Shown here in pieces: positions 1 to 64,000 of a stretch of 64,000 bases of DNA; positions within the stretch are counted from its first letter, which is position 1; the number at the start of each line of letters is the position of its first letter. Under the pieces are notes generated by a model. It searched no databases. It had not been told where the DNA came from and saw only the letters and a program-made list of their open reading frames with translations. This DNA is from Daphnia carinata (taxonomy: Eukaryota; Arthropoda; Branchiopoda; Diplostraca; Daphniidae): NCBI RefSeq assembly GCF_022539665.2, contig NC_081340.1:434001-498000 (forward strand), given 5' to 3'. The position numbers and the translations under genes are program-made.

Positions 1-49
1 TTTTAATGGACATTACTGGAGTGTATTCATTTTATTTTGGAACTGAATT

Positions 50-169
50 GTCAACGGCCATACCACGTAGAACAAACCTTGTCTCGTCAGCTCCAGGAAG
101 TTAAGCTACGTCGGGTTCCGTTAGTACCTAGATGGGTGACCGCTTGGGAATACGGGATGCTGTTGGCAT
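50..169 (+). rRNA. 5S ribosomal RNA
   Basis: Full 120-nt copy, used here as the array reference. The internal pol III control region is recognisable: GTTAAGC at gene positions 51-57 and GATGGGTGACCGC at 82-94. Ends 1-9 and 110-118 pair. A T4 run at 176-179 is a plausible pol III terminator. Compared with usual arthropod 5S, helix III is unusual but still pairs (C29-G48, U30-G47, U31-A46, G32-C45). Confidence 0.97.
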
Positions 170-175
170 CAAAAC

Positions 176-179
176 TTTT
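176..179 (+). terminator. Pol III T4 terminator of the 5S unit (representative)
   Basis: Four T residues lie 7-10 nt after the gene end. The run is kept in intact units of both blocks, including those where the preceding bases change from AAAAC to AAAGC. Confidence 0.6.
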
Positions 180-254
180 ATATCCACCTAGCCGTTTTTG
201 GATGAATCACAGGGAAGTACGAACCATCTCGCGATGAATTCTAGTATTTTCTAA

Positions 255-272
255 AACGCCACCTAGTGGTCA
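255..272 (-). promoter_or_regulatory. CTCF-like core motif in the 5S spacer (representative)
   Basis: Read on the - strand the bases are TGACCACTAGGTGGCGTT, matching the CTCF core CCASYAGRKGGCR at every position. It lies about 86 bp past the 5S gene, antisense to it. The same motif occurs in the spacer of each complete unit in both blocks, for example at 8902-8919 (+). Binding is inferred from the motif alone. Confidence 0.5.
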
Positions 273-514
273 GTTTTGAAATTTCATCTCCTTCCAACTA
301 AAGGTTTTTTAAAACGAGAACACAAAAGGTATGGTACATTTCCGTGAGAAAAGTGACCTCTTTAAAGAAAGTGAATTTTATTTGTTATCATTTTTGTGGT
401 TGACCGAACGCGATGGTTACCAGTCCAATATCCTCAACTATATAAATCAATTGTACTTGTGCTGGTTTTAATGGACATTACTGGAGTGTATTCATTTTAT
501 TTTGGAACTGAATT

Positions 515-634
515 GTCAACGGCCATACCACGTAGAACAAACCTTGTCTCGTCAGCTCCAGGAAGTTAAGCTACGTCGGGTTCCGTTAGTACCTAGATGG
601 GTGACCGCTTGGGAATACGGGATGCTGTTGGCAT
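515..634 (+). rRNA. 5S ribosomal RNA
   Basis: Identical to the preceding copy, 465 bp downstream. Confidence 0.97.
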
Positions 635-979
635 CAAAACTTTTATATCCACCTAGCCGTTTTTGGATGAATCACAGGGAAGTACGAACCATCTCGCGAT
701 GAATTCTAGTATTTTCTAAAACGCCACCTAGTGGTCAGTTTTGAAATTTCATCTCCTTCCAACTAAAGGTTTTTTAAAACGAGAACACAAAAGGTATGGT
801 ACATTTCCGTGAGAAAAGTGACCTCTTTAAAGAAAGTGAATTTTATTTGTTATCATTTTTGTGGTTGACCGAACGCGATGGTTACCAGTCCAATATCCTC
901 AACTATATAAATCAATTGTACTTGTGCTGGTTTTAATGGACATTACTGGAGTGTATTCATTTTATTTTGGAACTGAATT

Positions 980-1099
980 GTCAACGGCCATACCACGTAG
1001 AACAAACCTTGTCTCGTCAGCTCCAGGAAGTTAAGCTACGTCGGGTTCCGTTAGTACCTAGATGGGTGACCGCTTGGGAATACGGGATGCTGTTGGCAT
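980..1099 (+). rRNA. 5S ribosomal RNA
   Basis: Identical third copy of the forward block. Confidence 0.97.
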
Positions 1100-1444
1100 C
1101 AAAACTTTTATATCCACCTAGCCGTTTTTGGATGAATCACAGGGAAGTACGAACCATCTCGCGATGAATTCTAGTATTTTCTAAAACGCCACCTAGTGGT
1201 CAGTTTTGAAATTTCATCTCCTTCCAACTAAAGGTTTTTTAAAACGAGAACACAAAAGGTATGGTACATTTCCGTGAGAAAAGTGACCTCTTTAAAGAAA
1301 GTGAATTTTATTTGTTATCATTTTTGTGGTTGACCGAACGCGATGGTTACCAGTCCAATATCCTCAACTATATAAATCAATTGTACTTGTGCTGGTTTTA
1401 ATGGACATTACTGGAGTGTATTCATTTTATTTTGGAACTGAATT

Positions 1445-1564
1445 GTCAACGGCCATACCACGTAGAACAAACCTTGTCTCGTCAGCTCCAGGAAGTTAAG
1501 CTACGTCGGGTTCCGTTAGTACCTAGATGGGTGACCGCTTGGGAATACGGGATGCTGTTGGCAT
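1445..1564 (+). rRNA. 5S ribosomal RNA
   Basis: Identical fourth copy of the forward block. Confidence 0.97.
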
Positions 1565-1909
1565 CAAAACTTTTATATCCACCTAGCCGTTTTTGGATGA
1601 ATCACAGGGAAGTACGAACCATCTCGCGATGAATTCTAGTATTTTCTAAAACGCCACCTAGTGGTCAGTTTTGAAATTTCATCTCCTTCCAACTAAAGGT
1701 TTTTTAAAACGAGAACACAAAAGGTATGGTACATTTCCGTGAGAAAAGTGACCTCTTTAAAGAAAGTGAATTTTATTTGTTATCATTTTTGTGGTTGACC
1801 GAACGCGATGGTTACCAGTCCAATATCCTCAACTATATAAATCAATTGTACTTGTGCTGGTTTTAATGGACATTACTGGAGTGTATTCATTTTATTTTGG
1901 AACTGAATT

Positions 1910-2029
1910 GTCAACGGCCATACCACGTAGAAAAAACCTTGTCTCGTCAGCTCCAGGAAGTTAAGCTACGTCGGGTTCCGTTAGTACCTAGATGGGTGAC
2001 CGCTTGGGAATACGGGATGCTGTTGGCAT
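1910..2029 (+). rRNA. 5S ribosomal RNA, C24A variant
   Basis: Differs from the four copies before it by C to A at gene position 24. The same change occurs in the copies at 8170 and 8636, on the far side of the Gypsy insertion. The variant therefore predates the insertion or was spread locally. Confidence 0.95.
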
Positions 2030-2168
2030 CAAAACTTTTATATCCACCTAGCCGTTTTTGGATGAATCACAGGGAAGTACGAACCATCTCGCGATGAATT
2101 CTAGTATTTTCTAAAACGCCACCTAGTGGTCAGTTTTGAAATTTCATCTCCTTCCAACTAAAGGTTTT

Positions 2169-2434
2169 TCTCGATCGCTCTTTTTCTTCTGCCTCTCAAA
2201 ACTCTATATCCTAACTTTTTATCACCTCTCCAATACCAACGCAAAACCCACGATCCACTGATGCAAGATCGACGACGATCTTGCATCATTCTCGAGATCC
2301 ATTTTCATTTCCGGATGTTCAACTATAGATAGACTACTCCCATGAGTTTAGGGAGACACTGAAATGACTTTTATTTCTATCTTTAACTTTTTATTTCTTG
2401 GTCATAAGACTAACGTTTCTTAATTTTGTTACAA
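2169..2434 (-). repeat. 3' LTR of the Gypsy element
   Basis: 266-bp direct repeat of 7830-8095. On the - strand it begins TTGTAACAAAATTAAG. It carries a perfect 12-bp inverted repeat with a 4-nt loop at 2260-2287. A purine-rich stretch just upstream on the - strand (complement of 2435-2450) is a candidate polypurine tract. Confidence 0.93.
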
Positions 2435-2465
2435 AGATTCCCGCTCCACAAAGTGATCGTCCCGA

Positions 2466-5400
2466 TCACTGACAGTAATTAACACATTTCTGACGACTCC
2501 GTAGATGATAGGGATTATAATTTTTTACGGTTACATTTAGAAGAACGTTACGTTTACTTTTGCCTTTGCCTTCCGTTGTTCGCCCCAAATTTTGTCTACC
2601 GCTGAAGCCACTTCGCCCAACAACTAGGCCTCTTGGCTGATCACTCTGTGGTCCGACCGGCCTTGCGGGTCCTTCTCCCGCCGAGATACCAGATCTTTGT
2701 CCCACGGACATCTGCGCATCTACGCACGGATCCGTCGCACCCTCTTGCCGCCGGGACCCACTATAATCTTTGATTATATACTCTTTACTTTTACCATTAG
2801 AGCCAACAACGGAACTAGCTTGGGAATCGTCTCTGGTATAGAACCTTTTCATTCGATCTATATGGACAATGTCGCATAATCCCTTTCTCTTACGGTAGCT
2901 TTTTAAAAGATAATTTAAATCATTTACTTTTTTAACTACCATAAATGGGCCACAATACCGACACATTAACTTCTCAGATCGCCCCTTCCGTCGGAATGGA
3001 GTAAAAACCAACACTAACTCCCCGGGATCGTAGGACATCGGCATTCGTTTTCTGTTATAGTAATAACGCTGTTTCGCATGAACAATTTCTAGCTTTCGCC
3101 GTACGTCCTCCTGTAGGAACTGTATTCGGGTAGCACACCGAAATATCAAGGGAACTTCAGAGTGCCGGTCGAGATCTTTAAATTGATTTTTCAACGCTAC
3201 ATCTATTGGCAAATTTGGTTCTCGACCATACAACAAATAAAATGGACTGCAACCAATTGAATCCTGGCGACTCGTGTTGTACCCAAAAGTGACATAGGAC
3301 AATATTTGATCCCAATTTCTTTGATTAGTGTTAACGTACATGGACAGCATTTGGGCCAGGGTCCTATTATACCGCTCTACTAGACCGTTACACTGGGGGT
3401 GGTATGCGGTTGTGGTAATATGTTTACTCTCTAGATCAGAAAATAATTGTCTAGCAAATTTCGACGTGAAATATCGCCCACGATCGGTCAGTAGTCGCGA
3501 TGGTACCCCGTGTTGCAGCACAACATTCTCAATAAAAAATTTTACTATTTCTTCACTTGTTGTCCTGGTGATAGCTTTTACAATGACCCATTTCGTAAAA
3601 TGATCAACAACGACGATGGTGTATCGGTTTCCAAAATCGCTCAGAGGGAAAGGGCCAAGAATATCCATTCCCACCATTTCAAAAGGACGAGTAACGTGGA
3701 TTGATTTTAAGAATCCTACTCTGTTTATTTTCGGTTGTTTCCTCATTTGACAGTCGATACAGCTTCTTACATGCCTAATTATCATAGATACCATTTTCGG
3801 CCAATAGTATCTACAAGTAATCTTTTCTACTGTTCGGCCAATCCCCAAATGTCCTGCGGTTATGTCTTCATGACAAGCTAATAATACCTGCTTTACCAGG
3901 GGTTTGGGCACACAAAGTTGTAATTTCTCCCTTCCCTTCCTAATAGTATGACGATATAGCAGGTTATCATGGATCGTATACTGCCGTTTTATCTTAGTTT
4001 CTTTTCCCTGTACAGGTCCCTTCGCTAGGATTTGTCGAATTCTCTTACAAAACGGGTCATTTTCTTGCTCACTCTGTACCTCAACCTGCGTTGTAAGCTC
4101 ACTGTCTAGGGACCTAATGGAATAAAGTGGAGCGTCTACCTCATCTTCGGGCTCGTTAACAGGGCTTCTAGATAGAGCATCGGCATCCTTATGTAACTTC
4201 CCGTTCTTATGAACAATTTCTATATCCAGATCTTGTAGGCTCAGGCTCCATCGCGCTAGACGTCCCGTTAAATCCCTTTTTTTTAAAAGCCAACACAACG
4301 CATGGTGATCGGTAACTACTCGAACTTGCATTCCCCATATAAATGCTTGAAAGCGCCGTATGGAAAAGACTAAAGCAAGGCATTCCAATTCGGTAATGGA
4401 ATAATTTTTCTCGCTTTCTTTTAACAATCGAGAGGCATACGCAATGGCATGTTCATTCCCCTCCACCCGTTGCACTAATACCGCACCCAAGCCTTCTTTG
4501 GACGCATCGCAATGTATTTCCATCGGCAATTTATAATCGGGATGACGTAGAACCGGCTCGGTAACTAGAGCTTTCTTTAATTGTTCAAAACTCTCATGTT
4601 GTTCTGGTCCCCATCCGAACTTTACTCCCTTTTTTGATAACTCACTCAACGATCGAGCAACTTCGGAAAAACGCGGGATGAAACGTCTATAATATGAACA
4701 CATGCCAACGAACCTTTGAACCTCTTTCAAATTTGTTGGAGTCGGGAACTCGGATACCGCTTTAATTTTCGCCGGGTTAGGACCCACCCCCCCTTCACTC
4801 ACTATATGTCCTAATATGAGAAGCCTCGGCTCAAAAAAATTACATTTTTTCAATTTCAATTTAATATTTGCCTCTGAAATACGGCGCAAGACTAACTCCA
4901 ATCGTTGGAAATGTTCATTAAACGTACGGGAAAATATTACGATATCGTCGATATAAACAAGACAAACGCACCACTTTAAACCTGCCAATAGAACGTCCAT
5001 CATTCGTTGGAAAGTTCTCGGAGAATTGACTAACCCAAATGGTAATACTCTAAATTGGAACAACCCGTCCGCCGTTATAAAAGCAGTTTTGGGCCTATCC
5101 TCCTCTTTAACTTTAATTTGCCAAAATCCCGACTGCATGTCAAGCGACGAAAAATAAGTAGAACCCTCCAATAGCCCTAGCGCGTCTTCTATTCGAGGCA
5201 ACGGGTATACATCTTCCACTGTTATTTCATTGATTTTACGGTAGTCTACACAAAATCGCCATGTACCATCAGGCTTTTTAACTAAAACTACCGGGGAGGC
5301 CCATGGACCGGATGCTGGCTCTATCACATTATTCCGAAGCATTTCATCAACCTGTTCCCTGATTATCTCTCTTTGTTTGAATGAACTGGCGTATGGTGGT

Positions 5401-6332
5401 TGATAAATTGGTCGAGCAACGCCAGTATCGATTGTGTGGGTGGCAATGTCAACATGTCCTAAGTCGCGATCATTGGTTGCAAAACAGTGGTCGAACCTTG
5501 CCAATAGTTGTAGGACACTGCTACGTTGTTCCTCTGTTAACCTTTCACTGATTCTAGGGCCAAAATCTACTCTATCATTGTTAGTTCTTGAACTAACTTC
5601 ATCCTCGACCGGTCTCTCGTCAATCTCCTCCAATAGCTGAACCGTACCTACGATAGTATCCTTTCCCAACCACTGTACTGTACGGGTAAAGTTCGAAATT
5701 GGGAGCGCAGTAAATCCTAAAGGGACAACTACTTTGCCGACGGATAAACCTTTCTCTAAAAATAATTTTTGATTCGGTTCAAACAAATAGTTTTCTGCGT
5801 TTAATTCAGCTTCTCCTTGACAAAGTACTTGTATGGTTCTCATACACATAGCGGGCACACTAACACTTTTTTCGCAAGCCACTTTACAAGTATTAGTATC
5901 TGAATTTGCATCGCTAAACTTCACGGTAGGCGGGTTCTTAGTGTAATCAATTGTAACTCCCCCCAATTGAACAAGTGCATCCCCTCCCAAAAGCAAATCA
6001 ACCCCTTTCAAATCTAGTACAGCTGCAAAAATTTTAACCCGTCTCATTTTAATCTTAATGTCCAACTCCACTCCAACGGAAGGTCGAATCTTAGTGCCGT
6101 CAGCTAGGACAATTACAGGACCATCCCACAACATTTTGACATTTTTCATGAAACGATCAACAAAGGACAGAGAAATAACGCTCACACCAGCACCAGTATC
6201 AATAATACTATCTAGGTTATGTTTACCAATTTGAACAAGACATTTAACAAGTTTAGAACAAAAATCAATGGATTTTGGGGATTCCAGGGTAATTGCGACA
6301 AATGTTTCCCCCACATCTGCCGCAGCAACTAG
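2466..6332 (-). CDS. pol: Gypsy Pol polyprotein (protease, RT, RNase H, integrase)
   Basis: Polyprotein of about 1,290 residues, reached by -1 frameshift from gag. No in-frame ATG opens it, so I start it at the first codon read only in the -1 frame. Numbering from the GTG codon at 6314: aspartic protease DTGAG at 39-43; RT with FCVDYRKIN near 354 and the catalytic YIDD at 454-457; RNase H with CDAS (D603) and TDHH (D669); integrase zinc finger with His near 815 and 822 and Cys 852 and 855; integrase DDE residues D884 (GMDILGP), D944 (TDRG) and E980 (GLVERYN); and a C-terminal GPF-type module near 1130-1160. The order RT-RNase H-integrase defines Gypsy (Metaviridae). All catalytic residues I can check are present and there is no internal stop, unlike every other retroelement in the window. 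Confidence 0.95.
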   Translation of the reverse strand, partial: LVAAADVGETFVAITLESPKSIDFCSKLVKCLVQIGKHNLDSIIDTGAGVSVISLSFVDRFMKNVKMLWDGPVIVLADGTKIRPSVGVELDIKIKMRRVKIFAAVLDLKGVDLLLGGDALVQLGGVTIDYTKNPPTVKFSDANSDTNTCKVACEKSVSVPAMCMRTIQVLCQGEAELNAENYLFEPNQKLFLEKGLSVGKVVVPLGFTALPISNFTRTVQWLGKDTIVGTVQLLEEIDERPVEDEVSSRTNNDRVDFGPRISERLTEEQRSSVLQLLARFDHCFATNDRDLGHVDIATHTIDTGVARPIYQPPYASSFKQREIIREQVDEMLRNNVIEPASGPWASPVVLVKKPDGTWRFCVDYRKINEITVEDVYPLPRIEDALGLLEGSTYFSSLDMQSGFWQIKVKEEDRPKTAFITADGLFQFRVLPFGLVNSPRTFQRMMDVLLAGLKWCVCLVYIDDIVIFSRTFNEHFQRLELVLRRISEANIKLKLKKCNFFEPRLLILGHIVSEGGVGPNPAKIKAVSEFPTPTNLKEVQRFVGMCSYYRRFIPRFSEVARSLSELSKKGVKFGWGPEQHESFEQLKKALVTEPVLRHPDYKLPMEIHCDASKEGLGAVLVQRVEGNEHAIAYASRLLKESEKNYSITELECLALVFSIRRFQAFIWGMQVRVVTDHHALCWLLKKRDLTGRLARWSLSLQDLDIEIVHKNGKLHKDADALSRSPVNEPEDEVDAPLYSIRSLDSELTTQVEVQSEQENDPFCKRIRQILAKGPVQGKETKIKRQYTIHDNLLYRHTIRKGREKLQLCVPKPLVKQVLLACHEDITAGHLGIGRTVEKITCRYYWPKMVSMIIRHVRSCIDCQMRKQPKINRVGFLKSIHVTRPFEMVGMDILGPFPLSDFGNRYTIVVVDHFTKWVIVKAITRTTSEEIVKFFIENVVLQHGVPSRLLTDRGRYFTSKFARQLFSDLESKHITTTAYHPQCNGLVERYNRTLAQMLSMYVNTNQRNWDQILSYVTFGYNTSRQDSIGCSPFYLLYGREPNLPIDVALKNQFKDLDRHSEVPLIFRCATRIQFLQEDVRRKLEIVHAKQRYYYNRKRMPMSYDPGELVLVFTPFRRKGRSEKLMCRYCGPFMVVKKVNDLNYLLKSYRKRKGLCDIVHIDRMKRFYTRDDSQASSVVGSNGKSKEYIIKDYSGSRRQEGATDPCVDAQMSVGQRSGISAGEGPARPVGPQSDQPRGLVVGRSGFSGRQNLGRTTEGKGKSKRNVLLNVTVKNYNPYHLRSRQKCVNYCQ

Positions 6333-7444
6333 TTTAAATCGTTCTTCGAACTGTCTTCATCTCTCTTTGGTACCGCATCAGTGCCACTCACGTTCGACGG
6401 TGCCGGAAGCATTCTTCCAGCTGCCGCATTTCCACCCCTGGGAGCAATCACGCTACAAAATTTGGCGATATGACCTGGCCTGTCACACTTCAGACATATC
6501 GGCTTGCCATCTTCTGTGCGTGGCCATTTTGCGCGCGCATTAGCTGTTACTGGAAGCTTCGGGGTAGGCGCAAAAGAGGTATTTGTGTATGTCCATGGTT
6601 TCGAATGCGGATAGGCCATTCTATTATACTCTTTTTTGAATTCTTCCTTTATCGCCTCAGTGGCCGATTTTACCGCCTTCTCTACAATAGCCTGTAGCTC
6701 GCTTTCTGTTACAAATTTTTCTCCGGTGCCTATAGATTGTCTTTTGGTTGGTTCCCCACTCCCTCGAGCTAAATAGCACGGTAGACCTCCTGTATCAGGG
6801 CCTGTGGTTTCTATGCTTCTTTTCTGGACTTTCCGGCGATTGTTCTTGAACATGTCTTGATATCGCCAAACTTGATGATAAAAATTTTCGGTCGTGTATC
6901 CCGTCGATCGTACCAACGGGTAAAATAGGTTATAAGATTCTTCGTCTAAGCCCCGAAAAATGTAACGGAGTTTGTCGCTTTCACTCATTTGGGGATCGAC
7001 ATCGCCGCAAAGGCTAACTACTTCATGAAAGTAGTTCAAAATCGATTCGCTTGGTTCTTTCACACGATTATTTAATTTATCCATCAGACCATGACGATAG
7101 TCCTCCGGGCGAAAATGTAGTAAAAATTCATCTTTTAATTGTTCCCACGTTCTAGGGGCGTTAGCGCGTGAACATAGCGACTTGTGCCAGTAGCGGGCTG
7201 GCTTACGCAAAAACATAAAAAAACTACGCAACTTATCTGAATTATTCCAGTCGTTTAAGGTTGCGTGACCTTCGTAAAGATCCATCCACTCCACCGGATC
7301 TTCGTGTGGCTCGCCAGCAAAGACCGGTGGTAAATGTCGATTTGTTTTCGGGCGCCAGGTTTCCTGAGTTTGTCCTTCTGGCGCGCAAAGTCTGCGTTCT
7401 TTGGTAGTGGGCTCACCGCTACCACTTGCGTCGTCACTACTCAT
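6329..7444 (-). CDS. gag: Gypsy Gag
   Basis: 371-residue structural protein starting at an ATG shortly after the leader. Residues about 35-200 match the retrotransposon gag fold: a W/Y-rich segment with DPVEWMDLYEGHA, WEQLKDEFLLHF and SILNYFHEVVSLC. One CCHC zinc knuckle, CLKCDRPGHIAKFC, lies at 317-330 and would bind element RNA. The tail ends in an acidic stretch, and the stop codon sits directly behind the slippery heptamer, which sets the Gag to Gag-Pol ratio. Confidence 0.93.
   Translation of the reverse strand: MSSDDASGSGEPTTKERRLCAPEGQTQETWRPKTNRHLPPVFAGEPHEDPVEWMDLYEGHATLNDWNNSDKLRSFFMFLRKPARYWHKSLCSRANAPRTWEQLKDEFLLHFRPEDYRHGLMDKLNNRVKEPSESILNYFHEVVSLCGDVDPQMSESDKLRYIFRGLDEESYNLFYPLVRSTGYTTENFYHQVWRYQDMFKNNRRKVQKRSIETTGPDTGGLPCYLARGSGEPTKRQSIGTGEKFVTESELQAIVEKAVKSATEAIKEEFKKEYNRMAYPHSKPWTYTNTSFAPTPKLPVTANARAKWPRTEDGKPICLKCDRPGHIAKFCSVIAPRGGNAAAGRMLPAPSNVSGTDAVPKRDEDSSKNDLN
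6332..6338 (-). promoter_or_regulatory. -1 ribosomal frameshift slippery site (UUUAAAC)
   Basis: On the - strand the last two gag sense codons are TTA AAC preceded by T, giving the heptamer T TTA AAC (X XXY YYZ). The gag stop codon TAG (6329-6331) follows at once. The pol frame is the -1 frame and is open across this point. The heptamer is one of the most efficient known eukaryotic -1 slip sites. I did not identify a downstream pseudoknot by eye. Confidence 0.85.
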
Positions 7445-7829
7445 CGTGTTAATCTTGGTTTTGTCACTCTCTCACTATCACTAGGCCTTTTTCACTACAC
7501 GTCAATCCCGTTACCCTGCATCTCCACCAAAATGTTACGGTTAACTTGAACACAAGCACACAATACGTCAGGGATCTTTTCGTTGTTTGTAACGGAGATT
7601 GACGTATTCTAGGCCTCCGGATAGACTCAATAATTACACTTCGGTCTGAGATTAATCACACACAGATCCAAGGTGTAACACGTCAGGCCACCGGGCCCCT
7701 ACACTTACTAAAAGAAGGAAAGGTTACTAAGAAAAACTCTCCAACTTTTCGCATAGACACTGCCAACATAGACGGAACACGGGTCGTCCCTACACTATAG
7801 ACAAACGGACCAAAACAATATCCACTCTC
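7445..7829 (-). other. Gypsy 5' leader between LTR and gag
   Basis: Untranslated stretch between the 5' LTR and gag. A TGG-containing sequence (TGGATATTGTTTTGG on the - strand) lies just after the LTR and is the likely place for the primer binding site. I could not assign the tRNA. Confidence 0.5.
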
Positions 7830-8095
7830 TCTCGATCGCTCTTTTTCTTCTGCCTCTCAAAACTCTATATCCTAACTTTTTATCACCTCTCCAATACCAA
7901 CGCAAAACCCACGATCCACTGATGCAAGATCGACGACGATCTTGCATCATTCTCGAGATCCATTTTCATTTCCGGATGTTCAACTATAGATAGACTACTC
8001 CCATGAGTTTAGGGAGACACTGAAATGACTTTTATTTCTATCTTTAACTTTTTATTTCTTGGTCATAAGACTAACGTTTCTTAATTTTGTTACAA
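7830..8095 (-). repeat. 5' LTR of the Gypsy element
   Basis: 266 bp, identical by eye to the 3' LTR, including the 12-bp hairpin stem. LTR identity indicates recent insertion or recent conversion. Confidence 0.93.
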
Positions 8096-8169
8096 TATAA
8101 ATCAATTGTACTTGTGCTGGTTTTAATGGACATTACTGGAGTGTATTCATTTTATTTTGGAACTGAATT

Positions 8170-8290
8170 GTTCAACGGCCATACCACGTAGAAAAAACCT
8201 TGTCTCGTCAGCTCCAGGAAGTTAAGCTACGTCGGGTTCCGTTAGTACCTAGATGGGTGACCGCTTGGGAATACGGGATGCTGTTGGCAT
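8170..8290 (+). rRNA. 5S ribosomal RNA with 1-nt insertion
   Basis: Carries the C24A change and an extra T after the first base, giving 121 nt. The internal promoter is unaffected. Confidence 0.9.
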
Positions 8291-8635
8291 CAAAACTTTT
8301 ATATCCACCTAGCCGTTTTTGGATGAATCACAGGGAAGTACGAACCATCTCGCGATGAATTCTAGTATTTTCTAAAACGCCACCTAGTGGTCAGTTTTGA
8401 AATTTCATCTCCTTCCAACTAAAGGTTTTTTAAAACGAGAACACAAAAGGTATGGTACATTTCCGTGAGAAAAGTGACCTCTTTAAAGAAAGTGAATTTT
8501 ATTTGTTATCATTTTTGTGGTTGACCGAACGCGATGGTTACCAGTCCAATATCCTCAACTATATAAATCAATTGTACTTGTGCTGGTTTTAATGGACATT
8601 ACTGGAGTGTATTCATTTTATTTTGGAACTGAATT

Positions 8636-8672
8636 GTCAACGGCCATACCACGTAGAAAAAACCTTGTCTCG
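8636..8672 (+). rRNA. 5S ribosomal RNA, partial, cut by assembly gap
   Basis: Only the first 37 nt are present, with C24A, before the run of N. Confidence 0.9.
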
Positions 8673-8772
8673 NNNNNNNNNNNNNNNNNNNNNNNNNNNN
8701 NNNNNNNNNNNNNNNNNNNNNNNNNNNNNNNNNNNNNNNNNNNNNNNNNNNNNNNNNNNNNNNNNNNNNNNN
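8673..8772. other. Assembly gap of 100 N
   Basis: Exactly 100 N, a conventional placeholder for unknown length. The 5S array changes strand across it, so the true junction is unseen. Confidence 0.99.
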
Positions 8773-9004
8773 AACCACAAAAATGATAACAAATAAAATT
8801 CACTTTCTTTAAAGAGGTCACTTTTCTCACGGAAATGTACCATACCTTTTGTGTTCTCGTTTTAAAAAACCTTTAGTTTATAGAAGATGAAATTTCAAAA
8901 CTGACCACTAGGTGGCGTTTTAGAAAATACTAGAATTCATCGCGAGATGGTTCGTACTTCCCTGTGATTCATTCAAAAACAGCTAGGTGGATATAAAAGT
9001 TTTG

Positions 9005-9115
9005 ATGCCAACAGCATCCCGTATTCCCAAGCGGTCACCCATCTAGGTACTAACGGAACCCGACGTAGCTTAACTTCCTGGAGCTGACGAGACAAGGTTT
9101 GTTCTACGTGGTATG
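9005..9115 (-). rRNA. 5S ribosomal RNA, truncated at the 5' end
   Basis: Lacks the first 9 nt of the gene; the sequence jumps directly into the 3' flank of the next copy. The two genes are only 141 bp apart, forming a fused dimer that lost almost a whole spacer. The helix I 5' strand is missing, so it is probably nonfunctional. Confidence 0.9.
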
Positions 9116-9145
9116 AAAAACGGCTAGGTGGATATAAAAGTTTTG

Positions 9146-9265
9146 ATGCCAACAGCATCCCGTATTCCCAAGCGGTCACCCATCTAGGTACTAACGGAAC
9201 CCGACGTAGCTTAACTTCCTGGAGCTGACGAGACAAGGTTTGTTCTACGTGGTATGGCCGTTGAC
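9146..9265 (-). rRNA. 5S ribosomal RNA
   Basis: Full copy, the upstream partner of the fused dimer. Confidence 0.95.
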
Positions 9266-9609
9266 AATTCAGTTCCAAAATAAAATGAATACACTCCTGT
9301 AATGTCCATTAAAACCAGCACAAGTACAATTGATTTATATAGTTAAGGATATTGGACTGGTAACCATCGCGTTCGGTCAACCACAAAAATGCAAACAAAT
9401 AAAATTCACTTTCTTTAAAGAGGTCACTTTTCTCACGGAAATGCACCATTCTTTTTGTATTTCGTTTTAAAATACCTTTAGTTTATAGAAGATGAAATTT
9501 AAAAACTGACCACTAGGTGGCGTTTTAGAAAATACTAGAATTTACCGCGAGATGGTTCGTACTTCCCTGTGATTCATTCAAAAACAGCTAGGTGGATATA
9601 AAAGCTTTG

Positions 9610-9729
9610 ATGCCAACAGCATCCCGTATTCCCAAGCGGTCACCCATCTAGGTACTAACGGAACCCGACGTAGCTTAACTTCCTGGAGCTGACGAGACAA
9701 GGTTTGTTCTACGTGGTATGGCCGTTGAC
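9610..9729 (-). rRNA. 5S ribosomal RNA
   Basis: Full copy; its 3' flank has the AAAGCTTTTAT version. Confidence 0.96.
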
Positions 9730-10073
9730 AATTCAGTTCCAAAATAAAATGAATACACTCCAGTAATGTCCATTAAAACCAGCACAAGTACAATTGATTT
9801 ATATAGTTAAGGATATTGGACTGGTAACCATCGCGTTCGGTCAACCACAAAAATGCAAACAAATAAAATTCACTTTCTTTAAAGAGGTCACTTTTCTCAC
9901 GGAAATGCACCATTCTTTTTGTATTTCGTTTTAAAATACCTTTAGTTTATAGAAGATGAAATTTAAAAACTGACCACTAGGTGGCGTTTTAGAAAATACT
10001 AGAATTTACCGCGAGATGGTTCGTACTTCCCTGTGATTCATTCAAAAACAGCTAGGTGGATATAAAAGTTTTG

Positions 10074-10193
10074 ATGCCAACAGCATCCCGTATTCCCAAG
10101 CGGTCACCCATCTAGGTACTAACGGAACCCGACGTAGCTTAACTTCCTGGAGCTGACGAGACAAGGTTTGTTCTACGTGGTATGGCCGTTGAC
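10074..10193 (-). rRNA. 5S ribosomal RNA
   Basis: Full copy with the AAAACTTTTAT 3' flank. Confidence 0.96.
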
Positions 10194-10537
10194 AATTCAG
10201 TTCCAAAATAAAATGAATACACTCCAGTAATGTCCATTAAAACCAGCACAAGTACAATTGATTTATATAGTTAAGGATATTGGACTGGTAACCATCGCGT
10301 TCGGTCAACCACAAAAATGCAAACAAATAAAATTCACTTTCTTTAAAGAGGTCACTTTTCTCACGGAAATGCACCATTCTTTTTGTATTTCGTTTTAAAA
10401 TACCTTTAGTTTATAGAAGATGAAATTTAAAAACTGACCACTAGGTGGCGTTTTAGAAAATACTAGAATTTACCGCGAGATGGTTCGTACTTCCCTGTGA
10501 TTCATTCAAAAACAGCTAGGTGGATATAAAAGCTTTG

Positions 10538-10657
10538 ATGCCAACAGCATCCCGTATTCCCAAGCGGTCACCCATCTAGGTACTAACGGAACCCGACGTA
10601 GCTTAACTTCCTGGAGCTGACGAGACAAGGTTTGTTCTACGTGGTATGGCCGTTGAC
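10538..10657 (-). rRNA. 5S ribosomal RNA
   Basis: Full copy, 464 bp from its neighbour. Confidence 0.96.
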
Positions 10658-11001
10658 AATTCAGTTCCAAAATAAAATGAATACACTCCAGTAATGTCCA
10701 TTAAAACCAGCACAAGTACAATTGATTTATATAGTTAAGGATATTGGACTGGTAACCATCGCGTTCGGTCAACCACAAAAATGCAAACAAATAAAATTCA
10801 CTTTCTTTAAAGAGGTCACTTTTCTCACGGAAATGCACCATTCTTTTTGTATTTCGTTTTAAAATACCTTTAGTTTATAGAAGATGAAATTTAAAAACTG
10901 ACCACTAGGTGGCGTTTTAGAAAATACTAGAATTTACCGCGAGATGGTTCGTACTTCCCTGTGATTCATTCAAAAACAGCTAGGTGGATATAAAAGCTTT
11001 G

Positions 11002-11121
11002 ATGCCAACAGCATCCCGTATTCCCAAGCGGTCACCCATCTAGGTACTAACGGAACCCGACGTAGCTTAACTTCCTGGAGCTGACGAGACAAGGTTTGTT
11101 CTACGTGGTATGGCCGTTGAC
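11002..11121 (-). rRNA. 5S ribosomal RNA
   Basis: Full copy in the homogeneous AAAGC-flank group. Confidence 0.96.
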
Positions 11122-11465
11122 AATTCAGTTCCAAAATAAAATGAATACACTCCAGTAATGTCCATTAAAACCAGCACAAGTACAATTGATTTATATAGTT
11201 AAGGATATTGGACTGGTAACCATCGCGTTCGGTCAACCACAAAAATGCAAACAAATAAAATTCACTTTCTTTAAAGAGGTCACTTTTCTCACGGAAATGC
11301 ACCATTCTTTTTGTATTTCGTTTTAAAATACCTTTAGTTTATAGAAGATGAAATTTAAAAACTGACCACTAGGTGGCGTTTTAGAAAATACTAGAATTTA
11401 CCGCGAGATGGTTCGTACTTCCCTGTGATTCATTCAAAAACAGCTAGGTGGATATAAAAGCTTTG

Positions 11466-11585
11466 ATGCCAACAGCATCCCGTATTCCCAAGCGGTCACC
11501 CATCTAGGTACTAACGGAACCCGACGTAGCTTAACTTCCTGGAGCTGACGAGACAAGGTTTGTTCTACGTGGTATGGCCGTTGAC
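11466..11585 (-). rRNA. 5S ribosomal RNA
   Basis: Full copy in the homogeneous AAAGC-flank group. Confidence 0.96.
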
Positions 11586-11929
11586 AATTCAGTTCCAAAA
11601 TAAAATGAATACACTCCAGTAATGTCCATTAAAACCAGCACAAGTACAATTGATTTATATAGTTAAGGATATTGGACTGGTAACCATCGCGTTCGGTCAA
11701 CCACAAAAATGCAAACAAATAAAATTCACTTTCTTTAAAGAGGTCACTTTTCTCACGGAAATGCACCATTCTTTTTGTATTTCGTTTTAAAATACCTTTA
11801 GTTTATAGAAGATGAAATTTAAAAACTGACCACTAGGTGGCGTTTTAGAAAATACTAGAATTTACCGCGAGATGGTTCGTACTTCCCTGTGATTCATTCA
11901 AAAACAGCTAGGTGGATATAAAAGCTTTG

Positions 11930-12049
11930 ATGCCAACAGCATCCCGTATTCCCAAGCGGTCACCCATCTAGGTACTAACGGAACCCGACGTAGCTTAACT
12001 TCCTGGAGCTGACGAGACAAGGTTTGTTCTACGTGGTATGGCCGTTGAC
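11930..12049 (-). rRNA. 5S ribosomal RNA
   Basis: Full copy; its upstream spacer has one extra G near 12127, making the next interval 465 bp. Confidence 0.96.
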
Positions 12050-12394
12050 AATTCAGTTCCAAAATAAAATGAATACACTCCAGTAATGTCCATTAAAACC
12101 AGCACAAGTACAATTGATTTATATAGGTTAAGGATATTGGACTGGTAACCATCGCGTTCGGTCAACCACAAAAATGCAAACAAATAAAATTCACTTTCTT
12201 TAAAGAGGTCACTTTTCTCACGGAAATGCACCATTCTTTTTGTATTTCGTTTTAAAATACCTTTAGTTTATAGAAGATGAAATTTAAAAACTGACCACTA
12301 GGTGGCGTTTTAGAAAATACTAGAATTTACCGCGAGATGGTTCGTACTTCCCTGTGATTCATTCAAAAACAGCTAGGTGGATATAAAAGCTTTG

Positions 12395-12514
12395 ATGCCA
12401 ACAGCATCCCGTATTCCCAAGCGGTCACCCATCTAGGTACTAACGGAACCCGACGTAGCTTAACTTCCTGGAGCTGACGAGACAAGGTTTGTTCTACGTG
12501 GTATGGCCGTTGAC
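12395..12514 (-). rRNA. 5S ribosomal RNA
   Basis: Full copy in the AAAGC-flank group. Confidence 0.96.
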
Positions 12515-12858
12515 AATTCAGTTCCAAAATAAAATGAATACACTCCAGTAATGTCCATTAAAACCAGCACAAGTACAATTGATTTATATAGTTAAGGATA
12601 TTGGACTGGTAACCATCGCGTTCGGTCAACCACAAAAATGCAAACAAATAAAATTCACTTTCTTTAAAGAGGTCACTTTTCTCACGGAAATGCACCATTC
12701 TTTTTGTATTTCGTTTTAAAATACCTTTAGTTTATAGAAGATGAAATTTAAAAACTGACCACTAGGTGGCGTTTTAGAAAATACTAGAATTTACCGCGAG
12801 ATGGTTCGTACTTCCCTGTGATTCATTCAAAAACAGCTAGGTGGATATAAAAGCTTTG

Positions 12859-12978
12859 ATGCCAACAGCATCCCGTATTCCCAAGCGGTCACCCATCTAG
12901 GTACTAACGGAACCCGACGTAGCTTAACTTCCTGGAGCTGACGAGACAAGGTTTGTTCTACGTGGTATGGCCGTTGAC
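12859..12978 (-). rRNA. 5S ribosomal RNA
   Basis: Full copy in the AAAGC-flank group. Confidence 0.96.
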
Positions 12979-13322
12979 AATTCAGTTCCAAAATAAAATG
13001 AATACACTCCAGTAATGTCCATTAAAACCAGCACAAGTACAATTGATTTATATAGTTAAGGATATTGGACTGGTAACCATCGCGTTCGGTCAACCACAAA
13101 AATGCAAACAAATAAAATTCACTTTCTTTAAAGAGGTCACTTTTCTCACGGAAATGCACCATTCTTTTTGTATTTCGTTTTAAAATACCTTTAGTTTATA
13201 GAAGATGAAATTTAAAAACTGACCACTAGGTGGCGTTTTAGAAAATACTAGAATTTACCGCGAGATGGTTCGTACTTCCCTGTGATTCATTCAAAAACAG
13301 CTAGGTGGATATAAAAGCTTTG

Positions 13323-13442
13323 ATGCCAACAGCATCCCGTATTCCCAAGCGGTCACCCATCTAGGTACTAACGGAACCCGACGTAGCTTAACTTCCTGGA
13401 GCTGACGAGACAAGGTTTGTTCTACGTGGTATGGCCGTTGAC
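13323..13442 (-). rRNA. 5S ribosomal RNA
   Basis: Full copy directly adjoining the divergent variant gene. Confidence 0.96.
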
Positions 13443-13786
13443 AATTCAGTTCCAAAATAAAATGAATACACTCCAGTAATGTCCATTAAAACCAGCACAA
13501 GTACAATTGATTTATATAGTTAAGGATATTGGACTGGTAACCATCGCGTTCGGTCAACCACAAAAATGCAAACAAATAAAATTCACTTTCTTTAAAGAGG
13601 TCACTTTTCTCACGGAAATGCACCATTCTTTTTGTATTTCGTTTTAAAATACCTTTAGTTTATAGAAGATGAAATTTAAAAACTGACCACTAGGTGGCGT
13701 TTTAGAAAATACTAGAATTTACCGCGAGATGGTTCGTACTTCCCTGTGATTCATTCAAAAACGGCTAGGTGGATATAAAAGTTTTG

Positions 13787-13906
13787 ATGCCAACTGCATC
13801 CCGTATTCCCAAGCGGTCACCCATACAAGTACTAACGGGACCCGACGTAGCTTAACTGCAGGGAGCTGACGAGACCTGGTGTGTTCTACGTGGTATGGCC
13901 GTTGAC
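13787..13906 (-). rRNA. 5S ribosomal RNA, divergent variant
   Basis: This 120-nt copy differs from the array sequence at 11 positions: 26, 30, 31, 46, 47, 49, 68, 79, 81, 82 and 112. Its spacers match other units by eye. Positions 30-31 and 46-47 change together, so helix III stays paired (U30-G47 becomes A30-U47; U31-A46 becomes G31-C46). Position 68 turns a U-G pair with 107 into C-G. Positions 82 and 112 each create a mismatch, and 49 alters the bulged A region of helix III. It is either a distinct expressed 5S type moved into the array by conversion, or an ageing pseudogene. The pairing pattern favours the first. Confidence 0.9.
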
Positions 13907-14250
13907 AATTCAGTTCCAAAATAAAATGAATACACTCCAGTAATGTCCATTAAAACCAGCACAAGTACAATTGATTTATATAGTTAAGGATATTGGACTG
14001 GTAACCATCGCGTTCGGTCAACCACAAAAATGCAAACAAATAAAATTCACTTTCTTTAAAGAGGTCACTTTTCTCACGGAAATGCACCATTCTTTTTGTA
14101 TTTCGTTTTAAAATACCTTTAGTTTATAGAAGATGAAATTTAAAAACTGACCACTAGGTGGCGTTTTAGAAAATACTAGAATTTACCGCGAGATGGTTCG
14201 TACTTCCCTGTGATTCATTCAAAAACAGCTAGGTGGATATAAAAGCTTTG

Positions 14251-14370
14251 ATGCCAACAGCATCCCGTATTCCCAAGCGGTCACCCATCTAGGTACTAAC
14301 GGAACCCGACGTAGCTTAACTTCCTGGAGCTGACGAGACAAGGTTTGTTCTACGTGGTATGGCCGTTGAC
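14251..14370 (-). rRNA. 5S ribosomal RNA
   Basis: Full copy; the array sequence is restored immediately after the variant gene. Confidence 0.96.
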
Positions 14371-14714
14371 AATTCAGTTCCAAAATAAAATGAATACACT
14401 CCAGTAATGTCCATTAAAACCAGCACAAGTACAATTGATTTATATAGTTAAGGATATTGGACTGGTAACCATCGCGTTCGGTCAACCACAAAAATGCAAA
14501 CAAATAAAATTCACTTTCTTTAAAGAGGTCACTTTTCTCACGGAAATGCACCATTCTTTTTGTATTTCGTTTTAAAATACCTTTAGTTTATAGAAGATGA
14601 AATTTAAAAACTGACCACTAGGTGGCGTTTTAGAAAATACTAGAATTTACCGCGAGATGGTTCGTACTTCCCTGTGATTCATTCAAAAACAGCTAGGTGG
14701 ATATAAAAGCTTTG

Positions 14715-14834
14715 ATGCCAACAGCATCCCGTATTCCCAAGCGGTCACCCATCTAGGTACTAACGGAACCCGACGTAGCTTAACTTCCTGGAGCTGACGA
14801 GACAAGGTTTGTTCTACGTGGTATGGCCGTTGAC
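14715..14834 (-). rRNA. 5S ribosomal RNA
   Basis: Full copy in the AAAGC-flank group. Confidence 0.96.
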
Positions 14835-15178
14835 AATTCAGTTCCAAAATAAAATGAATACACTCCAGTAATGTCCATTAAAACCAGCACAAGTACAATT
14901 GATTTATATAGTTAAGGATATTGGACTGGTAACCATCGCGTTCGGTCAACCACAAAAATGCAAACAAATAAAATTCACTTTCTTTAAAGAGGTCACTTTT
15001 CTCACGGAAATGCACCATTCTTTTTGTATTTCGTTTTAAAATACCTTTAGTTTATAGAAGATGAAATTTAAAAACTGACCACTAGGTGGCGTTTTAGAAA
15101 ATACTAGAATTTACCGCGAGATGGTTCGTACTTCCCTGTGATTCATTCAAAAACAGCTAGGTGGATATAAAAGTTTTG

Positions 15179-15298
15179 ATGCCAACAGCATCCCGTATTC
15201 CCAAGCGGTCACCCATCTAGGTACTAACGGAACCCGACGTAGCTTAACTTCCTGGAGCTGACGAGACAAGGTTTGTTCTACGTGGTATGGCCGTTGAC
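15179..15298 (-). rRNA. 5S ribosomal RNA
   Basis: Full copy, AAAAC flank. Confidence 0.96.
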
Positions 15299-15642
15299 AA
15301 TTCAGTTCCAAAATAAAATGAATACACTCCAGTAATGTCCATTAAAACCAGCACAAGTACAATTGATTTATATAGTTAAGGATATTGGACTGGTAACCAT
15401 CGCGTTCGGTCAACCACAAAAATGCAAACAAATAAAATTCACTTTCTTTAAAGAGGTCACTTTTCTCACGGAAATGCACCATTCTTTTTGTATTTCGTTT
15501 TAAAATACCTTTAGTTTATAGAAGATGAAATTTAAAAACTGACCACTAGGTGGCGTTTTAGAAAATACTAGAATTTACCGCGAGATGGTTCGTACTTCCC
15601 TGTGATTCATTCAAAAACAGCTAGGTGGATATAAAAGTTTTG

Positions 15643-15762
15643 ATGCCAACAGCATCCCGTATTCCCAAGCGGTCACCCATCTAGGTACTAACGGAACCCG
15701 ACGTAGCTTAACTTCCTGGAGCTGACGAGACAAGGTTTGTTCTACGTGGTATGGCCGTTGAC
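15643..15762 (-). rRNA. 5S ribosomal RNA
   Basis: Full copy, AAAAC flank. Confidence 0.96.
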
Positions 15763-16092
15763 AATTCAGTTCCAAAATAAAATGAATACACTCCAGTAAT
15801 GTCCATTAAAACCAGCACAAGTACAATTGATTTATATAGTTAAGGATATTGGACTGGTAACCATCGCGTTCGGTCAACCACAAAAATGCAAACAAATAAA
15901 ATTCACTTTCTTTAAAGAGGTCACTTTTCTCACGGAAATGCACCATTCTTTTTGTATTTCGTTTTAAAATACCTTTAGTTTATAGAAGATGAAATTTAAA
16001 AACTGACCACTAGGTGGCGTTTTAGAAAATACTAGAATTTACTGCGAGATGGTTCGTACTTCCCTGTGATTCATTCAAAAACAGCTAGGTGG

Positions 16093-16195
16093 TATTCCCA
16101 AGCGGTCACCCATCTAGGTACTAACGGAACCCGACGTAGCTTAACTTCCTGGAGCTGACGAGACAAGGTTTGTTCTACGTGGTATGGCCGTTGAC
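16093..16195 (-). rRNA. 5S ribosomal RNA, 3' truncated
   Basis: A 33-bp deletion removes the last 17 nt of the gene and the T4 terminator. Without the 3' strand of helix I it is unlikely to give stable 5S RNA, and read-through transcription would be expected. Confidence 0.92.
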
Positions 16196-16539
16196 AATTC
16201 AGTTCCAAAATAAAATGAATACACTCCAGTAATGTCCATTAAAACCAGCACAAGTACAATTGATTTATATAGTTAAGGATATTGGACTGGTAACCATCGC
16301 GTTCGGTCAACCACAAAAATGCAAACAAATAAAATTCACTTTCTTTAAAGAGGTCACTTTTCTCACGGAAATGCACCATTCTTTTTGTATTTCGTTTTAA
16401 AATACCTTTAGTTTATAGAAGATGAAATTTAAAAACTGACCACTAGGTGGCGTTTTAGAAAATACTAGAATTTACCGCGAGATGGTTCGTACTTCCCTGT
16501 GATTCATTCAAAAACAGCTAGGTGGATATAAAAGTTTTG

Positions 16540-16659
16540 ATGCCAACAGCATCCCGTATTCCCAAGCGGTCACCCATCTAGGTACTAACGGAACCCGACG
16601 TAGCTTAACTTCCTGGAGCTGACGAGACAAGGTTTGTTCTACGTGGTATGGCCGTTGAC
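16540..16659 (-). rRNA. 5S ribosomal RNA
   Basis: Full copy, upstream neighbour of the 3'-truncated gene. Confidence 0.96.
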
Positions 16660-17003
16660 AATTCAGTTCCAAAATAAAATGAATACACTCCAGTAATGTC
16701 CATTAAAACCAGCACAAGTACAATTGATTTATATAGTTAAGGATATTGGACTGGTAACCATCGCGTTCGGTCAACCACAAAAATGCAAACAAATAAAATT
16801 CACTTTCTTTAAAGAGGTCACTTTTCTCACGGAAATGCACCATTCTTTTTGTATTTCGTTTTAAAATACCTTTAGTTTATAGAAGATGAAATTTAAAAAC
16901 TGACCACTAGGTGGCGTTTTAGAAAATACTAGAATTTACCGCGAGATGGTTCGTACTTCCCTGTGATTCATTCAAAAACGGCTAGGTGGATATAAAAGTT
17001 TTG

Positions 17004-17123
17004 ATGCCAACAGCATCCCGTATTCCCAAGCGGTCACCCATCTAGGTACTAACGGAACCCGACGTAGCTTAACTTCCTGGAGCTGACGAGACAAGGTTTG
17101 TTCTACGTGGTATGGCCGTTGAC
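17004..17123 (-). rRNA. 5S ribosomal RNA
   Basis: Full copy with the CGGCTAGG flank. Confidence 0.96.
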
Positions 17124-17467
17124 AATTCAGTTCCAAAATAAAATGAATACACTCCAGTAATGTCCATTAAAACCAGCACAAGTACAATTGATTTATATAG
17201 TTAAGGATATTGGACTGGTAACCATCGCGTTCGGTCAACCACAAAAATGCAAACAAATAAAATTCACTTTCTTTAAAGAGGTCACTTTTCTCACGGAAAT
17301 GCACCATTCTTTTTGTATTTCGTTTTAAAATACCTTTAGTTTATAGAAGATGAAATTTAAAAACTGACCACTAGGTGGCGTTTTAGAAAATACTAGAATT
17401 TACCGCGAGATGGTTCGTACTTCCCTGTGATTCATTCAAAAACGGCTAGGTGGATATAAAAGTTTTG

Positions 17468-17587
17468 ATGCCAACAGCATCCCGTATTCCCAAGCGGTCA
17501 CCCATCTAGGTACTAACGGAACCCGACGTAGCTTAACTTCCTGGAGCTGACGAGACAAGGTTTGTTCTACGTGGTATGGCCGTTGAC
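17468..17587 (-). rRNA. 5S ribosomal RNA
   Basis: Full copy with the CGGCTAGG flank. Confidence 0.96.
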
Positions 17588-17931
17588 AATTCAGTTCCAA
17601 AATAAAATGAATACACTCCAGTAATGTCCATTAAAACCAGCACAAGTACAATTGATTTATATAGTTAAGGATATTGGACTGGTAACCATCGCGTTCGGTC
17701 AACCACAAAAATGCAAACAAATAAAATTCACTTTCTTTAAAGAGGTCACTTTTCTCACGGAAATGCACCATTCTTTTTGTATTTCGTTTTAAAATACCTT
17801 TAGTTTATAGAAGATGAAATTTAAAAACTGACCACTAGGTGGCGTTTTAGAAAATACTAGAATTTACCGCGAGATGGTTCGTACTTCCCTGTGATTCATT
17901 CAAAAACAGCTAGGTGGATATAAAAGTTTTG

Positions 17932-18051
17932 ATGCCAACAGCATCCCGTATTCCCAAGCGGTCACCCATCTAGGTACTAACGGAACCCGACGTAGCTTAA
18001 CTTCCTGGAGCTGACGAGACAAGGTTTGTTCTACGTGGTATGGCCGTTGAC
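17932..18051 (-). rRNA. 5S ribosomal RNA
   Basis: Full copy, last with the CATTCAAAAACAG flank. Confidence 0.96.
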
Positions 18052-18395
18052 AATTCAGTTCCAAAATAAAATGAATACACTCCAGTAATGTCCATTAAAA
18101 CCAGCACAAGTACAATTGATTTATATAGTTAAGGATATTGGACTGGTAACCATCGCGTTCGGTCAACCACAAAAATGCAAACAAATAAAATTCACTTTCT
18201 TTAAAGAGGTCACTTTTCTCACGGAAATGCACCATTCTTTTTGTATTTCGTTTTAAAATACCTTTAGTTTATAGAAGATGAAATTTAAAAACTGACCACT
18301 AGGTGGCGTTTTAGAAAATACTAGAATTTACCGCGAGATGGTTCGTACTTCCCTGTGATTCATCCAAAAACGGCTAGGTGGATATAAAAGTTTTG

Positions 18396-18515
18396 ATGCC
18401 AACAGCATCCCGTATTCCCAAGCGGTCACCCATCTAGGTACTAACGGAACCCGACGTAGCTTAACTTCCTGGAGCTGACGAGACAAGGTTTGTTCTACGT
18501 GGTATGGCCGTTGAC
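18396..18515 (-). rRNA. 5S ribosomal RNA
   Basis: Full copy, first of the CATCCAAAAACGG group; its upstream spacer holds a small insertion near 18620 (ATTC duplicated). Confidence 0.96.
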
Positions 18516-18863
18516 AATTCAGTTCCAAAATAAAATGAATACACTCCAGTAATGTCCATTAAAACCAGCACAAGTACAATTGATTTATATAGTTAAGGAT
18601 ATTGGACTGGTAACCATCGCATTCATTCGGTCAACCACAAAAATGCAAACAAATAAAATTCACTTTCTTTAAAGAGGTCACTTTTCTCACGGAAATGCAC
18701 CATTCTTTTTGTATTTCGTTTTAAAATACCTTTAGTTTATAGAAGATGAAATTTAAAAACTGACCACTAGGTGGCGTTTTAGAAAATACTAGAATTTACC
18801 GCGAGATGGTTCGTACTTCCCTGTGATTCATCCAAAAACGGCTAGGTGGATATAAAAGTTTTG

Positions 18864-18983
18864 ATGCCAACAGCATCCCGTATTCCCAAGCGGTCACCCA
18901 TCTAGGTACTAACGGAACCCGACGTAGCTTAACTTCCTGGAGCTGACGAGACAAGGTTTGTTCTACGTGGTATGGCCGTTGAC
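18864..18983 (-). rRNA. 5S ribosomal RNA
   Basis: Full copy; 468 bp from its neighbour because of the 4-bp spacer insertion. Confidence 0.96.
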
Positions 18984-19327
18984 AATTCAGTTCCAAAATA
19001 AAATGAATACACTCCAGTAATGTCCATTAAAACCAGCACAAGTACAATTGATTTATATAGTTAAGGATATTGGACTGGTAACCATCGCGTTCGGTCAACC
19101 ACAAAAATGCAAACAAATAAAATTCACTTTCTTTAAAGAGGTCACTTTTCTCACGGAAATGCACCATTCTTTTTGTATTTCGTTTTAAAATACCTTTAGT
19201 TTATAGAAGATGAAATTTCAAAACTGACCACTAGGTGGCGTTTTAGAAAATACTAGAATTTACCGCGAGATGGTTCGTACTTCCCTGTGATTCATCCAAA
19301 AACGGCTAGGTGGATATAAAAGTTTTG

Positions 19328-19447
19328 ATGCCAACAGCATCCCGTATTCCCAAGCGGTCACCCATCTAGGTACTAACGGAACCCGACGTAGCTTAACTTC
19401 CTGGAGCTGACGAGACAAGGTTTGTTCTACGTGGTATGGCCGTTGAC
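19328..19447 (-). rRNA. 5S ribosomal RNA
   Basis: Full copy; its spacer lacks 2 bp near 19565. Confidence 0.96.
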
Positions 19448-19789
19448 AATTCAGTTCCAAAATAAAATGAATACACTCCAGTAATGTCCATTAAAACCAG
19501 CACAAGTACAATTGATTTATATAGTTAAGGATATTGGACTGGTAACCATCGCGTTCGGTCAACCAAAAATGCAAACAAATAAAATTCACTTTCTTTAAAG
19601 AGGTCACTTTTCTCACGGAAATGCACCATTCTTTTTGTATTTCGTTTTAAAATACCTTTAGTTTATAGAAGATGAAATTTCAAAACTGACCACTAGGTGG
19701 CGTTTTAGAAAATACTAGAATTTACCGCGAGATGGTTCGTACTTCCCTGTGATTCATCCAAAAACGGCTAGGTGGATATAAAAGTTTTG

Positions 19790-19904
19790 ATGCCAACAGC
19801 ATCCCGTATTCCCAAGCGGTCACCCATCTAGGTACTAACGGAACCCGACGTAGCTTAACTTCCTGGAGCTGACGAGACAAGGTTTGTTCTACGTGGTATG
19901 TGAC
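19790..19904 (-). rRNA. 5S ribosomal RNA with 5-nt internal deletion
   Basis: Lacks 5 nt near the 5' end (CCGTT to TT on the + strand), which removes part of the helix I 5' strand. The internal promoter is intact. Confidence 0.92.
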
Positions 19905-20248
19905 AATTCAGTTACAAAATAAAATGAATACACTCCAGTAATGTCCATTAAAACCAGCACAAGTACAATTGATTTATATAGTTAAGGATATTGGACTGGT
20001 AACCATCGCGTTCGGTCAACCACAAAAATGCAAACAAATAAAATTCACTTTCTTTAAAGAGGTCACTTTTCTCACGGAAATGCACCATTCTTTTTGTATT
20101 TCGTTTTAAAATACCTTTAGTTTATAGAAGATGAAATTTAAAAACTGACCACTAGGTGGCGTTTTAGAAAATACTAGAATTTACCGCGAGATGGTTCGTA
20201 CTTCCCTGTGATTCATCCAAAAACGGCTAGGTGGATATAAAAGTTTTG

Positions 20249-20368
20249 ATGCCAACAGCATCCCGTATTCCCAAGCGGTCACCCATCTAGGTACTAACGG
20301 AACCCGACGTAGCTTAACTTCCTGGAGCTGACGAGACAAGGTTTGTTCTACGTGGTATGGCCGTTGAC
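20249..20368 (-). rRNA. 5S ribosomal RNA
   Basis: Full copy. Confidence 0.96.
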
Positions 20369-20712
20369 AATTCAGTTCCAAAATAAAATGAATACACTCC
20401 AGTAATGTCCATTAAAACCAGCACAAGTACAATTGATTTATATAGTTAAGGATATTGGACTGGTAACCATCGCGTTCGGTCAACCACAAAAATGCAAACA
20501 AATAAAATTCACTTTCTTTAAAGAGGTCACTTTTCACACGGAAATGCACCATTCTTTTTGTATTTCGTTTTAAAATACCTTTAGTTTATAGAAGATGAAA
20601 TTTCAAAACTGACCACTAGGTGGCGTTTTAGAAAATACTAGAATTTACCGCGAGATGGTTCGTACTTCCCTGTGATTCATCCAAAAACGGCTAGGTGGAT
20701 ATAAAAGTTTTG

Positions 20713-20832
20713 ATGCCAACAGCATCCCGTATTCCCAAGCGGTCACCCATCTAGGTACTAACGGAACCCGACGTAGCTTAACTTCCTGGAGCTGACGAGA
20801 CAAGGTTTGTTCTACGTGGTATGGCCGTTGAC
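20713..20832 (-). rRNA. 5S ribosomal RNA
   Basis: Full copy; its upstream spacer is shortened by about 96 bp at 20938. Confidence 0.96.
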
Positions 20833-21080
20833 AATTCAGTTCCAAAATAAAATGAATACACTCCAGTAATGTCCATTAAAACCAGCACAAGTACAATTGA
20901 TTTATATAGTTAAGGATATTGGACTGGTAACCATCGCTTAAAATACCTTTAGTTTATAGAAGATGAAATTTCAAAACTGACCACTAGGTGGCGTTTTAGA
21001 AAATACTAGAATTTACCGCGAGATGGTTCGTACTTCCCTGTGATTCATCCAAAAACGGCTAGGTGGATATAAAAGTTTTG

Positions 21081-21200
21081 ATGCCAACAGCATCCCGTAT
21101 TCCCAAGCGGTCACCCATCTAGGTACTAACGGAACCCGACGTAGCTTAACTTCCTGGAGCTGACGAGACAAGGTTTGTTCTACGTGGTATGGCCGTTGAC
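21081..21200 (-). rRNA. 5S ribosomal RNA
   Basis: Full copy only 368 bp from its neighbour because of the shortened spacer. Confidence 0.96.
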
Positions 21201-21544
21201 AATTCAGTTCCAAAATAAAATGAATACACTCCAGTAATGTCCATTAAAACCAGCACAAGTACAATTGATTTATATAGTTAAGGATATTGGACTGGTAACC
21301 ATCGCGTTCGGTCAACCACAAAAATGCAAACAAATAAAATTCACTTTCTTTAAAGAGGTCACTTTTCTCACGGAAATGCACCATTCTTTTTGTATTTCGT
21401 TTTAAAATACCTTTAGTTTATAGAAGATGAAATTTAAAAACTGACCACTAGGTGGCGTTTTAGAAAATACTAGAATTTACCGCGAGATGGTTCGTACTTC
21501 CCTGTGATTCATCCAAAAACGGCTAGGTGGATATAAAAGTTTTG

Positions 21545-21664
21545 ATGCCAACAGCATCCCGTATTCCCAAGCGGTCACCCATCTAGGTACTAACGGAACC
21601 CGACGTAGCTTAACTTCCTGGAGCTGACGAGACAAGGTTTGTTCTACGTGGTATGGCCGTTGAC
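21545..21664 (-). rRNA. 5S ribosomal RNA
   Basis: Full copy bordering the scrambled unit. Confidence 0.96.
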
Positions 21665-21954
21665 AATTCAGTTCCAAAATAAAATGAATACACTCCAGTA
21701 ATGTCCATTAAAACCAGCACAAGTACAATTGATTTATATAGTTAAGGATATTGGACTGGTAACCATCGCGTTCGGTCAACCACAAAAATGCAAACAAATA
21801 AAATTCACTTTCTTTAAAGAGGTCACTTTTCTCACGGAAATGCACCATTCTTTTTGTATTTCGTTTTAAAATACCTTTAGTTTATAGAAGATGAAATTTA
21901 AAAACTGACCACTAGGTGGCGTTTTAGAAAATACTAGAATTTACCGCGAGATGG

Positions 21955-22335
21955 TTCATCCAAAAACGGCTAGGTGGATATAAAAGTTTTGATGCCAACA
22001 GCATGATTCATCCAAAAACGGAACCCGACGTAGGCTAGGTGGATATAATACACTCCAGTTTTGAAACCAGCACAGCATTGATATTAGTTAAGGATATTGG
22101 ACTGGTCACCCATCTAAATAAAATTCACTTTCTTTAAAAGGTACTAACGGAACTTTTTGTATTTCGTTTTAAAATACCTTTACGACCACTAGGTGGCGTT
22201 TTAGAAAATACCTGGAATTTACGAGACATGGTTTGTTCTTCGTGATTCATCCAAAAACGGCAGTTCCAATAATAAAATGAATACACATCCAGTAATGTCC
22301 ATTAAAAACAGCACAAGTACAAATTATTTATATAG
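21955..22335 (-). repeat. Scrambled 5S unit
   Basis: About 380 bp made of short pieces of the 5S gene and spacer in shuffled order, all in the parental orientation. A flank piece is followed by a gene fragment, another flank, spacer pieces and CTCF-like motif sequence (around 22183-22200). No intact 5S gene remains. Neighbouring units are normal. It may be a real multi-template-switch rearrangement or a consensus error. Confidence 0.85.
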
Positions 22336-22602
22336 TTAAGGATATTGGACTGGTAACCATCGCGTTCGGTCAACCACAAAAATGCAAACAAATAAAATTC
22401 ACTTTCTTTAAAGAGGTCACTTTTCTCACGGAAATGCACCATTCTTTTTGTATTTCGTTTTAAAATACCTTTAGTTTATAGAAGATGAAATTTCAAAACT
22501 GACCACTAGGTGGCGTTTTAGAAAATACTAGAATTTACCGCGAGATGGTTCGTACTTCCCTGTGATTCATCCAAAAACGGCTAGGTGGATATAAAAGTTT
22601 TG

Positions 22603-22722
22603 ATGCCAACAGCATCCCGTATTCCCAAGCGGTCACCCATCTAGGTACTAACGGAACCCGACGTAGCTTAACTTCCTGGAGCTGACGAGACAAGGTTTGT
22701 TCTACGTGGTATGGCCGTTGAC
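22603..22722 (-). rRNA. 5S ribosomal RNA
   Basis: Full copy; normal array resumes after the scrambled unit. Confidence 0.96.
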
Positions 22723-23066
22723 AATTCAGTTCCAAAATAAAATGAATACACTCCAGTAATGTCCATTAAAACCAGCACAAGTACAATTGATTTATATAGT
22801 TAAGGATATTGGACTGGTAACCATCGCGTTCGGTCAACCACAAAAATGCAAACAAATAAAATTCACTTTCTTTAAAGAGGTCACTTTTCTCACGGAAATG
22901 CACCATTCTTTTTGTATTTCGTTTTAAAATACCTTTAGTTTATAGAAGATGAAATTTAAAAACTGACCACTAGGTGGCGTTTTAGAAAATACTAGAATTT
23001 ACCGCGAGATGGTTCGTACTTCCCTGTGATTCATCCAAAAACGGCTAGGTGGATATAAAAATTTTG

Positions 23067-23186
23067 ATGCCAACAGCATCCCGTATTCCCAAGCGGTCAC
23101 CCATCTAGGTACTAACGGAACCCGACGTAGCTTAACTTCCTGGAGCTGACGAGACAAGGTTTGTTCTACGTGGTATGGCCGTTGAC
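23067..23186 (-). rRNA. 5S ribosomal RNA
   Basis: Full copy; the terminator flank is changed to AAAATTTTTAT by one base, lengthening the T run. Confidence 0.96.
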
Positions 23187-23530
23187 AATTCAGTTCCAAA
23201 ATAAAATGAATACACTCCAGTAATGTCCATTAAAACCAGCACAAGTACAATTGATTTATATAGTTAAGGATATTGGACTGGTAACCATCGCGTTCGGTCA
23301 ACCACAAAAATGCAAACAAATAAAATTCACTTTCTTTAAAGAGGTCACTTTTCTCACGGAAATGCACCATTCTTTTTGTATTTCGTTTTAAAATACCTTT
23401 AGTTTATAGAAGATGAAATTTCAAAACTGACCACTAGGTGGCGTTTTAGAAAATACTAGAATTTACCGCGAGATGGTTCGTACTTCCCTGTGATTCATCC
23501 AAAAACGGCTAGGTGGATATAAAAGTTTTG

Positions 23531-23651
23531 ATGCCAACAGCATCCCGTATTCCCAAGCGGTCACCCATCTAGGTACTAACGGAACCCGACGTAGCTTAAC
23601 TTCCTGGAGCTGACGAGACAAGGTTTTGTTCTACGTGGTATGGCCGTTGAC
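23531..23651 (-). rRNA. 5S ribosomal RNA with 1-nt insertion
   Basis: An extra A (extra T on the + strand near 23624) in the region of gene positions 25-28 gives 121 nt. Confidence 0.94.
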
Positions 23652-23995
23652 AATTCAGTTCCAAAATAAAATGAATACACTCCAGTAATGTCCATTAAAA
23701 CCAGCACAAGTACAATTGATTTATATAGTTAAGGATATTGGACTGGTAACCATCGCGTTCGGTCAACCACAAAAATGCAAACAAATAAAATTCACTTTCT
23801 TTTAAGAGGTCACTTTTCTCACGGAAATGCACCATTCTTTTTGTATTTCGTTTTAAAATACCTTTAGTTTATAGAAGATGAAATTTCAAAACTGACCACT
23901 AGGTGGCGTTTTAGAAAATACTAGAATTTACCGCGAGATGGTTCGTACTTCCCTGTGATTCATCCAAAAACGGCTAGGTGGATATAAAAGTTTTG

Positions 23996-24115
23996 ATGCC
24001 AACAGCATCCCGTATTCCCAAGCGGTCACCCATCTAGGTACTAACGGAACCCGACGTAGCTTAACTTCCTGGAGCTGACGAGACAAGGTTTGTTCTACGT
24101 GGTATGGCCGTTGAC
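23996..24115 (-). rRNA. 5S ribosomal RNA
   Basis: Full copy. Confidence 0.96.
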
Positions 24116-24459
24116 AATTCAGTTCCAAAATAAAATGAATACACTCCAGTAATGTCCATTAAAACCAGCACAAGTACAATTGATTTATATAGTTAAGGAT
24201 ATTGGACTGGTAACCATCGCGTTCGGTCAACCACAAAAATGCAAACAAATAAAATTCACTTTCTTTTAAGAGGTCACTTTTCTCACGGAAATGCACCATT
24301 CTTTTTGTATTTCGTTTTAAAATACCTTTAGTTTATAGAAGATGAAATTTCAAAACTGACCACTAGGTGGCGTTTTAGAAAATACTAGAATTCACCGCGA
24401 GATGGTTCGTACTTCCCTGTGATTCATCCAAAAACGGCTAGGTGGATATAAAAGTTTTG

Positions 24460-24579
24460 ATGCCAACAGCATCCCGTATTCCCAAGCGGTCACCCATCTA
24501 GGTACTAACGGAACCCGACGTAGCTTAACTTCCTGGAGCTGACGAGACAAGGTTTGTTCTACGTGGTATGGCCGTTGAC
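24460..24579 (-). rRNA. 5S ribosomal RNA
   Basis: Full copy; the flank changes from TTTACCGCG to TTCACCGCG from here rightward. Confidence 0.96.
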
Positions 24580-24921
24580 AATTCAGTTCCAAAATAAAAT
24601 GAATACACTCCAGTAATGTCCATTAAAACCAGCACAAGTACAATTGATTTATATAGTTAAGGATATTGGACTGGTAACCATCGCGTTCGGTCAACCACAA
24701 AAATGCAAACAAATAAAATTCACTTTCTTTAGAGGTCACTTTTCTCACGGAAATGCACCATTCTTTTTGTATTTCGTTTTAAAATACCTTTAGTTTATAG
24801 AAGATGAAATTTCAAAACTGACCACTAGGTGGCGTTTTAGAAAATACTAGAATTCACCGCGAGATGGTTCGTACTTCCCTGTGATTCATCCAAAAACGGC
24901 TAGGTGGATATAAAAGTTTTG

Positions 24922-25041
24922 ATGCCAACAGCATCCCGTATTCCCAAGCGGTCACCCATCTAGGTACTAACGGAACCCGACGTAGCTTAACTTCCTGGAG
25001 CTGACGAGACAAGGTTTGTTCTACGTGGTATGGCCGTTGAC
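24922..25041 (-). rRNA. 5S ribosomal RNA
   Basis: Full copy, first with the TTGACAACTCAG 5' flank. Confidence 0.96.
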
Positions 25042-25385
25042 AACTCAGTTCCAAAATAAAATGAATACACTCCAGTAATGTCCATTAAAACCAGCACAAG
25101 TACAATTGATTTATATAGTTAAGGATATTGGACTGGTAACCATCGCGTTCGGTCAACCACAAAAATGCAAACAAATAAAATTCACTTTCTTTTAAGAGGT
25201 CACTTTTCTCACGGAAATGCACCATTCTTTTTGTATTTCGTTTTAAAATACCTTTAGTTTATAGAAGATGAAATTTCAAAACTGACCACTAGGTGGCGTT
25301 TTAGAAAATACTAGAATTCACCGCGAGATGGTTCGTACTTCCCTGTGATTCATCCAAAAACGGCTAGGTGGATATAAAAGTTTTG

Positions 25386-25505
25386 ATGCCAACAGCATCC
25401 CGTATTCCCAAGCGGTCACCCATCTAGGTACTAACGGAACCCGACGTAGCTTAACTTCCTGGAGCTGACGAGACAAGGTTTGTTCTACGTGGTATGGCCG
25501 TTGAC
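25386..25505 (-). rRNA. 5S ribosomal RNA
   Basis: Full copy, CAACTCAG flank group. Confidence 0.96.
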
Positions 25506-25850
25506 AACTCAGTTCCAAAATAAAATGAATACACTCCAGTAATGTCCATTAAAACCAGCACAAGTACAATTGATTTATATAGTTAAGGATATTGGACTGG
25601 TAACCATCGCGTTCGGTCAACCACAAAAAATGCAAACAAATAAAATTCACTTTCTTTTAAGAGGTCACTTTTCTCACGGAAATGCACCATTCTTTTTGTA
25701 TTTCGTTTTAAAATACCTTTAGTTTATAGAAGATGAAATTTCAAAACTGACCACTAGGTGGCGTTTTAGAAAATACTAGAATTCACCGCGAGATGGTTCG
25801 TACTTCCCTGTGATTCATCCAAAAACGGCTAGGTGGATATAAAAGTTTTG

Positions 25851-25970
25851 ATGCCAACAGCATCCCGTATTCCCAAGCGGTCACCCATCTAGGTACTAAC
25901 GGAACCCGACGTAGCTTAACTTCCTGGAGCTGACGAGACAAGGTTTGTTCTACGTGGTATGGCCGTTGAC
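25851..25970 (-). rRNA. 5S ribosomal RNA
   Basis: Full copy, CAACTCAG flank group. Confidence 0.96.
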
Positions 25971-26313
25971 AACTCAGTTCCAAAATAAAATGAATACACT
26001 CCAGTAATGTCCATTAAAACCAGCACAAGTACAATTGATTTATATAGTTAAGGATATTGGACTGGTAACCATCGCGTTCGGTCAACCACAAAATGCAAAC
26101 AAATAAAATTCACTTTCTTTTAAGAGGTCACTTTTCTCACGGAAATGCACCATTCTTTTTGTATTTCGTTTTAAAATACCTTTAGTTTATAGAAGATGAA
26201 ATTTCAAAACTGACCACTAGGTGGCGTTTTAGAAAATACTAGAATTCACCGCGAGATGGTTCGTACTTCCCTGTGATTCATCCAAAAACGGCTAGGTGGA
26301 TATAAAAGTTTTG

Positions 26314-26433
26314 ATGCCAACAGCATCCCGTATTCCCAAGCGGTCACCCATCTAGGTACTAACGGAACCCGACGTAGCTTAACTTCCTGGAGCTGACGAG
26401 ACAAGGTTTGTTCTACGTGGTATGGCCGTTGAC
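26314..26433 (-). rRNA. 5S ribosomal RNA
   Basis: Full copy, CAACTCAG flank group. Confidence 0.96.
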
Positions 26434-26777
26434 AACTCAGTTCCAAAATAAAATGAATACACTCCAGTAATGTCCATTAAAACCAGCACAAGTACAATTG
26501 ATTTATATAGTTAAGGATATTGGACTGGTAACCATCGCGTTCGGTCAACCACAAAAATGCAAACAAATAAAATTCACTTTCTTTTAAGAGGTCACTTTTC
26601 TCACGGAAATGTACCATACCTTTTGTGTTCTCGTTTTAAAAACCTTTAGTTGGAAGGAGATGAAATTTCAAAACTGACCACTAGGTGGCGTTTTAGAAAA
26701 TACTAGAATTCACCGCGAGATGGTTCGTACTTCCCTGTGATTCATCCAAAAACGGCTAGGTGGATATAAAAGTTTTG

Positions 26778-26897
26778 ATGCCAACAGCATCCCGTATTCC
26801 CAAGCGGTCACCCATCTAGGTACTAACGGAACCCGACGTAGCTTAACTTCCTGGAGCTGACGAGACAAGGTTTGTTCTACGTGGTATGGCCGTTGAC
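26778..26897 (-). rRNA. 5S ribosomal RNA
   Basis: Last full copy of the reverse block, flanked by type A spacer on both sides. Confidence 0.96.
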
Positions 26898-27127
26898 AAC
26901 TCAGTTCCAAAATAAAATGAATACACTCCAGTAATGTCCATTAAAACCAGCACAAGTACAATTGATTTATATAGTTAAGGATATTGGACTGGTAACCATC
27001 GCGTTCGGTCAACCACAAAAATGCAAACAAATAAAATTCACTTTCTTTTAAGAGGTCACTTTTCTCACGGAAATGTACCATACCTTTTGTGTTCTCGTTT
27101 TAAAAAACCCTTTTATTGGAAGGAGAT

Positions 27128-27227
27128 NNNNNNNNNNNNNNNNNNNNNNNNNNNNNNNNNNNNNNNNNNNNNNNNNNNNNNNNNNNNNNNNNNNNNNNNN
27201 NNNNNNNNNNNNNNNNNNNNNNNNNNN
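27128..27227. other. Assembly gap of 100 N
   Basis: Placeholder gap between the 5S array and the 70-bp satellite; the real junction is unknown. Confidence 0.99.
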
Positions 27228-30200
27228 ACTATATTAACATTGAATACACGTATATTTGATACTGTTTGAATGTAGATCAAGAAACTGATTCTATAACACT
27301 ATATTCACATTGAATACACGTATATTTGATACTGTTTGAATGTAGATCATGAAACTGATTCTATAACACTATATTCACATTGAATACACGTATATTTGAT
27401 GCTGTTTGAATGTAGATATTGAAACTCACTGTATCACACTATATTCACATTGAATACACGTATATTTGATGCTGTTTGAATATAGATATTGAAACTCAAT
27501 GTATCACACTATATTCACATTGAATACACGTATATTTGATACTGTTTGAATGTAGATCATGAAACTGATTCTATAAGACTATATTCACATTGAATACACG
27601 GATATTTGATGCTGTTTGAATGTAGATATTAAAACTCACTGTATCACACTGTATTCACATTGAATACACGTATATTTGATTCTGTTTGAATGTAGATATG
27701 AAACTCACTGTATCTTACTATACACTATATTCACATTGAATACACTTATATTTGATACTGTTTGAATGTAGATCATGAAACTGATTCTATAACTCTATAT
27801 TCACATTGAATATACGTATATTTGATGCTGTTTGAATGTAGATCATGAAACTGATTCTATAACACTATATTCACATTGAATACACGTATATTTGATACTG
27901 TTTGAATGTAGATCATGAAACTGATTCTATAACACTATATTCACATTGAATACACGTATATTTGATGCTGTTTGAATGTAGATATTGAAACTCGCTGTAT
28001 CACATTGAATACACGTATATTTGATGCTGTTTGAATGTAGATCATGAAACTCACTGTATCACACTATATTCACATTGAATACACGTATATTTGATACTGT
28101 TTGAATGTAGATCATGAAACTGATTCTATAACACTATATTCACATTGAATACACGTATATTTGATGCTGTTTGAATGTAGATATTGAAACTCACTGTATC
28201 ACACTATATTCACATTGAATACACGTATATTTGATGCTGTTTGAATGTAGATATTGAAACTCACTGTATAACACTATATTCACATTGAATACACGTATAT
28301 TTGATACTGTTTGAATGTAGATCATGAAACTGATTCTATAACACTATATTCACATTGAATACACGTATATTTGATGCTGTTTGAATGTAGATATTGAAAC
28401 TCACTGTATCACATTGTATTCACATTGAATACACGTATATTTGATACTGTTTGAATGTAGATCATGAAACTGATTCTATAACACTATATTCACATTGAAT
28501 ACACGTATATTTGATGCTGTTTGAATGTAGATCATGAAACTGATTCTATAACACTATATTCACATTGAATACACGTATATTTGATACTGTTTGAATGTAG
28601 ATCATGAAACTGATTCTATAACACTATATTCACATTGAATACACGTATATTTGATGCTGTTTGAATGTAGATCATGAAACTGATTCTATAACACTATATT
28701 CACATTGAATACACGTATATTTGATACTGTTTGAATGTAGATATTGAAACTGATTCTATAACACTATATTCACATTGAATACACGTATATTTGATGCTGT
28801 TTGAATGTAGATCATGAAACTGATTCTATAACACTATATTCACATTGAATACACGTATATTTGATACTGTTTGAATGTAGATCATGAAACTGATTCTATA
28901 ACACTATATTCACATTGAATACACGTATATTTGATACTGTTTGAATGTAGATCATGAAACTGATTCTATAACACTATATTCACATTGAATACACGTATAT
29001 TTGATACTGTTTGAATGTAGATCATGAAACTGATTCTATAACACTATATTCACATTGAATACACGTATATTTGATACTGTTTGAATGTAGATCATGAAAC
29101 TGATTCTATAACACTATATTCACATTGAATACACGTATATTTGATGCTGTTTGAATGTAGATCATGATACTGATTCTATAACACTATATTCACATTGAAT
29201 ACACGTATATTTGATGCTGTTTGAATGTAGATCATGAAACTCACTGTATCACACTATATTCACATTGAATACACGTATATTTGATACTGTTTGAATGTAG
29301 ATCATGAAACTGATTCTATAACACTATATTCACATTGAATACACGTATATTTGATGCTGTTTGAATGTAGATATTGAAACTCACTGTATCACACTATATT
29401 CACATTGAATACACGTATATTTGATGCTGTTTGAATGTAGATATTGAAACTCACTGTATCACACTATATTCACATTGAATACACGTATATTTGATACTGT
29501 TTGAATGTAGATCATGAAACTGATTCTATAACACTATATTCACATTGAATACACGTATATTTGATGCTGTTTGAATGTAGATATGAAACTCATTGTATCA
29601 CACTATATTCACAATGAATACACGTATATTTGATGCTGTTTGAATGTAGATCATGAAACTCACTGTATCACACTATATTCACATTGAATACACGTATATT
29701 TGATACTGTTTGAATGTAGATCATGAAACTGATTCTATAACACTATATTCACATTGAATACACGTATATTTGATACTGTTTGAATGTAGATCATGAAACT
29801 GATTCTATAACACTATATTCACATTGAATACACGTATATTTGATACTGTTTGAATGTAGATCATGAAACTGATTCTATAACACTATATTCACATTGAATA
29901 CACGTATATTTGATGCTGTTTGAATGTAGATATTGAAACTCACTGTATCACACTATATTCACATTGAATACACGTATATTTGATGCTGTTTGAATGTAGA
30001 TCATGAAACTGATTCTATAACACTATATTCACATTGAATACACGTATATTTGATGCTGTTTGAATGTAGATCATGAAACTGATTCTATAACACTATATTC
30101 ACATTGAATACACGTATATTTGATGCTGTTTGAATGTATATCATGAAACTGATTCTATAACACTATATTCACATTGAATACACGTATATTTGATACTGTT

Positions 30201-30738
30201 TGAATGTAGATCATGAAACTTATTCTATAACACTATATTGAAATTGAATACACGTATATTTGATACTGTTTGAATGTAGATCATGAAACTGATTCTATAA
30301 CACTATATTCACATTGAATACACGTATATTTGATGCTGTTTGAATGTAGATATTGAAACTGATTGTATAACACTATATTCACAATGAATACACGTATATT
30401 TGATACTGTTTGAATGTAGATCATGAAACTGATTCTATATCACTATATTCACATTGAATACACGTATATTTGATACTGTTTGAATGTAGATCATGAAACT
30501 GATTCTATAACACTATATTCACATTGAATACACGTATATTTGATACTGTTTGAATGTAGATCATGAAACTGATTCTATAACACTATATTCACATTGAATA
30601 CACGTATATTTGATGCTGTTTGAATGTAGATCATGAAACTGATTCTATAACACTATATTCACATTGAATACACGTATATTTGATGCTGTTTGAATGTAGA
30701 TATTCAAACTCACTGTATCACATTGTATTCACATTGAA
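27228..30738 (+). repeat. 70-bp satellite, left array
   Basis: About 50 tandem copies of an AT-rich 70-bp monomer starting CACTATATTCACATTGAATA. Two monomer types are interspersed: GATACTG with GATCATGAAACTGATTCTATAA, and GATGCTG with GATATTGAAACTCACTGTATCA. They mix irregularly rather than strictly alternating. The copies are very similar, so homogenisation is recent. The array ends at TTCACATTGAA, six bases before the palindromic element. Confidence 0.97.
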
Positions 30739-30744
30739 GGAGGT

Positions 30745-30897
30745 CGGAGAAAAAGGCCCAGACGAAAAAGGCCCAGACGAAAAAGGCCCGCGAAAAAGGC
30801 CCAGACGAAAAAGGCCCATACGAAAAAGGCCCACTTTTTTCCAAATTCAAAAGTGGGCCTTTTTCTCCATTGGACTGGGCCTTTTTCTCCGCTCAAT
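30745..30897 (+). repeat. Left tip of the palindromic element
   Basis: GAAAAAGGCCC repeated six times with spacers CAGAC, GC or ATAC, then two inverted copies after AAATTCAAAAGTGGGCC, which gives a strong terminal hairpin. In one frame it reads as GEKGPDEKGP repeats. Confidence 0.85.
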
Positions 30898-31288
30898 TTC
30901 CATTTTCTTACAAACTTTATGTTTGTTTCGAAAATTGTATTTCCCACCTCCTATTCCGTGGAATTTGGAATGTACAAAGGTTGCTGAAACCGTGATTTTC
31001 TTTAAGGTTTGCAGAGATCAAACAATGTTAGCGTTTGTACGCTAGTTAATCCTTGATTATTTATTCAGTTGCAATCTAATTTCGGATTATATTAGTATTT
31101 ATATATTGCTAATATCCCGTTTAATAAAGTTCATTTTTCACAATTTTTGTTTATTGAACTACCATCGCTTTTTTAAATATAATACAAAAAATAAATGTTT
31201 TTCGCACTTAGCCTTGTTCTGTCCACCCTCTTTCATTATTCCCCCAACCCCCAGTCCATCTCCCATATAGCTTCTTTTTGTCGATACT

Positions 31289-32476
31289 TATGCCATAGGT
31301 AAAGACCACTGATTCGTTGGGAATACGGAAACTGAATGAGTTCCGCGGGGCTTTTGTGGTTGCTGGGAACAAAAATATATGTTACCACGAAGACTAGTTT
31401 ATTATCATTAACATTTGATAAATAATGTTTATAGGAATAATATTACAAACTTAAATTATCGTCTGAGGCAAGGACCAAAACAAAGATTATGTAATTCAAT
31501 ATTGATTCTAATACCATTTATTCCTTATACATTTTCAATTCTTTTAACAATTACAAAGAGCCCAATAAATATATTAAAATCATAACCTACTGCTATAAGT
31601 AATTCTGTTCGTTCTTCGTGTCCTGTTTTCACCTTTTGCACATTTTCAAGCAGCTATTGATTACCTAATTACACATCACATAATACATTGAGATATAAGG
31701 AAGCTTTACACTTTACGTTAACAAAGCTACTAATAATGACAAATCAATTTTCTACCATGACGGACTTTTTTTTTAAATGAGTCTGTTATTAGTGAAGACA
31801 CTAAACCTTTTTAAATGAATCTAAGATATTTTTTCTTCAAATTTTCCACGATCATGGAAGGCATACCAGTGTATTTTTCTATAAAACTATCACGACATGG
31901 CTGCACATGAAAGAACAAGAGTTTAGCTCATCCATGAGTCAGTATCAGTCTTTCATACGGTAAATTTGCCTTTTTTCTTTAGTTTATTCACTTTATGTTC
32001 TTTCTTTTCAGTTTTATTTTTCTTAATGTTGGCTTTTCTCTTTTTCTGTTGTTATTCCTTTCTCTTTTCCTTTTCTTCGATTCGTTCAGCGCAATTTATG
32101 TTACTTTCTGATTTGATCTCGTTCATTAATTGATTTGGTAAGCAATTCCACATAGTCTTTTACCTATTGCAATACAGAAAGGTTAAAAGTTTTGAAGATC
32201 TCACAAATATTTTTGTCAAATTGAAAGTTTACCTGAAAACCTTCAGCTATTTGCAGAGCACCGTTTCATGCCGGTTTTTCTTCAATGCTTCTTGCATTCT
32301 CAGCTTCAGCTTGGCCTACCAAGATATTCATTTTTGGTTTAAGTTTTATTTTCTTTCATTTTAATCGTTGCCACTTCTGGATATAAAGTGGTCTTTTTCA
32401 GAATGGGTGAGGAATTAGATAGTTCTCCAAAATCACATTTGCTGGAAACTAGGCAGCCTTCACTGTTAAAAATTGG
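31289..32476 (-). pseudogene. Module X copy 1, decayed multi-exon gene of unknown family
   Basis: Inverted counterpart of the right half. It matches the modules at 52351 and 54355 with many indels, and its outer end (31289-31322) carries the ATGCCATAGGTAAAGACC terminal sequence of that module. An intron-like 3' end (TGTATTGCAATAG before GTAAAAGAC) is visible on the - strand. The product is not recognised. Confidence 0.5.
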
Positions 32477-34105
32477 TGTTGTGTGTGGAATTGCTTGCTA
32501 AATCTATTAAGAAACAAGATGAAATCAAATCAAATTGTAAAAGAAGTTGGCTGAACGCATCGAAGAATAGGAAAAGAGAAAGGAATAACAAGAGAAAACG
32601 AGAAAAGCAAACATTAAGAAAAAGAAAACTGAAAAGAAAGAACATAAACCGAATGAACACCTCACACTTAACAGGTATGTGTTAACATTTACATTTAAGG
32701 AAGACCGGCCAGTTTATTCCATTGATTTTCAGGGAAAAAGCTGGAATTGTCTGATAAGACAACGAAAATCAAACTTAAACGGAAGTTAGAGGGAATGAAC
32801 AAGAAATTAAAAAGGAAAAGTAAGAAGAAGAGGTCCTGAATTGCCAAACATGCTTGAGCCACCAAGGCAGCTTCTGTGTCATCAACCTCTGGTCTTTCAG
32901 AGTTTGTTAAAACAGAAATTCCTAAACCAAGACTAGCAAGTACACTGCCAACACCAATTTTTAACAGTGAAGGCTGCCTAGTTTCCAGCAAATGTGATTT
33001 TGGAGAACTATCTAATTCCTCACCCATTCTGAAAAAGACCACTTCAGATCCAGAAGTGGCAACGATTAAAATGAAAGAAAATAAAACTTAAACCAAAAAT
33101 GAAAATCTTGGTAGGCCAAGCTGAAGTTCAAATGCAAGAAGTATTGAAGAGAAACAGGCATGAAATGGTGCTCTGCAAATAGCTGAAGGTTTTCGGGTAA
33201 ACTTTCAATTTGACAAAAATATTTGTAAGATCTTCAAAACTTTTAACCTTTCTGTATTGCAATAGGTAAAAGACTATGTGGAATTGCTTGCCAAATCAAT
33301 TAATGAACGAGATCAAATCAGAAAGTAACATAAATTGCGCTGAACGAAACGAAGAAAAGGAAAAGAGAAAACAATAACTACAGAAAAAAAGACAAACCAA
33401 CATTAAGAAAAATTAAACTGAAAAGAAAGAACATTAAGTGAATAAACCAAAGAAAAACAGGCAAATTTATCGTATGAAATAATGATACTGTCTCATGGAC
33501 GAGCTAAACTCGTGTTCTTTCATGTGCAAGCCATGTCGTGATAGTTTTTTATAACAATACACTAGCATGCTTTCCATGACCGTGGAAAATTTAAAGAAAC
33601 AAAATCTAAGATTCATTTTAAAAGGTTTAGTGTCTTCAGTAATAACAGACTCCCATAAAAAAAGTTCTTCATGGTATAAAATAATTACAATGGATTTGTA
33701 ATTGTTAGTAGCTTTGTTAACGTCAAGTGCAAAGCTTCCTTATATTTCACTGTAGTATGTGTGTGTAATAAGGTAACCAATAGATGCTAGAAAATGTGCA
33801 TAAGGGGGAAAACAAGACACGAAGAACGTAAAAAATCATTTATAATTGCTGGAAAAGCGCGCGTTCTTACCAGAGACGTAGATGGTTCTCTCGTACTAAA
33901 GGTGACGTTATTCTTTAACAAAAGGTTGCTCTGTAACAAAAGCAATGCATTAACTATTTAAGTTTTACTCATAGACGTTCCTAGGCAAATCAAATATTCC
34001 TGTTTTGCTCGAAATATTTATTGCTTGGGTGAAAAGCGCTCCAATCCCAGTCAGCAGTCACCGCCTAGCTGGCATAGTTATAGCAGTAGGTTATGATTTT
34101 AATAC
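32477..34105 (+). pseudogene. Module X copy 2, decayed multi-exon gene of unknown family
   Basis: The centre codes for a very basic, lysine/arginine-rich coiled segment (LLAKSIKKQDEIKS then K/R-rich). A spliceable intron follows (GTATGTGTTAAC near 32681 to TTTTCAG near 32731), then an exon with EFVKTEIPKPRL, IFNSEGCLVSS and FGELSNSSPI (about 32876-33040). The same words recur in both later modules, so this was once coding. I do not recognise the family; a coiled-coil accessory protein of a DNA transposon is one guess. Confidence 0.5.
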
Positions 34106-34544
34106 ATTAATTTGGCTCTTTGTAATTGTGTGAAGAATTGAAAATGTGATAAGGAAATAAATGGTATGAGAATCAATATTGAATTATAATATTCTTTTTT
34201 TACTTTCAAAACTACTATATAAATTTCACACGATAAGTGCGAAAAACATGTATTTCTTATATTATATTTAAAGCAGCTATAGTAGTTCAATAAACAAAAA
34301 TTGTGAAAAATGAACTTTATTTAACGGGATATTAGCAATAGATATATAATAACATAATTCAAAATCAGATTGCTACCGAATAAAAAAATATAAATTACCT
34401 AGCGTACAAACGCTAACATTGTTTCATCGGCAAACCTTATTGAAAGTCACGGTTTCAGCAACCTTTGTACATTCCAACTTCCACGGAATAGGAGGTGGGA
34501 AATATTTTTTAAAAACATGTTAAAGATTGTAGGAATTTGGAAAT

Positions 34545-34695
34545 TTAACGGAGAAAAAGGCCCAGTCCAATGGAGAAAAAGGCCCACTTTTCAATTTGGA
34601 AAAAAGTGGGCCTTTTTCGTCTGGGCCTTTTTCGTATGGGCCTTTTTCGCGGGCCTTTTTCGTCTGGGCCTTTTTCGTCTGGGCCTTTTTCTCCG
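34545..34695 (-). repeat. Right tip of the palindromic element
   Basis: Inverted copy of the left tip, with the same number and order of GGGCCTTTTTC blocks. Confidence 0.85.
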
Positions 34696-34701
34696 CCAAT
34701 C

Positions 34702-36340
34702 TTCAATGTGAATATAGTGTGATACAGTGAGTTTCAATATCTACATTCAAACAGCATCAAATATACGTTTATTGAAAGTGAATACAGTTTGATATAGTGA
34801 GTTTCAATAGCTACATTCAAACAGCATCAAATATACCTGTATTCAATGTGAATATAGTGTTATAGAATCAGTTTCATGATCTACATTCAAAAAGTATCAA
34901 ATATACGTGTATTCAATGTGAATGTAGTGTGATACAGTGAGTTTCAATATCTACATTCAAACAGCATCAAATATACGTGTATTCAATGTGAATATAGTGT
35001 TATAGAATCAGATTTATGATCTACATTCAAACAGTATCAAATATACGTGTATTCAATGTGAATATAGTGTTATGGAATCAATTTCATGATCTACATTCAA
35101 AACAGTATCAAATATACGTGTATTCAATGTGAATATAGTATGATACAGTAAGTTTAAATATCTACATTCAAACATCATCAAATATACGTGTATTTAATGT
35201 GAATATAGTGTTATAGAATCAGTTTCAACGATCTACATTCAAACAGTATCAAATATACGTGCATTCAATGTGAATATAGTGTGATACAGTGAGTTTCAAT
35301 ATCTACTTTCAAACACCATCAAATATACATGTATTCAATGTGAAAATAGTGTGATACAGTGCGTTTCAATATCTACATTCAAACAGCATAAAATATACGT
35401 GTATTCAAAGTGAATATAGTGTGATACAGTGAGTTTCAACATCTACATTCAAACTGCATCAAATATACGTGTATTCGATTTGAATATAGTGTTATAGAAT
35501 CAGTTTTATGATGTACATTCAAACATTATCAAATATACGTGTATTCAATGTGAATATAGTGTTATAGAATCAGTTTCCTGATCTACATTCAAACAGCATC
35601 AAATATACGTGTATTCAATGTGAATATAGTGTGATACAGTGAGTTTCAATATCTACTTTCAAACAGCATCAAATATACGTGTATTCAATGTGAATATCGT
35701 GTTATAGAATCAGTTTCATGATCTACATTCAAAAAGTATCAAATATACGTGTATTCAATGTGAATATAGTGTGATGCAGTGAGTTTTAATATCTACATTC
35801 AAACAGCATCAAATATACGTGTATTCAATGTGAATATAGTGTTATAGAAACAGTTTCATGATCTACATTCAAACAATATCAAATATACGTGTATTCAATG
35901 TGAATATAGTGTGATACAGTGAGTTTCAATATCTACATTCAAACAGCATCAAATATACGTGTATTCAATGTGAATATAGTGTGATACAGTGAGTTTCAAT
36001 ATCTACATTCAAACAGCATCAAAGATACGTGTATTCAATGTGAATATAGTGTGATACAGTGAGTTTCAATATCTACATTCATATAGCATCAAATATACGT
36101 GTATTCAATGTGAATATAGTGTTATAGAATCAGTTTCATGATCTACATTCAAACAGTATCAAATATACGTGTATTCAATGTGAATATAGTGTGATACAGT
36201 GAGTTTCAATATCTACATTCAAAAAGCATCAAATATACGTGTATTCAATGTGAATATAGTGTGATACAGTGAGTTTCAATATCTACATTCAAACAGCATC
36301 AAATATACGTGCATTCAATGTGAATATAGTGTTATAGAAT
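34702..36340 (-). repeat. 70-bp satellite, right array, inverted
   Basis: About 23 copies of the same monomer as the left array but in reverse orientation. Its first bases, TTCAATGTGAA, are the exact complement of the last bases of the left array. Monomers here are more diverged than on the left, with single-base and 1-nt indel differences. It ends in GTTATAGAAT at the BEL LTR. Confidence 0.95.
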
Positions 36341-36361
36341 TCGTTGTAACGAATTCTATAC
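36334..36361. repeat. 28-bp perfect palindrome at the satellite/LTR junction
   Basis: TATAGAATTCGTT and its complement around a central GT. One arm is the last satellite monomer and the other is LTR sequence. Confidence 0.8.
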
Positions 36362-36541
36362 CTAAGGGGAAGCTTTAAATTAAATTAGCTTAACTTAATA
36401 CTTGATACCTTTAGAATACGTTGGTAGGGAGCAAAAACACTAAGAGATTTCACTAGTTCTTTTATTTGAATTGTCGGCACTTACAAAAAAGACGTCTGCT
36501 TTCGTCAAGAGGAAATTAATAAGGGTCGAACATTGCCGACA
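36345..36541 (-). repeat. Putative 3' LTR of the BEL/Pao element
   Basis: 197 bp. On the - strand it starts TGTCGGCAATGTTCGACCC and ends GTTACA, satisfying the TG...CA rule; BEL/Pao LTRs commonly begin TGTCGG-like. The second LTR is not in the window, so the boundary is inferred. Confidence 0.6.
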
Positions 36542-36610
36542 TCAGCCACTAAGAAGGCTCTGTCAAACAGCGCCCCTAGCGGCATACGCAAATAATAATG
36601 AATAAAATAA

Positions 36611-36950
36611 CTAAATGTGAAGAATAGCAGGTCTTCTGACGGGCCTTCCGAATCTGGAAACCCCGTGGTTGTTTTCATTTTGGGAATCCGCAACATCCTC
36701 CCCGCCGGAATCGCCAGCTCCCTCCTGCGATTCCGATTTCTTCTTACGGAGTGGATTCTTCTTTTTCTTCTTGGAAGTAGTTTTCTCTTTTTCACCGGCT
36801 TCAGCGTCGTAGACTGGTGTGTCGATATCGGCCTGTACTTCGAGAGGATAGACATTCTGGATGCCTCGGGTGGTTTCCTTTTCCGATCGTAGCCGTAGGG
36901 TAACAGCTCTCACCTTGCCGTCGTAGCCAGGACAAGTTCAGTAACAATGG
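36611..36950 (-). pseudogene. BEL/Pao integrase C-terminal tail
   Basis: The frame reads DGKVRAVTLRL, then IQNVYPLEV, a lysine-rich tail and FGRPVRRPA. This is the typical end of BEL/Pao Pol after the integrase, where the chain states a regulated strand-transfer tail. Just upstream, in shifted frame, GEVVLLKEPNIKRVSWP fits the preceding integrase C-terminal module. Separated from the main frame by the satellite fragment. Confidence 0.8.
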
Positions 36951-37061
36951 CCGTCGGCCATGAAACTCGCTTGATGTTCGGCTCTTTTAATAAGACGACT
37001 TCGCCAACACGTGGAATTCTCGTACCCTTACCTTTGCGACAGTGAAATCGCTTAAGGTTGG

Positions 37062-37136
37062 ACATTCAAACAGTATCAAATATACCTGTACCATGAATAT
37101 AGTGCGTTCTCGCGTCTTTTCTTATCTACATTCGAT
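37062..37136 (-). repeat. Satellite monomer fragment inside the BEL integrase
   Basis: ACATTCAAACAGTATCAAATATACCTGTA then CCATGAATATAGTG matches the inverted 70-bp monomer with about 10 bases missing. It interrupts the integrase reading frame about 0.7 kb from the end of the right satellite array. Confidence 0.75.
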
Positions 37137-39498
37137 AAGTTCGTATACGGCTCATTTTCATAGAGTCGGGTGACTCTGTTGTGGCACCAGGTTGCCTTCC
37201 AGTCAGCAGCTTTTGAGGAGATAAAACTTCAAATGATTGTGCGTCTCCAGACACATAAGTGAGAGGCCGTGAGTTCACGATAGCTTCGATTTCGACCAAA
37301 ATGGTATGAAGCTGGTCGTAGCTCACTTTCATTTTCCCCAACCCTTTCCTTAACGGTTCTTTCACGGAGCGCACCATTCTCTCCCATAACCCCCCCCCAC
37401 TATGGAGCTAGACTGGGGGAGAATTTCCATGTAATACCCTTGCTTGAAAACCAGTTGGCTAGGGTGGGGTCTTCTGATATCAGTTTTGCCGCACATGTAA
37501 ATGTTGACGTGTTGTCACTGTAGATAATCTTGCAATCTTCTCTACGCGACATCATTCTTCTTAACGCGTACATAAACGTTTGGGCAGTTAAATCAGTCAC
37601 AAGTTCCAAATGCACGGTTCTTGTGACAGCACAAGTAAACAAACACGCATGCACTTTTTTCTCTCCTACACGAGTTTTCTCGATATCGTTCCCTTCCCTG
37701 TCTTTTTCAATTAGGATGACTTCTTCTAAGACGTACATTGGTCCGAAGTAGTCAATCCCGATAACTTCAAAGGGTTGTGCTCTCTTGGTACGATCCAAGG
37801 GCATTGAAGCTGTTTCTTCATTGAAGGGACGCGATTGCACTTGTTGACACTTCACACACTGTTTGATGACACTTTTTATCCGTTGGCGGGCACGAATTAT
37901 CCAAAAATGATTTCGTAAAAACGTCAAAGTGTCTTGGACACCGGCATGTTTCCGTTTGACATGATGATATTGAATCATCTTGTCCACAATCTTCTCGCTT
38001 GCTGGGAGAAGAATCGGCGTGTCGATCAGCAATTCCTTTAAGGCTGGACCTACTCTTCCAGTCACTCGAATCAGTTTGTCTTGCCAATCCCAAATAGGTC
38101 TTAAGGTTTCCAGATTGCATAGCAGTTTGCCAGGCGGTTTTCCATCTTGATGCGATTCGTAGATTTCTGGAAATGCCCTTTTTTGAATAAACTTCAAAAT
38201 AAAGTTTTCGGCGGTGGCGATTTCGTGGACAGAAAGGCATGGTATTTCCTTCCCTCTGACCGTTTCGTTTGCCTTACCGAGCGAATCCCTTCTAAAAAGC
38301 CTAAACATCCAGGCAATTGTTCGTAGAAACCGCAGATAACTGCTTGCTCTTGATGCCAATGCATCGAACCAATCCAGGGTGCTGCTAACTGCAAGACTTT
38401 CGATTCTTTTCTTGGATCTTGCCTCAATCTCCATCGACTGCATTTCTTCTGATGTCAGGTTTCCTTGTTGCGGCCATTCTTTTTCGTCGTAAATCAGCCA
38501 GGATGGACCTCCCCACCAAAAAGAAGCCGCAATCAGTTTTTTGACCGTGGTTCCTCTTGATGCGTAGTCTGTTGGATTGTCTTTCCCAGGGCAGTGTCTC
38601 CATTGTTCTGGGTTGGACCTTCTTCTAATTGCCTCAACTCTGTTTCTGACAAACAGTTTCCAACGGGTTGGCTCACCTTTTATCCATCCTAACGTTGCCA
38701 TTGAGTCTGTCCATAGATGTACTTTCCATTGGACCTTGTCAATTGCATTGACAAGTCTTTCAGCTAATACACTACCGAGCTCGGCACTAAGCAATTCTAG
38801 TCTCGGTAGCGATACTTCATTCTTCGGAAGTGGCGCTGCTCTTGTCTTGCAACAAATTAGGCGGACGAAATTTGGATATTGCGATTTCGCGAAAGCCACT
38901 GCACCATATGCTTTTGTTGAAGCGTCGCAAAATATGTGCAATTCTTGCATGTGCTTGTTTGGTGCCAAAGAAATCATTCTTGGCACTTGTATCTTCTCAA
39001 TTGCTTTGAGATCTTCAACTATTGTTCTGAACTGGATCTCCGTCTCTTTGGGCACTTCATCGTCCCATCCAATCTTGACTTGCCACAATTCTTGAAATAG
39101 AAGGTTGAATTGTAGTGTGACGGGTCCAATTAATCCAAGTGGGTCGAACAGTTTCGTTGAAATTTTTGCGAAAGATCTCTTCGTTAAAATTTTAACTTTT
39201 GTAGCTGCGTCTACAATCACATCAGACTTGAAATAAAAGCAATCCATGCTTGTATTCCATCTTACACCGAGTACTTTCTGCGGGTTTAGCTTTAGACACG
39301 AGTGTGAATTGGCTGAGTCTTCTGTTAAATTTTGTTTTTGTAGATATCTACGCAGCTCACTGTTGTTGGTCACCCATTTTCTTAAGTCCATTTTTGCGTC
39401 TGCAAAAAGTTTCAGTACAGTTCCGATTACGGCCATTGCTTTTTCTACTGTAGACGCACTCGACAAATAGACGTCTACATATAGGTGGCGTAGGTAAC
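37126..39498 (-). pseudogene. pol: BEL/Pao Pol: RT end, RNase H, integrase
   Basis: The 688-residue open frame (39466 to 37400) begins within RT; upstream codons to 39498 extend it by about ten residues. The RT active-site word is YVDV (39470-39481), so the second catalytic aspartate is lost. RNase H shows HIFCDAS, LPRLELLSAEL and LWTDS. The integrase shows an HHCC zinc finger (HVKRKHAG ... CVKCQ), GIDYFGP (first Asp) and YSDNTSTF (second Asp). The frame then stops (TAG near 37402) beside a run of C. The expected GLWERMVRS with the catalytic Glu continues in another frame from 37377 to 37126. This is the standard BEL/Pao order. Confidence 0.9.
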
Positions 39499-40127
39499 CG
39501 GTGAAATAGGACTTAAACGAAAGAGGACTGGAGAAATAGGACTGAAAATTTCCAGTCCTATTTCTACCGGAGAAATAGGACTGGGAGAAATACGACTAAC
39601 TTTTTAAACTTTTAGGACAGTCCTATTTCTCCATTCAATCGGCCCTATTTCTCCCTGGCATCAGTACTATTTCTCCTTAGAAATACTCCTATTTATTTTA
39701 TTTTGTTCCAATAGGAACGATATGCCCCCAAGCCGGTAGGCAACATATTGCGTAAGAGCGTCGGCTTATATCCATTTCCCTTTGTAAAAAGCCGATGGTG
39801 TTAACTCATTACTTAAATGGTTCACCAAACATTTATCTTTTATCCTATTTCAATTTAAATTGCTGGGGTCCATGAAATATGTTATATCTAATACAGTTCA
39901 TTCAATAAAATACTACAACAGCCACACCAGAAATATTTATTAAATTTTTCTTACTTTTTAGTACATAAATAACTTTTCCAGTTGCATTCATGTTGTACTT
40001 GCTCATACAACTATCAGCAATGAATAACAAGCAAGTCTTAACATATCGGTAGCGCTCTAAGCTGTGACACAGTTAGTCCTGTGTTCGATTCTCCGTGGTT
40101 ACATTTCTTCTGAGGTTTTTAATAATT
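39499..40127 (+). repeat. Left terminal inverted repeat of the MULE-like element
   Basis: Pairs with 43224-43869. The outer 170 bp are tip repeats; the inner part includes ATGGTTCACCAAACATTTAT-like and TATTATTAAA-rich sequence and ends in a tRNA-like stretch. Confidence 0.85.
40036..40102 (+). other. tRNA-like sequence in the left inverted repeat
   Basis: Contains CGGTAGCGCTCTAAGCTG (D-arm/A-box-like) and GTGTTCGATTCTCC (B-box-like, consensus GTTCGANNCC) at tRNA-like spacing. The stems do not close into a proper cloverleaf, so this is a tRNA-derived relic or an internal pol III promoter, not a tRNA gene. Confidence 0.5.
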
Positions 40128-40369
40128 ATTCTATGAAAGAATTTTTGGGAAGAAAACAATTACTGGTGTTTAGAGTAATACTACTGAAATGGGAAATAAT
40201 GGTAGTTCTGTCTTCCCAATTCACATGCGGTTTCAGCATTTCAGCCAGTCAGTATTTAGATCTTCATGGTGTAGGTTGTCGTCGGTGCTTCGAATGTGCT
40301 GTGATTGTGCCGTGGATGGAGTTTGTGGATATGGCTGCTTTCCCTGCCTAATCATCTGTTGTTCGTGTC

Positions 40370-41600
40370 TAGCGGCCTGCCCAGTTCCTGCCCAGCTGCG
40401 GATTGTTTCTAAGTAGTACATTTTTCCGTAAGTACATTTTTTATTTCACTAGTGCTGGACCGTACCCGGACACATTGTATCAGGCTCGGAACGGATAGGT
40501 AAAACGGATAGGCAACGGTTCGACTGCTGGCATTGTTAATTTAAGTATAAGGGCATTGAGACTAGTCACCTCAAGGGGCACAGGTATCGGGATTGGTTTC
40601 ACAGTGTCGTCGTGAAATCAATTGTCTGACCCAGGTCAGTGGACCTGCAGTTAGATAGATATCTTAGTCGGGACGCAGGCCGACTAGGATTAGAAATACT
40701 TACGATAGTTATTTAATTATATCTGCAAATTATGGGTAACGTAACTTTACTTCACGTCACTCAATGCTTTTACGCATTCTTTTTATTGTGTTTCAACTGA
40801 ACTTTGCCTATGTTTTACTAAATTTTTTTTTCTTCTTTTTCTTCTTTGAAGGTTTTGCCTGGCAATTTTTTTACAGTTTACTCAGGCCGGTTTAACGTTT
40901 TTTTATTTCTTAAGTTCTTTTTTTGCCTTTTTAATTAATTTTATTTTTCTTTTTTCATAGGGAGCTTTGATCAACGAATTTTTAAACCGTTCTTTCGGAC
41001 GCTTGAAAGCTTTTGCTTTTTCTTATCACTCGTTTGGTAAATGGTTGGATGGATTTAAACATACAAGGTAAATTCATTTGTAGTTATATGGAGTATATTG
41101 GTATAATTATTGCAATTTTATTTTTTTTAGAACAATTATCTTCTCGGGAATTGTGGCCACGAACCAAACCATCAATCGGCACATTAGTCGTCTCTTGTAC
41201 AACAAGTATTATTGTAATAATTCAAGCATAATGTATTACATTACATATTACATTAAAATAAAAAAGTCAATTGAGATTATGTAAGTTTATTTATAAAGTA
41301 TGTTAATTTATAAACATTCGTCAAATAAAATACATGTTACAAACAAACAAATGTTATTCAATTATAGACATATCTAGTTCACCATTAATATTGCAATAAT
41401 CAGACCCAGTCACGTCTGACGCAACTGGGGGACTATCACACACACAAATAATACAATACTGACAACGGTCAGGTTAATTTCTTAAATTAATATTTTGTTC
41501 AATTTGTTGCGTGGTACACAGATATTGGGTCGGTTAGGATCCGTCAGCCAGTCACGTCGGCTGCCCGGATATGAAGAGAGCAGCTATAGAAAGTAAGGAA
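40370..41600. other. Interior of the MULE-like element, no gene seen
   Basis: AT-rich sequence with T-runs and a few short inverted repeats (near 40620-40660). No open frame shows a recognisable domain on either strand. Confidence 0.5.
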
Positions 41601-41644
41601 GGATAGGGTTGCGAAGGTACTTACGTGGAAGCCATGGTTTAGGG

Positions 41645-41800
41645 GGGCGGAGAAGTTGCGACGCGGCGTCGGATAGTACGGCGGCGGGCAGCGGCGTCGG
41701 GCAGTACAGCGGCGGGCAGTGGCGTCGGAGGTGCGGCAGCGGCGTCGGAGGTGCGGCAGTGACGTCGGAGGTGCGGCAGCGGCGTCGGGAAGAGGGGGAG
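41645..41800. repeat. GC-rich CGGCGTCGG minisatellite
   Basis: Short units such as GCAGCGGCGTCGG and GGTGCGGCAG are repeated about ten times in an otherwise AT-rich element. Open frames over it are low-complexity artefacts. Confidence 0.8.
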
Positions 41801-42259
41801 CAGTGTCTCGGCTGGGAACCGGTAGCGGTAGATTAAGGAACACGGTGGATGGGTGTTGGGTCACAGTGTATTCACTTTTCCAGTCAGGGTTACACGACAC
41901 TTAACACTACTAACAATGCACTTTAACACAAAGCAAACTACACTTAAATGTGGCTAAATGCTGCTACACCACTGCACCACTACACGGATGGCAATGTGTG
42001 GAAAGACTAAAAAAAAAGGCAGAGCTCAGGCGTGGGTTTTATACCACACTTTGAGCTCGATGATGCTAAAGTTGGCGTGGGGACGCTAAAGTTAGCGTGG
42101 GAAATAAAATAGAAAAGAGTGTCAAGAGGGGAAGCGAGGTCAACTGATAAGGTTTGTGTCGTTGACACCTCGGTCAAGCGGAAAAAGGCAATAAAAGGGA
42201 AATTCAAGTAAAAGGAGGTCAATGAGGGTGAAAAACACATGAACAAGTGTGCGAAATAC

Positions 42260-42896
42260 TTAACTAAACTTATTTTTAACTTTAAGTTTCTCTGGAGTCC
42301 TTACAATATTATTAATACCAACATTAAGGGCATGTGAGGATACAATAGCGGGAAAAGATGATCTAAGCTCTAAAACAATTTCTTCTAGTAGATCCATTGG
42401 AGATAGCTGCAAAAACAATGATTAGTTATAGGGAAACTTTTCTTTCTTGTAAATTTAGAAAACATACCTCATTATCTTGATAGCGCGCCCAAAGCTGGAA
42501 CAGTATGGAATTATTAAGTTGGGTCTCTTTCTTCCGGTGAGCCCTTATTTTGTCATGGCAGAGTAGCGTGCTAGTAAGGGAAACTTCTTCGGCCAGTTTC
42601 CGCAATACCATTTTCATCTTGTAGAATTTTAAATTAGATCCGCCTGCCAACTACAAACATTCTTGTTATTAATTATTCATTACATATTATTGTTTAAATT
42701 TAAATTACCTTCTTCCATTGGTGGTGCATTCCTTCACAGTCGTTATTGGTACGCGTTAAGATGTTGAAGCATGACCAGTTCTCAGGAGTCCAGAACTTGC
42801 CCTGAATCCAATTCCGCTCCATATAATCCATGAGTGCTGGAAGTTCGCTAGGTGCCGAGCTTTTCAACGCGTCAAACACACCAGGAATTTTACCAG
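42260..42896 (-). pseudogene. MULE transposase, last three exons
   Basis: Three exons join in frame on the - strand with canonical GT/AG borders: 42896-42709, 42650-42468 and 42406-42260, ending in TAA, with introns of 58 and 61 bp. The first reads FDALKSSAPSELPALMDYME, then WIQGKFWTPENWSCF and RTNNDCEGMHH; this RTNND.EG..H block is typical of the region after the MULE transposase core. The exon before it (about 42960-43060) seems damaged by a stop near its donor site. The DDE core and zinc fingers are absent, so it could not transpose on its own. Confidence 0.75.
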
Positions 42897-43223
42897 CTAC
42901 AAAAAATTAAAGTTCACAAATGTTATTATATATAAGTATTAACTTAATCCTTTGACATACGTCACTTAATGAGTAATGCTATGTCATGCTTGGCCATCCA
43001 CTTCTGTGTAGAATCCTCTTCTTGGTAAAGAGGTTGAGGAATTGTTAAAATGTTAAATTACAAATAATTTATTTTTCGCCCATCTACCATTATCTACCAT
43101 CTCCTCTCTCATCCATTCTCTTGTATCTCAACAGTTCTTCTTGCTCCTGGTGAGGAACTAGATTTCATTTCATAGGATTCATTAACATTCTTCTACTATT
43201 AATAGTTAACTTAACCGCAAATG

Positions 43224-43869
43224 TTATTAAAAACCTCAGAAGAAATGCAACCACGGGGAATCGAACACAGGACTATCCGTGGCACAGCTTAGAGTGCTAC
43301 CGATGTGGTAAGACTTGATTGCTTATCGTCGCTGATAGTTGTATGAGCAAGTACAACATGACTGCAACTGGAAAAGTTATTTATGCACTAAAAAGTAAGA
43401 AAAATGTAATAAATATTTCTGGTGTGGCCGTAGTAGTATTTTATTAAATGAACTATATTAGATATAACATATTTATGGACCCCTGCAATTTAAATTTAAA
43501 TAGGATAATAGATAAATGTTTGGTGAACCATTTAAGTAATGCGTTATCAAACACCATCGGCCTTATACAAAGGGAAATGGATATAAGCCGACGCTCTTAA
43601 GCAATATGTTGCTTACCGGATTAGAGGCATATCGTTCCTATTGGAGCAAAATAAAATAAATAGGACGATTTCTAAGGAGAAATAGGACTGATGCCGAGGA
43701 GAAATAGTACTGATGGCATAGAGAAATAGGACTGATGTCCTGGAGAAATAGGACTGTCCTAAAAGTTTTAAAAAGTCAGTCCTATTTCTCCCAGTCCTAT
43801 TTCTTCGGTAGAAACTGGAAAGGACTGGAAATTTTCAGTCCTATTTCGTTTCAGTCCTATTTCACCGCC
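43224..43869 (-). repeat. Right terminal inverted repeat of the MULE-like element
   Basis: Inverted partner of 39499-40127. The tip has one more GAGAAATAGKACTGATG block than the left end. Confidence 0.85.
43249..43315 (-). other. tRNA-like sequence in the right inverted repeat
   Basis: Better preserved than its partner: CATCGGTAGCACTCTAAGC and GTGTTCGATTCCCCGTGG on the - strand. Its presence in both ends means it was part of the repeat before the ends diverged. Confidence 0.5.
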
Positions 43870-44247
43870 AATCCTAGGTTTGGCAGTTTAGTACCGTTTC
43901 AAGTCATGTTGGAATTACCACCACAGAAGAACAAATTTTACTTGGAAGAAAGAGTATTTAAAGTGTAGACAAAATTTTATTAATTGCAGTTGAAAATTTG
44001 ACATAGAATACCAATCCTAAATGCTTCTTAGGTCGAAAAATCTATTGCCATGTTAGGTTGACATGGCAGTAAGAGCGTATACGCCATGTCAGGCCTATAT
44101 GCGGGGACATGGTGGCTCCCCCCCCATTGGTTATTGGCCAATGACAATGGATGCTACAGTCAGGGGCGACATGGCAAATTCACCCACCATGGCTATTGCT
44201 ATGTCTAATGAAATTGCATACCCCAGATGTAAATTGTATGTTATATA
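43870..44247. other. Spacer between two transposons
   Basis: No gene seen. Contains a hairpin with GACATGGC and GCCATGTC stems (44059-44092) and further ACATGG repeats. Positions 44240-44247 (GTTATATA) are the left target duplication of the next element. Confidence 0.5.
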
Positions 44248-45724
44248 ACAGGGTTGGATTACCGCGTTAAAAAAAATACCGCGATAGTACCGCGGTAATG
44301 CGGTATTACCGCTACCGCTACCGCTACCGCGGTATTTTTTCCAATGGTTACCGCTACCGTTACCGCTAGCAAAAATACCAAAAATCGGCAACGGTACTTT
44401 TACGCCATCTAGCGATGTGACTATTAATTTTTTCCTGTTTTTAGCAGACTGCATTTCAAGAAAATATTTCAAAACGTTTTTTATTCCTATTTCCAAAGTT
44501 GTTCACAGGGTTTGAAGGACCTCGATCAATCAAATACGTCTAAATTTCGGACAAATGCTACTATGGTACCCTTAACATGTTGCATCTCACTTTTGCAGGT
44601 TTATCTAGGCTAGTACTAGGAATGTTTTATGGCTGCTATTGCAGCAGTATTTAAAATTTTGAAGTATTGCAGCCATCCATAGAATATTGTAAGAAATGTT
44701 GCTATTATTTTGTGTGTACTTCAAGTTATTAAAGAGAGATATAGGCTATGATGGTCTAGTTTATTTTAGCCTTATGTTAAATCAATTTTTTTCTATTCAA
44801 AATTGTTATTTTGAATTTCCTACTAATCATAATTACATATCCGAAGTTGATTCAAGTATGGATATTGTCTCTGAACCATCTCTTGACATATCCACCAACA
44901 TTGCTGAGGCGAAAACTAGTTCTACACGATCAAAAACAAAAGGGAAAAAAGGTGAGAAAATGAAACATGAAAGAAACTTTAAACCAACCAATTTAATTCA
45001 CAGTATAAATCCAAGTTCAATTTTAGATGGCGAAAACGTATCATTCTCTATCCTAAAATGCTTATCAAATAAATTGGACCAGGCAAGAGAAAGGGAACTT
45101 CGTATGATCAATGCCTTATTGGACAGTGCAAAGTAAAGCCAAAGGCACTATCAGCAGTAGACAATTTAAGAGGCAACATCACAAAACACCTTTCAATTAA
45201 ACATAACAAAGAAAATTTCAAAAATTTCAATTTTCTATGCAAAGAAACTGACAATACCAAGTGAAACGAATTTCAAAGTGAAACGAAGTAGTTCTTTCCT
45301 GAAAACACAAGGAACTGCAGCAACATTAAAAGAAACTCAAACAAAACTATCGTAAAGTGGCAACCTACGAATTATTAGGTCTTAATTACATTACGAGACC
45401 GAAATTTTAATTTTTCTTGTGCATGCAATGCACTCGTCTTGGAGTCAAAACAAAACGATACTGTGAGAAGTGCGATAAGTGTTTCCTTCGAAAGAAAAAG
45501 ATAAGGCTCAAAGGAAACCTGAATGAAACAAAATGGCTCTGCAATATTGCTGACTGGTTTTAAGGGCCAACATTTCGTTATAATAAAATAACATCAATAA
45601 AGAAGTGATTTTCATGAAGTTTCATCGTATTATGCAAAAAAAAAATTTTTACCGCTGCCGTTACCCTGCGGTACTTGGAAAAAAATTACCGCGGTACTTT
45701 TTAAAAGTATCGCTTCCAACCCTG
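44248..45724. mobile_element. hAT-like element with 8-bp target duplication
   Basis: 1,477 bp starting ACAGGGTTGGA and ending TCCAACCCTG, flanked by direct GTTATATA copies (44240-44247 and 45725-45732). The 8-bp duplication and CAGGG termini fit the hAT superfamily. Just inside both ends are repeated TACCGCGG and TACCGCTACCGC words, likely transposase-binding repeats. No hAT transposase core is present, so it is non-autonomous. Confidence 0.82.
44696..45136 (+). CDS. Hypothetical frame inside the hAT-like element
   Basis: A frame of 146 residues with a hydrophobic start, a serine/lysine-rich middle (TKGKKGEKMKHE) and a charged helical end (LSNKLDQARERELRMINALL). I recognise no family. The C-terminal part looks like a real coding remnant, perhaps the end of a captured or transposon gene; the hydrophobic first 45 residues may be spurious. 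Confidence 0.3.
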   Translation: MLLLFCVYFKLLKRDIGYDGLVYFSLMLNQFFSIQNCYFEFPTNHNYISEVDSSMDIVSEPSLDISTNIAEAKTSSTRSKTKGKKGEKMKHERNFKPTNLIHSINPSSILDGENVSFSILKCLSNKLDQARERELRMINALLDSAK

Positions 45725-46124
45725 GTTATATATATATATCTATATTTTGAAATAATAATAAATGACACAATAATGCTATTTACATTTGAAACATTCTTGA
45801 CTTGGAGAAATTCATCCGTTACTGATGAATTTTATTTTCTGCCCCTGGGATCAAGTAAATGTTTAAAGATTTTACCGCCGAATGTTCAAAAATTCCTGAA
45901 GTTTGTTAACAGTTTATGTTTTTCGGTTAATGTCGTTTCTAATGACTAGAGCAGGTTACCGCGGCGGTTTGAAATTAAATGATGTTGCCGATGAATTTCC
46001 TTCACTCCTCTGCGATCAATTTAATTTTAAAAATTACACCGACAAAAGAACCATAATCGTAGGGAGGAGGAAACTCCATATGTAAACACACTTCGCTTGG
46101 GCTTGCGTAATTCAATTTTACATT

Positions 46125-48909
46125 TTGTTACCTACGGAAATGGCTTCGCATTCCATCTCTGCCGCTCAAATTCTGTCTTCTATCCATGTTGGTCGGGTTT
46201 TCGAAAATATGGATGAAGTTGAATCGGTTATACGGGATTTGAAGGAAGTTTCATTCTCACCCGTACGTTTCGGTGAACGGCGAACTGTGAAATCCCACAA
46301 TAAGAAAAATGGATCAAATAAAATTGATCCAAAATATGTTTAACAAAGTGCTAACATTTTGTGCTGTCATTCCGGTAAACTTGTGGTCGGTCAGCGGGTA
46401 TCCGTGCAAACCAGAATGTGTACTCCTGTAAGTGTCCCTTTGGTTTTCGTGTCGTTTTCGACATATTTTCTTCTCGTTATCGTGTTAAAAGGGCACACAT
46501 GGAGCACAGCTGATATCCTGTTTCCGAAGAACTCATTTCGAGTTATCCAGTTTCAAGGTAACTAAAAATCTATAACAAGTAATGCATTGAAAAAAAAAAA
46601 ATTCTATTTTCTAAATTAGAAACATTGCCCCAGAAACACTAGTGTATGCTGAAAAAGCTCTTAAAGCAGATGGCGTCCCTGGACGGATCCCACGAGCTCC
46701 AAGTTCAATTTTGAACTCACCGGTCCTCTAAAGATCTACAAAACACAAAGCAGAAGTGCATAGGTAGTAAAAGTTAGACATATTTTATTATATACCAAAG
46801 TTAATTAGCTCACTTCAATTTTTTAAGGACTACCCCGAGACGAGTGGATCAACGCTGCTACTCTTTTGAGCACGTACGCAAACACTCCTGATAACGTGAC
46901 AAAAGTTGTGCATGACGAAGATTACGTCATCAGCATGATACATATGCAGTTGAAGGCACAAAGAGACTTATATAAAAAGTACGGAGAAGTTCTACAATTG
47001 GATGGGACATACAAGCTAAGCAAAACGAAGATGTCCCGTTTCTTAAAGAAGAAACTACAGAAGCAATCCAAGCTGGCCTGAAGATCTTCACTGAGGTATT
47101 TTGTTGGTTAACTTGTTCATCTGAAACGTATCTAATACAAAATCAATTTTTCCATTTTTAGCACAATGACATTTCCAAAACGAAAGTTATAATTACCGAC
47201 AAGGATTGCTGCGAATTGGCCTTTGTTGAAGAGCTCTTCGCATCCGCAACCAGTCTTCTGTGCCATTTCCACGTACTATGTGCAGTGGATAAGCATCTGG
47301 AAAAAGCAAATCTATTGCTGGACTAAAGGGAGGAGATCTACGAATCATTGAGGGCCGCAGTGTATTCGCACTATAAAATGGACCTGATACACAAATCCTA
47401 TGAGCTCTGCAATATCGGTAAGAAAACTTATAAATGCTACATAAATATCACATGCTAATTTTTAAAATTACCTAAATAATATACGACGGACTCGGTGATT
47501 ATTTTGCCATATACTGGTTCAAAGCACCAGAGCTGTGGGCGATGTGCTACCGACTTTCTCTCTTCGGCATGGGAAATAACACTACGAATCGCCTTGAAAG
47601 GTATTAGCCTTTTCTACATAATTACGATTTTTTCCTGTAAAAAGAAATGTTTAAAAATTAATTTTTTGAACAGATTCCATTCTACAATAAAAAGAAACTT
47701 ACAACATCGACACGTTCGGTTCCCATAACTCGTACCAATTCTTCTAGACATAGTTCTGCTACGCCATGATAACCGGAATAAAAGGACATTGACGTGTAGC
47801 ATCAAGTTCGCTACGAGAATGCCGCATCCCATCCTGTGCAGAGTGTTAGAAATGCTCACGCCTTATACAGCAAAGCTTGTTGAAGACGAACTCTATTTGC
47901 CAAAGACATCCTACAGTGCATATACGATATTGGGAAAAAAGATAATTTTTTCTTAAACGTAACCTCAAAGTTAATTACAGGAACATTCGTTGTACAAGAT
48001 TACATCATGCTCCACTACTTGAAGTTTCCGAGACACTCCCAACTCTGGTTTGGTTTACCCTGTCGTCACATTCTTTTCGTTGCCCTGCAAGAAAAAAAAG
48101 AGATACCTGTGCAACTATACAATCAACGGTGGCTTAAAGAATCAAGCGAAGCGGTAAAATGATTTTGAATACAATCATCGTCAACTTTATCAATACAACA
48201 ATTACTTATTTGATAGGAAGATTATCCTGAAAACACGTCACCTGAAAACTTTAGTTCTCCGATGATTTCCAGAAGAAATTTTAATAAAACGTCCTACACC
48301 AAAGAACCAATGTTTTGCGAAGCGAACTTACTGGCACGTTCGCTCGCAAATACAATGCAAGATTTGCCTCTGCCTGAGTTTAAGGGATATCTTCGCTTAA
48401 TGCAACAGCTTCACGAAGCAATAAGAAGCCTAAAAGTCGTCACTATAGTTGAAGGTAAACGTTTATTAGTGTAATTATATAACTTAAACAATTAAATAAA
48501 TTCTACTATTTCGTTTCAGATGGTCAGCCTATTCCAGAATTTGCCACTATAATAAGCGAAGATCCTAAAATGATTCATCAAATTGGGTTCATAGTTGATT
48601 CAACGGATTCCCTATTACACGAAGTAGTTACCGAAATGGAAGATGATGATTTTTTCCGCCAATTCATGGACACTCTTGCGTGTCCTGAAACTCCTGCTAC
48701 CGCTCATGTGACAGTTGATCCAGCTCCAGTTGACCGAGTAGCAACGGTCAGGCGGAAAAGCGAAAAATCGAAGATGTTAAGTTGGCTGAACTTAAGCTGC
48801 CAAACTTCAAGCCAAGAGCCGGGCGACCGAGGAAAACAAAAAGGCTCGATAACTATAAAATTACACCTGCCGGATTGATCACCAAATCAGCAACTGAAAA
48901 ATCTTTAGG
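46125..48909 (+). pseudogene. MULE-type transposase gene with introns and SWIM motif, decayed
   Basis: Exons in order: an N-terminal FAR1/FLYWCH-like region (ENMDEVESVIRDL, VKSHNKKNGSNKIDP, CCHSG, CPFGF) to 46557; APETLVYAEKALKADGVPGR after 46620; the MULE DDE core beginning LQLDGTYKL (first Asp, near 46998), then after a 66-bp intron (47096-47161) IITDKDCCELA and LLCHFHVLCAVDKHL; PELWAMCYR and NTTNRLE; FHSTIKRNLQH after a 73-bp intron (47601-47673); a SWIM-type LPCRHILF near 48056-48080; and an AT-hook-like RAGRPRKTKR near 48820. Introns at 46558-46619, 48154-48215 and 48455-48519 have GT/AG ends. At least one stop (near 47325), frameshifts near 46430, 47728 and 48750 and a lost acceptor before 47484 show decay. 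Related to Mutator-like elements; a domesticated gene is less likely given the damage. Confidence 0.8.
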
Positions 48910-48954
48910 TACGACATGTAATAAGTAATTTCCTATAAAAAAAGTTAAACATAC

Positions 48955-49131
48955 CTTTGAACCCAAGCATTTTTTTTTACATGGATTATTGAAAGTGAGG
49001 AAGCTGCTGAAATTTTGGTTGCCGGAGAAATAGGACCAGGAGAATTAGGATCCGGAGATTTAGGACCATTTTTCCAACCATTTTTCGTTGGGTCCAATTT
49101 CTCCATGTTGAAGGTCCTATTTCTCCAGCAT
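48955..49131 (+). repeat. GAGAAATAGGACC tip repeat joined to a coding-like end
   Basis: An open frame, IIESEEAAEILVAGEIGPGE, runs directly from unique sequence into the tip repeat, which then folds back on GGTCCTATTTCTCC copies. It may be the last exon of the MULE gene running into its own terminal repeat, or the insertion point of the following element. Confidence 0.5.
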
Positions 49132-49560
49132 GAAGAGTTTTTCAATATATTGGAGAACCAATATTTGTTCGCTAAGTAAGAAGAAAACCGAACGGTTTAT
49201 ATTGGTTTCTGTACTTCAAATAGCGTTATCAAAAGCTCTTCTTGTCACTCCATCATAACTTTTTTGTTTTTAAACAATATTCGCAATGTTTTTGCACAAT
49301 TATATCCTCTATCTATTGATTTATAGAGCTCATTTAATAGAAAAGTAATTTGGCTTACACAGTATTTGTATTTTTGCACTTGACATTTGCTTACTGGTGT
49401 TTTCAGGCCTAGCATCACCATCCCTTAAAAGATGTCCATATTCACTTTTTTAACTTTTTTCTTCGTTCCTCGATGGGAATTCCGGGTGGGTGGTGAAGTA
49501 CTCCTTGATAAATTGATAACTATGAAAATTATTATATAAATATAACTTAAGAAACGTAAG

Positions 49561-49776
49561 TTACGTCAAGATATTTGTTGGGAATATATTGAGTTCCCAA
49601 CAGCAGACGACGCGGTCTGGACGCCGCACGAGGCTGCCCAGCCGTTTTAATGTGTTTGAATTGGGTGGTCCTCGATAGAGGGCTACCATTGTACATTTTC
49701 TTGTATGTAAGCCCCGCCCTAGGCCTATTGGCCGTCTCGCAAGAGAGGGCAAGGGGCATTCAGTCACAAAATACAT
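49561..49776 (-). other. Possible LTR start with TGTTGGGAAC hairpin
   Basis: At 49576-49602 TGTTGGGAA and TTCCCAACA form a hairpin. Read on the - strand this resembles the start of a BEL/Pao LTR, and the preceding - strand frame has an arginine-rich end (RRPDRVV). No partner LTR is seen, so the call is tentative. Confidence 0.25.
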
Positions 49777-49913
49777 CTCTTACAGTTAACAACAAGATCA
49801 CCAGTGGGAAGGAACTTCGAAGCTCCTGAACCAATTATTCAAGTAGCTCATGGCTGGATAACTGGAAAAGAGGAAGTTGCTAATTATTGTTAATTTTTCT
49901 ACTTTGAACAGGT

Positions 49914-50081
49914 TTAATTACTTTATTCGCTTGGTATCGAGATCGGAGCGTAAACAGGATGGAGTTTTTGGTGTGGGTTTCATTTTTCCAATGCGCTTTT
50001 ATCTTGTTATGAGGAAGGAGCTTCTACGTAATTTTAACGTCGTCACAAAGTTCCTGGAGTACCATCGTCATCTTTTAGAAG
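49914..50081 (+). pseudogene. Orphan exon-like segment
   Basis: Open segment between TTGAACAG and GGGTAAGTT with good splice-site form, reading RSERKQDGVFGVGFIFPMRF and HRHLLEG. No family recognised. Probably a remnant exon of a transposon gene. Confidence 0.3.
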
Positions 50082-50497
50082 GGTAAGTTAGGGCCGCCTG
50101 CTAACTGGGAAGAAAGAACGCTAAGTAACTTATTTATTCGTGTTTGTAATATTTTAGTACCTCCCACACGGCACGACGGGCTCCTCAGTACCTCTGCAGA
50201 ACTGCCTACTTTCCTCCTCAGTCTTCTCCATAACCATCCAAAATTTCTCTTAGAACCTTCTTTTTGGTCGCCTCGTAGCTGCCTGACAAGCTCTTCAGTC
50301 CCTCTTACATCCTCCTCAGCTAGTACCTAGAACCTCCCACGATGAAAAAAATTGTGTGACATTTCTTCGATATACCCAGTGGGTTTATATAAGTTTTATA
50401 GGAATTGAATGTAATTAACACATAAATGAATATTAAACGAAAAACAATATTGGAAATTGTATATTCAATTTCGAAAACTTTGTCTTTTATTGGAATA

Positions 50498-50860
50498 GGC
50501 GGTGAAATAGGACTGACTTTTAAAATATTTTAGGTCAGTAGTATTTTACCAAGGCATTAGTCCTGTTTCTATTTAGAGATAGTCCTATTTTCTAAAATTG
50601 TTCCAATGGGAACGATGAGCCTCCAATCCGTTTTTTCAAATACCGATGGTGTTTACTCATTACTTAAATGGTTCACAAAACCTTTTTTTCTTATGCTATT
50701 TCAATTAAAATTACAGGAGAACATGAACTATATTGTATTTAATAGAGTTTATTTATCAAAATACTATTAGAGAATATTTATTAGAAATATTTATTACTTA
50801 TACTGCACTTTACAGTGGTCATAACAAACTTTTCCAATTGCATAATTTTTTTACTATTTC
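50498..50860 (+). repeat. Fragment of the MULE-like inverted repeat
   Basis: Starts GGCGGTGAAATAGGACTG and continues through GTTCCAATGGGAACGAT and GGTGTTTACTCATTACTTAA, matching the left end at 39499. It lacks several tip blocks and breaks off before the tRNA-like part. No matching right end follows. Confidence 0.75.
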
Positions 50861-52350
50861 ATACTACTATCGTTACCTAATTCTAAATTTCTAATTTGAA
50901 ATGGTAAACCCCAAAATTTACATTATCTAACAATTCTACTTAAGCCAAATGTTTTTGTGGTACTTTAAAACTCACGAGTCTTACTTTCTTGGAGGGATCT
51001 ATTGAGCATATCACTAACAATTTCTTGAATTGAAAATATTGGCATGTTTCTCCACAATTTTCCAGCCTCTTGTGGCCCTCCTCTGTACATCTCAACGGTA
51101 TGATTGATGCGCTGGGGAGGCTAAGAGCCTTTTAGGTGGTTCCCAGGAAGGAGATGTGCCGTGTGGGCTTATTTCACATGTGGTGTAACCCGTTCATAAT
51201 CGTTGTTGGTTCGCAGGAGAGTTCCCGGCCGTACCTTTGAAATTTAAACCTTAAACCACAAATGATCTCTTGTTATATCCGCTTTATCATCGGCCTTCAG
51301 ATGATAGAAAGTTCATCTGTACTTGTACTGATTTCCGACTCATTCGTAACCAATGATATAAGATGATGAGTCTTCCATAAACCATTCAATGCTGATCTAT
51401 ACATAATTCTAATATATGTTAACTTTTCCTGAAATTGAATGTAACTATTAAAATCATAACAGTTAAAGTAAAGAAACCATATACATTAGTAAAAGTATAT
51501 TGCTGCTCACAATAGCATGGAGAAAGGAAAAGAAAAAAGAGCATATAAGGTTTAGTACCTTGAAATTTATCGAACCGTGCATTTCTTAACGTGTTACCTG
51601 CGGGGTAGCATCGAGAGTCGTAGTGGAAAACAATTTTCCCTAATAAAATAAAAGTTGTTGTTCAGAGTTACATCTGCACTTAAATTTCATTCGGTAACTG
51701 AAAATATCTCTTCTAAAAATTATTCTTTGACTCTTTGCCAATTACACTGAGAGATGGTCCATGGAATGAAAGTGTCTAAATAAACAGAGTTATTTATAGT
51801 CACCAATAGAAACACGTTCAACTATATTAGAATACCTGTTAACAGCTACAGTGATCCAGTTTAAGTGTCCAAATTTCAAATTGTCAGTGATGTTTACCTG
51901 AAAAGGCAAATAACCTCCCGAGTGATTGGATAATTCAACACCATTGATCCACTGTCATCAACAATATGGTTTAAAAAATGAATTCCTGTTATAAATCTCT
52001 TAATTTAAGTACACTTACCACTACTGTATAATAATTCATCCTGCCAAATCTGATATTCACATGCTATGTTAACCAACTTTTGTGAAGGAAAAAATCTGTT
52101 TTGTACTAGACCCAAGCAAGGGGCTCCCTGATGTTTGCATCTTGGGTTATGTCATTAACACCTGAGGGTACAGGCATGTCGGTCACTTCCAAATTCTAGT
52201 CATATTTTATTGCAAAATAACAAAATTCATTTCTGTTAATAAAAATGTTTAGAAGTTGGGAAACTTACGTGACAGAGCTGCATTCCACATCGCCTGCTAG
52301 CAGTACAACGTTGCCATATAATTCAATAAATGGTTACACACAATATTTTG
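50861..52350. other. Unassigned AT-rich sequence
   Basis: I see no gene, known repeat or clear inverted repeat here; the frames are short and featureless. Confidence 0.5.
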
Positions 52351-54170
52351 CCATAGATAAAGACCTCTGGTTCGTTATCTCCATAAGAGAAATAACATGG
52401 GCTGCTGACGCAGAAATTTTGGGTACCCTTCCTACGATTTTTTGGATCCTTACTCTGCTTATACTGCCATCTAGTGGAGGTTTTGATCACTACTGAAGGT
52501 GTAAGTAGCTTTCCACCAACCGCCATTGTTCGTGGCAGTTTGTGGCGTCCTGAAGCTAGATTTGGCTTGAAAATGTCGTTCCCTTAAGAAAATAAGACTA
52601 GTATAGGTTTGTACATTTTGATTTATCGAGTGATCTGTTATAATGTTGAAGGACTAAAGTAAATAATAACTGAATTTAAAGGTTACCATATGACAGGCAG
52701 CTTTGGTCAATGGAAAAAAGGGAAACAAGAACTTGAAACTGTCGTCTAACCAAAATTTGAATAAAATTGAGCCAAAAAATCAAGAGCCTGATAAAAAGCG
52801 AGGACCCATTGACATCGTCGCTCGTAAAAAGCAACTCTTCTCAATTTCTTTTCATTACTAGCATATTTACCAATATTCCAACTCAGGGTGTTTCTTCAGT
52901 TCAAGATCTTGATAGTAACAAAGTTGGTGTTGACCACAATAGTTCTATCCAAAAAATTTACACCAGGAACCATGCTTCCAATCCTGAAAGAACCGCAAGA
53001 TTGTCTAGCAGCTAAGCTATCATAATTCACAGGTATGTGTTAATCTTTATATTTAAGGAAGACCAGCTAGCCAGCTTATATCATCTATTTTCAGGGAGAA
53101 AATGAAACCCTAACTGAAACGGAACTTAGATAAATTGAAGAAGAGAAACTAAAAAGGAAAAATAAAAAGATGATGTCCAAAACTGCAAAACTTGTGCAAA
53201 CCACCAAGGCAGCATCTGTGTCATTAACCTCTGATCATACAGAGTTTGTCAAAACAGAAATTTCTGAGCCGACAACAATAAGGACACTGCGAAAGCTAAT
53301 TTTCAACAGTGAAGGCTACCTAGTTTTCAGCAAATTTGATTTTGGAGAACTAATTACTCCTAACCCATTCTGAAAAACACCTCTTTAGATCCAAAAGCAG
53401 CCATGATTAAATTTAAAAAAAAAAGTCAAAGAAAAAGTGAAAATCTTGGAAGGCAAAGGTGAAGCTGAAAAGGCAAGAAGCGTTGAAGGGAAACAGGCAT
53501 GGGAAGGTTCTCTGCAAAGAGCTGAAGGTGGTAAGGTAAACTTTCAATTTGACAAACATGTTTTTAACTTTTCTAAAAAATTTTACCTTTCTGTATTGCA
53601 ATAGGTAAAAGACAATGTGAAATTGCTTGCTAAATCAGTTAAGAAACGAAATAAAATTAAATAACAAAGTAAAAAGAAGTGAGCTGTACGCATCGGAGAA
53701 CAGAAAAAGAGGAAAGCTAAGATTAAGAAAAATGAAAAGAAAGAACAAACTAATGAAAAATGGCTAATTTATCGTATGAATGACCGATGTTGGCTTGTGT
53801 TCTATCATCTGCAAGACATGTAATAGTTTATATAAAAATACACTGGCATACCTTCCATGATAGTGGAAAATTTGAAGGAAAAAATTCTTGGATTTATTTT
53901 AAAAGGTTTAGTGACGTCATTACTTACAGACTCATAAAAAAGGTCTTTCATGGTGGAAAACCATTAAAATTTATTTGTCATTATTAGTAGCTTTGTTAAC
54001 GTAAAGTGCAAAGCTTCCTTAAATTTCAGTGTAGTATGTGATGTGTAATTTGGTAACCAATAGCTCCTTAAAAATGTGCATAAGGGGAAGACAAGACATA
54101 AGATTATAATATTATTCCTATAAACATTAATCAAATGTTAATAATAATGAACTAGCCTACATGTAAACAT
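52351..54170 (+). mobile_element. Module X copy 3
   Basis: Begins CCATAGATAAAGACCTCTGG, which is also the inverted end of the copies in the palindromic element, so this is probably a terminal repeat. Inside are a start-like KKRGP segment (about 52790), a spliceable intron (GTATGTGTTAATC at about 53035 to TTTTCAG at 53094), an exon with KTAKLVQTTKAASVSLTSD and IFNSEGYLVFSKFDFGEL (53170-53373), and the basic coil segment after TATTGCAATAG (53604). Frames are broken, so it is decayed. The product is unrecognised. Confidence 0.55.
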
Positions 54171-54320
54171 ATACTAGTTTTCAACGCCCGCCAAGTCCCT
54201 CAACCCTATTTCTATTGGCGTTCATGCATGTAGTTCTTTCCTTTGTCCGCGAGAGGCACTACAACCAGAGTGAGTAATTGGCTTTTTCCGCGTCATTAGG
54301 GATAGGGCTAAAAGCATAGC

Positions 54321-54384
54321 AGATAACGAACTAGAGGTCTTTATCTATGATTTTGCCATAGATAAATACCACTGGTTCGTTATC
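54321..54384. repeat. Terminal hairpin between modules X3 and X4
   Basis: GATAACGAACTAGAGGTCTT and its near-complement around ATTTTG: the end sequence of module X is present in both orientations, as two element ends abutting. Confidence 0.75.
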
Positions 54385-56500
54385 CCCATAAGAAAAATAA
54401 CATGGGCCCATAACACAGAGATTTGTACTACCCTTCCCACGATTTTTTAGATACTTATTCTGCTTATATTGCCCCCAGGTGGAGGTTTTGATCACTACTT
54501 GAGCTTAAATAAGAACTTTCTAGCAGACGCTATTGTTTGTGGCATTTTTTGGCGTGTAGATTATGATTGAAATAATCTTTGCCTAACGAAAATAAGAATA
54601 GGCTAGATTTGTATAGTTTTATCTATGGAGTGATGCGTGATAATGTTGAAGGAGTAGCAAGGTACGTAACAAGGCACCAAGGTAAATAATAATTGATTTT
54701 AATGGTTATCATATGACAGGCAGTTTGGTAAATGGTAAAGCGGAAAACAAGTACTTTATTGAAATTAAGTAAGTACAAAATTTGAACAAAATGGACCCAA
54801 ATAATCAAGAGCGTGATAAAAAGCGAGGACCAAACTCTCTTCAGAAGACCTTTTCATATCTTGCTTATTGACCAATATTCCAACTCGCAGTTCCTGCAGC
54901 TCAAGATCTCGATAGTTACAAGGTTGTTGTTGACCGCAATAGTTCTAACCAAACAATTGACACCAGGAATCGTACCTCCAATCATGAAGATCTGAAAGAA
55001 CACCTAGCAGCTAAGCTTTCACGATAAAATTTACTTTTTTTCCTAAAATAGGAGGAAGTGAAAGTGCTGCAAGTATATTAACAATTCATAGGTATGTGTT
55101 AATCTTTTTATTTTAGAAAAGCCAGACAGCTTATGCCATGTCATTTAATGTCAGGGGAAAAGCTGGGTTTTTCTGATAAAATGGAAAACCAACTTAAACA
55201 GAAGTTATATAAGTTATAGAAGAAAAAACTAAACAGGAAAAATAACAGGATGAGATCCAAAATTCCAAAACTTCCACAAGCCACCAAGGCAGCATCTGTG
55301 TAATTAACATCTGATCTTACAGAGTCTGCCAAAACAGAAATTTCTGAGCCACCAGTACGCTGCCAAAGCCAATTTTTACAGTGAAGGCCGCATGGTTATC
55401 AGCAAATTTGATTTAGGGAACTGTCTACTCTCTCACCCATTCTAAAAAAAACACTTTAGATCCAAACGCAGCAATTATTAACATAAAAAAAGTAAAAGAA
55501 AAATTGAAATTCTAAGAAGGCAAAGGTGAAGCTGAGAAGGCAAGAAGCATTGAAGAGAAACAGCCATGTTAAGGTGCTCGGCAAAGAGCTGAAGGTGTTA
55601 AGGTGAACTTTAAGTTACACAAAAAAAATTTCTTTGATTTTCAAATATTTTATTACTTTTCTGTATTACTATAGGTAAAACAATACTAAGAGCAATAGGT
55701 GCAAAAGACAATGTGGAATTACTTGCCAAACCAATTAAGAAACAGGATAAAATCAAAATCACAAAGGAAAAAGAAGTGGGTTGAACGCATCGAAGAACAG
55801 GAATAGAGAAAGGAAGACCAACAGAAAAGGGATAAATCAACACTAAGAAAACGAAAAATGAAAAGAAAGCATAAACTGAATAAACTAGTGAATAAAAGGC
55901 AAATTTATCGTATGAATGGCCGAAAATGACTCATGGATGAGATGACTCGTTTTCTATTATTTACAAGCCGTGTCATGATAGTTTATACACTGGCAAGCCC
56001 TCCACGATCGTTCAAAATAAAAAAAAATCTTGGATTCATTTCAAAAGGTTTAGTGACTTCGGTAATCACTGACGCACAAAACAAAGGTCTTTCCTGGTCG
56101 AAAATAATTAAAAATGGATTTGTCATTATTAGTAGCTTTGTGGGGTTATTTTTTCCTCTTCCGCTTTAACAGATGCCACGCCATAATTATTGAAATTTTA
56201 CTCACAGATGTTTTTACACAAGTTGTACATTTCAGTTTTGCTTAATCCATTTAATGCTTTGGTGAAAAGCGCTCCTACCCTACATAACAGACAGCTTTCA
56301 CCACCTGGCATAGTTATAAAAATATGGGTTGATTTTAATATAATTATTGGAATCTTTGTTACTGTGTCCTTTGTTTTGTCCTTGCTTCAGGCGATATTTA
56401 GTAAAGATAATATTTTAGTAATATTTTTCCTATAAACATTAATATCAATTTTAATAATAATAAACTAGTCTTCATGTTAACATATTTGTTCCCAGCACCC
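54355..56500 (+). mobile_element. Module X copy 4
   Basis: Direct repeat of module copy 3, with the same order: end sequence, MDPNNQERDKKRGP-like start (54790), intron near 55092-55153, SVELLAK-type coil near 55710 and the TTCCCAGCACCCAACAAAAG distal sequence near 56490. It keeps more of the distal end than copy 3. No intact frame. Confidence 0.55.
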
Positions 56501-57064
56501 AACAAAAGCCCCACGGAACTCATTATTTTCGTCTTCCCATGTAGGGCTTTAGCTATGGTTTTGTGGCAAATAGTTTTTTTTATTACAAAATGTACGTATC
56601 TTAAATTATCTATATCTAATTTTTCCCTTATTAATCAGTGTATTAAGCGGTACCTCAGCGAAAGCGCCCTCCGCCCCCGGGAACGCCCATGGAATAAGGA
56701 CATCAGTCGGGGGGGAGGGAGATACTAGGACTGGAAACGCCAGTAACAAAATGTCAAGGGCTAAAAACCAAACACTGTGTAAAATGAAATATAACTTTTA
56801 TACATGAGCTGTATAAAACAATAGATAGAGCATGTAATCGTGCAAAAAAATTACAAATATGAATTCAAACAAAAAAGTTATGATGGAATGATTAGACGAG
56901 CAATTGATAACGTTGTTTGCAGTGAGGAAAACTACATAAGCCGTCCGGTTCTCCTTACCTAACAGCGGACATAGGGTGTTTCATTTCCGAAAGATTTTCC
57001 AATTAACCCGTACTTTTTTTTCTCGTTCCTTGTACATTAGATAGCCTGAGTTATTTTTTTGGTA

Positions 57065-57247
57065 GGCGGTGAAATAGGACTGAATCGAAATAGGACTGGA
57101 GAAATAGGACTGAAAATTTCCACTCCTTTTTCTACCGGAGAAAAAGGACTGGGAGAAATAGGACTGACTTTTAATAACTTTTTGGACAGTCCTATTTCTC
57201 CATGGCATCAGTCCAATTTTTCCTCGGCATTAATCCTATTTCTCTTT
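57065..57247 (+). repeat. GGCGGTGAAATAGGACTG tip repeat
   Basis: Tip of the same family as 39499 and 43869, with GAGAAATAGGACTG blocks folding on CAGTCCTATTTCTCC blocks. Its orientation suits the left end of an element whose body is missing; BEL sequence begins soon after. Confidence 0.8.
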
Positions 57248-57332
57248 GAGAACGGGCGTTGAAGCTCTCTCCCACGCCACTCTCGCATTTCTTGAACTAG
57301 CAAGAAACCATTCGCTACAATATATAGATAAC

Positions 57333-57396
57333 GAAGGGCGCGAACAGGGCTTAGGTTGTTGCCAAATTGTGTGATGTGCTATTTTGCCGATCCATC
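57333..57396. repeat. Direct repeat flanking the second BEL element, left copy
   Basis: GAAGGGCGCGAACAGGGCTT and the following 44 bp recur at 60164-60226 with a few differences. Not TG...CA bounded, so not an obvious LTR. Confidence 0.7.
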
Positions 57397-57399
57397 GTC

Positions 57400-60258
57400 A
57401 AATACAGTCTTGACATTGCCAATGTTCCACACTCTACGACCAAATTCTTTGTTGATCTCCATGACTACGTCTCCGACTTCGAAATCCGGTTGATAGTCTC
57501 CCATTTCCTCCGCGCAGCTAACGATTGCAGTTATACAGTCTTTCACGTATTCCAGAAGAGGTCCAGGACCCGTTGGAGGTAACGGTAATGGTCTCTTGGT
57601 GATGCGTCAGCGAAGGCTCCAGCTGGCGGATATGCCGTCGGTGCTCGATTTAGGAAATCGTTTGGGGTTAGCGGTCGAAAATCCGCTGGGTCTGAGCTAG
57701 CATAGGTCAGTCGCCTAGTGTTCAGCAGGCCGGCAACCTCATATACAAGGGTTCGGAGCAGGTTTTCTGTAGGAAGACGCATACCACCTTTTTCCTGCTC
57801 TAAGGCTCTGTAGAGCGTTTTCTTAGTAGAACGAATTAGCGACTCGTGGGCACCGCCAAAATGTGGTGTCTGAGGTGGCTGAAGGTCCAGTGGATGCCAG
57901 CTTCTCTGATAAAACTTCGGACCTCTTTGGTTGCATACATCTCCTCCACCGCTTCGCGCAACTTCTTTCGGCACCAACAAAGTTGGTTCTCTTATCTGAA
58001 TGGATAACTTCCGGTTTCCGGTAAAGCAAAATAAATTTTTCTCAGGGACAGCAGGAAATAATCAGTGACAGTGAGGGCACGAGCTCCAGGAAGACAGCGA
58101 GAGTGACCATACAGGTGAACGCTACTCCCCAACGCTTGGCCGTTCTATTTCTGGCAAGTCCGTAGCAAGTACATAAATATAAGAAGGAATCGTACGCAAT
58201 TTTGCTCGGCCGGCTCTTCCCCCAAGCCGTAACGCCCCACCCGAACCAAGCACCGGGGCCAACACAAGCAAACTGGATGAGGAGTGGAGTGGCTTGTTCT
58301 TCCGAATACGTGGCAACTCTTCAGCGTAAACCTCTCCTTGACATTTTTTTTTCAATCTCAAGTATCCACATTCAAGTCTTAAAAGTGCTGCAATGTCACT
58401 GGATTCCACTTGGATTTTCTTCCACTCGTTCAAATCTCCATTCACGGCGGCGGAATAAGAGTGGCTGGAACGGATTTCTTCAGTGGTCACCACCCATGGG
58501 AGATCATTAGGCCAATCGTTTTCGGTTCGTTGTAGGAACTCGGGTCCATTCAGCTACATGAATGGTATCAATTTCCTTTCGAGAGAGGAGCGAGTTGCGA
58601 TATCTGCTGGACTCAACTTGCCCCGGAACGAAGCGCCAATCTTCCGGTTCTATAATCGTTTGAATCTCCTCACACGGTCGCTAACGAATATCTGATAGCA
58701 CGCAGCGGTAGACCTGATCTAATTCCGCACGGTACTGCTATCTGTCCAAAATCGACGAGTTACTATCTTGGTTTCAGGCGTTGATTGGACTGCCTTGGTT
58801 AGACTCGATCCCAACAGGGCGGCATTCAGCTAAAGCTTCGGGGCTGAAATAGTCTTTTTCGGTGCAAGTTTATTCGCGGCTTTGATTTGTCGAACCAGAA
58901 CGCGTCCATCTGAATAGAGGTTGCGGGTATAGATGGCAGTAATGTAGGCTTCCTCAGATGCATCACAGAACGTATGAAGTTCCGGAGAGATTATCTGCGA
59001 TTTATCAGGAAACAGGCATCGTGGCATTTCCACTGTGTTGAGCTGCTTCAGCGCGATGAACCAGCCCTTCCACCATATTTTGTAATCTCCGACAACGACA
59101 TCCATCCACCCTACGCCCTTTAGACCTAGAGCTCTTAGTCGTTTTTTTGGTTTCACGATGCATGGCGATGTCGTACCCCGTAAGGATCGATAACACTGGC
59201 TACCTTACTCACCAGCATCGCTCGAGTAAGGGTCTCGTAACTCTCTTCGGCCACTTGAAATCCCAGCATATCACTGACGGTGTTCCAAATAACTCCAAGC
59301 GCGTTCCCGGTTTCTTCAGTGGTAAGGGATTGTGCCTGAACAGGGCTGGTTGGTTACACTTCATTTCCTTAAACCAGCCGCAGGAACTTGGTGGTGTTGG
59401 AAATCCAACCCTGGAGATTAAGATCTTAATCGCTCAAATCTTCCTTGACGGTGACAGCTTCCCTCACAGCTTCTTCCATAGATGATGCGAAACCTAGATA
59501 ACCATCCACGTACGTCCTTTCCTAGATCACCCGGATAACTTCTTTCTGTCCTCCAGCATCTTCTGCAATACGTTGCACTGTGTGAATGGCGACGAAAGGG
59601 GAGGCACTTGCTTTAAACGGTAATCGATCCATTCTGCAGACGATGGGTTCGATTGAGACTTTTTATTGCCATAGGAAGCAAAAGAAGTTTCGGTCACCAG
59701 CAGACAGACGGAACCGGCTGAACATAGTTTCGATGTCAGAAACACAGGCAATCCCTCCCTCTCGGAAGCGAGAAACGACGGCTGCTAGTGACGGCTGTAA
59801 TGCGGGACCGCTTATGATGGCATCGTTCAAACATTTCCCCTTGAAAGGAGCTGCAGCGTCATATACCACTCGGAGTTCCTTCCCTTTGTATACTCCATGA
59901 TTACCCAAAAAGTACTTTGCATTGGATGGGTCTGAAACACGGGAAGCGTAACCTTTGTCGAAGGTCTTCTGAAAGGTTGCTCGATAATCCTCCTAAAACT
60001 CTGGTTGACGTTGGAAGCGACGGAACAAACTCTGAAGACGGTTCTCGGCCATTTGACGGCTGTCGAGATATGGCTCTTCCTCCCGCCAAATGATCGGTAC
60101 TTCGTAGCCAAATAGCAGACGATTGCCATTACATAAGACATATACCAAGGCGTTGGGAACAATAAAGGGCGCGAACAGGGCTTAGGTTGTTGCCAAATTG
60201 GGTGATGTCCTATTTCGCGGATCCATCTATATAGTCTGATGTCCAGATTTAGCATCAT
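57400..60258 (-). pseudogene. pol: Second BEL/Pao element, Pol remnants with many frameshifts
   Basis: Pol fragments follow one another on the - strand but in different frames: RT upstream region (YVLCNGN and EEEPYLDSRQ-like words, about 60130-59990), RT core (YKGKELRVVYDAAAPFKGKC, 59890-59830), RT active site YVDG (59501-59512, second Asp lost), RNase H (ELHTFCDASEEAY, about 58975), integrase with IHSDK.TNFVGAE (about 58000) and PHFGGAHESLIRSTKK containing the Glu position (about 57860), then LLNTRRLTYASSDPADFRPL and GDVVMEINKEFG near 57460. At least six frameshifts or stops are needed, so this is an old copy. Confidence 0.85.
60164..60226. repeat. Direct repeat flanking the second BEL element, right copy
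   Basis: Partner of 57333-57396, lying just upstream of the RT remnants. Confidence 0.7.
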
Positions 60259-60546
60259 GGGATTTTATGGAAAAATTGAGTAAAACCTGTTCCAGTACCA
60301 ATTATTGTATGCCTACAGTAGTAACAAATTTTACTGGATTGTTAAGGACCAGTCTACGATCATTATTACGGCGATATTAGTTCGGTTAGGGCGCGTTGCG
60401 CAAATTTTTTTTGGTTTACAATTTCAGATATTACAGCATGTTTGCGGAAATTTCAATCCTTTTTTCTCGAAAATTCCAATCACATTTATTATGTCGTTTT
60501 TTACCGGTGAAACTATGACCTATTGGCTACTTAAAGAGAGAAGTGT

Positions 60547-60672
60547 TTTAAAAAACATAATGGCTATCAATCAGATCAGGCAAAGTTTTATTCACTCTTT
60601 GTACTGTTTATTAAGAATTCTTAGACATAAAAACTTTGCCTGCTCTGATTGATAGCCATTATGCTTTTTAAA
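60547..60672. repeat. MITE-like hairpin of about 125 bp
   Basis: AATGGCTATCAATCAGATCA at the left and its near-perfect complement at the right, arms of about 40 bp around a 40-bp loop. No coding capacity. A small foldback or MITE end pair. Confidence 0.65.
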
Positions 60673-61453
60673 CCCCGCCTTCCCCCCAATTTCAAACATT
60701 AACGGCAAAAAATGCATTGCACCGCCTCTGGTGACCAAGTGTGAAGTACACTTTCCGTCCAAAAGTTAGAGGGAGTTGGGGAACTTCAAAGGATAGGGAG
60801 GGGTATTGAGAAAAATTATTTTTGAAATTTTCAAGAAATAACATTAAATATATATCAAGTAACGAATGCTATATCTTTTGGCAAAAAAGAATTTTTTTAG
60901 CTCAACTCTAAGTATTTTATTTAAAATTTAGAAAAACCCAGTCTTAACATTACGCTTATGGGGAAAAACCAGGTGTGCCCATATCGTGAACGAAGACCTA
61001 GAGCCTTAGCGGTAAGTTCTACAAAAAAACAAAGTGTTAGTGAATTGTAGATCACGACCTAATTTGATCAGAAAAAAGAAATCTACCTGTATCCATTAAA
61101 TAGCAATGGGAGTTTAAGAGACACCGTAGCGCCAAAAGAATACACGTTGTAAAGTCTCCTAAACCTCGTGTATTGTCAGTGGATTGCCGAAACCATTCCG
61201 AATTACAAGTTACAAAACATGCAGTATTTATACTACTACAGAACACAAATTATGAAGGTAAGGTGGGAGGAGATACGTTCACTTTCACCTGTGGAACGCT
61301 TGAGGGATGTAGAAGGTGTGGCTTCCTTTCGATAGCCTTTGGGCTCGTTACATTCCTTCCCCTCTTCGATAAGAAGAATTGGTCCTCCAATTTGTGTTTT
61401 CCGTCACCGACTACAGTTGTTGCTATGGGTAAAAATATAACTTGTTGCTCCAC
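60673..61453. other. Unassigned sequence before the ankyrin frame
   Basis: No gene recognised on either strand. A short frame on + near 61173-61457 lacks any domain. Confidence 0.4.
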
Positions 61454-62866
61454 CTAAAATTTAGAAAAAGAGTTGCATGTGATTTTAATAAAGTTTCTGA
61501 TGTATTGTCTTCTTTCTTTTCGTTTTTTATTCTTGCTTTTCTTTCGTCCTGGTATTCCGGCTTTATTGATTATGGCTTGTTCGTTTTCCTCGCGGTGGTT
61601 TTGTGGTTGTTCTTTTCTTCCAGTCTTGGTCAATAAACTACCGTTATGTTCTTGTTCCCATTCTTTGAATATAGCTTGCACTTTTTTATTAAAAGGTGAA
61701 TCCGATGCAGCCCTGTGTCCATGGCAGTTTTTTATTCTTGCGTCTGCTCCGTGTTGAAGCAATATCTCGATCATATCAAGTCGGTTGTATCCGACTGCTA
61801 CGTGTAAGGCGGTTTCGCCAGAATCATCTTGTTGGTTGATGTTGATGATTCTTTTTGCGCAAATTTGACTTGCAAGGTTTTCTAGGCCATACATGGCTAG
61901 ATAGTGTAAAACGGTTCTGCCACCTGGTCTTGTAATGTTGGTATTTGTTGGTGTCCATATCAACTTCGCACTTTCTTCGTTTTCATGTGAAATCGCCAAC
62001 ATTAACGGTGTTTCTCCACTTGTGTTGCGGGCTGTAAATTCGCAGTTGTTATGCTTCAGGATTCGTAGTAACAGCAAATCGTTGTCGGCTGCTGCGGTAT
62101 GGTCAATTGTCTTTCCGTGGTATAATATTTCTGGATTCGCTTCAAAGGATAGTAGGAGATCCGTGATATCGTATCTACTTCTTCGTACGCTTGTGTGGAG
62201 TAGCGTATGTCCTTCCTCGTATCTTTCATTGAGGAATGTTGCCGTCTTCTGTCTTGGCCAACCTTGTTGCATTTTGAATTTATGTTGTATGCACCTTCTT
62301 ATTACCTGCATCGGAGCTCCCATCATCGACAATGAAAGTTTACCGTTTTCTAAATCAATCATGGCTTTTCTTCTTAGTTAGATTTTTTCTGCTGGGGCTG
62401 CTGATATGGATGCTATCGTTTTCATCCGACAGTTTTTACATGCTTCTGTTCCCCTCTGTCGGTCGTCTGGCTTGTTGCGTTTTTGGGGAGTTTTACACTG
62501 AAGATAGTCGTCAATGTCGTATCCTATTGTAAAATCAACACTGTAGTCACTTTCCCAATCGGGTGCTATTCCACTGTACGACATTAATCACTCGTTCTCA
62601 TCTTCACTTGATTTACTGCTGTCATTCAGTTTTTCTTCTTTTCCGAAAAAGGCGTTCTTCTCTGTTTCTATTCCGTTCCATCCCATGTATCGCACTAATT
62701 GCTTGTTTTCACCCACACTTTTCGCATTCTCTTTTGCTCTGCAGTCCCGTTGACTATCCTCACTTTCGCTATCGCTAATAGTGATTAGCTCGTATACTCT
62801 CTTCGTCTTCTGATGGATGATGGTTACTTCCATTTTTTCGTCTTGAGCGATGTTGTTATGGGCCAT
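61454..62866 (-). pseudogene. Ankyrin-repeat protein frame with two in-frame stops
   Basis: A single frame of 471 codons from an ATG at 62866 (MAHNNIAQDEKM) to 61454, interrupted by TGA at about 62588 and TAA at about 62375. The N-terminal third is acidic and serine-rich (ITISDSESEDSQ, SSKSSEDE); the middle has CKNCRMK; the last 302 residues contain about five ankyrin repeats (GHTLLHTSVRRSR, GETPLMLAISHEN, GRTVLHYLAMYG, GETALHVAVGYNR with ILLQHGAD) and a lysine-rich tail (GRKKSKNKKRKERR) that could be a nuclear signal. Ankyrin repeats bind proteins; no partner can be named. Both stops would truncate it, so it is a pseudogene or three short genes; the 302-residue part is intact from its own ATG at 62362. 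Confidence 0.7.
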
Positions 62867-62931
62867 TTTGAGATGAATTGTTGGTTTTGTAATGCGCACT
62901 TTACTTTGCGAAACTTGGATACTTGGACAAC

Positions 62932-64000
62932 TGGACCCACAATATCCATCGCAAGTCTTTCCCACACCCTTTCAGCTGAGGGCATAGGTTGCAATGGTGC
63001 TTTACTTCCTCCCGCAGCTTTGCGTTTTGCACATTTTAGCCAATTTTTGATGTATTCCATTACATTGTGTCGCATGTGTGGGAAGAAGTATTGCTCTTTA
63101 AGTCTGGCCATTGTTTTTTCGATCCCTAGATGACCTGCTAACATGGATGCACATAGGTGTGTGTGTGTGTGATCATGGTTTGCACATAAAATCCTTGTAT
63201 GTAACGGTGTAGGGACTACTAATTTTCCTTGCCTATCTGTTAATAGACCTTTTTCGTTGATTATGAATTTGCCCTTGAATCTGCTATTTTTACTGTTCTA
63301 GCTATATTCTTGTATTTTCTTTATTAAGTTTTGGCAATATTTATCTGCTTGCTGTAGTTCTATCCATCTGTCTTCCCTCCAAGACCTTTTACTTTCACTT
63401 CCAATTGCTCTCTCAAAACTTACTTCCTTTTTAAGATTTTCTCTTTCGAAACTTTCGCTTTCGTTTTGAATACTTTCATATTCTCTCTCTATGTGTTCTG
63501 ATTTCCTTAATCTTTCGATGTGTAATTTGTTCTTTAATCTTTCACTTTCTTTTCGAATATTTTCAAGCTCTCTTGTGACACCTTCTTTTTTCGTTGCCCT
63601 TGTTTCTATTCGTGCTAGTGGCACTATGGGAATACGACTTAGGGTGTCAGCATTTTGGTGCGACTTCCCAGGCCGGCCCAATGACGATGTCAAATTCTTG
63701 TAGTTTAAGTGCCCATCTAGCTAATCTTCCTGCGGGTTCTGTCTTGCTCATTAACCATTCTAAAGGTCTATGGTCTGTAAATACGGTGAATCTGCGTCCG
63801 TATAGATATGTCCTAAACACATCGATTGCGTGGATGATTGCGTAAGCCTATTTTCTGTGGTTGACCACTTGGCCTCGCGGTCATTCAGTTGTTTAGAGCT
63901 ATACGCTATGAAGACTTCCGCGCCGTCTGATTCACGGTGTTCCTGTACGTCGGACTCCGCTGAATCCGCGATTGAGGTAGAGTCTGCATCTGAGCCAAGA
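62932..64000 (-). pseudogene. pol: Second Gypsy element: RNase H to integrase start, truncated
   Basis: From the window edge: RNase H words [26 protein letters not shown] (frame changes near 63850 and 63690), [15 protein letters not shown] and [11 protein letters not shown]; then a long charged linker (GVTRELENIRKESERLKNKL) that looks coiled-coil; a TAG stop near 63298; LLTDRQGKLVVP; the integrase zinc finger AGHLGIEKT ... CAKRK with one cysteine missing; and MDIVGP, the first catalytic Asp. Integrase homology stops there and the ankyrin frame begins 66 bp later. Differs from the intact Gypsy element at 2169, so it is another lineage. Confidence 0.8.

What the first reader, a model, noticed from the sequence alone, without database searches (positions are those of the whole stretch)
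13787..13906. A divergent 5S gene with all changes inside the 120-bp gene and paired compensations
Seen: 11 substitutions relative to the array sequence, none in its surrounding spacer that is not shared with other units. Two helix III pairs are replaced on both strands (30/47 and 31/46), and position 68 converts a wobble pair to C-G. Known: decaying pseudogenes accumulate changes in gene and spacer alike. Inference: a second functional 5S type was pasted in by gene conversion, as with the dual oocyte/somatic 5S types in other animals. Against it: mismatches at 82-94 and 7-112.
Basis: partly seen in the sequence, partly recalled or inferred. Interest (0 to 1): 0.78.

Follow-up and report, generated by a model that had tools for sequence, protein, structure and literature searches.

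The report
Second 5S type in tandem array
In a water-flea-like genome, one gene in a long run of identical 5S ribosomal RNA genes carries the sequence of a different 5S gene type that also sits on another chromosome, apparently copied in by gene conversion; whether this type is used by the animal is not known.

Summary
In detail: window 13787-13906 (-) is a 5S gene with 11 substitutions against its array. The same form (V) lies on another chromosome, C5:8605250, with 10 of the 11 changes and unrelated flanks. A deleted copy lies at C10:358893, and six array units (four sequences) carry pieces of V: 16 of their 16 differences are V letters, against 1 of 16 in nine other variant genes. That is gene conversion, not decay. 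Here the tract runs from gene position 26 or before to at least 24 bp past the gene, so the immediate donor was probably another array unit. Corrections: at 5 of 11 sites the array alone is odd; 82T is private to this copy; 49C and the 7-112 mismatch belong to V. Four 5S types exist, and pair 30/47 is U-G, A-U, C-G or G-C in them, so V probably evolved under pairing constraint. An oocyte/somatic role is untested; T1 (446 matches) versus T2 (11, in an snRNA repeat) is the better dual-system candidate.

The parts
13787..13906 (-). 5S rRNA gene of type V plus the private change 82T, inside an array of T1 genes
   Evidence: 11 differences from T1; Rfam 96.2 bits; 10 of the 11 shared with C5:8605250
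13763..13881 (-). Smallest converted tract: gene position 26 to 24 bp past the gene's 3' end (119 bp)
   Evidence: V letters at 26-112; spacer +5 and +24 differ from the four neighbours compared, upstream spacer identical to two of them; +32 has the local letter
13857..13881 (-). Helix III sites 26, 30, 31, 46, 47, 49 of the variant (compensated pairs 30/47 and 31/46; 49 is in the bulge)
   Evidence: the name 'bulge' for 49-50 is recalled
13825..13825 (-). Position 82, G>T: private to this copy; unpairs from 94
   Evidence: only one of nine places with the surrounding pattern has T here; pair 82/94 recalled
9147..26897 (-). Minus-strand 5S array (464-bp units, mostly T1) that holds the variant unit
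50..2028 (+). Plus-strand T1-type 5S units (465-bp) at the start of the window

Best explanation
A 5S gene of the array was overwritten by gene conversion with the sequence of a second 5S type, V. Shown: V exists as a complete gene on another chromosome near a U1 gene, with flanks unlike the array; pieces of V occur in six other array units; the spacer around this gene is ordinary apart from two shared variants just past its 3' end. Inferred: V sequence entered the arrays by ectopic conversion, limited at first to the 120 bp of homology, was then passed between array units, and reached this unit in a tract of at least 119 bp that included 24 bp of array spacer. The copy then gained, or its donor already had, the private change 82T. 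V itself is a structurally constrained 5S lineage: it keeps the letter shared with the other types at 26, 31, 46, 68 and 81, where T1 alone differs, and has its own changes at 30/47 (compensated), 49 and 112. I think V is, or recently was, a transcribed minor 5S gene, and that this array copy is a passenger without a special role, possibly impaired by 82T.
For: Second copy on C5 with 10 of 11 changes and unrelated flanks. V letters 26-31 at 5 places, 46-49 at 6, 68-81 at 9, counted genome-wide. Mosaics: 16 of 16 differences in four mosaic sequences are V letters, against 1 of 16 in nine other variant genes (Fisher p 6e-8), and each mosaic has at least one letter found in V but not in W or T2. 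Units with short tracts have spacers identical to a neighbour: C10:46780 against 46316, C10:171582 against 171118. Tract edges at the window unit. Pair 30/47 has four states in four types.
Against: The C5 gene cannot have given the spacer letters +5 and +24, so at least one step in between is assumed. Two mosaics are not simple single tracts: C10:134485 has V letters at 46 and 49 but not 47, and C83:2199 has V letters at 46, 68, 79, 81 and 112 but not 47 or 49; its letters at 46-81 equally fit type W. The deleted V copy at C10:358893 and the unit C83:2199 lie in an intermediate spacer class, which could mean V is old in the arrays. No RNA evidence for V. V has a changed letter at 49 and a G-A at 7/112, and the pairing test V to W is not significant (p 0.085).
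Confidence: 0.75

Rival explanations
1. V is the older array gene. T1 swept through the arrays by unequal exchange and conversion; the V unit and the mosaics are leftovers, and the C5 copy is an orphan of the old array.
For: The deleted V copy (C10:358893) and the mosaic C83:2199 sit in an intermediate spacer class seen in 8 of 134 units. T1 is the type that changed at 26, 31, 46, 68 and 81.
Against: The window unit's spacer matches its T1 neighbours apart from +5 and +24, and mosaics with V letters only at 26-31 or 46-49 have neighbours' spacers; leftovers would need T1 tracts on both sides of each patch. The C5 copy has no array spacer.
Confidence: 0.17
2. V is a specialised 5S (oocyte, stage or tissue) and its presence in the array is kept by selection.
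For: Compensated pairs and a higher Rfam score than T1 (98.7 for the C5 copy, 96.2 here, 92.8 for T1); a run of five T follows the C5 gene.
Against: One intact copy on C5 and one here, against 446 pattern matches for T1. The window copy has 82T; the only other array V copy found is deleted. Half-converted copies with broken helix III persist.
Confidence: 0.04
3. An ordinary decaying pseudogene whose changes arose one by one in place.
For: Mismatches at 7/112 and, by recalled structure, 82/94.
Against: 10 of the 11 changes recur together on C5; the spacer has no private change. A decaying-looking copy, C10:584903, differs at 66 aligned bases, only 5 of them in the gene.
Confidence: 0.01
4. Assembly or polishing artefact.
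For: The array is long and near-identical, and raw reads were not available.
Against: 82T occurs nowhere else, so the sequence cannot simply be borrowed from the C5 copy, whose flanks also differ. Mosaics lie on three contigs.
Confidence: 0.03

Closest known systems
Maternal/oocyte and somatic 5S types (zebrafish, Xenopus)
   Same: Several 5S types in one genome, a large set and a small one on different chromosomes, and a 5S-inserted non-LTR retrotransposon. Zebrafish: 2330 maternal-type genes on chromosome 4, 12 somatic-type on chromosome 18, with different retrotransposon target sites (PMC5513064, passages). Here T1 446 and T2 11 pattern matches.
   Different: Expression not tested. The window variant V is neither the large set nor the small repeated set. 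T2 lies in an snRNA repeat.
Concerted plus birth-and-death evolution of 5S genes by gene conversion
   Same: Paralogous 5S classes and homogenisation by conversion and unequal exchange (fish; PMC3123226, passages).
   Different: Here the tracts themselves are visible, as T1/V mosaics down to sites 46-49, and half-converted genes have broken pairs.
5S genes linked to snRNA genes
   Same: T2 lies in a repeat with U1 and U2; V on C5 lies about 1.2 kb from a U1. Linkages of 5S with snRNA genes in fish and in the crustacean Asellus are recalled, not read here.
   Different: One repeat of about 4.7 kb holds U2, U1, 5S, tRNA-Pro, U4, U5, 7SL and U3.
Mutsu-like 5S-specific non-LTR retrotransposons
   Same: About 5.1 kb, two ORFs, endonuclease plus reverse transcriptase, inserted inside 5S genes. 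Mutsu: 5S target, about 5500 bp, two ORFs (PMC11202950, passages).
   Different: Insertion position and proteins were not compared with zebrafish Mutsu.

Membership tests
5S rRNA gene (RF00001) | Full-length match above Rfam's gathering score | tested here: met
   96.2 bits against 38, model 1-120
5S rRNA gene (RF00001) | Transcribed and built into ribosomes | not testable with these tools
   no RNA data
Interlocus gene conversion | A donor-like sequence elsewhere and a recipient with ordinary flanks | tested here: met
   C5:8605250; upstream spacer identical to two neighbours
Interlocus gene conversion | Partial tracts in other copies | tested here: met
   six units, four sequences; two are not single simple tracts
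Interlocus gene conversion | Direction of transfer known | tested here: inconclusive
   no outgroup species; spacer +5 and +24 point to an array unit as last donor
Dual oocyte/somatic 5S system | Two conserved types in different copy numbers at different loci | tested here: met
   T1 446 and T2 11 pattern matches; for V: one intact copy on C5 and this one
Dual oocyte/somatic 5S system | Stage-specific expression | not testable with these tools
   no RNA data
Pseudogene by decay in place | Changes in gene and spacer alike, without regard to pairing | tested here: not met
   no private spacer change; pairing kept better than in random placement, p 0.008
Mutsu-like element (insert in other 5S genes) | Insertion inside 5S genes at one site, with endonuclease and reverse transcriptase | tested here: met
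   breaks at 48-52 in 7 of 9 W halves and after 48 in one T1 gene; PF03372 and PF00078 in ORF2
Mutsu-like element (insert in other 5S genes) | Sequence relationship to zebrafish Mutsu | not tested
   no Mutsu sequence was fetched

The most novel reading that the evidence does not exclude
Turnover of 5S types in this genome is driven by a 5S-specific retrotransposon. Types that fit its target around positions 46-58 are hit: 7 of 9 W-type 5' halves break at 48-52, and two T1 places carry the insertion junction. Types with a changed target (T2; V at 46, 47 and 49) escape and spread, V by conversion into the arrays. The short 46-49 tract in three T1 units would be the import of exactly the altered target, and T1 and T2 would be a crustacean counterpart of the zebrafish maternal/somatic pair.
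Probability: 0.12. Interest if true: 0.8.

Novelty: new member of a known kind. Interest (0 to 1): 0.5.

Why it matters
5S arrays are textbook cases of concerted evolution, in which the donors of conversion are usually invisible because the copies are alike. Here a distinct type leaves tracts as short as sites 46-49, so tract length, direction and the cost of half-converted helices can be read off. It also points to a four-type 5S system in a water-flea-like genome, with a large-array type and a small snRNA-linked type, an arrangement that resembles the zebrafish developmental pair and that total RNA sequencing could test directly.

Tried and rejected
Organism: I first guessed an ascidian and searched a recalled Ciona spliced-leader 16-mer; no match. 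COX1 then pointed to Daphnia. Direct transfer from C5 into the window was set aside because the tract carries array spacer letters. Escape from the retrotransposon as the cause of V was tested weakly: W 7 of 9 against T2 0 of 11 gives Fisher p 0.0005, but at least five W halves share one junction and are probably one event; with an assumed 3 of 5 independent cases p is 0.018, and T1 (2 of 448) against T2 shows nothing (p 1.0). That T2 has no insertion rests on its 11 intact pattern matches and the intact copies fetched; a T2 gene interrupted before the pattern's end was not sought. For V the absence of insertions is uninformative (two full copies). My spacer reference was the minority spacer class (26 of 134 units); the private counts do not depend on it, the mismatch totals do, so I used direct neighbour comparison. 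One search scored only 40 of 559 candidates and missed C10:358893, found by pattern.

Full report
What the window is. It is C10:434001-498000 of an unnamed 108-Mb genome in 106 contigs. Mitochondrial COX1, read with code 5, is 97% identical to the listed Daphnia magna protein and 97% to the Daphnia carinata one over the 447-aa query, so a Daphnia or a close relative; the species is not settled. The window holds 45 5S matches above Rfam's cut-off, 38 of them at the common score of 92.8 bits, and 38 exact T1 copies.

The gene. At 13787-13906 on the minus strand the 5S gene differs from T1 at 26, 30, 31, 46, 47, 49, 68, 79, 81, 82 and 112. It scores higher against Rfam than T1 (96.2 against 92.8). 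Its downstream spacer has no variant private to it among 134 units.

It is not alone. The search with the 120-mer (40 of 559 candidates scored) listed one exact place, here, and a 119-base match at C5:8605250 that differs at 82 only. That gene has unrelated flanks and lies about 1.2 kb downstream of a U1 gene on the same strand. Genome-wide patterns: the V letters 26-31 occur at 5 places, 46-49 at 6 and 68-81 at 9. Of those nine, seven are on C5: the V gene, and six that read as W-type pieces. Position 82T occurs at one place only, here.

Mosaics. In the fetched parts of C10, C35 and C83, 141 5S matches have 100 or more aligned bases, and 115 of them are exact T1. Four variant sequences, in six units, are mosaics of T1 and V: 26,30,31 (C10:171582); 46,47,49 (C10:46780, C10:170191, C35:9540); 26,30,31,46,49 (C10:134485); 46,68,79,81,112 (C83:2199). 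All 16 differences in these four are V letters; in nine other variant sequences 1 of 16 is. Left out of that count were the window gene, repeats of a sequence already counted, genes on C5 and matches not 120 bases long, among them the deleted V copy at C10:358893. The last two mosaics are not single simple tracts, since they skip 47, or 47 and 49; in C83:2199 only 112 separates V from W. Two mosaics break both helix III pairs: 26-31 alone gives A-G and G-A at 30/47 and 31/46, 46-49 alone gives U-U and U-C. Conversion is thus not filtered for working products.

The tract here. Upstream, 340 bp match units 446859 and 448251 exactly; against 447323 and 448715 the only differences are at -340 and -321. 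Downstream, only +5 and +24 differ from the four neighbours compared. In C10:443610-448715, 10 of the 11 other units have G5 and T24 and one (444074) has A5 and T24; this unit has A5, C24 and the local A32. One tract from position 26 or before to +24 or beyond, from an array donor carrying V, explains this. The C5 gene cannot be the immediate donor of those spacer letters.

Which side changed. Comparing T1, V, W and T2: T1 alone differs at 26, 31, 46, 68 and 81; V alone at 49 and 112; at 47 V and T2 each have their own letter; at 30 all four differ; 79 is split two and two; 82 is private to this copy. W was read by joining the halves of an interrupted gene, T2 with one extra base set aside. 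Pair 30/47 is U-G, A-U, C-G and G-C in T1, V, W and T2; 31/46 is U-A in T1 and G-C in the rest; 19/59 and 20/58 change on both sides in T2. Energies of the Rfam structure are -16.3 (T1), -17.9 (V), -22.3 (W) and -30.4 (T2) kcal/mol. Random placement of the same number of changes breaks more pairs than observed for T1 to V (p 0.011), T1 to the window copy (p 0.008) and V to T2 (p 0.0003), not clearly for V to W (p 0.085). The model does not contain 82/94, so it does not see that lesion.

The other types. T1 has 446 exact matches to a 41-base pattern (the first 100 places were listed, all on C10). T2 has 11, all on C5; the 10 fetched are identical over 119 bases. T2 lies in a repeat of about 4.7 kb; the unit in L023 holds U2, U1, 5S, tRNA-Pro, U4, U5, 7SL on the other strand, and U3, then the next U2. 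W has nine 5' halves on C5 (one search lists ten places, one being the mosaic C10:134485): seven break at 48-52, two run to 84 with a deletion, and none of the nine is intact. The interrupting element ends in poly(A); the T1 example at C10:5372-10516 has two ORFs, the second with endonuclease and reverse transcriptase domains. Its 3' junction pattern occurs at 7 places, 5 with the W letter and 2 with the T1 letter at 68; four of the five W places form two pairs 233-234 bp apart.

Known context. Zebrafish has dual 5S types with different retrotransposon target sites (PMC5513064, passages; the primary paper PMC5340908 is not held); the stage switch is repeated in passages of PMC12953832. [quoted passage not shown] Searches for Daphnia with 5S and for 5S with snRNA, 7SL and U3 listed no title or abstract on these types or this repeat; apart from the papers named I saw listings only, and most subscription journals are not held.

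Verdict. The functional part is open: V looks like a constrained lineage, this copy carries an extra lesion, and the oocyte/somatic analogy fits T1 and T2 better than T1 and V.

Noticed in passing
L023:4393-9312 (C5:8874392-8879311): Repeat of about 4.7 kb with U2, U1, 5S (type T2), tRNA-Pro, U4, U5, 7SL on the other strand, and U3: spliceosomal, ribosomal, SRP and snoRNA genes in one unit.
   Followed up: partly
L014:5372 to L015:516 (C10:5372-10516): Non-LTR retrotransposon inserted in a T1 5S gene after position 48, with poly(A) end and endonuclease/reverse transcriptase ORF; related inserts at the same site in W-type 5S genes on C5.
   Followed up: partly
L023:611-4315: 1234-aa ORF with a reverse transcriptase domain between two partial-scoring U2 matches (19-131 and 4393-4584), possibly a U2-targeting element of the R2 or Keno kind; that name is recalled.
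   Followed up: no
window:2466-7444: Ty3/Gypsy-like element (gag and pol ORFs) lying between two plus-strand 5S units at 1910-2028 and 8171-8289, both with the change 24 C>A.
   Followed up: no
window:37400-39466: BEL/Pao-like ORF with Peptidase_A17 and integrase zinc-binding domains.
   Followed up: no
window:9006-9124, 16076-16195, 19791-19911, 23532-23651: Four 5S copies with damaged ends or an extra base (first bases replaced; end lost into the spacer; start altered; one extra A), none with V letters.
   Followed up: partly
window:27228-30738 and 34702-36336: Two 70-bp tandem repeat arrays whose units look inverted to each other, each ended by a short 15/43-bp repeat, flanking the end of the 5S array.
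   Followed up: no
G000:C92 and C106: Three COX1 copies that differ in sequence, two on C92 about 16.7 kb apart and a more divergent one on C106: another mitochondrial lineage, a nuclear copy or a mixed assembly.
   Followed up: no
C10 5S arrays, spacer: Spacer classes: of 134 units, 26 carry one class at all 17 diagnostic sites, 21 the opposite class at all 17, and most others mosaics of the two.
   Followed up: partly
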